Both the position numbers and the translations under genes were made by a program. This document shows positions 1 to 64,000 of a DNA stretch of 64,000 bases, in pieces. The stretch comes from Meghimatium bilineatum. Taxonomy: Eukaryota; Mollusca; Gastropoda; Stylommatophora; Philomycidae. Below the pieces are notes generated by a model. That model saw nothing but the letters and a program-made list of their open reading frames with translations. It had not been told where the DNA came from and did no database searches. Location: positions 34,569,280 to 34,633,279 of the forward strand of contig CM067309.1 in NCBI GenBank assembly GCA_034231615.1. The letters run 5' to 3'. The stretch's first letter is position 1. The number at the start of each line of letters is the position of its first letter.

Positions 1-3000
1 CCATGGCTATTTTTGGCCAATATGAAGGTTGTGAAGGTGTAAACTTTCCATATATAGCATCATAGTTGCTATATTACTCAGCAGATTATGCGCAGATAAC
101 TCTATTGATGTTTTGTCAGGGAGGACAATGAGAGAGCCATATCCTGCATTGATGGTGGCTTTGAAGACTGACCCATCTGTGTATGCTTGGATCCAGTTCT
201 TGGGGAAGGAGTTTATAGTCTCTATTGCAATTTACTCAAGGGTGTTTTGATTTGTTGCCCCAGTTACTGACTTGTCAATTAGTGTATTGTTTATTTGGGG
301 CAGTATGAAAAATGCATTTGTTGGGATATTTGTGATACTCTTTCAGATTCATTCATCTGAAGGTGATGTTTCTTGTTTAGTTATTCTGCTAGCTGTACTG
401 GGGATTTTTGTTTTAGTCTTGTTTTGCATGTCCATTTGTGGACTACTTCTTTGTAAGGTTTGATTTTTAAAAATTGTCCTCTGGCTTCCTACTTAAAAAT
501 TTTCTTGTATAAAAACAATTATTTGAAGCAAAATTGTATTGTCTATATATGTTATCCATGTTTACAAGAAGACCTATCGGCCCTTGTATAACTAATACGG
601 ATATTATGTTATGTTTGTTGTTACTGAGGATATTTCAATACCTGTACGGGATGTTTGTTGTTGTTGTAATAGTCCTTGTCTCGATTGGTCCGTTCGTGTG
701 ACTTTGTGTGCACGATTTGAATGGCTTGATGAAATCGCATCTTTTTTTGGAGATGCGGTTAGTCAAGTACTGAAAAACGCGTGTGCAATTGTTGCTAGGC
801 GACTTGGTGCCGTAGAACGGACTGGTTCAATTCCCGTTAGTCTCAAGAATTCTTTGTTAGGATGGTTTTGTGGGAGTTGTTTGTATCTTTCCACAGCTTC
901 TATAGCTGCCTTTCTCTTCTAATCTCTAGTGACTCTATGTTTGCATGGAATTCACAAGTCAGTGTTGATGTTGATCACATGACACCACAAATAAAGCGGA
1001 GAGCCTGACTTTGTACTCTGTTCAAATGTGTGCTGGAGCTTATTTATGATGTCGCCTTCAAGTGGAGATTATAGTCATATATGGATCTGATGTATCCTAT
1101 GTATGCATGTCTAAGTTGTCTTGTTGGCTCCCCAGGATGTACTTGCAAGTCGTTTTAGCAAGTTCAACCTCCTATACTCTTTTCTTGTGATATTGTTAAT
1201 AAATTTGTTGAAGGTTAGCCTTCTCTCCAACTGAACACCTAGGTATGTTTGGGGTCTCTTTTGCGATTTATTTGGGATCATTCAAAGGTGATTTTAATTT
1301 TTTTTTTTTTTTTTTTTGCTAAGTGTAAATATGGTATATGTGGCTTTACTGGTGTTTACCTTCAATTTCCAAAAGTTGCAGAAGGCCCCCTATGTTGATA
1401 TTGTGAGAAGGCTTTTTCAAAGTATCTTTAAGAGAGGTGTAACTCTGATCCACTTGGCCATATGACAAGCTGTTTGCAAACATGGCTTTGTGGATGTTAA
1501 GCAAGCCAGGGAGATCATTTATGAAGCTTAAGAATAGGGTTATGCTTTGTGGTAGCCCTCCATAAAGCATGCGTTTGGATGATAGTTTTTTTCTTACTGC
1601 AGTTTGTATGGTTTAGTCACTTAGGTAGTTCTTAATACATTTTTACATTTTCCCTCAAATGCACATGTTTTGCAATTTAAGCACTAGTCCCTTTCTTCAT
1701 ACCTTGTCATATGCTTGCATTAGGTCTACAAAGACAGAGACTTTATTCTTCCCTTACTGAAAATTGGTCTATGCATTCTTGGTGGAAAAAAAATGCTTGG
1801 TCTTCAGTCTTTGCTCCTCTTCAGAAGCCTGCTTGAGAGTTGTTGAGGGACTCTAAATCTTCAAACCACCAGTATAATCTGTTGTTCAGCATTTGTTCTG
1901 CAAGTTTACTGATGTCAGATTAGAAGTTAAAGACATTGACCGAAAGCTTATTATGTCATATTCATGCTTATCCTTTTTTCATATTGACTTGACAATAGAG
2001 CGGTTTTCCATGCTGTTTCTATTGTTCCACTTTGCCACGTTGTATTTATGAAGTTTAGGAGCTCTGGTTTTCTTTTGGTTCCTAGGTGGTGGATCATCTC
2101 ATTGGATATTTTATCAGAACCTGGTTCTTTTCTTGGCTGTAATTTCTTTAGTGCAGTCTGGAGTCCTTGAATAGTGAAGTTTTTGTCAAAGAGTGCAGTG
2201 TTTGCTGGTTTTGACCTTTCATTAGATTTTAGAATCTTGCCAATTGTATTGTCTAGTACTTTCCTGCAGGAGGTTTAGTTGATGCTTGAAAAGTGTTTGT
2301 TGAAACTGTTTGCTTTGTTTGTGTCTTATATTCATACCTGGTTTGCAGTCTGCAGTAGTTTTGGGTTTGTGTGTTTGTTTTTTTCCTGATAAGTTATAGC
2401 TTCCATGCCCTCCTGCCATCAGTGTGAATGTTGAGCTTAGTACAAGTGTCTGATGTTTTTTTTTATCTTTTGTTTCTAGTCGATCAGTGCAGTTTATTAT
2501 ATTCTGTTCTGTTTGCATGTGTAGGGAGCTTCTCTGCTTACTTTCTTGCTTCTGTTTTCTTTTTGACAAGGTCTTCAAGTATCTTTGTCCATAATGGGCT
2601 ATAGGGGCCTATTTCTTTCTGCATCCTCGGGGGATTGTTCTGTAGACTGCATTGAGTATGGTTGCTTTGATGTTTTTATAAGGTGTTTATATCTGTGTTT
2701 TTGTCAACCTTCGCTAGGTTTTATCGGTGAAAATTTTGAACTGCTCCTAGTTTGCTCATTTATAGTTCCAGCGAGGTGTTTTTAGTGTTGGTTGGATTCT
2801 TGTTTGTGAGATTTGGAGGAATATAGGGTTGTGGTCACTTCATATGACACCAAGCACTCTTAGCATACAGTCATTGTAGAGGTCTGCGGATAGTCTGCAG
2901 ATATGATGGTAAGATTATGAATATGAAGGTCTGAATATTGATCCACTGGCTCTGTGGCGGAGTGTGTGTGTGGATGAGGAATCTTGTAATATTATGAGGT

Positions 3001-3305
3001 TGCTGGTATTGGATAGTTCCTCTATGCAGTTTACATAGTGTTTCTGTCCTGGTATCCTGTGGCAGATATGTGTGCATTAAAATCTCCTGCAATGATAGTT
3101 CTCTTGGCATCTGTGCTACTGATGTCTATTTGTTTCTTAGAGTTTAGGTGGGCAATATGTATTGAACAGTGTATACCGCAGACCATAGTACCATATATGT
3201 ATTTCTTGCATTATCGTTTTTGTTGTTTTTTCCTGTTTATCACTTCTCCTTGTATGTTATTTCTTATGAGTGTTGCAATGCCTCTGCACTTCTGACATTT
3301 ACATT
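1..3305 (-). mobile_element. Decayed RNase H-bearing non-LTR retrotransposon (LINE), antisense, runs off left edge
   Basis: Read on the minus strand, pieces of one ORF2 appear in order. An endonuclease is at 3300-2870 (RGIATLIRNNIQGEV, then RYTLFNTYCPPKL). A linker follows at about 2600. The reverse transcriptase is at 1570-1346 (FINDLPGLLNIHKAMFANS). RNase H starts at about 235-60 (WIQAYTDGSVFKATINAGYG). The catalytic FADD box reads FANS and many stops and frameshifts occur, so the copy is dead. Its 5' part continues at 3761-3990 beyond a nested insertion. Confidence 0.8.
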
Positions 3306-3760
3306 TGTGTATGGTGTATTCTGCAACATTTTGCTACCAGTGTCAAACATGGTCTTTAACAACCTCGCAGCAGAGAAAAATCATCACATGTGAGATGAAG
3401 TGTTTAAGAAAAGCTGCTATGGTCACCAAACTGGACAGAATATTAATTTGGCGAAATCAGAAGAAGAGTGGGAATAATGTCTTGTATCGAATATATAGAA
3501 CCTCAGAAGATAAAGTGGTTTAATAGACCCAAGTCAAATATCATTGAGAACTTATAACAAACGATGATCTGGATACAGAGACAAGGGTAGACCAAGAAAG
3601 AGATAAATAGATAACATTACGACCACCTTCCACGGACTCAACACTAATCAACCTTCACATCTGGCCTTGAACAGAAACTTACAGCTCCCATCCATACACT
3701 TAACAGCAAGTATAGATACTATCAACCTACTTCCACCTAGGGGAAGACAATATATACAAT
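3306..3760 (+). mobile_element. 3' end of an RTE-like LINE nested inside the antisense LINE
   Basis: Plus-strand frames give QTWSLTTSQQRKIITCEMKC then LRKAAMVTKLDRI, and after frameshifts a GRPRKR-type tail, the usual C-terminus of RTE-like reverse transcriptases. The host LINE's endonuclease reads up to ISDYYCI on one side and resumes with CRGIATLIRNN on the other. No clear target duplication was found. Boundaries are good to about 15 bases. Confidence 0.65.
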
Positions 3761-3990
3761 AGTAATCTGATATTGAGTGCTCTTTCTTTGCTAGTAATGT
3801 CTCCTGTAGTAGTGCGATGATGTCATGTTTATGTAGTATTCTACTCAGTTAAAGGGTTTTATTTCTGAGTCCAGGTATGTTAAGTTTTAGCATGTTTAGT
3901 ATGCCCCTTGTGGCTGATTTTTCACTCAAAAAAGTGAAAAAGGGGGCAGAACTGTCCGGCGCTGACCTTATATGAGGAGACGTCCGGTCT
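3761..3990 (-). mobile_element. 5' part of the antisense LINE (endonuclease start and leader)
   Basis: Minus-strand translation gives MLKLNIPGLRNKT and HDIIALLQETLLAKKEHSIS, the N-terminal endonuclease motifs of LINE ORF2. The leader contains a short hairpin (TTTTCACT and AGTGAAAA arms near 3918-3939). Confidence 0.65.
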
Positions 3991-4029
3991 CATATGATGA
4001 CATTTGAAAGAATTGCATTACTCTTACAG

Positions 4030-4370
4030 GCGTGCCTCTAGCGCGCCCAAGTATAACACGCATTGCCTAATTCTGATTTTATTCCGTCTTTCAGTCTGCG
4101 TCTGGCTGAGCGTAAGAAATATTCTATTATAATTAAATCTCTATTATAAATATTCCTTTCAAAGCATATTATATTGCAGACAGAATCATGACCCTGGTAT
4201 AGAATAAATAGTAACCACTGTTCACACTGAGTAGCAGCCATAATTTATATTGTCGCAAGATTTTGAAATTTAGCCATCTGTCAAAAAGCATCCCCATACA
4301 TTTAGTTGTTTCGGTTCTTTCAAGAGTGTCCCCATACAGACTAACACATGGAGTGAACATAATTGCTGTG
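4030..4370 (-). mobile_element. LINE reverse transcriptase C-terminal fragment
   Basis: Minus-strand reading gives LERTETTKCMGMLFDRWLNF, the segment after the catalytic box in RNase H-type LINEs, followed by a frameshifted piece with WLLFILYQGHDSVCNI. Truncated and shifted. Confidence 0.55.
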
Positions 4371-4373
4371 TTG

Positions 4374-4500
4374 TTATTGCGGAAAAAACCATGTTATAAA
4401 AGCGTTATTTGGATTCACCCTATTTGTCCTGCTACAAGATTCAGCTGGAGTTTGAGAATGAATGCTGAAGAAGAAAAAGAAAATGTTAATAGTTATTCTA
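4374..4500 (+). mobile_element. SINE-like repeat family A, partial copy
   Basis: Shares the 3' half of a dispersed family: TCCTGCTACAAGA, then a segment ending GAGTTTGAGAATG, a TGCTGAAGAAGAA tail. Other copies are near 15183, 18505, 23085 (reverse), 38195 (reverse), 43165 and 45610. Confidence 0.6.
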
Positions 4501-4882
4501 CATTCTCTGCTTGAAGTCTCGACTTGATCTATTAGTATTTCACTTTTTGCTAAGAGGACTGTGGCCTCTGCATGTCGTAGATGTATTATGTTCTCATTGG
4601 TATTGAGCTCTGGCATTTCTTCTGTTTCAAAATGTTCTCTAAGCCGATTTTAAGTAGGGGGAAGACATCCTTGCCGTACTCCTCTTTTTATTTCTATGTA
4701 TAGTAAATACACACTTCCGCACTTATTTATGCAGTTTGCTCCCAATATATATCTCTGATTTGTTCCATCTTTTTTAATCTAATTTATTTTTTTACTTGGA
4801 GACACTTGATAATTTAAGAAGTCAAAAAAGTTAATAGTACATTAGATATTAAGTATGTTAATTATCATCTTCGCACACCAAA

Positions 4883-5000
4883 GTCAGAAAGTCAAAACTG
4901 GTGATGTACGTAGGGAATGGGCGGAGTCATTGGAGAGAGCTAAAATGCGGGCATCACGACAAAAACACGCTTATTTTTGTCTCCGGACATAGGTGCTCGG
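4883..5000 (+). mobile_element. LINE RNase H fragment, sense
   Basis: Plus strand reads VRREWAESLERAKMRAS then QKHAYFC, the middle of the RNase H domain of the same LINE family found antisense at 5285-5390, so the two form an inverted repeat of about 100 bp. Confidence 0.65.
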
Positions 5001-5169
5001 ATCTCTGCTTCAGTAAATCTCTCAGGGAATAACGGCTGATTGTTCCGGTTCTTTATTAGTTCACTACTTTTTTTGAAATCTTTGTCAGGGATTCTCTTAG
5101 GGCCACGCCCATCCTCACTTCCAATTATTGCATTCTTGATGTTGACTCATGCTTTTTCATCTCAAAATC

Positions 5170-5440
5170 CTCTGATCATGAGGACTCGCGAAGAGCATTG
5201 AGTATGTCTGCTCGGTCCATAGGCTGACCGTTTGTTGTTGTGGCGAGACTAGCTAATTTGTTGGTCCGTTCGTTTCCCTCCATGCCCACATGTCCGGGGA
5301 CAAAAATAAGTGTGTTTTTGTAGTGATGCCCGCATTTTAGCTCTCTCTAATGACTCCGCCCATTCTCTACGTACATCATCAAGTGCCGTCTCCGCAACGA
5401 AGGTTGGCTGCAACGTATCTCCAACATCTCCTGTCTTGGT
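5170..5440 (-). mobile_element. RNase H domain of a LINE, 3' part
   Basis: Minus strand reads DDVRREWAESLERAKMRAS, then CGHGGKRTDQQIS and, past a shift, NGQPMDRADILNAL. This is the second half of a non-LTR RNase H. The first half lies at 5891-6300, with an RTE-like fragment between them. Confidence 0.7.
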
Positions 5441-5890
5441 GGTGCACTCTGCTAGACTGTAACCTGTCCATCGTGTAATGTTACTCTCCCACTTGTATCT
5501 CTGCCTACCTCTTGCTCGCTTCCCTTTGACTTTACCCTCAAGTAAGGTCTTCAATAGGGTGTCATGTCTTTTAATGTGTCCAAAGTATTTTATTTGCCTG
5601 ATCTTTATTTCTCTTAGTAATTCTTTCTTCATATTAAGTGTCTTTAGCACCTCTTTATTTGTTTTCTTCTCTTTCCATGATGTTCTCCCTATTCTTCTAT
5701 ATACCCACATCTCAAAGGCATCAATTTTGTCTTCTAATTGTTTATTTAGTGTCCATGTTTCTGAGCCATACATTAATATGGAATAGATGTAGCATTTTAT
5801 AATTCTCATTTTTAACTTGTTTGTAATTTGTTTAGATATTAATAATTTCCTCATGTCATTGAAGGTACTTTTAGCCATTCTTATTCTCCT
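5441..5890 (-). mobile_element. RTE-like LINE 3' end nested in the RNase H LINE
   Basis: A continuous minus-strand frame reads RIRMAKSTFNDMRKLL, then ILMYGSETWTL, FEMWVYRRIG and RQIKYFGHIKRHDTLLKTLL, ending GKRARGRQRYKW. This is the classic C-terminal part of an RTE-like endonuclease-reverse transcriptase. It is the best-preserved LINE protein stretch in the window and shows few lesions, which points to a fairly recent insertion. Confidence 0.8.
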
Positions 5891-6300
5891 TCTAACATCA
5901 CCAGTTTTGAATTGCTGACTCATATTCAGTGAATCGCTTAGTATGCATGCATCGGAATAGGTTTGCGATTCCAGCCAGTAAAACGCATGCGTTACCGCGA
6001 ATACTTCCATAGACTGCTCGTTGTTGCGGTAAATACACCACTGGCTTCGTGTACTGTTGTCTCTTTTGATCTGACAGTAAATGCCCATGCGCATCGCTGG
6101 TGACGGATGACCGACCCGTCCGTGCAAATCACATCTGAATCATCGGCATTCTTGCATATTAGTGCCTTGACCTCAGCATCCACGCTTACGTGGTTGTGTT
6201 TCCTGCACTCTCTGTTGAGTGTAGTGACGGTCTTGACTGCCTCTTGAAAGAACGTAGGAATATGTATCCATTCCTCGCCAGGAGATATGTCTTCTGAAAG
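5891..6300 (-). mobile_element. RNase H domain of a LINE, 5' part
   Basis: Minus strand reads MDAEVKALICKNADDSDVIC then TDGSVIRHQRCAWAF, the first strand and catalytic TDGS of non-LTR RNase H, and, in a shifted frame, EVFAVTHAFYWLESQTYSDA. At least one frameshift. A related stretch is at 8740-9030. Confidence 0.7.
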
Positions 6301-6715
6301 ATATTAATAGTACATATAGGGCCTACTATACGATGGTATTGCTGAAGTGATATGTTGGAATAAGAGTTGAACGATCTGTCAAACATTTTGTTTCATTACT
6401 GGTAATATATTTTTTTCCCAACGTAAGAGCAATTGTAGAATTATAATTATTTCCATCTGTCATAGCAAGTATTTCTGCTACTTCATTTCCTGGAATTTTT
6501 ATTATCAAAATATTGCACTGGTTTACACATGGGTCAGAAGTTTAATTGAAAACATAAGAGCAAACGTCCCATTGCAATGTTCGCACCGAAGTGACCTTAG
6601 TGACGGAAATAGCATAGTATTTTATCGCACTTAATAAAACTGAAATATTTGTATGGTTTATTTCCCCCTCCCGTTTCCCATATTGATATGGACCCTAATC
6701 AATTTTTATTTTTGA

Positions 6716-6892
6716 CTAACCTACATAATAGATTATGATCGTTGATTGTTCTGTCCGAACTGACATCTTACATGCTAACCTTCATGAAAGATTATGATCG
6801 TTGATTGTTCTGCCCGAAATGACATTTTACTGGCTAACCTTTAGAAAAGATTATGATTTCTGTATGTTCTGTCCGAAACGACATCTACATTA
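6716..6892. repeat. Three tandem copies of a 59-bp unit
   Basis: Units carry GATTATGATCGTTGATTGTT near 6731, 6790 and 6849, each followed by a TCTG(T/C)CCGAA segment. Moderately diverged. No coding signal. Confidence 0.75.
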
Positions 6893-6959
6893 TCGCTAAA
6901 ATATTAGTAGGCCTACCTGCTAGAACAATTAACAAATAATATGTTTTGGCGCAAGCGTC

Positions 6960-7440
6960 ATTGAACAGGGGGCAATTAGTTCATATAGGCTAAGTGACTC
7001 GATGAGCATGATTGTGAAAGTTCATACTGAGTACATTCGGGAACAGTGGCTGGATACGGTGAATAATTCATGTGTGCGTAAAGTGACTTATTTTTGTGCC
7101 GGAAAATGCGGGTGTCAGTAGTAATGAGAAAGCAAATAGTTTGACCGCACACGCGGCTACTACGGTTGTTGGCGGAGCAATGGATCGGGCAGACATTTTG
7201 AACGCCCTACGGGAAAATGCACGAACAAATGACTATAAGTGGCGATGACTTTTGTTTCATGACAAGAATAAGAGAGCTTTGTTTGAAATGTGTTGTCGCT
7301 AGAAAGAAACGGCTTCGTGGGCGAGAAAGAATGATGGTCAACAACGGTGTACTGCAACCGTCAGTCAACGTGTAATGGCGGATACACTCAGTGATAAATC
7401 TGAGTACTTATTTTTTTGTGCGGAGTGTAATGACGCTGAT
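6960..7440 (+). mobile_element. LINE RNase H 3' part, sense, decayed
   Basis: Plus-strand pieces read NAGVSSNEKANSLT and GGAMDRADILNALRENARTN, then a downstream tail with MADTLSDKSEY. Same family as 5170-5440 and 34010-34560, with stops and frameshifts. Confidence 0.6.
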
Positions 7441-7728
7441 CCAACGACTAACTAACTTGATGGTAGAGTTATGGACGGCGAGCAAGAGGGTAGGCAGAAC
7501 GACAAGTTGGTGGGAAACAACATGAGTTAGACGTGTTATAGTCTAGCAGAATGTACCGTAAAAGTAAGAAACAGATGATGTTTGAGGTCCTTCGCAGCCT
7601 TTGATGAAAAGACGGCAAGCTATGATGAAATTATCACGTTTTTCATGCCAGCGTAGAGTTCTTTATTTCTTACGTACAAATTTATCCTAAATCATGTATA
7701 TAACATTACTATAAAATTACTGTTGCAA

Positions 7729-8370
7729 TATCTTCTTCTTGTGGTCCATGCTGTGTGGCGATGGTTATCATGTCTTTCCACAACCTTCTATTTCGTGTGC
7801 TGTCAATCATTTCCTAGGCCGATGTTCACTCATACCACAATGCTAGGTTGTGAAGCGTCTTATCTCTTGGACTTCCCCTACCTCTCTAGCTCCTCAGCTT
7901 GCATGTTGTTACAATGTGTTCAATCTATCTTTTTCTCTTGATGTGTCCATAAAATGTGCAGTTTTTTTTCTGATGCGGGCGAGCAGCTCTCTTTTTCAAT
8001 TAACTTCTTTCAAGATATCTTCATTGCACTTGTAATCTGTCCATGACGTTCTCAACATTCTTCAATAAAACCACATCTCTGCTTCCTGAATATAATTTTT
8101 CACTATTCTGAGTGTTCTAGATTCCCCTCCATACATCAGAATTGATGCCATATAACTTCTAAAAAATCTCTTCTTCCCCTCAACTGACAAAGATATATTA
8201 CATAGGATGGTCTTAATCTTGTGAAATGTTGCATTAGCCTGGAAAATTCTACATTTGACTTCTTTAATACATTTTCCATCTGATGTTATTAATTCACCAA
8301 ATATTTGAATATGTTGACTTACTTCAGACTGATCCCATCTACTTTGATGTTGAAATTTAGGCGCCACTAA
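7729..8370 (-). mobile_element. RTE-like LINE 3' end, antisense
   Basis: Minus strand reads FRSYMASILMYGGESRTLRI and FHKIKTILCNISLSVEGKKR, the palm-to-thumb part of an RTE-like reverse transcriptase, then a decayed 3' end. Its 3' terminal bases (7729-7790) are related to the 36-bp minisatellite at 30766. Confidence 0.65.
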
Positions 8371-8739
8371 TATGCTTACATTATATATTTAATTGTATCG
8401 AACTTAGGCCTACGCTACAGGGGAGCAGCTTTTGAAGCTCAATTCGGCACCGTTGGGTTTTAAAGAGCAAGCTCGTAGATACGAGGGTTCAACCCCCCCC
8501 CCCACCACCCCTTAGTAAACTAGTAAATATGGCCATGGCATTTAGTACTAGAAAGCAAGCAAATATGCGTTAACTCCTGCCACATCCTATCCTTAAAAAA
8601 AAACGAAGATGTATCTAGCTATAGACGGGACTGTTGAGGCGAGTACTATAAGAGTCATATATCCACTCCACCACAAAGCCGACCTAGTTTCCAATTCTCA
8701 AATTGTGAGTAGCCTACATATATCCTAAGGTCATTAGCA

Positions 8740-9030
8740 TATTAGTGCATTGACCTCAACGTCCACTCTCACCGGGCTGTGTTCTCTGCACTTTCTGAGT
8801 GTAATGACGGTCTTGAATGCCTCTTGAAAGACCGTAGGAATATGTGTCCATTTCACGACAGGAGTTATGTCTTCTCTTGCTTCTCTTGAGCCTGATTCCC
8901 TTCGCGCGAGGGATCTCTCAGTGTAGTGGGTGGTCTATGTCAGAACTCACTCTGAGGTATGCACATGCACGCCATATGCCCTATATCAATTCTATGATAT
9001 ATGCTCGCCCATATTCAGTGTGGCCTTTAG
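8740..9030 (-). mobile_element. LINE fragment between reverse transcriptase and RNase H
   Basis: Nucleotide similarity to 6150-6300: both carry a TGACGGTCTTGA segment followed by TGCCTCTTGAAAGA and a GTAGGAATATGT stretch. Decayed, no intact frame. Confidence 0.5.
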
Positions 9031-9059
9031 CATATAGTAATTGACTATTCTAGTTCTGC

Positions 9060-9775
9060 TTGTTGATAACTCATCCTTTGATTCCCCTTACGCATATGCC
9101 GATCATCAACACCAAGATCCGCTGCCATTATTCTAGTCATGGGAATTAGTGCACGCCCAGTATAGTACTGTCGAGAGTCACGTAGTGTAATGAATGTAAA
9201 AATAAGATCTCAAAAGCAGAAGACAAAATAAAAAGGGAGAACACTATCAAATATATCAACTCTGCAGAAATCAAATTTTGATTTGAAATGATGCATCTTT
9301 TCGACTTTGTAAATCTGCAATTTCGAGCTATTAATTGTTTACAAATTTGCGAGTTAATTATATTGTTATTATTGAGATATGGTACAGTATTTATTATCTT
9401 ATCATTTTTTTAGCCATTTGGTTCGTTTCGCTGTTTAAGCATAATTATTATCACATCATGTAAATATTCAAGGTTGTGTTTGATATCTAAAAGATATTAA
9501 ACAATATTATTAGATATTATCTTGTTAGCATATTTAATTTACATAAAAAATCATAAGATGATTAGAAAAAAATAATGTAGTCTTATCGGCTGTCACGAAA
9601 CGGTGTTGATAAACACACCATATAAATTAGTGCATGTTTAGCCGAGCATAGTACGCTAAGTTCAAAAAGTTGTTACTATCAAACATAGTTTGAGTTTGAT
9701 TATTTGTTTTTATGTCAACAAACGAATAATCAGTTACTTGTAAGTACAATTACATGTTTATATTGTGTTTTTTTA
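9060..9775. other. AT-rich spacer, nothing recognised
   Basis: No open frame, tandem repeat or transposon motif stood out on either strand. Confidence 0.5.
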
Positions 9776-9779
9776 AATG

Positions 9780-9960
9780 TTGATCAGGTCAACTGAAAAG
9801 AGGTAGACCATGAAGAAGATGGACAAGATGACACGACCACCTGAACATAACACAAAAGCAAGAAGATTAGCCCTAGATCAAGATTAACAGGAGTTTCCAA
9901 AGGCTGTAGTGACTGCTAATCCTGTCAAGGATGTTGCTACCAGATAATGGCCGTAGATAT
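9780..9960 (+). mobile_element. Small RTE-like LINE 3' remnant
   Basis: Plus strand carries LKRGRP followed by a WTR..DHLNITQK-like stretch, resembling the GRP-rich end of RTE-like proteins as at 3590. Heavily decayed. Confidence 0.35.
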
Positions 9961-10291
9961 GTTCACCGTAAGGAGAGGAGGTTTAACTAAGAGAAAAGGT
10001 TATTTGTATGTTCTTGTGTATCAGATCTTTGTCAGGAAAATTTGATGACCTTTATGTGAAGAATAGCTAATGTTTTTTTTTACTTGTGGCTTGCCTGTTG
10101 GCCAAGTTCTAATTACTAAAAATCATGTTCCGAGTTGCTAAGCAACACCCTAAACATCACTATCTAGGGATCTGCTGATTGTGATGTTCTTGTTAAATAT
10201 CTATGCACTGCGGCAACAGTCTGGTTGAAGTTTTACTATCTGTGTGAGTTTAAAAGTCATCGTTGAGCATATTATAACATCCAGCATATAG

Positions 10292-10657
10292 ATGGATGCT
10301 GAAGCAGTGACATCTGCTCTCAAATGGCTTTCTCTGGCATTTGATTTACTAAGGCAGATAGTGTGTCAGATTCTCAGTTCATGCTTCGAAAGATTCAATT
10401 TACTAAGGCAGATTCTCAGTCCATGCTTTGAAAGATTTGATTTACTAAGGCAGATAGTGTGTCAGATTCTCAGTATATGCTTTGAAAGATTCAATTTTCT
10501 AAGGCAGATTCTCAGTCCATGCTTTGAAAGATTTGATTTACTAAGGCAGATACTGTATCAGATTCTCAGTTCCTGCTTTGAAAGATACAAAATGGCCAGT
10601 GTCGATTTTAGTGACAGGCATGCTACTTCTAACCTCTGTGGCATCACATGGATCTAG
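10292..10657 (+). CDS. Open frame of 121 codons across a codon-periodic repeat, doubtful gene
   Basis: Encodes a repeated LLRQILSxCFERF peptide, about 2.5 rounds of alternating 18- and 14-residue units, with an N-terminal MDAEAVTSALKW and an unrelated C-terminal tail. Both repeat units are multiples of three, so the frame stays open. The leucine, phenylalanine and cysteine pattern could form amphipathic helices. There is no evidence of splicing, promoter or homology, and the frame may be accidental. Confidence 0.2.
   Translation: MDAEAVTSALKWLSLAFDLLRQIVCQILSSCFERFNLLRQILSPCFERFDLLRQIVCQILSICFERFNFLRQILSPCFERFDLLRQILYQILSSCFERYKMASVDFSDRHATSNLCGITWI
10345..10588. repeat. Compound tandem repeat, alternating 54- and 42-bp units
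   Basis: Each unit starts TTTACTAAGGCAGAT and ends in a GCTTTGAAAGATT stretch. The long form carries an extra 12 bases (AGTGTGTCAG region). Period of the pair is 96 bp, about 2.5 rounds. A lone related fragment with CTTTGAAAGATTCAAA lies near 45512-45540. Confidence 0.8.
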
Positions 10658-11032
10658 TGCATTAAAGGTAATGTGAGAGCCATCAGGCTTGCACAGAAAG
10701 GAACTAGTTGTTAATGGATAAGTTAGACATGGTGAATCTGCTTCCAGAGCAACTGTTATTAACTGAAACCGCAAACAATCATATATGGAGGCTGATATTC
10801 AATGAAATTTTGTATTAAATGTGGAACTAGTACAACTCGATGCCTTCAGAGTAGAATGAAAAGAGTATTCAACCAGCAACCCCGGGAACAATTACCATGT
10901 ATACTGGAAGGCTGAATACTTATAGGTATTCCTGGAGTATGATGAGGTCTGTGCATAACGAATACATTTCTGTTAAAATAGAAGTTAAGCAACTCGAAAA
11001 ACAAATATGGTTTTGTATATAATCTTTCAGGT

Positions 11033-11153
11033 ATTGTTTCAGACGATATATTGCGTTATTATAGATTACAACATTGTTTCACATGACATATTGCATTATT
11101 ATAGATTACAACATTGTTTCACGTGACATTGCAGTGTTATAGATTACAACATT
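11033..11153. repeat. Three tandem copies of a 40-bp unit
   Basis: Units contain ATTGTTTCAC, then GACATATTGC and TATAGATTACAAC. The third copy has small deletions. Confidence 0.7.
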
Positions 11154-11690
11154 GGTTCTGGCTGTAAACAAACATATCTATTACATCTCCTACCATAGTA
11201 AAATGATTCTGCATTGCTCTAGTAAAAATTCAGGGTTAGCAAATTCTAAAAGAACTAAGTTTCTAAAAGAACTTCCTCGATATGACCATGGAAAAATTTT
11301 TCTTCAAAGCTCATGCAAAGAAGTCCGGCTTGTGTGTAATGAATCATGTCTGAGCTGTGCAGATCAACATGGAATGAGATTTGATTGTAATTAGACAAAC
11401 AGTATGTTTAACTCGCACACCTCTATCCCCACAGGATACAGAAGTTATGCAACACAATATAAGATGGAAAATGTTGATCTGAAAAGATGGGCTCTCATGT
11501 CGCTATAGCTTATGAGAATGAGATCAGTCAAATATTTTTAGAGATAAGAAACAAACTATTGAGTGCAAAAATTAAAGATGGAGAAGCACAGCACTAGAGG
11601 ACAACACAAAGTAGGCCTACACATGGACGGTAAATTTGGACAATGAAATGTGGTCCTGAACATTAACTGAAGCAGTGTCTATGGGTGAGG

Positions 11691-13392
11691 AAAAATGTTC
11701 AGTTATCTTCTGGAAGCAGGTTGTGGGGAAAAGTATTAAGTTATCTTCTGGAAGCAGGTTGTGGGGAAAAGTTTTCAGTTATCTTCTGGTAGGTTGTGGA
11801 GAAAAGTATTCAGTTATCTTTTGGTAAAGGGTTGTGGGGAAAAGTATTAAGTTATCTTCTGGAAGCAGGTTGTGGGGAAAAGTATTCAGTTATCTTCTGG
11901 TAGCAGGTTTTGGGGAATACTTTTCAGTTATCTTCTGGAAGCAGGTTATGAGGAACAGTTTTCAGTTATCTTCTGGTAGCAAGTTTTGGGGAATACTTTT
12001 CAGTTATCTTCTGGAAGCAGGTTATGAGGAAAAGTTTTCAGTTATCTTCTGGTAGCAGGTTGTGGGAACAGTTTTCAGTTATCTTCTAGTAAGTTTGTGG
12101 GGAACATTATTCAGTTATCTTCTGGAAGCAGGTTATGAGGAAAAGTTTCCAGTTATCTTCTGGTAACAGGTTGTGGGGAACATTTTTCAGTTATCTGCTA
12201 GTAGCACATTGTGGAGAAAAGTTTTCAGTTATCTTCTGGTAGGAGGTTGTGGGAACAGTTTTCAGTTATCTTCTGGTAGGAGGTTGTGGGAAAAGTTTTC
12301 AGTTATCTTCTGGAAGCAGGTTATGAGGAAAAGTTTCCAGTTTTCTTCTGGTAACAGGTTGTGGGGAAAATTGTTCAGTTATCTGCTAGTAGCACTTTGT
12401 GGAGAAAAGTTTTCAGTTATCTTCTGGTAGCAGGTTGTGAGGAAAAGTTTTTAGTTATCTTCTGTAAGCAGGTTGTGGGGAAAAGTTTTCAGTTATCTTA
12501 TGTAACAGATTGTGGGGACAATTTTTCCAGTTATCTGCTAGTAGCACATTGTGGAGAAAAGTTTTCAGTTATCTTCTGGTAGCAGGTTTTGGGGAATACT
12601 TTTCAGTTGTCTTCTGGAAGCAGGTTATGAGGAAAAGTTTTCAGTTATCTTCTGGTAGCAAGTTTTGGGGAATACTTTTCAGTTATCTTCTGGTAGCAGG
12701 TTGTGAGGAAAAGTTTTCAGTTATCTTCTGGTAGCAGGTTGTGGGAACAGTTTTCAGTTATCTTCTAGTAAGTTTGTGGGGAACATTATTCAGTTATCTT
12801 CTGGAAGCAGGTTATGAGGAAAAGTTTCCAGTTATCTTATGTAACAGGTTGTGGGGACAATTTTTCAGTTATCTGCTAGTAGCACATTGTGGAGAAAAGT
12901 TTTCAGTTATCTTCTGGTAGCAGGTTTTGGGGAATACTTTTCAGTTATCTTCTGGAAGCAGGTTATGAGGAAAAGTTTTCAGTTATCTTCTGGTAGCAAG
13001 TTTTGGGGAATACTTTTCAGTTATCTTCTGGTAGCAGGTTGTGAGGAAAAGTTTTTAGTTATCTTCTGGTAGCAGGTTGTGAGGAAAAGTTTTTAGTTAT
13101 CTTCTGTAAGTAGGTTGTGGGGAAAAGTTGTCAGTTATCTTCTGGTAGCAGGTTGTGGGAAAAGTTTTCAGCTATTTTCTGGTAGCAGGTTTTGGGGAAA
13201 ACTTTTCAGTTATCTTCTGGTAGCAGGTTGTGAGGAAAAGTTTTCAGTTATCTTCTGGTAGCAGGTTGTGAGGAAAAGTTTTCAGTTATCTTCTGGTAGC
13301 AGGTTGTGAGGAAAAGTTTTCAGTTATCTTCTGGTAGCAGGTTGTGAGGTAAAGTTTTCAGTTATCTTCTCGTAGCAGGTTATGAGGAAAAG
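11691..13392. repeat. 38-bp minisatellite, about 45 units
   Basis: Unit core is AGTTATCTTCTGGTAGCAGG followed by TTGTGAGGAAAAGTTTTC. Units vary at GGTAGC/GGAAGC, TGTGAG/TGTGGG/TTTGGG and by small indels, in mixed order. Several short open frames (repeating SYLLVAGCGEKFSVIFW) are a by-product. The array ends about 665 bp before the GH3 start codon. Confidence 0.9.
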
Positions 13393-14056
13393 AACGAGAC
13401 AGGAAACCGTATCATTCTAGTCTGAAGAAACACTGTGTACAAGCTCAAACTTGGACGAGGTGTTCATGATGTTGGTTAACGGAATCTAGTCCAACTCTAC
13501 TATCAAGTTTTCCTATACTGGAAACAGACTCACAGACAAGATAAGGGTCAGTACCTGATGGTACAGGGGTGTAATATACCATCTAATTATACAATTTTAC
13601 ATGCAGTGGAGCACATTGTATGAGATAGATGTAGTTTATTCAAATTGAAATCCCTGCTTACTAATTCTTCAGAAATTACTGCAAAGGAACATGTCCAAGG
13701 ACATACTGGGTGATAAACCATCATGGCGAAGAGCTCTTAAATTTCATATGTACATAAAAAAATATGCACATTTCCTGGCTTCAGATTGGAAGGCAGATCT
13801 AGGCTTGGGAAGCTCACCTGAACTAAAAGCATACAGAAAATAGATGTGCTAGGCCTAAATGGTGCAAATTAAGTAGCAGCACAATGTACATGATGCTCCC
13901 CAGCAGAAATCACAAAACTATTTCTGTTGGTTACTTGAGAGTAAATGAAGAAGAAGAATAAATCGCTTGCTATGCTTTGCTATGAGTCTTGCTATGTTTA
14001 TAAGTCAACTTAAAGTTATTTGTTTCAGCAACTCTGCACATATAATTGTAGAATCA
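13393..14056 (+). other. Upstream flank of the GH3 gene
   Basis: Probable promoter and 5' UTR region by position only. No TATA box or other core element is convincing. A TTTGTTTCAG acceptor-like site ends near 14031. Confidence 0.4.
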
Positions 14057-14294
14057 ATGATGTTCAACTGTCACACTACCTCCCTTGGAACTTCCATAAC
14101 ACTTCTCCTATTATGGAGTAGTGTCACATCATTAGCTCCACCATTAACTACTCAAGCACCATACTACCCTTTTCGAAACACAAGCCTACCTTGGAATGTG
14201 AGAGTTGATGATATAGTATCTCGACTAACTTTGGATGAGCTGCAGCTACTGATGACCACATCAGGTGGTACAGACCCAGCTATTCCTCGACTAG
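14057..14294 (+). CDS. GH3 exon 1 (signal peptide and N-terminus)
   Basis: Codons 1-79 plus one base. A hydrophobic run LLLLWSSVTSLA is followed by Pro/Thr-rich sequence, then helix-like WNVRVDDIVSRLTLDELQLL, typical of the N-terminus of GH3. Donor is CTAG|GTAATT, phase 1. A TTTGTTTCAG acceptor-like site ending at about 14031 suggests the 5' UTR may be spliced, so a non-coding exon may lie upstream. Confidence 0.85.
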
Positions 14295-17200
14295 GTAATT
14301 AAAGTGTTTTTTTTCTATCTATCTATATGTTGTGGCCCTTGTTTGCCTCGCGGCATCGAGGGTGGAAGAGTTCTCTATAGATGGCCTTCTTGTGCGCTGT
14401 TTGTAAGCTTGTTCCTGTGGCTTCTTTTATTTCTGTGGTCATCTTTTACATGGTCTGCCTCTGGCTTTATAACTGTAATGTCTATGTGTCTTAGCCATCT
14501 GTGGCATACTGTCTGTTAGTGATCTAAAAGTGTGTAAAAACCACTTGATCTTGTGGTTTTTGTTTAAGGAATTTAAGTGTTTTTTTCATTCCAGGTTAAT
14601 TCTACATGTGGAAAGTCTGAAGGTCTCACCAGTGGTCCACAAGATCAATCACAATGCAGCAGCAAACCTCTAGTAGATGGCATGTGAGGCACAATGAGGC
14701 TTTCCTCTTGTGAATGCCCCATTTCAATTCATTTATACAATTATGTTCTTACACCCTCTTAGTAGGAAGCTTCTTTTCAAAGCATTGATCAGCATTTAGT
14801 TTTGAAATCTTCTGTGTATGAAAACAAATCTCAGAAGAAATTTCCTATTGCACAATAGAATATAAGAACTATATTGCTAATAATTTCTGGAAATTGAAAC
14901 AAACTAACAATTTCAGACAAAAAACATGTAAATCAGACACAGATGTATAATGTCACCTGACCTGTGTTCTCTGTATATGAATGTAGAGAATATTAAGTAG
15001 TGTATAGAAGACATGGCTATATATTAATTGGAGTCTGAAAAACCTGATATATGCTGACGATACAATCATTTCTGCAGGAAATTAACAAAAACTGCAAGAT
15101 TGTGTGAAAATAGTAGTGGGCAGGAAAGAACAGGAAACTCTTAGTCTAACCCAAAATAATGTTGAATACCTGAAGAAGACAGATCTGTAAGGTCATTGGT
15201 GCAAATAAAATGGCAACAAAATACATTTTCACTCTCTGGACTACATCCTGCCAGAAATTTAGTAGAACCATGGTCATGCTACAAGAGAGATCCAGCACAA
15301 GTTTTAGAATGAGCTCTGAATAAGAAGAAATAGAAATAATGGTTGTCTTAAGGAAATATAAACCACCAAGATGTAATATAAATATAAAAATACAACTTTA
15401 AATCAAATGAATAAAGTCAAATATCGTGGTACTGACTAACTAGTGCCATTACTCAAAGATCCCAAGATCAATATGGACGTTAAATGATTAATAACAAATA
15501 TAATTTTTCTACCAACACCATGTTACCATGGCCAGACCTGGTTTCTGTCAAAGTACCACAAGAAAATGCTAGTGTGTGAAATTAAAATGTTTGCGAAAAG
15601 TGATTTAGTTGCAAGAAGGAGTAGACTATGAAATAGAGAACATGAGAAATGTGACAGGTGATTAATGTAGCATCATGTAATGAATTAATTGAAAGCAACA
15701 AGTGTTTTGTATATCTAATAGCATGAATTCTAACTACCATCAAGTGCCTATTGCAGAAGAAGATCTGGATATAGAGTTAGAATACAATAACATGGGTTGT
15801 CAACATCAAGAAAGTGCTCACAAATATTTGTTGTTGTCCATCATGCTATTCTCCATCATCTACGTCTGCCACAAAAGGACAAAGGAGCAATGTCGAATGA
15901 CCTGCATCTCGTTATACATATGGATTCTTTGATAGAAGACAAAAGTCAGAAATCGAGACTAGATATGACTATGATTTTTTTTCCCAGGTGATAGGTTGTC
16001 AGCCTATTTCCCAACTTTCCTTGGTCACCTCCTATGACATGCCTGGAAAGAAGACTGTGGTATTATTCTTTACACCCTGAACTAGAAGTCCAGGCACAGG
16101 TTGTCAAATGGGAATATGATTAATGATAATGTGGATGATAATTATTTACAAATATACTATACAGGACATTGCTTTTACTATTGTTGATACTTTAAGACTT
16201 TAAGGTCTCACTTATATGTTTAGTAGTCTGTGTAAGGTGAATGGCACAAATTCTGTTGCTTAAACTTCAACCTAGTTTATGTGAGTTGGGATTATTCTTC
16301 TTTTTCTTCTTTCGTTCACTTGAAACATGTCTATATCTGTAATTCTGTCTCCTTAATAAAACTCACTGTCTTTTGTAGTTCATACAGTGTCCCATAGAGT
16401 TTTGATTCCAGTGTTGTTTCCTCTGGCCAATATGTCTGCCTCATCGTTTCATGCTCAGAACACTCTTGAAGTATATGTTTGTGGCAATTAGTGTGGCAGC
16501 TAAAAAACTGCTGAACTCCAACTCTGACCTACAGCCTGTGGTATTCCTGACAGATGCAAGGTCACTGCTTCAAGCTCTCCAGTCTGAAAAACTAACAGAC
16601 TTGAAAAAACTACTTAGCGAATTGTCTTACCAGTATAGGGTAACCATGCAGTGGATACCCTCTCACTGTGGAATACCAGGAAATGAAAAAGCAGACCAAC
16701 TGGCTAAGGAAGGTGCTGCCGAAGACCAACCAGATATACCAATCACCTACCATCAGAAAAAACAGATGATCAAGTCAATAAGAAAGCCACAAACACCAAC
16801 ACAAGATGACTATCATATTATGAACAGACCAGAACAAGTTATAATTCTACGTCTCAGAACAGGACACAACCGACTCCGCATTCACATGTATATAAAGTTC
16901 AAGATTGGCAACACGGCCATGTGTACATGTGGACAGGCAGCACAGAGTTGGGATTATCAAACTGGTTACTAACCCCTATCGTAAGAAATTACAGCAATAT
17001 AAAGACATTTTATGAGATGTAACAATGATAATTTTTTTAAACAAATGACAGGTTATCAGTCTATCCCACAATTTTCCAGTCTCCTCCTACAACATACCTG
17101 AATAGAAGATGGTAGCACTATTCTTTGACCCCTAAACTAGAACTCCAGACCTCAGTTGTCACACTGGGGGGTTATTCTGGACATGGAAAAGGAATCTTCA

Positions 17201-20200
17201 CCCTCATTAATTGTGTTTGTCTGTGCAGTTTCTCACCACAAGGAGTCATGTCTGTCTGGTCCATTGCTCTACCACCCGAGACAGTGGCAAAAGTAGCCAG
17301 CCAATCTACTCTCTTTTAAATCTGACCAAGTTAAACATAATAGCTAATATAATAAAAGTATAATTATTGATGGTGGGACCACAGTAAAAATGTATACCAA
17401 TAGATATAAGCATAGAACACAAGTATTAACAGCATTTTACTAAAAATATAATTCATTTATCACACTAAAGGCATCGGACGATATGACTTTAGCACAGAGT
17501 GCCTCCATGGTGCTGCTGATGGAAATGGTGAAAATGTTACAGTATATCAACAAGGCATTGGACTAGCAGCTACTTTCAGGTAATGACTGAGTTAGTGACC
17601 TTCCTGCATATCATTTCCATATTTCCGTTGGACGTTGTGATAATTTTTCTATTCGTCGTCTTTTGATGTTTTATTTGTGTCTTGATAAAGACCTTTTGGT
17701 TGAAACGTTGAATGTGATTTGTGTATTGTAATTTTTATGATTTCTTGTGTGCTCTTCATTGCCCATCATTACTTACTAGTTTTAGCTATAGTCTGTCGTG
17801 TCTCATTGAAACAAAATATAAACCTGTGTTTTTCGTAAGTCTAATTGTTGTTACGTTTCACGCTGTTACTTTGTATTTATTGTCATATGGTACTGACTGA
17901 GATAGTTTGGAAACAGTTTCATCAGATTTTCTATGTTTTATTTTTAATCATGAAATTAGTGATTAGTGATTTTTTTAACCAGCGGCCGTACATTCCAAGC
18001 AATTCCATAGAAGTTCTTCCACTTTCAGCAAATGATGAAAGGTATATATGTTAATAGTTTCTGTAGCAAATGGATTGCATATCACCATTGTCCTATTCCT
18101 TAATCATCCTCCTATGATATCTCCCTCAATAATTCAAAATTCCTTCAATCTCCAAATTCATAACTTGGAGGTTTGACATTCAATAAACTGATGTGTTCTC
18201 TCTTGATCTTATTACTACAGTCCTGGCCTGCTGTACAGAGTTGCATCTGCAATAGGGCTTGAAGTCAGAGGCAAACATAATGACCATGTAAAAGCAGGAC
18301 ACTTTTGGGCTGGCACAGGGGCCAGCTGCTTCAGCCCAGTTATTAACATTGCCAGGGATCCTAGATGGGGAAGACTTCAGGTAGACAGTAGATAATTAAT
18401 TATATCTTATTATATTTAATATTTTCCTAGTAATTTTCTTGTACCTTTTACACAGGTGATGACTAATTATGTTAGTATTATTAGAGACTCTGAAATAATG
18501 TTCCCTGCCAAAGATGGATGTGTCGGGCCATTGGCGCAAATAAAATGGGTCACAATGCATTTGCATTCTCTGGACTACATCCTGCTGGAAATCTTGTAGG
18601 ACCATGGTCCTGCTACAAGAGAAATTCAGCAAGAATTTGAGAATGTACACTGAAGGAGAAATAATGTTTAGTACTAGTGGCTGATACACTAAGATATTGT
18701 TGTTGCTGTGAATGCCCAGGACTTACGAGCGATGATCTCTAAGTATAATATGGCGGTTTCTCAGAGCTTTATTTCCTGCCCAAAGACTAACTGTCAACAG
18801 TGTGGAATGTTTTGAGAAGAGGTCTCCTACTCAGGGTTGAGGGGGGGGGGGGGGGGTAAGGGGATAATTCTAGGTGTTTTGTGGCTTTTCTACCTTCCAG
18901 CAACATACAGATTTGGAGTCATGAGCTTCAGCCACCATACCAAGCACCCCTTCTTGTCAGGTTAAAGGTAGAAATCAAACTCTGGACCATGGCCATTAGT
19001 ATGCATGGTGCAGCCAACTATACATTCCCCATCCTCCAAGGGGACTCTCCAATTATACAGAGCTAACATGTTTGCTTGTTTCTGGACTCTCCCAGTGAAT
19101 GTTGTATTAAATATAGTTTAATATTGCATAATGGTTGATCTGATAGGGGCCAATAGTGAGACCTCCAGACCTTCCACATGCAGACTAAGATGTGAGGTTC
19201 ACCTTTGTAAATATGGCTTCAAATTTGACAAAATACTGCCAAGTATTTGAATATACAACCAGCAAATTTGTAATACATTATTGGGTTTAATTTTTCAGGA
19301 AACTTATGGAGAAGATCCTTTCTTGAGTGGAATTTTGGCTGTAAATTATGTCAAGGGCATGCAAGGTAGGTTTCTGATGACTCAAATATCATCTTGAAAC
19401 AATTGATCATTTAGATATGTGAATCAAAGTTCTATCAGGCTTGTCAGAGTAGCAGTTAAATCCTGCAGTCCATCTGCAATACAGTTGGATGTCTGTCTTG
19501 GTCTAATCTTTACCTCACAATCGTCCCAGCTATAGAAACCTTACTACCAGTTGCCTACTTATATTTAAGAGTTTCAGTAACTGTCTCAACCCTCATCCTA
19601 TAAGTAGCTATCCTACATGCTCCATTCTACTCTGTGGTTGACCTTACATTGTGTAACACAAGAACACTTCAGTTGATGTTCTGTTACAATGCACAGACCC
19701 ATCTGTGTGTACCACAACATCTGCATCCTCATCGACTGATGCATTGTATTAGTTTCAGTTTATATAATATTCTAGTGTATTAACCGCTGAGACATGAGCA
19801 TGCTGTCATCTAATAACCAGAGTGTTTGAATACTATACTACTATACGCTGTATCCCTTGTTTGCCTTGAGGCATCAGGGGTAGAAGAGTTCTCTAGAGAT
19901 AGCCTTCCTGTGTGCTTTTTGTAAGCTTGTTCTTGTGGCTTCTTTGATTTCTGTAATCCATCTTTTACATGGTCTGCCTATGACTATAGGAGTTATATCT
20001 ATGTGTCATGGCCATCTGTGGCATGCTGTCTGTTGATAGTCTGGAAGCATGGGAAAACCACTTTATCTGTTGTCTTTTGATGTGTTCCAATACTGGTACT
20101 GTTTTAGTTATCTGTCTGATGTTATTGTTTCTAATTCTATCTCTTAATGACACAACAAGCAATCTTCGCAGACATCTCATTTCTGTTGTCACTTTCTTTT

Positions 20201-23200
20201 GTCTTGTGCCGTCATTGTCCAGGTTTGGAAATGGTAGCAGTGATGGGATAATAATAGTGTTTGAATATCAACACAAAATATGCAAGACACCTTGTCACAA
20301 TAAACCCACCTGAGTAGAAAAAGAAAGATTGTCTCCTCAAAGCACTGCAAATACTCAAATTTGGAGTCTCTTGAGTGTGAAAGTTACATTAGGCCCGTTG
20401 TATAAGAAAGTAGGGCAGTTACTCAAAACTCCTGGCACTGAACAACTTGAGGTTAAACATCTTCCAGTTGCACTGTGTCTGAAAGTTTTTTATATATGAA
20501 GTCCTATACAAGATCAAGCTTCCAGCAATAATCACCATGCTTGGTTCCATGTCTGGCTCTGTGGTCTGTGACCGCAAAGGTACTGAGTTCGGGCCCCAAC
20601 ACAGGCAAATACTACTGAATGTATCTATATTGCCTTGAAAAATAACCACAGCCAACAAATGCTGGGATGATAACTACGTCCTGAATAGGATATGCTACCT
20701 AATTTTTAAATTTTTTTGGGGGTTCCATTAAGACTCAGGTGATTGGGCTATGTTCAGAGTATAAGCAATAATATCATCCAAAAACAAATACTGTATGGGG
20801 AAACTCTGACAGGGTGTTGGAAGAAGTGGTAGACCAAAGTTGTGATACAAAGGTGTCTACAAATTGTCAATGAATCCTTTTGTGATCAATTCTGACAACT
20901 GGAAAAAGCTAGCAGAAGATTATCTCAGTCACATGAAGTAAAATCCTACACTGTTGAGCTAGGACATTTGAGAATTAAATATTGAATAGAAGAACTAAGG
21001 CTCAGACACAAGGAGCTATGGTCCAGCAATAAAATGCTTTCGTGGTGTACTCTGCTAGACCGTAACCTGTCCACCTGGTAATATTTCCCTCTCACTTGTA
21101 TCCCTGCCTGCCTCCTGCTCAACTCTAAACTCACGACGTCAACAAGGTGTCATGTCCTTTAATATGTTGAAAATACTTTATTTAGTTGATTTTAATTTAA
21201 TTTAATAGTTCTTTTTTCATACACAGTGTTGAAAAATCACTTTGTTTGTTTTGATCTCTTGAAGTTATTTCTTCTATATATCCACATCTAAAAGACATCA
21301 ATTATGTGTTCTATTTGTATGTTGATTATCCATGCTTCTGAGCCATACATTAGTGTAGAACAGAAGTAGCATTTTATAATTCTCATTTTTAGTTTGTGTG
21401 TGATTTGTGTAGATTTTAATATTTTCATTGAACATACTTTTAGCCATTCTAATTCTCTGTCGAATTTCTGTTATCTATTGTTGTTTCTCTGCTTTTGCAG
21501 TGAGACATTGCAGGATTGAATGGTGGCTCGTCTTCTGGCTATTGCACGTTTGATAGCTTGATATTCAGTAATACTGTGTTGTGTAGGAATATTGTGAACT
21601 CTTTCAATCCAATACCTAGAGCAGATTTCTGTTATAGCACTAAAAATTTCATGTACTATAATTCCAGGTTAAAAAAATGTCTCGTATTTCTCCCGCCAGG
21701 TAATCATTCAAGGTACGTACAAGCTACAGCAGGATGTAAACACTTTGATGTGTATGCTGGACCAGAGAACATTCCAGTTTCAAGAATGTCATTTAATGCT
21801 GTGGTAAGTAGCTTCGACTGCTGTTGTTGTTGATTGTCATCACATGATGATGATGAAGACCATTTGTTACATCCACTTTATGATAATTAGTTAGAGATAT
21901 GTCATTGACTAATGAGTTCACAGATGGCTAATAAGTCCTATCTTGGCCACAAAGATCCTTGGGCAAGATGGACGTCACTTCAGATGTTGTTTAATCTACC
22001 CGTTCCTTTCTAGCTAATCTCTGCTATTAAGCAGCTGAAATTCTCTTGTCACAAGATGATGAACTATTGTTACTGTAGTGCACCATGTAGCTCTGTTTTG
22101 TGTATCATCTTTCTTCAGTTTATGATGTTTTGTGTATCATCTTTCTTCAGTTTATGATGTTTTGTGTATCATCTTTCTTCAGTTTATGATGTTTTGTGTA
22201 TCATCTTTCTTCAGTTTATGATGTTTTGTGTATCATCTTTCTTCAGTTTATGATGTTTTGTGTATCATCTTTCTTCAGTTTATGATGTTTTGTGTATCAT
22301 CTTTCTTCAGTTTATGATGTTTTGTGTATCATCTTTCTTCAGTTTATGATGTTTTGTGTATCATCTTTCTTCAGTTTATGATGTTTTGTGTATCATCTTT
22401 CTTCAGTTTATGATGTTTTGTGTATCATCTTTCTTCAGTTTATGATGTTTTGTGTATCATCTTTCTTCAGTTTATGATGTTTTGTGTATCATCTTTCTTC
22501 AGTTTATGATGTTTTGTGTATCATCTTTCTTCAGTTTATGATGTTTTGTGTATCATCTTTCTTCAGTTTATGATGTTTTGTGTATCATCTTTCTTCAGTT
22601 TATGATGTTTTGTGTATCATCTTTCTTCAGTTTATGATGTTTTGTGTATCATCTTTCTTCAGTTTATGATGTTTTGTGTATCATCTTTCTTCAGTTTATG
22701 ATGTTTTGTGTATCATCTTTCTTCAGTTTATGATGTTTTGTGTATCATCTTTCTTCAGTTTATGATGTTTTGTGTATCATCTTTCTTCAGTTTATGATGT
22801 TTTGTGTATCATCTTTCTTCAGTTTATGATGTTTTGTGTATCATCTTTCTTCAGTTTATGATGTTTTGTGTATCATCTTTCTTCAGTTTATGATGTTTTG
22901 TGTATCATCTTTCTTCAGTTTATGATGTTTTGTGTATCATCTTTCTTCAGTTTATGATGTTTTTTTTTCCCCAACTTCTACTTGGAAATATATGAATTGA
23001 CACGTTTTGGGTTTTTTTGCCAACATTTATGTCATTGAAATGGTAGTGTTACATAGAACATACTTTCTATATTTATTTGTATATAGTAGTGTTTTTCTTC
23101 TTCTTCTTCTGCGTTCGTTCTCAAACTCCTGCAGATTAGCAGGATGTAGTCTGGAGAACGGAATGCGTTGTGTCATGGTTTACAGCATTGCTGCGATATT

Positions 23201-26200
23201 GTGCCTTTAGGCCTGACACATCCGACTTCAGCATGGCTGTGGGTCAATGACCCTATATGGGATGGGACAGCCAACTCGATCCCATAACCTCCTTAGTCGC
23301 CTTTTACGACATGCATTGAAGGTAAACAGTGTTGCTATTCTGTGCTCCCTTTTCGGGCCCCGGCAACACATGGACGGTTTTTCTTCTAAATTATTTTTCT
23401 AATGTTTGATTATATACTTTAGATGAGAACCTGTTCGCACATTAAAAGACTTAACCTTTAGGCCCCTATGGTCGCAACCTTGCGTGTGTGTCCCACCTTG
23501 CCTGTGGTCGCAATCACACGCCATACGATATTGCTCCATTTCCAAGTACGGAACTTCACAAAGGTAAAGCTTATATGACGTAGAATTCCCACCACACGAA
23601 GCTAGGAATACGTCACAGTTTAAAGGTCAAATTCCTTTACACATTATGATTGTAAGAGAGAGAAAGCTGGTTGAATTTGTCAATCACAATCTAACCAACT
23701 AACAAACTAACTCAACCTATTCTTACTACTTATCCATTTCTAAACATTTGGATGTCAGAATTGTTCATGTGGACAGAATGATGAGGGATAAAATTGAAAA
23801 TATACAAATACTATCAGAAATATACCAAAAATAAACACATAATATCATATTTTGCTGATGTCAGGTCAAGGTGACATTTATAAGTAATTATGTATATATA
23901 AATACCCATGTGTATTTCAAAATGGTTCAGGGTTTTTGTGGATGTGTTTTATTTCAAAATAAATGGATTATGTGTCAGCTTTCTAGGTTAGAAGCTTGGC
24001 TATGTACACATTTTGATGTTTTTTTCACACATCACCGTATATTGTATTTTTTAAATAAAATTTTTCATAACTAACACAATATTTTGTTTAAGTAAATAAA
24101 CTCAACTGATTCTTATTATCTATCCATTTCTGAACATTTGGATGTCAGAATTGTTCATGTGGACAGAATAGTAAGGGAAAAAATAGAATGATACAAATAC
24201 TATCAAAATGTACTAAAAATATGAAAAAAATTGCTCCGGCATAGCAGGAAAACCTTGGAAAATCTTACGGAGACAAAGAGTTAAGATCGACAAGAGTTTT
24301 AAAAGACTCTGATGACTGCTACATGCTGTCTAGACCATGCTATCTGATGATGACACAGGAAGTCTAGTTTTCTTGATTAATGTTGCTGTATTCAAGAGTT
24401 CACAAAGACTTCTATACAGTTGTTCCTTGATATCTGTAGACTATATTCTGCTGAAAACCACTGTATGTAAGTGCTGGCATAATGTTCTCTCTATTCTATA
24501 TGATTGTATGAAGTTTGCCTGATTAAATTTGCTTGTTCCCCTCATATTTCTGCTTTTTATTTCAATTTTTTCTGTTCATTTTCTTTAACCACTTTGGTTT
24601 TACGTGATTAAAATTGTGTGTTTCATGACAGTAGCAGCAGCCATCACCATAACAGCAATAATGTTTTCTGAACAGGTTTGAACAAGTCAAGAGTAAAATC
24701 CTACAATACTTTGTCAACCACACTGAATCCAACCTTCAGAATTAAATACTGACACTGTGTCTATCTATGTTCCTTCAGCGCTGAATACGATGCATAAGGC
24801 AGAAACTAGAGCTGTCCAGTTTGACCGATGTGATGCTACAGTGTGTAATTCCTGTATGTTGTTGAGACCCATAGTCATACCCTCTTTGATGGTTGTTCTG
24901 CGAAGGATCTTCCTTGGTCTTTTTCTTTTGCAATCTGGTGCCCATTTTAATGACACAGTGTAGAAACTTACAGTTAAAAACAATGTCACTTCTTATTTTA
25001 CCTTTATCAGACTGCCACTTCAGACACACATTTGTCTTGCTCTAAAGAAAAATCATAAGACAATAAACAAGATTTGAACCAGGGCTGTTCATTTGGCATC
25101 TATTCGCCTCACAACTTCAACGCATTTACCGTATTCGACAAATCCACATGTCAGAAAATCCTCTATGTTTCTTTATTATATTATTTATTTACTCTTACTC
25201 AAAAGACACTCATAGAGATAAAAGGTTCAGAAACTTCAGGAGTTCAGAATTTCATGTGACAGGCAAAATTGTAAAATATTGCTTCAGGATCAGGAAAGGA
25301 TCATATCTTTATTTATAGAGGTTGTTTTTTTAAAAAATTGCTGCTAAAGAATAAATAATTGAGATATTTAAAATAAAATGTTATCATGATTCTCATTACA
25401 ATTGTTCTTGTCATGATAAGATTCTACTATATATATATATATATATATAATATGTATCACAGGTGTCAGAACTTGACTGGCGTACAACATTCCTACCAGC
25501 CTTTAAGAAATGTGTGGAAGCAGGGACATTCAGTCTCATGTGTAGTTATAACAGGTTAGTTATTGCCCATACTACACATTGGTCACCAATCTCAAATCAA
25601 TCCATGGTCAAACTTGCTTGACTTTTTTCCGTGTCTGTTTTGATATCTACATAGCCATGGACACACACACTGCATGAAGTTGATATATCTTGGGATTATC
25701 ATGAGCAGCAACTTCAGGCTTTGTGAGTACAGTACTCTGCAAAGGGGGCCATGTAGTACAGTAGTTAACGTACTGGTTTTGCATATGAGTGGTCCTGAGT
25801 TCATTCCTCATTGAGGCAGAAATGTTTTTCAGATCGCAACAGCTCCTGGGTCGACCCAGCCTTAATTGGGTACCGGATTTATCCAGGAAGTAAAGACTGC
25901 GAGGGAAAGTAGATGGCTACTGCCCTCATATAACAGAGCCACTGAAATATGAGATCGCTAACATCTCACACCCCTACGGCATTAATAAATGCTATGGGTT
26001 AACATTACTCTGATATGCCCATTGTCACAGTCTACATGTATGGATGGTTTTGGCATATATATGGAATTATTTTGCAGAGATTATGTCACAGGTGGTTCAT
26101 ATTTAAAAAAATGTCAATGTCAAAAGCAAGTTGTGAGAGAATACTTTTATCAACAAGCAAATGGAGGAACTCAAGGAGATGATGATGAATTTTGACCACT

Positions 26201-29200
26201 TTTGTATGAATGGATAAAATCCAACAAGACTATTGACTTAGTATAATAGCCTTCGTCTTCATCATCGTTCTTCTGTCTGAATCACATGCTGATATGAATT
26301 TCTTCAAGGAACTTGGATTAAAAGCTCAGAGATGGAGCCATAAAGCTTGTCCATCATAACTTTTTTCAGACATTCACAGTTTTCTTCTTGTGGTGTGGCA
26401 CAGTTGGCAACTCTGTAAAATATGCTCTGTATTTTCTGAAAATTGTCCACAGGGGCACATTCAGTGTTACCATATCCAAACCTTCCAAACATGTGTTTCA
26501 TCTGAAAATTTTAGTTTTTAGTGACAATTCATTGCTGTTATCCATTTTTATTATGTTGCATGCAATCAATGTGAAGATGCCTATACCTGTAACTTGTGTA
26601 GTCATTGTCTGTATATTTTTATCACATCACTGCAGACAATTCCTCTTGAGGAGTGACAGAGAGGATTTTATCATCAAATGCTATCTCCCATGAAGAGTTT
26701 GCAATAGATCTCCAGTATCCTCTGTCTCTTGCCTTGTTAATAGATTGTGCCCTGTCCATCTCATTATGTTTTCCAATTACCGTATCTCTTCCTACCTCTT
26801 GCTCACCTCCCTTTAGATCTGCCTCCATATAAGGTCTCATGTCATTTAATATGTACAAAATATTGTATTTTATACATTTTTGTTTCACTTAATAGTTCTT
26901 TTTTCATAAATTGTGTTGTCAGAGCCTTAGGCCTTATACTAGATATGTTTCCTAATCCCTGAGATGTGATTCCGTGTTGTAATGGTATGGTTAGAGGAGG
27001 TTCCTTGAGTCTTGTTACATAAAGTATTGCAACTTGCCACCGAAATGTGTAGGTCCATATATAACTATGAAACATCAAGATTGTGCTTAGAATGATTATG
27101 ATTATGAAGTAATCCATATAGCTATCAGTAGGCAGCTCTTGACAACCCATTAACCCCCCTCTCCCCCACTAAAAGCACAGTTGAGTAACCAAGGTAACAT
27201 CCAAACTCATACAAAACCTATTTATTAACATAAAGGTATCGCTGCGTCAAGGAGTTCATGAAAGCATTTTCTGTCACATAAAGGAGGTATTCCAGTACAT
27301 AGGTCCATAGAATCATCACCATCTGCCAGGAGTATAGCATACACATATACATACTAGCATGACAGCATTCCCCATCAACTTAAGAGTTGGCCACAAAAGT
27401 TGAATGTCCGCTGACTTACATCTTTTTGTTTTCAAAGAACCATGTGACAAAATAAAAAATTAGAAATCGAGACACAACAGGTAGTGACAATGATAATTTC
27501 TTCACTGGTGACAGGTTGTCAGTCCATCCCCCAACTTTCCTTGTCACCTCCTGACATGCCTGAAAAGAAGACAGTAACTCTATTCTTTACACCCAGAACT
27601 AGAAGTCCAGGCCATGGTTGCCACACGGAAAGCGCTTAGAATGAATGATGAGACTTGTACTTGAAGCTGTTGAGTAGATACTAAAGTATTGCTTGTAGTA
27701 GATGATGACAACCAGTTTCTTGGAAGAACAATCACCACAGACAGTGCAGTTATGATCACAAACAACATACAAGAACTGCTAAAAGGATTATTAGATCAAA
27801 CAAAAATAGGAGCACTGATTTCTAATTTATTCATTATGTTTGACACTGAATGCCCAGTAGTCAAATGGTGACGGAAAATGGGCACAGTGAACCCTATCTT
27901 GGCTGCAGTGTCTCAGAGCAGTGCATAGGTTGAAACTCACCGGTATCTTCCTGGTGGTGTGATAGTTATTCTCTGGCTCTGGTCCTGGGTGAGCCGAAAA
28001 TTCACAGACTTCCCAGAAATATAATGCCATTTTAATGGCATTGAGTCATAGGACATGAGCCCATAGACCGCTGGATCAGCAACCAACCGACATTGAATGT
28101 AGGCCTACTTTAATGAACATATGTTTACTGAAGTTTCTCGGTTCCATAAATTTGATTTAAACTTGTTACCTTTGACCTCCTCGCTAACCTGTGTTTCTGT
28201 TTGTTTATAATAATAATAATAATACAATTATCACTAAATAAATTAATTCATTTGCATCCAGCATAAATGGAATACCAGCTTGTGCCAACAAGAAACTTCT
28301 GACTGACATTCTAAGAACTGAATGGAACTTTACCGGTTATGTTGTCAGTGATGAATCAGCTTTAGAGAACATCATAAAGGATCATCATTACTTGAACAAC
28401 ACCGTGGATGCAGCAGCAGCTGCTGTCATTGCTGGCACTAACTTAAATCTTCCATATCCACCGCAAACACAAGTTTTCATGTCAATAGGTTTGTTTAAAT
28501 ATTAGGCCCTATTATTAGTTTTCAAAAGACATTTGATTAATAAGATGATTAGAGTAATTGGTATCGTTTAGTCATTTCTCACAATGTGTTTTTGTGATAT
28601 CATTTGGCACATAGATTTCTGTGATCTCATTCTATCATTTCTCATTAGATGTGTGATATTATTCTGTCATTTCTCATCAGATGTGTGATATTATTCTGTT
28701 ATATCTCATCAGATGTGTGATATTATTTTGTCATATCTCATCAGATGTGTGATATTATTCTGTTATATCTCATCAGATGTGTGATATTATTCTGTCATTT
28801 CTCATCAGATGTGTGATATTATTTTGTCATATCTCATCAGATGTGTGATATTATTCTGTTATATCTCATCAGATGTGTGATATTATTCTGTCATTTCTCA
28901 TCAGTTGTGTGATATTATTTTGTCATATCTCATCAGATGTGTGATATTATTCTGTTATATCTCATCAGATGTGTGATATTATTCTGTCATTTCTCATCAG
29001 ATGTGTGATATTATTTTGTCATATCTCATCAGATGTGTGATATTATTCTGTCATATCTCATCAGATGTGTGATATTATTCTGTCATTTCTCATCAGATGT
29101 GTGATATTATTTTGTCATATCTCATCAGATGTGTGATATTATTCTGTCATATCTCATCAGATGTGTGATATTATTCTGTCATTTCTCATCAGATGTGTGA

Positions 29201-32200
29201 TATTATTCTATTTCTCATCAGATGTGTGATATTATTCTGTCATTTCTCATCAGATGTGTGATATTATTTTGTCATTTCTCATCAGATGTGTGATATTATT
29301 TTGTCATTTCTCATCAGATGTGTGATATTATTTTGTCATTTCTCATCAGATGTGTGATATTATTCTGTCATTTCTCATCAGATGTGTGATATTATGCTGT
29401 GATTTCTCATCAGATGTGTGATATTATTCTGTCATTTCTCATCAGATGTGTGATATTATTCTGTCATTTGTCATCAGATGTGTGATATTCTGTCATATCT
29501 CATCAGATTTGTGATATTATTCTGTCATATCTCATCAGATGTGTGATATTATTCTGTCATTTCTCATCAGATGTGTGATATTATTCTGTCATTTCTCATC
29601 AGATGTGTGATATTATGCTGTGATTTCTCATCAATTGTGTGATATTATTCTGTCATATCTCATCAGATGTGTGATATTATTCTGTCATTTCTCATCAGAT
29701 GTGTGATATTATTGTCATTTGTCATCAGATGTATGATATTATTCTGTCATTTCTCATCAGATGTGTGATATTATTCTGTCATTTGTCATCAGATGTGTGA
29801 TATTATTCTGTCATTTCTCATCAGATGTGTGATATTATGCTGTGATTTCTCATCAGATGTGTGATATTATTCTGTCATTTCTCATCAGATGTGTGATATT
29901 ATTCTGTCATTTGTCATCAGATGTGTGATATTATTCTGTCATTTCTCATCAGATTTGTGATATTATTGTCATTTCTCATCAGATGTGTGATATTATTGTC
30001 ATTTCTCATCAGATGTGTGATATTATTCTGTCATTTCTCATCAGTTGTGTGATATTATTATGTCATTTCTCAGAGATGTTTGTGTAATATTTTTTATTCA
30101 TATTATTTTATAACTGAAATAATCTATAGAGATCATAAGACAAATATGTACGTAAGAATTAAAATAAAGATGTATTACAGATATTAAATGGTTCCCACTA
30201 GAACCAATGCTTTCGATAGTAAAACAACGAAAACCTGAATGATTTGGACATGTATGCCGAAAGATCAGGAATAGACCTAAAGACAAAGGTGAAAGTGATA
30301 GCTGTTAGTTCAAGGATTGCACTTCTAAAAAGACAAACAATGGTACAAGTGGACCTGTGATTCCTTATACATAATATAGAAGATTATTTTTGGCTCTTGT
30401 AATATCTATAATCGCCATAGATTTTTTTTAGAGCACAACAATACTACTGTTATCTGGAATGATGGAATAGTTCCTACTGCTACAACTATAACTGAAATAG
30501 ATTGCAAAAGATGGCAAAGCTAATAATTTACAAATGAAATTCATGAATATTACTGACTAAAATTGTGCTTCCTTTTCCCATGGAGTGCTTTGGTGACAGA
30601 CAAATCTTGCTTATAAAGCAATGATCTTCTCAGCGATGAAACCTGATTAATCCCATATTCCCATTCCCATATTGTTGGTTGGGAAAAAATCATTTATCTG
30701 CAGCATGTTTCTAGATTGTAAGAAAGTCACAGAAAAGTCTTCAGTGAAGTAGAAGACTGTTTAGTTTGTGATGTTACACCCTTCTTCTTATGGTTCATGC
30801 CGTTTAATGTTGTACCCTTTTTCTTATGATCCATGTCATGTGATGTTGTACCCATCTTCTTATGATCCATGTCATGTGATGTTGTACCCATCTTCTTATG
30901 ATCCATGCCAAGTGATGTTGTACCCATCTTCTTATGATCCATGCCAAGTGATGTTGTACCCATCTTCTTATGATCCATGCCAAGTGATGTTGTACCCATC
31001 TTCTTATGATCCATGCCAAGTGATGTTGTACCCATCTTCTTATGATCCATGCCAAGTGATGTTGTACCCATCTTCTTATGATCCATGCCGTGTGGTGTTG
31101 TAGTGTTTTTCCACAGCCTTCTATTTTGTGTGCTGTCAATCATTTCCCATACTGATGTTATCACATGCCACAATTCTAGGTTGTCAAGCATCTTCTCTCT
31201 TGGTCTTTCCCTTCCCCACTAGCTCTTCTCATGATGTGTCCACAAAATGTGGACTGTCTCTTTCTGATGTGACTAAGCAGCTCTTTTATTAAAATTAATT
31301 ACACTTTTTATCTGTCCATGGTGTTCTCAACATCCTTCTATCAAACCATATCTCTGATGTACCCAACAACGTCAAAACTTTACATGGACTTAACAAAAGT
31401 TCTAGTAAATCTCTACATAAAAGAAGTGAGTAGTAAAACATTAATTTGCAGCTTTAGTAAAACTTTCACATCTGGCACAGGTAATGAAAGTATCAGACTT
31501 GTAGGATATCGATCATGTCAGTCAAAATCGATTACTGTACTCATTCCCTAAAAGTCAGATTTCTGTACTCATTCCCTAAAAGTCATATTACTGTACTCAT
31601 TCCCTAAAAGTCAGATTTCTGTACTCATTCCCTAAAAGTCATATTACTGTACTCATTCCCTAAAAGTCATATTACTGTACTCATTCCATAAAAGTCAGAT
31701 TACTGTACTCATTCCCTAAAAGTCATATTACTGTACTCATTCCCTAAAAGTCCTGATTTTGATCTATCAATGAAAATTGGTAGGTGCTTATGAATTTACC
31801 TCTCTTTTGGAGAGGTGCAACTCTTTCAACTGGTGGATAGCAAAGTCCAATTTGGTTAAATCAGAATACCCTACTATAATAAAATATTAGAGATAACAAA
31901 GACCACAAAAGTATAATACTAATACATTATCAGTGAGAATTCAGGAATAAATATTGAAGTCAATTCCTACCATAAGTAAGTAAAGTATGGTCAAGGGTCA
32001 AAGCTTTATTAGAAATATATAATCAACATAGAGACCATGTATGACAATCAATAATGGGTCTCATTTCAAGGGCAGCCATTCTCTTTTCCAATGATTTATT
32101 AAGTGTCCATGTTTCTTAGTCATAAATGGTTCCTAGAAATATGTATATAATTACATACAATATTTGATTCAAGTGTTTATCTGGAAAAAAAAATATTTTA

Positions 32201-35200
32201 AAAAATTTAATTTTCCTAGGAAAATTATTATTATTTTCATTTTGTTGTAGTCCTACCAAAGAAGTATATAATTGTACAGTATCAGTCATGTGAAAGATGT
32301 AACACTTCAGATATTTACAATTTGTATCTTCACAGTCGATGCTGTTAAACAAGGAAAGCTTTCAGAAGACTTGGTCAGAGAGAGGGTCAAGCCTTTATTT
32401 TATACAAGAATGAGGCTTGGAGAGTTTGACCCTCCAAACAATAATCCATATGCCAGTTTGAACAAGAGTGTGGTAGAAACACCAGAACATCAGGCTCTGG
32501 CACTTGAAGCTGCAATCAAATCATTTGTTTTGTTGAAGAATCATAACAACATTCTACCACTGAATCCACAATCATACAAAAATGTTGTGGTAAGTGAATG
32601 ACTGAATGCACAATCATACAAAAATGTTGTGGTAAGTGAATGAGTTTTGATGAATGATTGTGCATTGTTTCTTCCTATAAATTCATTTAAAATTAACTAA
32701 GCTAGGAAAACAAGTTACTGAGATAGATAACACCAAATTATAAAACCTGTGCGATGAGATATCATCATCATTAGGTGCCATGCCGGCTGTGTAGGTGGTC
32801 ATGGCTCTCCACAGCTCTCTGTCCACAGTATTATGTATCAAGGTCGTTGTTGTTTCCTTGCCTTGCCAGGTTGTCAAACTTTCTAATATTTTCTCATGTT
32901 GTTGCCCTCTGTCTCTGTTGCCCTTCAATTTTGCCTATTGTGACTACCGGTATGTTCTCTAAACCTGCCTGTCTCATGAAGTGACCAAAAAAAGAAGATT
33001 GCCTTTTTCTTATATTGTTGATTAAGGTCCGTTTCGCATTTGACTCTTTCAACACCTCTACATTAGTTTTTCTGGCAGTCCATAATGATGAAGAGATTGG
33101 CATCTATGATAGGTTATTTTGTATCATTTGGCATTTTATTTTTATTTATATAACCTATGATCACAGTTGATACCAAGACATTGACAGACATGATAGACTG
33201 GTATCTTGGTATATTAAATGATCACAGTTGATACCAAGACATTGACAGGCATGATAGACTGTGGTATCTTAGAATAACCTATGATCACAGTTGATAGATT
33301 TTGGTATCTCAGAATAACCTATGATCACAGTTGATAGATTTTGGTATCTCAGAATAACCTATGATCACAGTTGATAGACTTTGGTATCTCAGAATAACCT
33401 ACGATCACAGTTGATAGACTTTGGTATCTCAGAATAACCTATGATCACAGTTGATAGATTTTGGTGTCTTAGAATAACCTATGATCACAGTTGATAGACT
33501 TTGGTATCTCAGAATAACCTATGATCACAGTTGATAGACTTTGGTATCTCAGAATAACCTATGATTACAGTTGATAGACTTTGGTATCTCAGAATAACCT
33601 ATGATCACAGTTGATAGATTTTGGTATCTTAGAATAACCTACGATCACAGTTGATAGACTTTGGTATCTCAGAATAACCTATGATCACAGTTGATAGATT
33701 TTGGTGTCTTAGAATAACCTATGATCACAGTTGATAGATTTTGGTGTCTTAGAATAACCTATGATCACAGTTGATAGACTTTGGTATCTCAGAATAACCT
33801 ATGATCACAGTTGATAGACTTTGGTATCTCAGAATAACCTATGATCACAGTTGATAGACTTTGGTATTTCAGAATAACCTATGATCACAGTTCATACCAA
33901 GGCAATGACATGCTCTTCTGACATGAAGTGATTAATGGAATTGATGGATCTGTGATTAGACATGTTTGCAGTGCTTGGGTCTTTGCAGCTTAGTGCGCAG
34001 GTAAAACAATCAGGGAGGGGAGTGGCTGTGACCATGAGTAGCATGACCATGGAGATTATGGCGGTGACCAGGGCATTTGAGTGGGTAGGCACATAGAAGG
34101 TAGCACATGTCTGCATCTTGAGTGATTATGAGTATGATTAGGAAGGTACAAGTGGGTCTCATTCACGAACACTGGGTTGAGGCCTTGAGAAAGGCGAGGT
34201 TGAAAGTAGTTACATTTATTTTCATGCTGGGAATGTGAGTGTTCAAGGCAATGAAAGAGCAGATCATCTGGTGTCAAGCACAATTGTGGCACAGGGCGAT
34301 GGGACAATGGATCGAGCTGACGTTCTGAACTCCATAACACGGAGAGTGAGACTAGTGTGGATGATGGTTCCTCTTCAATGGCAGGATTAAAGATCAGGGT
34401 TTGTAATGCTGTGTTGCTAGAAGTTAACATTTTGGAGGGCACAGAAAAATGATGGTCAACCAGCAGAGGACCGGTACTGTCAGCAGAAGTGTAATGGCAG
34501 ATACACTCAGGGAGAGATTTGAGCAACTATGGACGTGTCCAATTTACAGCGATAATGATCCGATGACTAACTAACTCTGACATGCATGGCTCGATATAGG
34601 CAAAGCTTAGAAACAGGATAATGAAGTTTTGCTAATAACTGGAAACACACATAAGGCCAACATTTTACCAAAAGGACTTTATCAAGACTACATACACACA
34701 CATAAAAAACAGGAAGTAAGAATGGAAAAAGCAGAAACAATAGGTCTGACAGGAATAAAGGCTTGTGGATTTTAGGTAAAATCCTAAATTTGACAAACCT
34801 TTTAATGGTTCACCTATCTTACTATCTGAGTAGTGCTCTCTCCATAGCATTTCCCAATGATGCTGACGTGAACAACAGAATATTTAAAGCAACTGTTACC
34901 TTGGTAGGGTGCATGACATTGTTTGGAAATCATAAGCATTATTCTTGGTACAGAATGTAAAGTCTATCGCAACATTGTGCTCCCTACCTTGCTATATCAG
35001 AGGTAGATCTGGACAGTGTACAGTAGACATGCCAGAGTATTAAATCACTTCCACACATTGTGTCAGCAGGCTTCTCAGAATGAAGTGGCAAAATAAAGTA
35101 CTTATTACTAAAGTCCCCACTAGAGCCAATATCCCAAGTACTCATACAATTCTGAAGAAAGTCCAGCTCAGATGGCCCAAACATGTTGTGCGAGTACCTG

Positions 35201-38200
35201 ACAAACTTATCCCAAAACAGTTTGTGTACAGTGATCTTATGGTCAAATATCTATCTATCTATCTCTATAAACCCATAACTCGTCAGGGTTGTAGGAGTAC
35301 CACATTGAATGCTTCAGCACACAGAGTCCTCCAACGATTTTTATCTTCTACGATGCAAATGTGTGAGGAAAAATCTTGTCCTGTCATTCTTTGATGTTGT
35401 CTGTACATGTCTTTATTTGCACTCCTCTGCTTCTTCTCCCCCCCCCCCCCTGACGGTTCCCTGTAGTATTGTTTTTGACAAGGAATAATGTCTGGATACA
35501 TGTTGCTCAAATAACTAACCAGTGGACAGAGGGTACACTTCAAGGACTCTCAAAGTGTCTCTAAAGAACTTCAACATTGATGGAATCTGTAAAAAATGTG
35601 CCCACTGTGGCGCAACAACATCAGAAAAGGTACTTACATTGCTAAGAAGCATCCAATTTCAGAGGCACAGAGAAAACATTCTGCCCCAAAAGATATTAAA
35701 AAAACTTATGACTAAAACTTAAAGTAAAAAAAATTGATAGCATATATAATATTCAGGACCTAGCCATCAACCCAGCATATTTTGGCTGTAGTGCTTTTCC
35801 CACCTCTGACTATACATACCCCAAATGTAACAGGAGTGTCTATGGCAGAATTTGACCATTTAGTCATCTCCACACACACATACACACACACCAGAGAGAT
35901 TTAAACACCACAAGTCTGAAACTGTTATCATCACTTGCGGTGAGCAGCTTTTAGTATTATTATTGTTAATTGTAACCTTCAGTACGTATCCTATATTTTA
36001 TTTATAAAAATAAATATGAAATACCTCCTGAAACTAGATTGTGGGGCCGATGTCAGACAATTCTGCTCAGTTATTTGGTGACTATAGCCCACATGTCGAC
36101 AGAAGTTATGTCAAGACTCCACTACAAGGTCTGAAGGAGATATTCCCAAATATCAAAACAGTGAATGGATGTGTAGATGCAACTCCCTGTAAAAACTACC
36201 AGCCCTCAACCATCAAGAATACTGTGACTGGAGCTGATCTTGTTTTTGTTGCTTTAGGAACAGGTAATATGTTTTTACGTTTCATCTAGGAAAGTTACAG
36301 TGTTGTGTTATGTTCGGTCTGTGGCCTAGTGGCCATCTGTTTTAGTTAGCTTTCTTTCTGTAAGTAAATATTATAAATTATGATGATGTTCCTCCTTTGC
36401 AAGCAAAGATGAGCATGGCATTGGAAAAAAGATAATTATGATTATTTGTTTGTGAGTCATCAGATGGATCAAATCCAGATTCTGAAAAACCTGTTAAAAT
36501 GTGAGCAGGAATGTAGTAGGTCTTGTAATGAGGGAAAACAGTCTGATTTAACGTTCAATTTTGTCTCTTTCAAATTGCCTGCAGTGTTCTGCTCTGTTCA
36601 AATCCTTTAACCTTCACCACGCCTATATCAACTCCGGCCGCATAAAAACAAAATGGCGACTAGCGCCGTTGGCGACATACCCCATCCAATGAGATATCGT
36701 TATAATAGACGCCCCACAGCCTGATTGGTTACTCGGGAACATGCGCTATTGAAGCCGGTTCATTCCTACGTCAGACATGATCATTGTAACAATGGCTAGC
36801 CAGAAGATACAAATTTTATAGCAATTAATCTGACCACATCTGTATGATGCCATGATGTGACCGGTTTTATAGACCTTTCTTTCATCGTATTTTGAATAAA
36901 ATAACATTGAATCGTGGCTTGAATCATGAATTATTGAGTTATTTAGTTTCACAGCAGTGAATATACAGAATGGCTCGTTGGTTTGGAGACATGTAGACAT
37001 TTGATATCGAATATGTTGAAGTGGCACCAAAAATGACTAGACCTAAGCTCAAAGAAGGATTTTACTGCAAATCTACTTGTTTTATACAGTTCCTCAGGCT
37101 ATATTTTGATAATTTTGCAGTGAAAGAACATAAATACAACAGATTTGCGTGATTTAGTTTACAGTGTTGCCGAGGAATTCAATAAATAAAGTAAGTTATT
37201 TTTGTATTTATTTTTTTCCTCTTTATTTGTTATAAAATATATGTTTTTTTGTGAAAAACGTCTTTACCACTTTCTCATATGTCTGGTATCACACACACAC
37301 GTACATAAATTACACCAATATATGCAGAATTCAATTCTTTATTTATATGTGCAAATATTATTTAAATATCTCTAACAACCAAAAAATTATCACATTTTCA
37401 AAACAGTCACCACCAATAACGCAAATTTTCAAAAAAGAATCCGGTGGCAGGAAGACGTTTCGTATTTTTAAATCTGGCTTGCTGAAGGTTAATACCTGCG
37501 TGGTCTTCCAATGCCAGGCCAGATGGTCAAGTCGTGTGTTTTTTTCATGATCTTGGGTAAATCATGTAGTGATATTATATATAAGTAACTATGTATAACT
37601 TTACTACTAATAAACAAACATAATAGGGTTCATTATGTGGAGACATGGCCTGATTTCAACTTTTTAATAATATGTGTAGTTTCATTCAGGTTTTGTGACC
37701 TCGCTGAACTATGATAAAAAGTCAATAGATCTGGATCGATCTGCGCGTTGCGCATGAGATGGCCAGGGTCATCGGAGGGGAGGGGGCCTCTAAGTCTGTA
37801 GTGGAAAGATAGCTAAATTCACCAGTAGTTTTAGCTACTGTGAAATGTGTCTTTATTAATATTTCATTAAATAATCTACGTATTTGTTTCATTAAAATGT
37901 GACCACATCTTCCGGTAAAGTACCCATAAAAGAAATAGTGATAATGAATGAGGATTTGAATGATTGAGGTTTTGATCTAAGATGTTTAATAGATCAGATG
38001 TTTAATAAGAAAACAGTAATATGAAAAATGAAAAAAAAGGTGTAAAATATATGTAGCCTCTGAAATGACCAGGTAAATAATGAATGGATAGTGGATTGTC
38101 AAATCTTCTCTAACGTTCTGGTAATTATATAGGGCTTTCTTTCATGTGACTTCTGTTACCCAATCACTAGAAAAACTCTGTGAGGAACAAACGGGCATTC

Positions 38201-40827
38201 TTCTTCTGCATTTATTCTCAAACTCTTGCAGATAAACAGGGTGCGTCATATTATGGTTTACAGTTTGGCTGCAATATCCCTACCTTTCAGCCCAACACAT
38301 TTGATTTGTTGATGGGTTTGATGATGATCATTTAACCAAAAGAACTTCATCAACAACTAATTGTTTTACAAAAATTAGAATTATTTTTTTTTATATAATT
38401 AAGCCCCTCGGATTAATTTTATTTTCAGGACCAGTAATAGAATCAGAGGGCCGTGACAGACCAGATTTGAATTTTCCAGGAAATCAGTCACAATTGCTGA
38501 CAGATGTCTTGACTTTTAGTAAGTTATTTCAGGATAGACACCAAATTGTTCATGTTACCTTTGTATTTGTTACTTCACCATATTAAATTGTTTTTACCAT
38601 ATTTAAAACCACCATACTCAATGATTTACTTTTGTCTTCTATCAAATCAGTGTCATGGATGGGGAAGAGATACATGTCAGTGGACATTGAATGTTTTGTC
38701 CTTTTTTGGCAGACTCCTAGGTCTATCTATATATCTATCTATACGCTGTGGCCCTTGTTTGCCTTGCAGCATCAGGGGTGGAAGAGTTCTCTGGAGATGG
38801 CCTTCTTGTGCACTGTTTGTAAGCTTGTTCCTGTGTGACTTAGTAAGGATCTCCCTCTGTATTTCGTGTAGTCTCTCTTACTACCTTTACAGTAAGACTC
38901 CTTAAAGACTCCTAGGTGATGGGGAATACTAGATGTGCCATCACTGCCAATGGGTACACACATCTGACAGATGGATGATGAGATATTGACCCAGATGTGT
39001 ATGCTGTGCTCCTGGCAGGACATGGTAATCCTTGAATACTGGTAAACTGGAATGCCTTTCTTCAGGGACAAAACATGTGTCCATAAATCTTCCTTACACA
39101 GCCATACCTTTGAGACATCCTTATATGAGCCTTGGTGTCACCTCAGTTACACAACTGAGAAGAACTTGTGCTTTTGTCAGGAAGGCTATGGACTGTCAAG
39201 AGCTACCTGTTCACAGACCTTCTCAGACTCTTCTACTCCCATAGGGACATAACCCTAAAAATGTAAACAAATCTTAGTTACATGTTATATAAACTATTAA
39301 AAGAAAGTCTTTGATATTTTGTTACAGGTAGCACAAACAACATCATCCTGTTGCTGTTTAATGCTGGACCACTTAATCTGACTCACTATGATGAGCTTCC
39401 TCGTATTCCTGCCATCTTGGAGTTATTCTTCCCAGCTCAAGCTACAGGTGATGCCTTGGTTGCAGTACTGACCAACAAAGGAGGAAAAAGTAGTCCTGCA
39501 GGTAGACTTCCTGTTACCTGGCCCAAGTATGCATCACAGGTGAGTAATCAATATGAAAAATAATTAATGTATGAAGTACCAGACATATAGCAATATAGAA
39601 TTTAACCAGCTTGGTCATGGTGGCCTCTGTTAAATTTTTGTTATGTTAAAATTAGTATTAAATTCAAGTTGCCTAGCTTCAATCAAGTTAAAGCTTTAAA
39701 ATATAGGATAGAATTCAATATAAATGGATGACATAGATACTTCCAACCTTCACTGTTTTACATTAATCTAATGCCCTAGACATACAGGCATTTGTTGTTT
39801 CATAAGTAAACAGACTTGCATCCAAAACATCTGTAATCTTGAGGCCTTGGAGATGATTATGGGAGCCATACTTTTTCTTCATTTGCTCGTATAACCACAT
39901 AGATATTTGTTGTACAGTTTTTCTATCCATGGCCTACAGAAGAGACAAAGCAGACAGCTAAAAGTAAACTGCTTTTCTGAGATCTTTTTGTGACATATTG
40001 ACACAACATGCCTTCACACCTCCCTATTCCTTGTCACTGCAAAAGCCTACTTAAACATAAGCTGTACTGTTTACTTTGACTTCTCTAAATGGTCAAATGG
40101 CTAGTCTTGGGTCTTTTCTATATATGGTAGTTGAAGTCTGCCCTGCTCATTTCTAAGTTGAACATTTACCACCTCATCTCTTACTAACAATAAGTATCAA
40201 AGAGAGTTTTGAAGAATGTGCACAAAAAAAATGCCCTCAGACCAGATGACCTGAGTTTCAAATTCATTCATAACCTGTGGTTTGAAAAAATAAATTACTC
40301 CCGTGGTCCATTCAGTCATCAGAAAATGCATACCAAGGCTCCTGCTCTGACAAGTTTGAAGAATCACAATTGTTGCCGTGTACATGCCTAATGTAACACT
40401 CTATCCAAACCACCGGCTTGGCAGCTGAACACTTATGGCAAAACCATGTTCCATGATACTCAATTACCTTGACCTGTGTAATCAGTAGCCTCCTGTTTGC
40501 CTTGATACTTGGAGAATCTATGTAAAGCAAGACCACCAACTTAACTCATTCCATTGACAGAATGAAAAGTATACTTAAAACTATCTGTAAAGATATGTCT
40601 CTGACATATCTGATATTAGAAAGATGGAAGAATCCAAAATGACATACTATGTGAACAGATAATCAATAGCAATAGAAACTTCAATGATTGTCTCTCTCTC
40701 GTGTCTGTCAACAAGCTTCTCTCTTCCTTGTCTGTCAACAAGCTTCTCTCTTCCTTGTCTTTCAACAAGCTTATCTCTCTCACTTGTGTGTCACTTAGCT
40801 TATCTGTCGCCTTTCTCTGTAAACAAG

Positions 40828-40859
<32 letters not shown>

Positions 40860-43800
40860 CCTTGCCTATCAACTTTATATTCGACACTGAAATGTTTCTC
40901 TTATAGATCCCACCAATGGTGAACTACTCAATGGTTGGAAGAACCTACCGATACATGGATTCTGATCCACTCTATCCATTTGGATATGGTCTGTCCTACT
41001 CCAAGTTCAATTACAACAAATTGGGTGTACAATATAATAAAAGACCAAGAGAAAACATTCATGTTACAGTCAACTTTACAAATGTTGGAAATCATAACTC
41101 AGACGAGGTAAGGCACTGATGTTTTGTTTAGTTCTTGAGATTAGCAGGAATTAAACCAGAATGCTCTAGTGACACCGAATCACCTTGCAACTTAAGTAAA
41201 CAGGGATTTTTCCGTACTTGACTAAAGATGTTTATGTGCTGATGTTTTGTTTTCAAATATAACTCAGATGAGGTAAGACATTTATGTTTTGTTTACAGAA
41301 ATAATTTCTTCAATTGAGAAACAAAAGTTAGTTGTTCTGTGCTCATTCTTTACATTCCTTTCTTCCTTGATAAAAAATTTAATAAAGTATACATTCCTTT
41401 CTTCCTTAACAAACAAAATTAATAAAATATATATTCCTTTCTTCTATGACAGATGAACAAAGTATACGTTCCTTTCTTCCTTGACAAAAAATGTAATAAA
41501 GTATACATTCCTTTCTTCTTTGACAAAAATATTAAAATATACATTCCTTTCTTCTATAACAGAGATTAATAAAGTATACATTCCCTTCTTCTATAACAGA
41601 GATTAACAAAGTATACATTCCCTTCTTCTATGACAGAGATTAACAAAGTATACATTCCCTTCTTCTATGACAGAGATTAACAAAGTATACATTCCCTTCT
41701 TCCTTGACACAAATAAAATGAGGCAAGATGGGTTTGTTTTAATATATATTCAAAAAATCTCAATCTACTGTCTACATGCAACTGTTTGTTTTCAATACCC
41801 TCACTAATGTAAGATGGATGGATAAGCTACACACTGATGGCAGTTTGGTTTCTCATATTAGTCTAATTGTCAAAATACACTAAAATGTGAAAATCTCTCC
41901 ATCTTGTCCTGGGCTACCCTATACATTCCTTTCTTCTATGACAGAGATAAATGAAGTACACATTCCTTTCTTTCTTGACCAGAGATTAACAAAATACACA
42001 TTCCTTTCTTCCATAGTCTTTATATCGATTCAAGGTTACCATCCTTTTAGACAAAACAGTCAAGAAAAAAAACGCTAAATTTTTGTGTTTTGTTATATGA
42101 TTTTTAGTATTTATATCAACATAAGAATGATTCTGATCGAAAGTGTAATATTTCAACATTACTCCTAGCATGATTTTCATGTGTTCCACATCAATATTGT
42201 AAGTTATTGATAATATTTGGATGACACATAACTTAATGTATCTGTAGATTTTTTTGGATATACTTTAGAGCTCATTAAATTTCAATTTTTTTTACTTTGG
42301 TCACATTAATTATTTAAATCTTACCTGGCAAATACTGACAATATCCCTAACTTTCATATAGAAGAATTCATCATCTATTGCGTGACGTGTCTTCTACAGA
42401 ACTTGTCCTCACTGCATTTCTGTAAGGCTCTTGGTTTTGTGCAAGATGCCCAGCTTCTTTCAGTGTCATGTTCAGAAGGTCTTTGATGTCATGTGACGAT
42501 TATAGCCTTAGTCTGCTTTTTGTTCTCTCTCCTGGAAAATTTTCTCTGTGATAAATCTTTCTAAACCATTGTGTCTCTTCATATACCCGAAATATAGAAG
42601 CTTGGGCTTGCGTTTTTTTTAAAAAGTTTTAAGGAGCCATTCTTCTTCTATGTTCAGATCTTTATGGACGTCTGTATTGGTTCGTCTTTCTGTCCATGAT
42701 ATTTTTAGGACCTTTCTATAACATTTCATTTTGAATGACAATATTTTCTTTTTCATTGCAGATGTCATTGTCCACATCTCACAACCATATTTTGCCACTG
42801 GCAAGATATAGCTACTTAATAGTTGTAACTTTATTTTATGTTTACCCTTGCCATAGTTTTTTCATCTGTGATGTTTTTGTAGGACCATTGCTAATCTCTT
42901 TCTGATCTCTGCAGAGCAATCTCCTGTGGTTTTGATGGTTGATCGGAGATATTCAAAGTTGCTGACATTTTCTAGTTGTTCTTTGTCAATGACTATTATA
43001 GGTGTGTGTTCATCTCTGCTGATAAGGCCTATGCATTATTTTTGTCTTTTGTGAACTCAGGAAAAGATTTTGTGTCTATCTATGATGTTTGAATTGAAGA
43101 ATTAATCTGTTTAAACTTTTTGCATATTTTTTTATATTACTATTTTATATGAGAAATACCGCCGGAGACGGATGTGTCGGGCCATTGGCGCAAATAAAAC
43201 GGCGACACAACGCATTTCCATTCTCTGGACTACATTCTGCTGGAAATCTAGTAGGACATGTCCTGCTACAAGAGAATTCAGCAGGAGTTTGAGAATGTAC
43301 GCTGAAGAAGAAGAATATGAGAAATGCCTATTGAGCTTGTAGGTCTACCTTGCATTTTCTTGAGCACTCATGCTGTTATTTTGTTAATAACAAACATTGA
43401 AACACTAGGCTATGCCTAGATACTATACATTTGTGTGTTTGTAATTGGATTATCCACAAAACTGATACAGTTTGAGTGGAAGTTATTGATTAGAAAATTT
43501 GGTAAGTTGATATTTTATGTCAGAAAAGTGTTTTGTATTTTTTTTTAAATTAAATTTTTAAATATTACAATTGAAATATTTTGTAGGCCCTAATACATTT
43601 GTGACAACCACATTCTCTATCCATTTAAAAAAAAAATGTATATATTATAATGTATATTTTATAATTTAAAACATATTTAGGAGTACTATTTCTTGTTCTC
43701 ATGATGAATATGCAAAACAGAAATCTAAAACAAAATTTTATCAGAATCTAACAAAAACTCTGTAACGAATGAGTTATCAAGTGAGCCATGTGGACCATCA

Positions 43801-44647
43801 GCATACATACTCTTTGAAATATTATGGGCTAGACTGAGCACTTATGGGTCTATCCAAAGTTCAATAACATCAGTTTATTAATACTGATATATAACTAATT
43901 CTGTAGAATGCTAAATCTCTCAATAGCGTCTTTTATAACATATTTCGGTACTGTACGGAATTATGTGTCCACATTTTTAACAAAACAAACCATACATTAT
44001 TTAGCAAAAGGAACTTGTACTAAAGGTGCATATAATGCAGTGTCCATCGATCTGCACACAACACACTGAGAGGCCCTCCCTTCCTCCTATCCTGGAAGGG
44101 GGGGGAGGGCTTTTAGTGCATTGTGTGCAGATCAAATGATCAGCAGCAGACACTGCATAGTTTTTATCTCTGTGTCATGGAAACTATGAAAACAAGCCTA
44201 ATATTAAAATGTTGCAATACGTGTGAACGCATCATTCCGTAATGAACCAAAATTTCTTTAATTAACAAATTTTTGAAATCCCCAATTATATTTATTCATT
44301 GTTTGTACTGTGTATAGTGAATTTCTGTTATTACACAAATATTCCATTGGTCCAACCAAGTTGTTATAATGGGATTGAATGTATCATTATTGTAATTTTT
44401 CCAGGTTGTTCAGTGCTACATTGTATGGGGGAACAAATCCCTGCCTGTACCTCGGATACAACTGGTTTACTTCAACCGAATCAACGTTAATGCAGGACAA
44501 CAAATAATTCATCAGTTTCATGTTGATTGGGAGAACTGGGCCTACTGGGACAATACAAAGTGGACAGTTCAATCTGGTATGATAGTTTATGGGAGAAATA
44601 ACATTTCCTCAACACTGACCATCAGTTCCATCTTTCTATCAATCTAA
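14057..44647 (+). CDS. Glycoside hydrolase family 3, beta-xylosidase-like secreted protein, 13 coding exons
   Basis: GH3 enzymes remove non-reducing terminal sugars (xylose, glucose, arabinose) from oligosaccharides with retention of configuration. The spliced product is 740 residues, the usual size for secreted xylosidase-type GH3 proteins. In order: signal peptide (about 1-27); barrel domain (about 50-330) with the ECLHG segment (89-93), SPVINIARDPRWGR (154-167), ETYGEDPFL (170-178), CKHF (204-207) and GYVVSD ending in the predicted nucleophile Asp287; sandwich domain (about 380-610) with ESEGRDR (497-503, likely holding the acid/base Glu) and PAGRLPVTW; then LYPFGYGLSY (615-624) and a fibronectin-III-like tail. 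Intron phases are 1,2,0,1,0,2,1,0,1,1,0,0 and all are GT-AG. Start chosen at the first Met of MMFNCH, which leads directly into the hydrophobic signal; an upstream in-frame Met at 13967 would bury it. Substrate (xylan versus other beta-glycosides) cannot be told. No promoter was recognised. The list below gives each exon. Confidence 0.93.
14304..14570 (-). mobile_element. RTE-like LINE 3' end, family C, in intron 1
   Basis: Starts with a TCTATC microsatellite and shares TTGTGGCCCTTGTTTGCCTC, GGAAGAGTTCTCT and TGTAAGCTTGTTC segments with 19850 and 38715. The minus strand at the 19850 copy encodes an RTE-like C-terminus, so these are antisense LINE 3' ends. Confidence 0.6.
15040..15182 (+). mobile_element. 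LINE reverse transcriptase with YADD box, first part
   Basis: Plus strand reads NLIYADDTIISAGN and later NNVEYLKK, the catalytic palm and following segment. The frame stops at 15182, where a SINE-like repeat begins, and the protein resumes after it. Confidence 0.65.
15183..15344 (+). mobile_element. SINE-like repeat family A inserted in a LINE
   Basis: Full-width copy: head with TCATTGGTGCAAATAAAATG, TCTCTGGACTACATCCTGCC, TACAAGAGAGATCCAGCA and an AAGAAGAAAT tail. It splits the LINE reading frame. Confidence 0.6.
15345..15660 (+). mobile_element. LINE reverse transcriptase, continuation after the SINE
   Basis: Reads CNINIKI then (across shifts) NQMNKVKYRGTD and GQTWSLSKYHKKMLVCEIKM, which follow YADD and VEYLK in RTE-like proteins. 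Decayed. Confidence 0.55.
15980..16115 (+). mobile_element. Dispersed repeat family B, copy 1
   Basis: Shares GATAGGTTGTCAGCCTAT, CCCAACTTTCCTTGGTCACC, a GACATGCCTGGAAAGAAGAC block and CTAGAAGTCCAGG with copies at 17040 and 27505. A short non-coding interspersed element. Confidence 0.65.
16451..16972 (+). mobile_element. Intact RNase H domain frame of a non-LTR retrotransposon (intron 1)
   Basis: An uninterrupted 173-residue frame. It reads VVFLTDARSLLQALQSEKL (about 30-48), the RNase H Asp strand, then MQWIPSHCGIPGNEKADQLA (about 72-91), the H-x-G-x-x-GNE-x-AD signature, then RLRTGHNRLRIHMYIKF and MCTCGQ, the start of the C-terminal Cys finger. The protein breaks off before the second half of that finger. 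Catalytic residues are present, but reverse transcriptase sequence is missing upstream, so this is a truncated copy. Same strand as the GH3 gene. Confidence 0.8.
17040..17185 (+). mobile_element. Dispersed repeat family B, copy 2
   Basis: Shares ATGACAGGTTATCAGTCTAT, CCTCCTACAACATACCTG, GGTAGCACTATTCTTTGACC and CTAGAACTCCAGACC with the other copies. Confidence 0.65.
17471..17579 (+). CDS. GH3 exon 2
   Basis: Completes the Gly codon split with exon 1 and reads IGRYDFSTECLHGAADG, the GH3 segment that normally reads as a variant of E-A/C-L-H-G. Acceptor TATCACACTAAAG, donor CAG|GTAATG, phase 2. Runs residues 80-116. Confidence 0.92.
17676..17712 (+). ncRNA. Degenerate hammerhead-like core in intron 2
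   Basis: The stretch CTTGATAAAGACC, TTTT, GGTTGAAACG resembles the C-UGAUGA, stem II, GAAAC core of hammerhead ribozymes, with stem II AGACC/GGTT (one G-T pair). The canonical UGAUGA reads TGATAA, so activity is doubtful. Such cores are known from Penelope-like elements and retrozymes; no flanking element protein is seen. Confidence 0.3.
18221..18380 (+). CDS. GH3 exon 3 (RDPRWGR motif)
   Basis: Residues 116-169. Contains SPVINIARDPRWGR, one of the most conserved stretches of xylosidase-type GH3 proteins. Acceptor TTATTACTACAG, donor CTTCAG|GTAGAC, phase 0. Confidence 0.96.
18505..18668 (+). mobile_element. SINE-like repeat family A, copy in intron 3
   Basis: Carries GATGTGTCGGGCCATTGGCG, CTCTGGACTACATCCTGC, GACCATGGTCCTGCTACAAG and an AAGGAGAAAT tail. 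Confidence 0.7.
18840..18856. repeat. Poly-G tract
   Basis: An almost pure G run in intron 3; length is likely polymorphic or assembly-sensitive. Confidence 0.8.
19299..19365 (+). CDS. GH3 exon 4 (ETYGEDP motif)
   Basis: Short exon, residues 170-192, reading ETYGEDPFL then LAVNYVKGMQ. It directly continues the RDPRWGR motif of exon 3, as in all family members. Acceptor TTTAATTTTTCAG, donor CAAG|GTAGGT, phase 1. Confidence 0.96.
19850..20230 (-). mobile_element. RTE-like LINE 3' end, family C, in intron 4
   Basis: Minus strand reads TTEMRCLRRLLVVSLRDRIR then PVLEHIKRQQIKWFSHASRL, a standard RTE-like C-terminus. The 3' end shares TTGTTTGCCTTGAGGCATCA and the TGTAAGCTTGTTC block with 14304 and 38715. 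Confidence 0.75.
20540..20615 (+). mobile_element. tRNA-like SINE head
   Basis: TGGCTCTGTGG resembles an A box and GAGTTCGGGCCCC, about 40 bp downstream, a B box; no intact tRNA fold. Read as a pseudo-tRNA or SINE head. Confidence 0.35.
20805..20945 (+). mobile_element. Small RTE-like LINE 3' remnant
   Basis: Plus strand reads GRSGRPKL, then SMNPFVINSDNWKKLAED, matching the GRP-x-x-RYKD ... INxDxWExLAxDR ending of one RTE-like group. Confidence 0.5.
21030..21480 (-). mobile_element. RTE-like LINE 3' end in intron 5
   Basis: Nucleotide relative of 5441-5890: shares GTGTACTCTGCTAGACCGTA, ATTTTATAATTCTCATTTTT and a CTTTTAGCCATTC block in the same order. More decayed. Confidence 0.65.
21700..21803 (+). 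CDS. GH3 exon 5 (KHF substrate-binding motif)
   Basis: Residues 192-226, with ATAGCKHFDVY; the Lys-His pair is the substrate-binding pair of the barrel. Acceptor TTCTCCCGCCAG, donor GTG|GTAAGT, phase 0. The upstream open frame runs into the intron and is not coding. Confidence 0.94.
22094..22962. repeat. 32-bp minisatellite, 27 near-identical units, intron 5
   Basis: Unit is TTTATGATGTTTTGTGTATC then ATCTTTCTTCAG. Copies look identical by eye, so the array is young or strongly homogenised. Each unit carries TCTTTCTTCAG, a 3' splice-site-like string on the gene's sense strand. Confidence 0.95.
23085..23370 (-). mobile_element. SINE-like repeat family A, longest copy
   Basis: Reverse orientation: TTCTTCTTCTTCTGCGTTCG, then GATTAGCAGGATGTAGTCTG, followed by an extra head with CTCCTTAGTCGCCTTTTACG not present in the short copies. 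This copy probably shows the fuller element. Confidence 0.65.
23455..24280. mobile_element. TTAA-flanked piggyBac-like non-autonomous element, intron 5
   Basis: TTAA at 23451-23454 and 24281-24284. Ends CCTTTAGGCCCC and (reverse complement) CTCTTTGTCTCC resemble imperfect inverted repeats. No transposase frame. Two internal direct repeats of about 120 bp (near 23722 and 24100) share GAACATTTGGATGTCAGAAT-like sequence. Confidence 0.4.
24765..25030 (-). mobile_element. RTE-like LINE C-terminus, antisense, intron 5
   Basis: Minus strand reads LKWAPDCKRKRPRKILRRTT then GLNNIQELHTVASHRSNWTA, equivalent to the W-x-P-x-GKRKRGRPK-x-x-WRRT ending of one RTE-like group. Confidence 0.65.
25429..25450. 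repeat. (AT)n just before the exon 6 acceptor
   Basis: About ten AT repeats ending some 12 bases before the AG of the exon 6 acceptor, in place of a pyrimidine tract. Confidence 0.9.
25463..25554 (+). CDS. GH3 exon 6 (MCSYN)
   Basis: Residues 227-257: VSELDWRTTFLPAFKKCVEA then LMCSYN. The acceptor ATATGTATCACAG has a purine-interrupted, AT-rich tract and looks weak. Donor AACAG|GTTAGT, phase 2. Confidence 0.95.
25745..26020 (+). mobile_element. tRNA-derived SINE in intron 6
   Basis: A box-like TAGTACAGTAG and B box-like GAGTTCATTCC are spaced as in tRNAs. A core with CTGGGTCGACCCAGCC, TTGGGTACCGG and GTAAAGACTGCG follows, typical of tRNA-SINE bodies. The tail is AT-rich. Confidence 0.65.
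26640..26945 (-). mobile_element. RTE-like LINE 3' end, antisense, intron 6
   Basis: Minus strand reads LKGGEQEVGRDTVIGKHNEM and ARDRGYWRSIANSSWEIA, the GRGRQR-x-x-W-x-x-NI ... ARDRDxWRS ending of the group found at 5441. Confidence 0.65.
27505..27645 (+). mobile_element. Dispersed repeat family B, copy 3
   Basis: Shares GACAGGTTGTCAGTCCATCC, CCAACTTTCCTTGTCACCTC, a CTCTATTCTTTACACCCAGA block and CTAGAAGTCCAGGCC with copies at 15980 and 17040. Confidence 0.7.
27690..27870 (+). mobile_element. LINE reverse transcriptase palm fragment
   Basis: Plus strand reads VVDDDNQFLG, then NNIQELLKGLLDQTKIGALI and DTECPVVKW, matching the segment that follows the YADD box; the box itself is degraded. Confidence 0.45.
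28262..28488 (+). CDS. GH3 exon 7 (catalytic nucleophile)
   Basis: Residues 257-333. Completes SYNSINGIPACANKKLL and carries GYVVSDESALENI; Asp287 in VVSD aligns with the GH3 nucleophile. Followed by DAAAAAVIAGTNLNLPY, matching the family's A-x-x-AG-x-D/N region. Acceptor TTTGCATCCAG, donor AATAG|GTTTGT, phase 1. Confidence 0.96.
28575..30075. repeat. 32-bp minisatellite, about 47 units, intron 7
   Basis: Unit is TCATTTCTCATCAGATGTGT followed by GATATTATTCTG. Units vary (TTTCTC/TATCTC, ATTCTG/ATTTTG/ATGCTG) with small deletions, so it is older or less homogenised than the 32-bp array in intron 5. Starts about 90 bp after exon 7. Confidence 0.95.
30185..30355 (+). mobile_element. RTE-like LINE 3' remnant, intron 7
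   Basis: Plus strand reads LSIVKQRKPE, then FGHVCRKIRNRPK, an RTE-like C-terminal block, and a decayed end. Confidence 0.5.
30766..31103. repeat. 36-bp minisatellite, about 9 units, grown from a LINE 3' end
   Basis: Unit is GATGTTGTACCCATCTTCTT followed by ATGATCCATGCCAAGT. The period is a multiple of three, so it stays open in several frames on both strands (for example repeating MGTTSLGMDHKK on the minus strand). It abuts antisense LINE sequence at 31104, and one diverged single-copy version of the unit sits in the matching place at 7729-7790. Confidence 0.9.
31104..31330 (-). mobile_element. RTE-like LINE 3' end next to the 36-bp array
   Basis: Shares TTTCCACAGCCTTCTATTTT, TGTGCTGTCAATCATTTCC, GATGTGTCCACAAAATGT-like and CTGTCCATGGTGTTCTCAAC segments with 7780-8060, in the same order. 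Confidence 0.65.
31530..31752. repeat. 28-bp minisatellite, about 8 units, intron 7
   Basis: Unit is GTACTCATTCCCTAAAAGTC followed by ATATTACT or AGATTTCT-type ends. Confidence 0.9.
31760..32335. other. Rest of intron 7, nothing recognised
   Basis: AT-rich sequence up to the exon 8 acceptor. A short piece near 32100 (GTCCATGTTTCT) resembles antisense RTE-like LINE sequence but is too small to call. Confidence 0.4.
32336..32589 (+). CDS. GH3 exon 8 (domain linker)
   Basis: Residues 333-417: the D-A-V-K-Q-G-K-L start, RMRLGEFDPP, then HQALALEAAIKSFVLLKN and ILPL, all standard GH3 features between the two catalytic domains. Acceptor GTATCTTCACAG. Donor GTG|GTAAGT, phase 0. A 42-bp direct duplication repeats the last 30 bases of the exon and the donor immediately downstream; using the second donor would add an in-frame TGA. 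Confidence 0.95.
32560..32643 (+). repeat. 42-bp direct duplication of the exon 8 end and splice donor
   Basis: Copy 1 (32560-32601) holds the last 30 coding bases of exon 8 and the GTAAGTGAATGA donor region; copy 2 (32602-32643) repeats it with one clear change (CTGAATCC to CTGAATGC). The second GT lies at 32632. Splicing there would insert V-S-E and then TGA. Confidence 0.9.
32740..33105 (-). mobile_element. RTE-like LINE 3' end, antisense, intron 8
   Basis: Minus strand reads ISSSLWTARKTNVEVLKESN, then RKRQSSFFGHFMRQAGLENI and IEGQQRQRAT, the W-R-x-TNxEVL ... R-Q-x-x-x-FGH-x-x-R-x-x-LE ... GxR-RGR ending of the RTE-like group. Confidence 0.75.
33140..33890. repeat. 40-bp minisatellite with longer first units, intron 8
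   Basis: Main unit is AATAACCTATGATCACAGTT followed by GATAGACTTTGGTATCTCAG, about 15 copies. The first units at 33160-33270 are longer, with an ATACCAAGACATTGACAG insert that reappears in part at the very end (33893). Confidence 0.9.
34010..34560 (+). mobile_element. LINE RNase H domain, sense, decayed, intron 8
   Basis: Plus-strand pieces read MEIMAVTRAFEWV (catalytic Glu helix), CILSDYE, HAGNVSVQGNERADHLVSST (GN-x-x-AD motif) and DGTMDRADVLNSI, all from RNase H and the region after it; frameshifted several times. Same family as 5170 and 6960. Confidence 0.7.
34780..35240 (+). mobile_element. RTE-like LINE C-terminal part, first segment, intron 8
   Basis: Plus strand reads YLSSALSIAFPNDADVNNRI, then after shifts ARVLNHFHTLCQ-like sequence and RANIPSTHTILKKVQLRWPK with HVVRVPDKLIPKQ, matching the H-T-x-L-R-K-x-QLRW-x-GHV-x-RMPD-x-R-LPKQ ending. 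Continues at 35521. Confidence 0.75.
35241..35520 (-). mobile_element. Antisense RTE-like LINE 3' end nested in the sense LINE
   Basis: Starts with a TCTATC microsatellite as in family C. Minus strand reads HQRMTGQDFSSHICIVEDKN then RWRTLCAEAFNVVL, an INxEWTGxxF ... ADxRxxWR ending. A poly-C tract lies at 35440. It interrupts the sense LINE protein. Confidence 0.6.
35521..35945 (+). mobile_element. RTE-like LINE C-terminal part with zinc finger, second segment
   Basis: Reads YTSRTLKVSLKNFNID, continuing the LINE, then TYPKCNRSVYGRI and SHLHTHTHTPERFKHHK at 35816-35920: a C2H2-type finger in which the first Cys reads Tyr. RTE-like ORF2 proteins of this group end with such a finger. A CA-rich microsatellite overlaps the His part. 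Confidence 0.6.
36038..36263 (+). CDS. GH3 exon 9 (start of C-terminal domain)
   Basis: Residues 418-493. IVGPMSDNSAQLFGDYSP opens the GH3 C-terminal domain, and GADLVFVALGTG leads to the catalytic loop. Acceptor CTGAAACTAG is poor in pyrimidines. Donor ACAG|GTAATA, phase 1. Confidence 0.93.
36611..37488. mobile_element. TTAA-flanked piggyBac-like non-autonomous element, intron 9
   Basis: TTAA at 36607-36610 and 37489-37492. Ends CCTTCACCACGCC and (reverse complement) CCTTCAGCAAGCC match at 11 of 13 positions. No transposase frame. The first 180 bp are richer in CpG than the surroundings and contain CCAAT, inverted CCAAT (GATTGG), AAAATGGCG and TACGTCA strings. Confidence 0.5.
38195..38315 (-). 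mobile_element. SINE-like repeat family A, reverse copy, intron 9
   Basis: ATTCTTCTTCTGCATTTATT, CTCAAACTCTTGCAGAT and a TTTCAGCCCAACACATTTGA head match the reverse complement of family A; the middle is deleted. Confidence 0.55.
38429..38518 (+). CDS. GH3 exon 10 (acid/base loop)
   Basis: Residues 493-523 with VIESEGRDRPDLNFPGNQ. The E-x-E-G-x-D-R loop is where family members carry the likely acid/base Glu (Glu497 or Glu499 here). Acceptor ATTTTATTTTCAG, donor TTTTA|GTAAGT, phase 1. Confidence 0.96.
38715..38900 (-). mobile_element. RTE-like LINE 3' end, family C, intron 10
   Basis: TCTATC microsatellite, then GCTGTGGCCCTTGTTTGCCT, GGTGGAAGAGTTCTCTGG and TGTAAGCTTGTTCCTGTG, as in 14304 and 19850. 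Confidence 0.65.
38901..39327. other. Rest of intron 10, nothing recognised
   Basis: Two overlapping short open frames near 39032-39252 have no recognisable product. A short stretch near 39182 (ACTGTCAAGAGCTACCT) is similar to the reverse complement of 27120-27150. Confidence 0.4.
39328..39539 (+). CDS. GH3 exon 11
   Basis: Residues 523-593: NIILLLFNAGPLNLTHYDE, then ELFFPAQATGDALVAVLTN and SSPAGRLPVTWPKY, closing the C-terminal sandwich domain. Acceptor ATTTTGTTACAG, donor TCACAG|GTGAGT, phase 0. Confidence 0.96.
39545..40680. other. Intron 11 body, nothing recognised
   Basis: No transposon protein, tandem repeat or RNA motif was found by eye. Confidence 0.4.
40685..40858. repeat. 27-bp pyrimidine-rich repeat and (TA)n before exon 12
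   Basis: About four units of CTTCTCTCTTCCTTGTCTGT then CAACAAG, decaying to the right, followed by a (TA)n run at 40828-40855. It ends about 50 bp before the exon 12 acceptor. Confidence 0.85.
40907..41107 (+). CDS. GH3 exon 12
   Basis: Residues 594-660. GRTYRYMDSDPLYPFGYGLSY is the hallmark linking segment, followed by VTVNFTNVGNHNSDE, the first strands of the fibronectin-III-like domain. Acceptor TTTCTCTTATAG, donor GACGAG|GTAAGG, phase 0. Confidence 0.96.
41345..42015. repeat. Roughly 37-bp minisatellite in two blocks, intron 12
   Basis: Unit is TATACATTCCCTTCTTCTAT followed by GACAGAGATTAACAAAG. The main block is at 41345-41725 and a smaller one at 41917-42015, with unrelated sequence between them. 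Confidence 0.85.
42400..43075 (-). mobile_element. RTE-like LINE reverse transcriptase 3' part, antisense, intron 12
   Basis: Minus strand reads VAKYGCEMWTMTSAMKKKIL, then FKMKCYRKVLKISWTERRTN and DLNIEEEWLLKT, the YGCE-x-W-x-x-x ... E-M-x-C-R-x-L-x-I-x-W ... TN-x-x-V block. Flanks are decayed. Confidence 0.75.
43165..43320 (+). mobile_element. SINE-like repeat family A, copy in intron 12
   Basis: GGATGTGTCGGGCCATTGGC, TCTCTGGACTACATTCTGC, TCCTGCTACAAGAGAATTC and a GCTGAAGAAGAAGAAT tail. The least decayed short copy. Confidence 0.75.
44035..44158. mobile_element. Foldback element with long imperfect inverted repeats
   Basis: Ends ATGCAGTGTC and GACACTGCAT are exact complements. Inner arms GATCTGCACAC / GTGTGCAGATC and GGCCCTCCCTT / AAGGGGGGGGAGGG pair with bulges around a loop near 44081-44093. 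Could be a tiny MITE or a hairpin RNA source. Confidence 0.65.
44405..44647 (+). CDS. GH3 exon 13, terminal exon with stop
   Basis: Residues 661-740. VVQCYIVWGNKSLPVPRIQL continues the fibronectin-III-like domain, and WTVQSGMIVYGRNNISSTL supplies its last strand before TAA at 44645-44647. A GTATGA donor-like site at 44577 would end the exon early, but reading through gives W-x-V-x-S-G-x-I-x-V-Y-G, as expected for a GH3 end, so the read-through is preferred. No AATAAA was found in the first few hundred bases; the 3' UTR runs into a 48-bp minisatellite. Confidence 0.85.
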   Translation, partial: VVQCYIVWGNKSLPVPRIQLVYFNRINVNAGQQIIHQFHVDWENWAYWDNTKWTVQSGMIVYGRNNISSTLTISSIFLSI

Positions 44648-44671
44648 TATTGTTTAACAGTTCCTTTTGTT

Positions 44672-45392
44672 GTTATCTAACATTATTTTATACTAAAGCT
44701 GTCCAAGTCAACTTTTGTTGTCTCTAATATTTTGTTGTGCTAAAATTGTCCAATGTCACCTTTTATTGTCTCTAACATTTTGTTATACTAAAATTGTCCA
44801 ATGTCACCTTTTATTGTCTCTAACATTTTGTTATACTAAAATTGTCCAATGTCACCTTTTATTGTCTCTAACATTTTGTTATACTAAAATTGTCCAATGT
44901 CACCTTTTATTGTCTCTAACATTTTGTTATACTAAAATTGTCCAATGTCACCTTTTATTGTCTCTAACATTTTGTTATACTAAAATTGTCCAATGTCACC
45001 TTTTATTGTCTCTAACATTTTGTTATACTAAAATTGTCCAATGTCACCTTTTATTGTCTCTAACATTTTGTTATACTAAAATTGTCCAATGTCACCTTTT
45101 ATTGTCTCTAACATTTTGTTATACTAAAATTGTCCAATGTCACCTTTTATTGTCTCTAACATTTTGTTATACTAAAATTGTCCAATGTCACCTTTTATTG
45201 TCTCTAACATTTTGTTATACTAAAATTGTCCAATGTCACCTTTTATTGTCTCTAACATTTTGTTATACTAAAATTGTCCAATGTCACCTTTTATTGTCTC
45301 TAACATTTTGTTATACTAAAATTGTCCAATGTCACCTTTTGTTGTCTCTAACATTTTGTTGTGCTAAAGTTGTCCAATTTAACATTTTGTTA
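44672..45392. repeat. 48-bp minisatellite, about 15 units, from the GH3 3' UTR
   Basis: Unit is TCTCTAACATTTTGTTATAC, then TAAAATTGTCCAATGTCACC and TTTTATTG. Inner units look identical; end units decay. A weaker unit-like stretch begins at the GH3 stop codon (44643). The period is a multiple of three, giving a 236-codon frame of a repeated 16-residue peptide that I do not take as a gene. Confidence 0.93.
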
Positions 45393-45609
45393 TCTTCTCT
45401 GTATTTTTTTCATCAGCACATCTGAACACATGAGATTACATTACTGATTTTCTTCTGGACTGCAACTCTACAATGGATGCCAGAATCAATTTACATGTAT
45501 AATATATTATTCTCAGTCCTTGCTTTGAAAGATTCAAACAATCAGTTCAATATGAGTTGATGTTGTCAATTTCTGCTTTCATGTTCCTGGGTATAACATG
45601 AATATATCA

Positions 45610-45760
45610 CCAAAGTCAGACATGTTGGGCCATTGTCGCAAATAAAACTGAAACTCTTTGCATTTCCATTATGTGGACTACATCCTACTGGAAATTTAGT
45701 AGGACCATTGTCCTGTTTTGAGACAGATCCAGTGGAAGTTTGAGAAAGAATGCAAAAAAC
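45610..45760 (+). mobile_element. SINE-like repeat family A, copy after GH3
   Basis: GACATGTTGGGCCATTGTCG, TGTGGACTACATCCTACTGG and AGTTTGAGAAAGAATGC match the family; the AAG tail is short. Confidence 0.65.
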
Positions 45761-45764
45761 ACCA

Positions 45765-46515
45765 GAACATGGATCTACTGCCCTAGACATGTTGACTTTC
45801 ATAGTAACAAGAGAACAGACAGACTTGCTTAAAAATACATCTGTAGTCTTCGAAGTTGACGATGGATAAGTAGGTGTGCCGATGTGTGATACGTATCTTC
45901 CAGTTGCGGATACTGTGATAAATGAGGTTGTGGTTGTTAAAATGCTGTATTTGGTGTAGCATGATTGGGACTGGGAACGTGTATGACAGAATGTGCAGTG
46001 TACTTAACCAGTAAATCAATTAAATCAATACCCTTTATCCTCTGCTGGGAGATACTGGGTATTTGTTGGTTTGACCTGAGTGCAATTATGTCAGCTTCTA
46101 ACCAACAATCGTACTATGTGCTCTGATTACAACTGCCTAAAATGTAGGTCAACTAACTAGGTAAACGAACAGGGTTTCATTAGGGTTAGAAACAGTAACA
46201 TTACATTTGCATGTGAACATATCAGTGCTACTTCCACTCTATATCTATAATAAGTACGCTCGAAGCCAAGAAGTGAGAAAGATCTGAGATTATCAGAACA
46301 CATAATACCCAATAATAGATTTAGTTAAAGATTTCACAGATTATCATACAAGTTAACCTTTTTATTTCTCCTGGATTATTGTCCTCATTTTTATATGAAG
46401 GATCTTCCTTTGAATTTTCTTTGACCACTAAATGTGAACAAGTTAAGAACTCAGTAACTTTAATAGCTTTTTATTTTATAATAAAACCTATTATATTATA
46501 TATCATAGGGAAAAA
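45765..46515. other. Spacer, nothing recognised
   Basis: No coding, RNA or repeat signal found on either strand. Confidence 0.4.
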
Positions 46516-46746
46516 AAATGACTGCAGGATTAAATTTCTAGTAGGATGTAATATTATGTGATTAGTTATGTATGGGAGAAACGGTGAGTGAAAAATGATT
46601 GCAGGATTAAATTTCTAGTAGTATGTAATATTATGTGATTAGTTATGTATGGGAGAAACGGTGAGTGAAAAATGATTGCAGGATTAAATTTCTAGTAGTA
46701 TGTAATATTATGTGATTAGTTATGTATGGGAGAAACGGTGAGTAAA
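46516..46746. repeat. Three tandem copies of a 77-bp unit
   Basis: TGCAGGATTAAATTTCTAGT occurs at 46523, 46600 and 46677. Units are nearly identical and each contains ACGGTGAGT, a 5' splice-site-like string. Confidence 0.9.
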
Positions 46747-47092
46747 AAAGCAACAAAAGAATGACCAGATTAATCAGCAAGAAATTATTTATGGCCAAAT
46801 TATAATAGCTCATGATACTTCATCACGGCCCCACTCGTCCCCCATAATCCAATTGTATTTAATAAATTTAGGCATACATATGCATATTTACTGTTTCTAG
46901 ATGAGGATATTCCGATATCCTGTAGAATTTCTAAATTAATACTGAAACCACACAAATTAACTCACAGTGTACATAAAACATCAATGAGGAAAGGTATGCT
47001 TTTAGATCAATTTTATATGAATATTTCTCCAAATATACCAACATGCTTACAAATACATTCATCATATATTAGCATCACCATTTGATTCTGCA

Positions 47093-50000
47093 GCATCAAC
47101 TGTCTCAGAAATATATTGTTGTCTCATCAACTGTCTCAGAAATATATTGCTGTCTCATCAACTGTCTCATACATGTATTGCTGTCTCATCAACTGTCTCA
47201 TACATGTATTGCTGTCTCATCAACTGTCTCAGAAATGTATTGTTGTCTCATCAACTGTCTCATACATGTATTGCTGTCTCATCAACTGTCTCAGAAATGT
47301 ATTGCTGTCTCATCAACTGTCTCAGAAATGTATTGCTGTCTCATCAACTGTCTCATACATGTATTGCTGTCTCATCAACTGTCTCAGAAATGTATTGTTG
47401 TCTCATCAACTGTCTCATACATGTATTGCTGTCTCATCAACTGTCTCAGAAATGTATTGCTGTCTCATCAACTGTCTCAGAAATGTATTGCTGTCTCATC
47501 AACTGTCTCAAAAATGTATTGCTGTCTCATCAACTGTCTCATACATGTATTGCTGTCTCATCAACTGTCTCATACATGTATTGCTGTCTCATCAACTGTC
47601 TCAGAAATGTATTGTTGTCTCATCAACTGTCTCATACATGTATTGCTGTCTCATCAACTGTCTCAGAAATGTATTGCTGTCTCATCAACTGTCTCATACA
47701 TGTATTGCTGTCTCATCAACTGTCTCAAAAATGTATTGCTGTCTCATCAACTGTCTCATACATGTATTGCTGTCTCATCAACTGTCTCAGAAATGTATTG
47801 TTGTCTCATCAACTGTCTCATACATGTATTGCTGTCTCATCAACTGTCTCAAAAATGTATTGCTGTCTCATCAACTGTCTCATACATGTATTGCTGTCTC
47901 ATCAACTGTCTCAAAAATGTATTGCTGTCTCATCAACTGTCTCATACATGTATTGCTGTCTCATCAACTGTCTCAGAAATGTATTGTTGTCTCATCAACT
48001 GTCTCATACATGTATTGCTGTCTCATCAACTGTCTCAGAAATGTATTGCTGTCTCATCAACTGTCTCAGAAATGTATTGCTGTCTCATCAACTGTCTCAA
48101 AAATGTATTGCTGTCTCATCAACTGTCTCATACATGTATTGCTGTCTCATCAACTGTCTCATACATGTATTGCTGTCTCATCAACTGTCTCAGAAATGTA
48201 TTGTTGTCTCATCAACTGTCTCATACATGTATTGCTGTCTCATCAACTGTCTCAGAAATGTATTGCTGTCTCATCAACTGTCTCAGAAATGTATTGCTGT
48301 CTCATCAACTGTCTCAGAAATGTATTGCTGTCTCATCAACTGTCTCATACATGTATTGCTGTCTCATCAACTGTCTCATACATGTATTGCTGTCTCATCA
48401 ACTGTCTCAGAAATGTATTGTTGTCTCATCAACTGTCTCATACATGTATTGCTGTCTCATCAACTGTCTCAGAAATGTATTGCTGTCTCATCAACTGTCT
48501 CAGAAATGTATTGCTGTCTCATCAACTGTCTCAACAATGTATTGCTGTCTCATCAACTGTCTCAAAAATGTATTGCTGTCTCATCAACTGTCTCAAAAAT
48601 GTATTGCTGTCTCATCAACTGTCTCAAAAATGTATTGCTGTCTCATCAACTGTCTCATACATGTATTGCTGTCTCATCAACTGTCTCATACATGTATTGC
48701 TGTCTCATCAACTGTCTCAGAAATGTATTGCTGTCTCATCAACTGTCTCAAAAATGTATTGCTGTCTCATCAACTGTCTCAAAAATGTATTGCTGTCTCA
48801 TCAACTGTCTCAACAATGTATTGCTGTCTCATCAACTGTCTCAAAAATGTATTGCTGTCTCATCAACTGTCTCATACATGTATTGCTGTCTCATCAACTG
48901 TCTCAACAATGTATTGCTGTCTCATCAACTGTCTCATACATGTATTGCTGTCTCATCAACTGTCTCAACAATGTATTGCTGTCTCATCAACTGTCTCAGA
49001 AATGTATTGCTGTCTCATCAACTGTCTCAAAAATGTATTGCTGTCTCATCAACTGTCTCAGAAATGTATTGCTGTCTCATCAACTGTCTCAGAAATGTAT
49101 TGCTGTCTCATCAACTGTCTCATACATGTATTGCTGTCTCATCAACTGTCTCATACATGTATTGCTGTCTCATCAACTGTCTCAGAAATGTATTGTTGTC
49201 TCATCAACTGTCTCATACATGTATTGCTGTCTCATCAACTGTCTCAGAAATGTATTGCTGTCTCATCAACTGTCTCAGAAATGTATTGTTGTCTCATCAA
49301 CTGTCTCAAAAATATATTGCTGTCTCATCAACTGTCTCAGAAATGTATTGATGTCTCATCAACTGTCTCATACATGTATTGCTGTCTCATCAACTGTCTC
49401 AGAAATGTATTGTTGTCTCATCAACTGTCTCATACATGTATTGCTGTCTCATCAACTGTCTCAGAAATGTATTGCTGTCTCATCAACTGTCTCATACATG
49501 TATTGCTGTCTCATCAACTGTCTCAGAAATGTATTGCTGTCTCATCAACTGTCTCAGAAATGTATTGCTGTCTCATCAACTGTCTCAGAAATGTATTGCT
49601 GTCTCATCAACTGTCTCATACATGTATTGCTGTCTCATCAACTGTCTCATACATGTATTGCTGTCTCATCAACTGTCTCAGAAATGTATTGTTGTCTCAT
49701 CAACTGTCTCATACATGTATTGCTGTCTCATCAACTGTCTCAGAAATGTATTGCTGTCTCATCAACTGTCTCAGAAATGTATTGCTGTCTCATCAACTGT
49801 CTCAACAATGTATTGCTGTCTCATCAACTGTCTCAAAAATGTATTGCTGTCTCATCAACTGTCTCAAAAATGTATTGCTGTCTCATCAACTGTCTCATAC
49901 ATGTATTGCTGTCTCATCAACTGTCTCAGAAATGTATTGCTGTCTCATCAACTGTCTCATACATGTATTGCTGTCTCATCAACTGTCTCAGAAATGTATT

Positions 50001-53000
50001 GCTGTCTCATCAACTGTCTCAGAAATGTATTGCTGTCTCATCAACTGTCTCAAAAATGTATTGCTGTCTCATCAACTGTCTCAAAAATGTATTGCTGTCT
50101 CATCAACTGTCTCAACAATGTATTGCTGTCTCATCAACTGTCTCAAAAATGTATTGCTGTCTCATCAACTGTCTCATACATGTATTGCTGTCTCATCAAC
50201 TGTCTCAACAATGTATTGCTGTCTCATCAACTGTCTCATACATGTATTGCTGTCTCATCAACTGTCTCAACAATGTATTGCTGTCTCATCAACTGTCTCA
50301 GAAATGTATTGCTGTCTCATCAACTGTCTCAAAAATGTATTGCTGTCTCATCAACTGTCTCAGAAATGTATTGTTGTCTCATCAACTGTCTCAGAAATGT
50401 ATTGCTGTCTCATCAACTGTCTCATACATGTATTGCTGTCTCATCAACTGTCTCATACATGTATTGCTGTCTCATCAACTGTCTCAGAAATGTATTGTTG
50501 TCTCATCAACTGTCTCAAAAATATATTGCTGTCTCATCAACTGTCTCAGAAATGTATTGATGTCTCATCAACTGTCTCATACATGTATTGCTGTCTCATC
50601 AACTGTCTCAGAAATGTATTGTTGTCTCATCAACTGTCTCATACATGTATTGCTGTCTCATCAACTGTCTCAGAAATGTATTGATGTCTCATCAACTGTC
50701 TCAGAAATGTATTGTTGTCTCATCAACTGTCTCAGAAATGTATTGTTGTCTCATCAACTGTCTCAAAAATATATTGCTGTCTCATCAACTGTCTCAGAAA
50801 TGTATTGATGTCTCATCAACGGTCTCATACATGTATTGCTGTCTCATCAACTGTCTCAGAAATGTATTGATGTCTCATCAACTGTCTCAGAAATGTATTG
50901 TTGTCTCATCAACTGTCTCAAAAATATATTGCTGTCTCATCAACTGTCTCAGAAATGTATTGATGTCTCATCAACTGTCTCATACATGTATTGCTGTCTC
51001 ATCAACTGTCTCAAAAATGTATTGCTGTCTCATCAACTGTCTCAAAAATATATTGCTGTCTCATCAACTGTCTCAAAAATGTATTGCTGTCTCATCAACT
51101 GTCTCAAAAATGTATTGCTGTCTCATCAACTGTCTCAACAATGTATTGCTGTCTCATCAACTGTCTCAAAAATGTATTGCTGTCTCATCAACTGTCTCAT
51201 ACATGTATTGCTGTCTCATCAACTGTCTCAACAATGTATTGCTGTCTCATCAACTGTCTCATACATGTATTGCTGTCTCATCAACTGTCTCAACAATGTA
51301 TTGCTGTCTCATCAACTGTCTCAGAAATGTATTGCTGTCTCATCAACTGTCTCAAAAATGTATTGCTGTCTCATCAACTGTCTCAGAAATGTATTGCTGT
51401 CTCATCAACTGTCTCAGAAATGTATTGCTGTCTCATCAACTGTCTCATACATGTATTGCTGTCTCATCAACTGTCTCAGAAATGTATTGTTGTCTCATCA
51501 ACTGTCTCAAAAATATATTGCTGTCTCATCAACTGTCTCAGAAATGTATTGATGTCTCATCAACTGTCTCATACATGTATTGCTGTCTCATCAACTGTCT
51601 CAGAAATGTATTGTTGTCTCATCAACTGTCTCATACATGTATTGCTGTCTCATCAACTGTCTCAGAAATGTATTGATGTCTCATCAACTGTCTCAGAAAT
51701 GTATTGTTGTCTCATCAACTGTCTCAGAAATGTATTGTTGTCTCATCAACTGTCTCAAAAATATATTGCTGTCTCATCAACTGTCTCAGAAATGTATTGA
51801 TGTCTCATCAACTGTCTCATACATGTATTGCTGTCTCATCAACTGTCTCAGAAATGTATTGATGTCTCATCAACTGTCTCAGAAATGTATTGATGTCTCA
51901 TCAACTGTCTCATACATGTATTGCTGTCTCATCAACTGTCTCAGAAATGTATTGATGTCTCATCAACTGTCTCAGAAATGTATTGTTGTCTCATCAACTG
52001 TCTCAAAAATATATTGCTGTCTCATCAACTGTCTCAGAAATGTATTGCTGTCTCATCAACTGTCTCAGAAATGTATTGTTGTCTCATCAACTGTCTCAAA
52101 AATATATTGCTGTCTCATCAACTGTCTCAGAAATGTATTGATGTCTCATCAACTGTCTCATACATGTATTGCTGTCTCATCAACTGTCTCAGAAATGTAT
52201 TGTTGTCTCATCAACTGTCTCATACATGTATTGCTGTCTCATCAACTGTCTCAGAAATGTATTGCTGTCTCATCAACTGTCTCATACATGTATTGCTGTC
52301 TCATCAACTGTCTCAGAAATGTATTGCTGTCTCATCAACTGTCTCAGAAATGTATTGCTGTCTCATCAACTGTCTCAGAAATGTATTGCTGTCTCATCAA
52401 CTGTCTCATACATGTATTGCTGTCTCATCAACTGTCTCATACATGTATTGCTGTCTCATCAACTGTCTCAGAAATGTATTGTTGTCTCATCAACTGTCTC
52501 ATACATGTATTGCTGTCTCATCAACTGTCTCAGAAATGTATTGCTGTCTCATCAACTGTCTCAGAAATGTATTGCTGTCTCATCAACTGTCTCAACAATG
52601 TATTGCTGTCTCATCAACTGTCTCAAAAATGTATTGCTGTCTCATCAACTGTCTCAAAAATGTATTGCTGTCTCATCAACTGTCTCATACATGTATTGCT
52701 GTCTCATCAACTGTCTCAGAAATGTATTGCTGTCTCATCAACTGTCTCATACATGTATTGCTGTCTCATCAACTGTCTCAGAAATGTATTGCTGTCTCAT
52801 CAACTGTCTCAGAAATGTATTGCTGTCTCATCAACTGTCTCAAAAATGTATTGCTGTCTCATCAACTGTCTCAAAAATGTATTGCTGTCTCATCAACTGT
52901 CTCAACAATGTATTGCTGTCTCATCAACTGTCTCAAAAATGTATTGCTGTCTCATCAACTGTCTCATACATGTATTGCTGTCTCATCAACTGTCTCAACA

Positions 53001-56000
53001 ATGTATTGCTGTCTCATCAACTGTCTCATACATGTATTGCTGTCTCATCAACTGTCTCAACAATGTATTGCTGTCTCATCAACTGTCTCAGAAATGTATT
53101 GCTGTCTCATCAACTGTCTCAAAAATGTATTGCTGTCTCATCAACTGTCTCAGAAATGTATTGTTGTCTCATCAACTGTCTCAGAAATGTATTGCTGTCT
53201 CATCAACTGTCTCATACATGTATTGCTGTCTCATCAACTGTCTCATACATGTATTGCTGTCTCATCAACTGTCTCAGAAATGTATTGTTGTCTCATCAAC
53301 TGTCTCAAAAATATATTGCTGTCTCATCAACTGTCTCAGAAATGTATTGATGTCTCATCAACTGTCTCATACATGTATTGCTGTCTCATCAACTGTCTCA
53401 GAAATGTATTGTTGTCTCATCAACTGTCTCATACATGTATTGCTGTCTCATCAACTGTCTCAGAAATGTATTGATGTCTCATCAACTGTCTCAGAAATGT
53501 ATTGTTGTCTCATCAACTGTCTCAGAAATGTATTGTTGTCTCATCAACTGTCTCAAAAATATATTGCTGTCTCATCAACTGTCTCAGAAATGTATTGATG
53601 TCTCATCAACGGTCTCATACATGTATTGCTGTCTCATCAACTGTCTCAGAAATGTATTGATGTCTCATCAACTGTCTCAGAAATGTATTGTTGTCTCATC
53701 AACTGTCTCAAAAATATATTGCTGTCTCATCAACTGTCTCAGAAATGTATTGATGTCTCATCAACTGTCTCATACATGTATTGCTGTCTCATCAACTGTC
53801 TCAAAAATGTATTGCTGTCTCATCAACTGTCTCAAAAATATATTGCTGTCTCATCAACTGTCTCAAAAATGTATTGCTGTCTCATCAACTGTCTCAAAAA
53901 TGTATTGCTGTCTCATCAACTGTCTCAACAATGTATTGCTGTCTCATCAACTGTCTCAAAAATGTATTGCTGTCTCATCAACTGTCTCATACATGTATTG
54001 CTGTCTCATCAACTGTCTCAACAATGTATTGCTGTCTCATCAACTGTCTCATACATGTATTGCTGTCTCATCAACTGTCTCAACAATGTATTGCTGTCTC
54101 ATCAACTGTCTCAGAAATGTATTGCTGTCTCATCAACTGTCTCAAAAATGTATTGCTGTCTCATCAACTGTCTCAGAAATGTATTGCTGTCTCATCAACT
54201 GTCTCAGAAATGTATTGCTGTCTCATCAACTGTCTCATACATGTATTGCTGTCTCATCAACTGTCTCAGAAATGTATTGTTGTCTCATCAACTGTCTCAA
54301 AAATATATTGCTGTCTCATCAACTGTCTCAGAAATGTATTGATGTCTCATCAACTGTCTCATACATGTATTGCTGTCTCATCAACTGTCTCAGAAATGTA
54401 TTGTTGTCTCATCAACTGTCTCATACATGTATTGCTGTCTCATCAACTGTCTCAGAAATGTATTGATGTCTCATCAACTGTCTCAGAAATGTATTGTTGT
54501 CTCATCAACTGTCTCAGAAATGTATTGTTGTCTCATCAACTGTCTCAAAAATATATTGCTGTCTCATCAACTGTCTCAGAAATGTATTGATGTCTCATCA
54601 ACTGTCTCATACATGTATTGCTGTCTCATCAACTGTCTCAGAAATGTATTGATGTCTCATCAACTGTCTCAGAAATGTATTGATGTCTCATCAACTGTCT
54701 CATACATGTATTGCTGTCTCATCAACTGTCTCAGAAATGTATTGATGTCTCATCAACTGTCTCAGAAATGTATTGTTGTCTCATCAACTGTCTCAAAAAT
54801 ATATTGCTGTCTCATCAACTGTCTCAGAAATGTATTGATGTCTCATCAACTGTCTCATACATGTATTGCTGTCTCATCAACTGTCTCAGAAATGTATTGA
54901 TGTCTCATCAACTGTCTCATACATGTATTGCTGTCTCATCAACTGTCTCAGAAATGTATTGCTGTCTCATCAACTGTCTCAGAAATGTATTGCTGTCTCA
55001 TCAACTGTCTCAGAAATGTATTGCTGTCTCATCAACTGTCTCATACATGTATTGCTGTCTCATCAACTGTCTCATACATGTATTGCTGTCTCATCAACTG
55101 TCTCAGAAATGTATTGTTGTCTCATCAACTGTCTCATACATGTATTGCTGTCTCATCAACTGTCTCAGAAATGTATTGCTGTCTCATCAACTGTCTCAGA
55201 AATGTATTGCTGTCTCATCAACTGTCTCAAAAATGTATTGCTGTCTCATCAACTGTCTCAAAAATGTATTGCTGTCTCATCAACTGTCTCAACAATGTAT
55301 TGCTGTCTCATCAACTGTCTCAAAAATGTATTGCTGTCTCATCAACTGTCTCAAAAATGTATTGCTGTCTCATCAACTGTCTCATACATGTATTGCTGTC
55401 TCATCAACTGTCTCAGAAATGTATTGCTGTCTCATCAACTGTCTCATACATGTATTGCTGTCTCATCAACTGTCTCAGAAATGTATTGCTGTCTCATCAA
55501 CTGTCTCAGAAATGTATTGCTGTCTCATCAACTGTCTCAAAAATGTATTGCTGTCTCATCAACTGTCTCAAAAATGTATTGCTGTCTCATCAACTGTCTC
55601 AACAATGTATTGCTGTCTCATCAACTGTCTCAAAAATGTATTGCTGTCTCATCAACTGTCTCATACATGTATTGCTGTCTCATCAACTGTCTCAACAATG
55701 TATTGCTGTCTCATCAACTGTCTCATACATGTATTGCTGTCTCATCAACTGTCTCAAAAATGTATTGCTGTCTCATCAACTGTCTCAGAAATGTATTGCT
55801 GTCTCATCAACTGTCTCAGAAATGTATTGCTGTCTCATCAACTGTCTCATACATGTATTGCTGTCTCATCAACTGTCTCATACATGTATTGCTGTCTCAT
55901 CAACTGTCTCAGAAATGTATTGCTGTCTCATCAACTGTCTCAGAAATGTATTGTTGTCTCATCAACTGTCTCATACATGTATTGCTGTCTCATCAACTGT

Positions 56001-59000
56001 CTCAGAAATGTATTGCTGTCTCATCAACTGTCTCAGAAATGTATTGCTGTCTCATCAACTGTCTCAACAATGTATTGCTGTCTCATCAACTGTCTCAAAA
56101 ATGTATTGCTGTCTCATCAACTGTCTCAAAAATGTATTGCTGTCTCATCAACTGTCTCATACATGTATTGCTGTCTCATCAACTGTCTCAGAAATGTATT
56201 GCTGTCTCATCAACTGTCTCAGAAATGTATTGCTGTCTCATCAACTGTCTCAGAAATGTATTGCTGTCTCATCAACTGTCTCATACATGTATTGCTGTCT
56301 CATCAACTGTCTCAACAATGTATTGCTGTCTCATCAACTGTCTCAGAAATGTATTGCTGTCTCATCAACTGTCTCAGAAATGTATTGCTGTCTCATCAAC
56401 TGTCTCAGAAATGTATTGCTGTCTCATCAACTGTCTCAAAAATGTATTGCTGTCTCATCAACTGTCTCAAAAATGTATTGCTGTCTCATCAACTGTCTCA
56501 ACAATGTATTGCTGTCTCATCAACTGTCTCAAAAATGTATTGCTGTCTCATCAACTGTCTCATACATGTATTGCTGTCTCATCAACTGTCTCAACAATGT
56601 ATTGCTGTCTCATCAACTGTCTCATACATGTATTGCTGTCTCATCAACTGTCTCAACAATGTATTGCTGTCTCATCAACTGTCTCAGAAATGTATTGCTG
56701 TCTCATCAACTGTCTCAAAAATGTATTGCTGTCTCATCAACTGTCTCAGAAATGTATTGCTGTCTCATCAACTGTCTCAGAAATGTATTGCTGTCTCATC
56801 AACTGTCTCATACATGTATTGCTGTCTCATCAACTGTCTCATACATGTATTGCTGTCTCATCAACTGTCTCAGAAATGTATTGTTGTCTCATCAACTGTC
56901 TCAAAAATATATTGCTGTCTCATCAACTGTCTCAGAAATGTATTGATGTCTCATCAACTGTCTCATACATGTATTGCTGTCTCATCAACTGTCTCAGAAA
57001 TGTATTGTTGTCTCATCAACTGTCTCATACATGTATTGCTGTCTCATCAACTGTCTCAGAAATGTATTGATGTCTCATCAACTGTCTCATACATGTATTG
57101 CTGTCTCATCAACTGTCTCAGAAATGTATTGCTGTCTCATCAACTGTCTCAGAAATGTATTGCTGTCTCATCAACTGTCTCAGAAATGTATTGCTGTCTC
57201 ATCAACTGTCTCATACATGTATTGCTGTCTCATCAACTGTCTCATACATGTATTGCTGTCTCATCAACTGTCTCAGAAATGTATTGTTGTCTCATCAACT
57301 GTCTCATACATGTATTGCTGTCTCATCAACTGTCTCAGAAATGTATTGCTGTCTCATCAACTGTCTCAGAAATGTATTGCTGTCTCATCAACTGTCTCAA
57401 AAATGTATTGCTGTCTCATCAACTGTCTCAAAAATGTATTGCTGTCTCATCAACTGTCTCAACAATGTATTGCTGTCTCATCAACTGTCTCAAAAATGTA
57501 TTGCTGTCTCATCAACTGTCTCAAAAATGTATTGCTGTCTCATCAACTGTCTCATACATGTATTGCTGTCTCATCAACTGTCTCAGAAATGTATTGCTGT
57601 CTCATCAACTGTCTCATACATGTATTGCTGTCTCATCAACTGTCTCAGAAATGTATTGCTGTCTCATCAACTGTCTCAAAAATGTATTGCTGTCTCATCA
57701 ACTGTCTCAAAAATGTATTGCTGTCTCATCAACTGTCTCAAAAATGTATTGCTGTCTCATCAACTGTCTCATACATGTATTGCTGTCTCATCAACTGTCT
57801 CAACAATGTATTGCTGTCTCATCAACTGTCTCATACATGTATTGCTGTCTCATCAACTGTCTCAAAAATGTATTGCTGTCTCATCAACTGTCTCAGAAAT
57901 GTATTGCTGTCTCATCAACTGTCTCAAAAATGTATTGCTGTCTCATCAACTGTCTCAAAAATGTATTGCTGTCTCATCAACTGTCTCAAAAATGTATTGC
58001 TGTCTCATCAACTGTCTCAAAAATGTATTGCTGTCTCATCAACTGTCTCAACAATGTATTGCTGTCTCATCAACTGTCTCAAAAATGTATTGCTGTCTCA
58101 TCAACTGTCTCATACATGTATTGCTGTCTCATCAACTGTCTCAAAAATGTATTGCTGTCTCATCAACTGTCTCATACATGTATTGCTGTCTCATCAACTG
58201 TCTCAAAAATGTATTGCTGTCTCATCAACTGTCTCAGAAATGTATTGCTGTCTCATCAACTGTCTCAAAAATGTATTTCTGTCTCATCAACTGTCTCAAC
58301 AATGTATTGCTGTCTCATCAACTGTCTCAAAAATGTATTGCTGTCTCATCAACTGTCTCATACATGTATTGCTGTCTCATCAACTGTCTCAACAATGTAT
58401 TGCTGTCTCATCAACTGTCTCATACATGTATTGCTGTCTCATCAACTGTCTCAAAAATGTATTGCTGTCTCATCAACTGTCTCAGAAATGTATTGCTGTC
58501 TCATCAACTGTCTCATACATGTATTGCTGTCTCATCAACTGTCTCATACATGTATTGCTGTCTCATCAACTGTCTCATACATGTATTGCTGTCTCATCAA
58601 CTGTCTCAGAAATGTATTGTTGTCTCATCAACTGTCTCAAAAATATATTGCTGTCTCATCAACTGTCTCAGAAATGTATTGCTGTCTCATCAACTGTCTC
58701 ATACATGTATTGCTGTCTCATCAACTGTCTCAGAAATGTATTGCTGTCTCATCAACTGTCTCAAAAATGTATTGTTGTATCATCAACTGTCTCAACAATG
58801 TATTGCTGTCTCATCAACTGTCTCAACAATGTATTGCTGTCTCATCAACTGTCTCAGAAATATATTGTTGTATCATCAACTGTCTCAGAAATGTATTGCT
58901 GTCTCATCAACTGTCTCAACAATGTATTGCTGTCTCATCAACTGTCTCAGAAATGTATTGTTGTCTCATCAACTGTCTCAACAATGTATTGCAGTCTCAT

Positions 59001-61503
59001 CAACTGTCTCAGAAATGTATTGCTGTCTCATCAACTGTCTCAACAATGTATTGCTGTCTCATCAACTGTCTCAACAATGTATTGCTGTCTCATCAACTGT
59101 CTCAGAAATATATTGTTGTATCATCAACTGTCTCAGAAATGTATTGCTGTCTCATCAACTGTCTCAACAATGTATTGCTGTCTCATCAACTGTCTCAGAA
59201 ATGTATTGTTGTCTCATCAACTGTCTCAACAATGTATTGTTGTCTCATCAACTGTCTCAGAAATGTATTGCTGTCTCATCAACTGTCTCAACAATGTATT
59301 GTTGTCTCATCAACTGTCTCAACAATGTATTGTTGTCTCATCAACTGTCTCAACAATGTATTGCAGTCTCATCAACTGTCTCAGAAATGTATTGTTGTCT
59401 CATCAACTGTCTCAACAATGTATTGCAGTCTCATCAACTGTCTCAGAAATGTATTGCTGTCTCATCAACTGTCTCATACATGTATTGCTGTCTCATCAAC
59501 TGTCTCAACAATGTATTGCTGTCTCATCAACTGTCTCAACAATGTATTGCTGTCTCATCAACTGTCTCAACAATGTATTGCTGTCTCATCAACTGTCTCA
59601 ACAATGTATTGCAGTCTCATCAACTGTCTCAGAAATGTATTGCTGTCTCATCAACTGTCTCATACATGTATTGCTGTCTCATCAACTGTCTCAACAATGT
59701 ATTGCAGTCTCATCAACTGTCTCAACAATGTATTGCAGTCTCATCAACTGTCTCAGAAATGTATTGTTGTCTCATCAACTGTCTCAACAATGTATTGCAG
59801 TCTGATCAACTGTCTCAGAAATGTATTGCTGTCTCATCAACTGTCTCATACATGTATTGCTGTCTCATCAACTGTCTCAACAATGTATTGCTGTCTCATC
59901 AACTGTCTCAACAATGTATTGCTGTCTCATCAACTGTCTCAACAATGTATTGCTGTCTCATCAACTGTCTCAACAATGTATTGCTGTCTCATCAACTGTC
60001 TCAACAATGTATTGCTGTCTCATCAACTGTCTCAACAATGTATTGCAGTCTCATCAACTGTCTCAGAAATGTATTGCTGTCTCATCAACTGTCTCATACA
60101 TGTATTGCTGTCTCATCAACTGTCTCATACATGTATTGCTGTCTCATCAACTGTCTCAGAAATGTATTGTTGTATCATCAACTGTCTCAACAATGTATTG
60201 CTGTCTCATCAACTGTCTCAACAATGTATTGCTGTCTCATCAACTGTCTCAACAATGTATTGCAGTCTCATCAACTGTCTCAGAAATGTATTGCTGTCTC
60301 ATCAACTGTCTCATACATGTATTGCTGTCTCATCAACTGTCTCAACAATGTATTGCTGTCTCATCAACTGTCTCATACATGTATTGCTGTCTCATCAACT
60401 GTCTCAACAATGTATTGCTGTCTCATCAACTGTCTCAACAATGTATTGCTGTCTCATCAACTGTCTCAACAATGTATTGCTGTCTCATCAACTGTCTCAA
60501 CAATGTATTGCAGTCTCATCAACTGTCTCATACATGTATTGCTGTCTCATCAACTGTCTCAACAATGTATTGCTGTCTCATCAACTGTCTCAACAATGTA
60601 TTGCTGTCTCATCAACTGTCTCAACAATGTATTGCTGTCTCATCAACTGTCTCAACAATGTATTGCTGTCTCATCAACTGTCTCATACATGTATTGCTGT
60701 CTCATCAACTGTCTCAACAATGTATTGCTGTCTCATCAACTGTCTCAACAATGTATTGCTGTCTCATCAACTGTCTCAACAATGTATTGCTGTCTCATCA
60801 ACTGTCTCAACAATGTATTGCAGTCTCATCAACTGTCTCAGAAATGTATTGCTGTCTCATCAACTGTCTCAGAAATGTATTGCTGTCTCATCAACTGTCT
60901 CAACAATGTATTGCTGTCTCATCAACTGTCTCATACATGTATTGCTGTCTCATCAACTGTCTCAACAATGTATTGCTGTCTCATCAACTGTCTCAACAAT
61001 GTATTGCTGTCTCATCAACTGTCTCAACAATGTATTGCTGTCTCATCAACTGTCTCAACAATGTATTGCAGTCTCATCAACTGTCTCAGAAATGTATTGC
61101 TGTCTCATCAACTGTCTCAGAAATGTATTGCTGTCTCATCAACTGTCTCAGAAATGTATTGTTGTATCATCAACTGTCTCAACAATGTATTGCTGTCTCA
61201 TCAACTGTCTCAACAATGTATTGCTGTCTCATCAACTGTCTCATACATGTATTGCTGTCTCATCAACTGTCTCAACAATGTATTGCTGTCTCATCAACTG
61301 TCTCAACAATGTATTGCTGTCTCATCAACTGTCTCAACAATGTATTGCTGTCTCATCAACTGTCTCAACAATGTATTGCAGTCTCATCAACTGTCTCAGA
61401 AATGTATTGCTGTCTCATCAACTGTCTCAGAAATGTATTGCTGTCTCATCAACTGTCTCAGAAATATATTGTTGTATCATCAACTGTCTCAGAAATGTAT
61501 TGC
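47093..61503. repeat. Giant 31-bp minisatellite, about 465 units, 14.4 kb
   Basis: Unit is TGCTGTCTCATCAACTGTCT then CAGAAATGTAT. Almost all variation falls in two slots. After CTCA the unit reads GAAATG, TACATG, AAAATG or ACAATG; after TTG it reads CTGT, TTGT, ATGT or CAGT. Units with ACAATG and CAGT dominate right of about 58.75 kb, while GAAATG, TACATG and AAAATG dominate to the left, so the array has two domains. No spacers and no insertions were seen. Edge units carry AATATATTG. With 31 bp, three units make 31 codons and all forward frames stay open for long stretches. Confidence 0.97.
49222..54837. repeat. Tandem 2790-bp higher-order duplication within the giant array
   Basis: 49222-52047 matches 52012-54837 at an offset of 2790 bp, exactly 90 units. 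Frames in several phases give the same peptides at both places, and a private change (CAACGGTCTC instead of CAACTGTCTC) recurs at 50821 and 53611. The match breaks at 49221/52011 and 52048/54838. Confidence 0.85.
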
Positions 61504-61641
61504 TTGTTAAACAATCTTTTAAAGTTTCACATTACCAGTACGACAATGCTCTCATAATTTTATTAAATGAATCTATCAGAAAACTCACTACATGTGATTA
61601 ATGAAATTTACATAAATACTTGGCAAAACAATGAACTAGGG

Positions 61642-63043
61642 CAGGGGTGGGCAAACTTTTTGTACAGAGGGCCACATTGAAAATTGCAAAACTATTGGAG
61701 GGCCACATATAATATTATGTATATTTTTGTTTAAAATTCTCGGTAAGTAATCAATTAAAATATTTTTAGTAAAGAAAGGTAGTTTTACATAATGTAGATA
61801 ACTTCTGAAATAAATTACATTTCTAACAGACTTACACTATAACAGTATATTTTCTAATATGGATAAAAGGTTTTGCAAATATTTTAACAATAGTTGAAAA
61901 ATAGTATGTTGCATACAGTTACAATATGGGTTCATATCAATAGTTTTAATGAAGATTTTTAAAAACACCATACACATACAGTTACAACTTTATTGATATT
62001 ATTAATTTCTAATGAGATGTATGTAATTGCTTGTAAGATGTTATACTTTCTTTGAAATCTGGAACAAGTTTACTTGTAGAAATTTGCATGACTGCATTTA
62101 AGTTGTAATCAGATAATAAAGACCTATTCTTAGATTTGTTGATTTTTAAGCAAGAAAATGCCTGTTCACAAATATATGTAGATCCAAATAATGACAAAAA
62201 TTTAGCTGCAAAGTTTTTTAAGTTTGGGAATGATTGTTCAGGCAAAGAACCATAGAAATCCAACATTCAGACTTAAAGTTTTCCTTCAGGTAATGATTGG
62301 CTTGTAATTCAAGCAACTTCAACTGTATGTGCTCTGGGGCTTTATCAGTTTCTACACTGAGAGGAGAACTGATAACTTTGAAGTGCTACTTAAAGTTCTT
62401 GAAATCTTGGAATCTTCTTCCAAATTCTTCAACCAATACATCTAACTGAGATTTGAATTTTTTACTCATTTCATCAGAAATAGTTTCTTATTTCAGCAAA
62501 AGGAAGGGACAAAACATGTTTTCACTTGCTTGTCTGGAAAACAGTGAGAGTTTGGCTTGAAATGATTTTACATGAACATACATTTCATGTGCAAACAAAC
62601 CATTGCCCTGAAGTTCAATAAAATTGACATTCAGCCTATATTGACATTCAGTTCAATAAAGTCAAACTTCCACTCTGCATCAACAATGTTAGCATTGAAG
62701 TCACATTCTATGCCCTTCATCTCTAGAAACATTACTATTTCTTCTTTAAGATCCCATACTCTCCTTAAAACCTTTCCGAGACTCAACCATCGAACTGTAC
62801 TGTGGTGCAGGACATCAGACTGTTCAGTTTCTAGATTGTCTAGTAATGCTCTGAACTGCCTGTGATTGAGTCCTCTTGATCTGATGAGATTTATGACACT
62901 GACAACTGGGCCTATAACATGCTTAATTTTTAAAACAGATTTACAGTGATGATCGTTCGTTTATTTAAAAATATGTTTAAGGGCCGCAAAATATCCAATG
63001 GCAGGCCGCATGCAGCCCGCGGGTCATAATTTGCCCACCCCTG
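61642..63043 (-). mobile_element. hAT (Charlie-like) DNA transposon with decayed transposase
   Basis: Terminal inverted repeats CAGGGGTGGGCAAA and TTTGCCCACCCCTG are perfect over 14 bp. ACTAGGG flanks both sides (61635-61641, 63044-63050), a target duplication with the CTAG centre expected of hAT elements. The minus strand carries transposase pieces: HHSTVRWLSLGKVLRRVWDL and FLEMKGIECDF (about 62860-62690), then PEQSFPNLKNFAAKF and STYICEQAFSCLKINKSKNR (62250-62110), the C-terminal dimerisation region. Stops and deletions leave no full frame, so it is inactive. Confidence 0.9.
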
Positions 63044-63050
63044 ACTAGGG

Positions 63051-64000
63051 GTATAAAATTCAAGATAAGTCTCACTAATCTATTTTGGAGGTGCTTGCAA
63101 CACGAACAAACAACACAATCAATAAATAATTTTAAAATATAAATAGCTACATTAAGCCTACCTGTGGATACAGTAACACAAATATGGGAATCTCACTGGC
63201 GTAGTTGTCAAGCCATTTGCTTTGTTCTCAAAGAGGTCACAGGTCAAATTTGGCTGTGTTATATTTTTTTATAAAGTTTATTTTTTCCTGAGTTTCACTG
63301 GGGATTATAGCTTGAAGCAATAAAAACGGAGTAGGCCTATGTAGTGTGAGTGGTACTCTCAGTAAGTGGCATGCCACTTCATTGAGAGGGACTGAGTATG
63401 TATAGGATAACCCAAGTACAGTGAAGTCATTCTTCTACTTCTTACGGACTCTGAACATTCACTAACGTCAAGCACTTTGAGTGAAAATCATCCGGTTTTA
63501 ATTGTCCAGTTTCATCAATGCACTAAAATGTTGTATTTTGTTTGATTCACTAATCCATGTTTACTTATGTGCTGTGATGTTTCTTGTTTAGGAACAAACA
63601 TCACAGCACTGGGGACATTCCAATATATGCTCTGCTTGCCGTTCCATCAGCCAACCAAACATGTATAAGCTCAGTGTCCCAGTCAGTGTTATTCGATGAG
63701 AACCTGAGCCTATCGCTGATGGAACAGATGTCTACCACAGAGTACGTAATCTGTTGCTCCAGCGACTGCTCCTTTCATCTTGAGTGCTGTCTGCCAAATG
63801 TGAATTTAAACTACACACTTGATTTAAAGACAAGATCTGCAAATGACGTCATCCCATTGAGCATGCTAAATGTGTGTGAACCAAAGATTGCCATTTTTAT
63901 TAAGGTCATCGTATATGTATGTGTATATATGCTGTGATGAGATTGTATAGACCTATGTATTTACCAAATCTCTACAGTGTCTTGATTTTGATGAAATTGA
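63051..64000. other. Right end of window, nothing supported
   Basis: An open frame at 63584-63937 (117 codons) follows a TTCTTGTTTAG acceptor-like site. It has no recognisable motif and its phase does not fit the GH3 gene. It could be an exon of another gene or chance. Confidence 0.35.

Follow-up and report, generated by a model that had tools for sequence, protein, structure and literature searches.

A 14.4-kb minisatellite of 31-bp units downstream of one GH3-glycosidase gene, probably shaped by in-register unequal exchange of unit blocks

How does a tandem array of several hundred units come to vary almost only in two short slots of each unit? This question is raised by an array in a 64,000-nucleotide stretch of Meghimatium bilineatum DNA (C12:34,569,280-34,633,279; hereafter the window, in whose coordinates positions are given). 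A first-pass annotation had offered two answers: that blocks of units were copied again and again, as opposed to mutating freely, or that the invariant part is under selection. We consider it probable, at roughly 0.78, that the array is a non-coding, single-locus minisatellite in the spacer 3' of one GH3-glycosidase gene, and that it has been shaped by in-register unequal exchange of blocks. The unit count, the register, a block duplication, a domain change and the absence of the array from the matching interval at three paralogues are direct observations.

Units and their occurrence in the genome

TRF placed the array at 47094-61504 on the plus strand. Its 465 units, counted from 47095, follow one another at exactly 31 bp in 464 of 464 spacings, and these 14.4 kb contain no insertions or deletions; the annotated coordinates and the estimate of about 465 units of 31 bp are thus confirmed. 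There are 18 unit types, including one that is the truncated unit at the right edge, and the eight commonest make up 449 of the 465 units. When the units are aligned, 10 of 31 columns are variable. Columns 13-15 and 24-25 (numbered from 0) hold 588 of the 621 departures from consensus among 464 units. The annotated confinement to two slots therefore holds for the bulk of the variation but not for all of it, as column 18 varies in 23 units and column 28 in six, and one or two units depart at each of columns 6, 23 and 30. Four states per slot is the right count for the narrow slots, which take GAA/AAA/ACA/TAC and CT/TT/AT/CA. The TACATG state does create a palindrome, TACATGTA, which is present in 120 of 465 units. 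A dimer of TACATG units folds somewhat better than its shuffles, with z -1.64 on the plus strand (15 of 200 shuffles equally good) and z -2.07 on the minus strand (4 of 200).

A unit of 31 bp repeated 465 times lies within the 9-100 bp given for minisatellite units (PMC2599865), and 14.4 kb lies within the array length of about 0.5-30 kb (PMC8122249). The array is a real, large minisatellite of an already known kind, and it has probably been active recently. Long stop-to-stop frames run through it, the longest of 2305 codons, and for seven of the eight commonest types a run of that type by itself is stop-free in every plus-strand frame, as a coding repeat would require. However, the unit length does not preserve the reading frame: 31 is not a multiple of three, so the three frames are taken in turn from unit to unit and the same peptide, rotated, appears in all of them, and type F (28 units) introduces a stop in one frame. 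That the repeat is coding is scarcely credible.

The array is one locus in the genome. A unit pattern allowing the main states had 442 forward and no reverse matches across the 1.61-Gb, 32-contig genome, with a control of zero, and the window itself accounts for 442. When up to three mismatches were allowed, there were 466 forward and one reverse matches (control 0 and 0) versus 464 and none in the window, which leaves two forward and one reverse looser matches elsewhere in the genome. Similarity searches skip very common words and omit the array itself, which makes them blind to near-identical copies, and the pattern counts are the real test. All that they met was other minisatellites or weak places, at 65-75% identity. 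With a 908-base query, 19 hits of 65-71% identity were listed. Eight of them were taken as loci L001-L008, L004 overlapping L006; these hold minisatellites of other units, with periods of 15, 26, 29, 30 and 31 at the match, and a dispersed family was rejected. Some of these minisatellites have ACTGTCTCA in common. A 124-base query gave three weak places. A multi-locus satellite family with higher-order repeats was also rejected, the 442 genome-wide matches equalling the 442 in the array. Viral and prokaryote contigs gave no exact match to the unit. A search of open full texts, its sequence-based part limited to four unit words, listed no paper on this repeat; the unit words met four papers, in each of which a single 13-base word occurs once, and titles and abstract openings mark these as unrelated.

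Minisatellites seem to be common in this genome. When the array is set aside, 15.3% of the window consists of tandem repeats with a period of at least 9. Coverage of 5 kb at six random places (one per contig, from 19 drawn at random) was 52.9, 23.6, 26.7, 11.2 and 8.5%, with the sixth, L040, taken as 0 as TRF printed nothing for it. A 32-bp minisatellite at 22094-22963 consists of 27 copies, all identical.

The GH3 gene cluster and its paralogous intervals

About 2.4 kb separate the array from a GH3-glycosidase gene on its upstream side. This gene is marked by an exon-like match to the GH3 C-terminal domain (PF01915) at 39315-39560 on the plus strand (C12:34608594-34608839; 50.8 bits, above the cut-off) and by one to the Fn3-like domain (PF14310) at 44405-44581, also on the plus strand, in a frame with its stop at 44645-44647. 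The Fn3-like frame met no match in a structure search. Genome-wide, at least 11 GH3-C and at least 12 Fn3-like matches are listed, and nine of each lie on C12 at 34.36-34.75 Mb; the others among the matches listed are two GH3-C and two Fn3-like on C22 and one Fn3-like on C7. To judge by these matches, those on C12 represent a tandem GH3 gene cluster. It comprises about nine GH3-glycosidase genes on both strands at C12:34362466-34748903. Two of the nine C12 GH3-C matches contain a stop codon. The starts of successive plus-strand Fn3-like matches are 46.7, 48.8, 75.8 and 48.2 kb apart, and the longest gap is the one that holds the array.

Paralogous sites were compared at the other four plus-strand genes (L053-L056), over some 4.4 kb on the downstream side of each; the four minus-strand C12 genes were left out. 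Right after the GH3 stop codon in the window, TRF places a 48-bp minisatellite at 44663-45378 on the plus strand, which occurs also at two of the four paralogues (L053 303-1141; L055 290-411 and 1168-1706) with copy numbers that differ among the three genes. It was not seen in the approximately 4.4 kb downstream of the gene in L054 and L056. On the far side of the array, a downstream anchor in common with L053 starts at 63892-64000 (plus strand) and continues into L057, the likeness being weaker in the window than in L057. Within this anchor, L057 41-843 matches L053 2431-3226 and L057 32-418 matches L055 3561-3914; in L054 the likeness is limited to two short pieces, at 681-808 and 1044-1103. 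L056 has no downstream anchor in the stretch examined. The interval between the common parts is about 18.5 kb at the array versus about 1, 1.9 and 0.3 kb in L053, L055 and L054, respectively. The best unit-like sequence in the paralogue stretches is 21/31 (L053, L055 and L056) or 20/31 (L054), which is the level of five shuffles each. Because the matching intervals of three paralogues are short and lack unit-like sequence, the array, together with an adjoining hAT element, probably arrived once the genes had duplicated; loss at the paralogues is a less simple reading than gain here.

The hAT remnant occupies 61642-63043, 137 bp to the right of the array, and has 14-bp inverted ends, a likely target repeat (ACTAGGG) and a hAT dimerisation fragment at 62012-62266 on the minus strand. 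An array carried inside a transposon was tried and rejected: inverted repeats sought within each flank gave none longer than 13-15 bases across the array, comparison of 44000-47093 with 61505-64000 on both strands gave nothing beyond 13-15 bases, and the adjacent hAT has its own ends. Also in the window, a dispersed element of about 150 bp lies at about 45601-45799; its copies are 77-86% alike, occur on many contigs and are SINE-like by behaviour (the whole query had 3857 first-look candidates). Two open frames look like those of retroelements. They lie at 5249-6139 on the minus strand, which has no Pfam match and was so judged by eye, and at 16406-16972 on the plus strand, which has an RNase H match. 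The Pfam run covered 28 of the 94 open frames of at least 70 codons outside arrays. The window gave no RNA families at gathering scores and no tRNA or tmRNA genes.

Block exchange, two domains and two slots

Each unit was encoded by type and the code string was compared with itself, as the first-pass annotation had proposed. An exact tandem block of 90 units (2790 bp) appeared, its first copy at 49234-52023 (units 70-159) and its second at 52024-54813 (units 160-249), both on the plus strand and without a base difference between them. The offset equals the block's own length, and identity extends 12 bp leftward and 24 bp rightward, 36 bp in all. The longest exact repeats in ten shuffled strings were 5-7 units and in ten first-order Markov strings 7-11 units, far below the 90 observed. 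Words of units 70-249 are used again in units 250-376 (score 56, versus at most 18 in 100 shuffles), and the reused words differ by gains or losses of whole units. A higher-order-repeat satellite with a constant multi-unit period was rejected, since the 90-unit block occurs only twice and no other lag is prominent.

The data are one assembly, and an error of assembly could lie behind the perfect duplication: a tandem copy of 2790 bp without any difference is what misjoining of a repeat would produce, and the real array could then be shorter or otherwise ordered. One false join cannot, however, yield two domains together with reused, non-identical words, and we regard such an artefact as quite improbable.

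The two domains are separated near 58.75 kb, as annotated. The best change point is at unit 376, or window position 58751, with a log-likelihood gain of 89.2 versus at most 21.9 in 100 shuffles, which are a lenient null as they destroy block structure. The left domain (47095-58750, plus strand, units 1-376) is rich in types A, B, D, E, F and G, and the right domain (58751-61504, plus strand, units 377-465) in types C (ACA) and H (ACA with CA). The border is further borne out by word order, of which the domains share none (score 8; shuffled mean 8.15, maximum 12). The two domains are probably parts of the array whose turnover became separate.

Replication slippage by one or a few units would also make every length step a whole number of units, as is observed. 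It predicts runs of like neighbours, however, and in the array adjacent units resemble each other barely more than units paired at random (lag-1 excess 0.068). By the same measures, ten other arrays had lag-1 excesses of -0.03 to 0.46, with eight of the ten at 0.16 or less. Among 1650 arrays simulated with different block sizes, 175 were accepted on number of types and diversity, and a fit was scored when an accepted array also matched lag-1 likeness and repeat coverage. With mean blocks of 1-4 units, the median lag-1 excess was 0.48-0.93 and none of 50 fit; with a mean of 6 units two of eight fit, and with a mean of 8 or more 80 of 117. Slippage as the builder of this array is therefore very unlikely. 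The 90-unit duplication, the reuse of left-domain words and the low likeness of neighbours together give good support to the annotated copying of unit blocks as opposed to free mutation.

The other half of the opening question is whether selection preserves the invariant frame, which might serve as a binding site or an RNA, while two slots are left free to vary. The concentration of 588 of 621 departures in five columns favours it. The seven common-variant columns are clustered on the 31-bp circle at a borderline level, tested post hoc (p 0.059 for one arc, 0.073 for two arcs). When column 15 is dropped, so that the double change TAC is counted once (column 15 changes with 13), p is 0.127 and 0.211, and for all ten variable columns clustering is absent (p 0.77 and 0.47). 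In accepted simulations with 5-9 common columns and whole units copied without in-unit exchange, the two-arc value was reached in 5 of 77 and the one-arc value in 2 of 77; when every simulation that had exactly seven common columns is taken, the counts were 2 of 47 and 0 of 47. This rarity counts against our favoured model as well as for selection. By these counts the clustering is out of the ordinary only at a level of a few per cent or so, and a mild restriction may be compatible with it.

The number of variable columns bears on the same choice. Ten or fewer were seen in none of 25 whole-unit simulations near the observed type count and diversity, and in 8 of 117 with a looser match, which speaks for selection. 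Six column pairs display all four combinations of states, so either exchange inside units or repeated mutation is needed; recurrent mutation at favoured sites could also produce the combinations. We ran 900 simulations with whole-unit copying (48 accepted) and 900 in which a junction could fall at any point of the unit (31 accepted). Ten or fewer variable columns arose in 13 of the 31 accepted arrays with in-unit junctions (median 11) versus 0 of 48 with whole-unit copying (median 16.5), and at least six four-combination pairs in 14 of 31 versus 6 of 48. With junctions inside units, selection on the frame would not be needed for the few variable columns. Further points against it are that about a dozen distinct changes represent few independent events and that the stretches examined at four paralogues have no unit-like sequence. 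Of the two alternatives originally offered, block copying stands, but selection on the invariant part is not established; the two-slot confinement is at most weak evidence for it, and we judge such selection unlikely.

The preferred reading is thus exchange of blocks in register. The array would have grown and stayed uniform through unequal sister-chromatid crossing-over or gene conversion, with exchanged blocks that range from about ten units to several tens and junctions anywhere within units. A few old point mutations, copied and recombined, would then give the 18 unit types and the appearance of two slots with states. A 90-unit exact repeat occurred in none of the 31 accepted arrays with in-unit junctions (6 of 48 with whole-unit copying), so the favoured model has to be supplemented, either by a single big event in the recent past or by block sizes with a heavier tail. 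We infer the molecular process, its neutrality and its timing from these comparisons.

With 465 units, no insertions or deletions, few mutations and paralogous sites free of the array, this is a clean system for separating block exchange from slippage, and it illustrates how strikingly restricted variation may arise with little or no selection. A bolder, doubtful suggestion is that the array is a readable exchange record, in which in-unit junctions give block sizes and rates from one allele, and that it may promote unequal exchange between neighbouring GH3 genes.

Comparison with known systems

One comparison is with the 48-bp minisatellite of the GH3 genes (window 44663-45378, L053 and L055). 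Both are tandem repeats in the gene's 3' region; the 48-bp repeat occurs at three of the five GH3 genes examined, the 31-bp array at one only.

Among human hypervariable minisatellites read as variant-repeat maps, MSY1 has a 25-bp unit with 75% A+T in 48-118 copies; its like units are grouped in blocks, and mutation alters it by 1-3 units (PMC2599865). The 31-bp array resembles it in having tandem units of tens of bases, few base-substitution variants and, as is reported for MSY1, no units of odd length (PMC2599865). It differs from MSY1 in its 465 units, counted in one assembly, versus 48-118, and in unit types that are interspersed and copied in blocks of tens, again as known from one assembly (PMC2599865). 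Interspersed types are reported for many autosomal minisatellites, and this the 31-bp array shares with them (PMC2599865).

In the Smith model, the higher-order repeats of satellites are kept alike through unequal crossover (PMC8122249). Like such satellites, the 31-bp array would be homogenised by exchange, with blocks of several units copied whole; unlike them, it is one 14.4-kb locus with non-array flanks, no constant higher-order period and a large block present only twice (PMC8122249). The accounts of the Smith model with its successors and of MSY1 describe processes of the kind that explains the 31-bp array (PMC2599865, PMC8122249).
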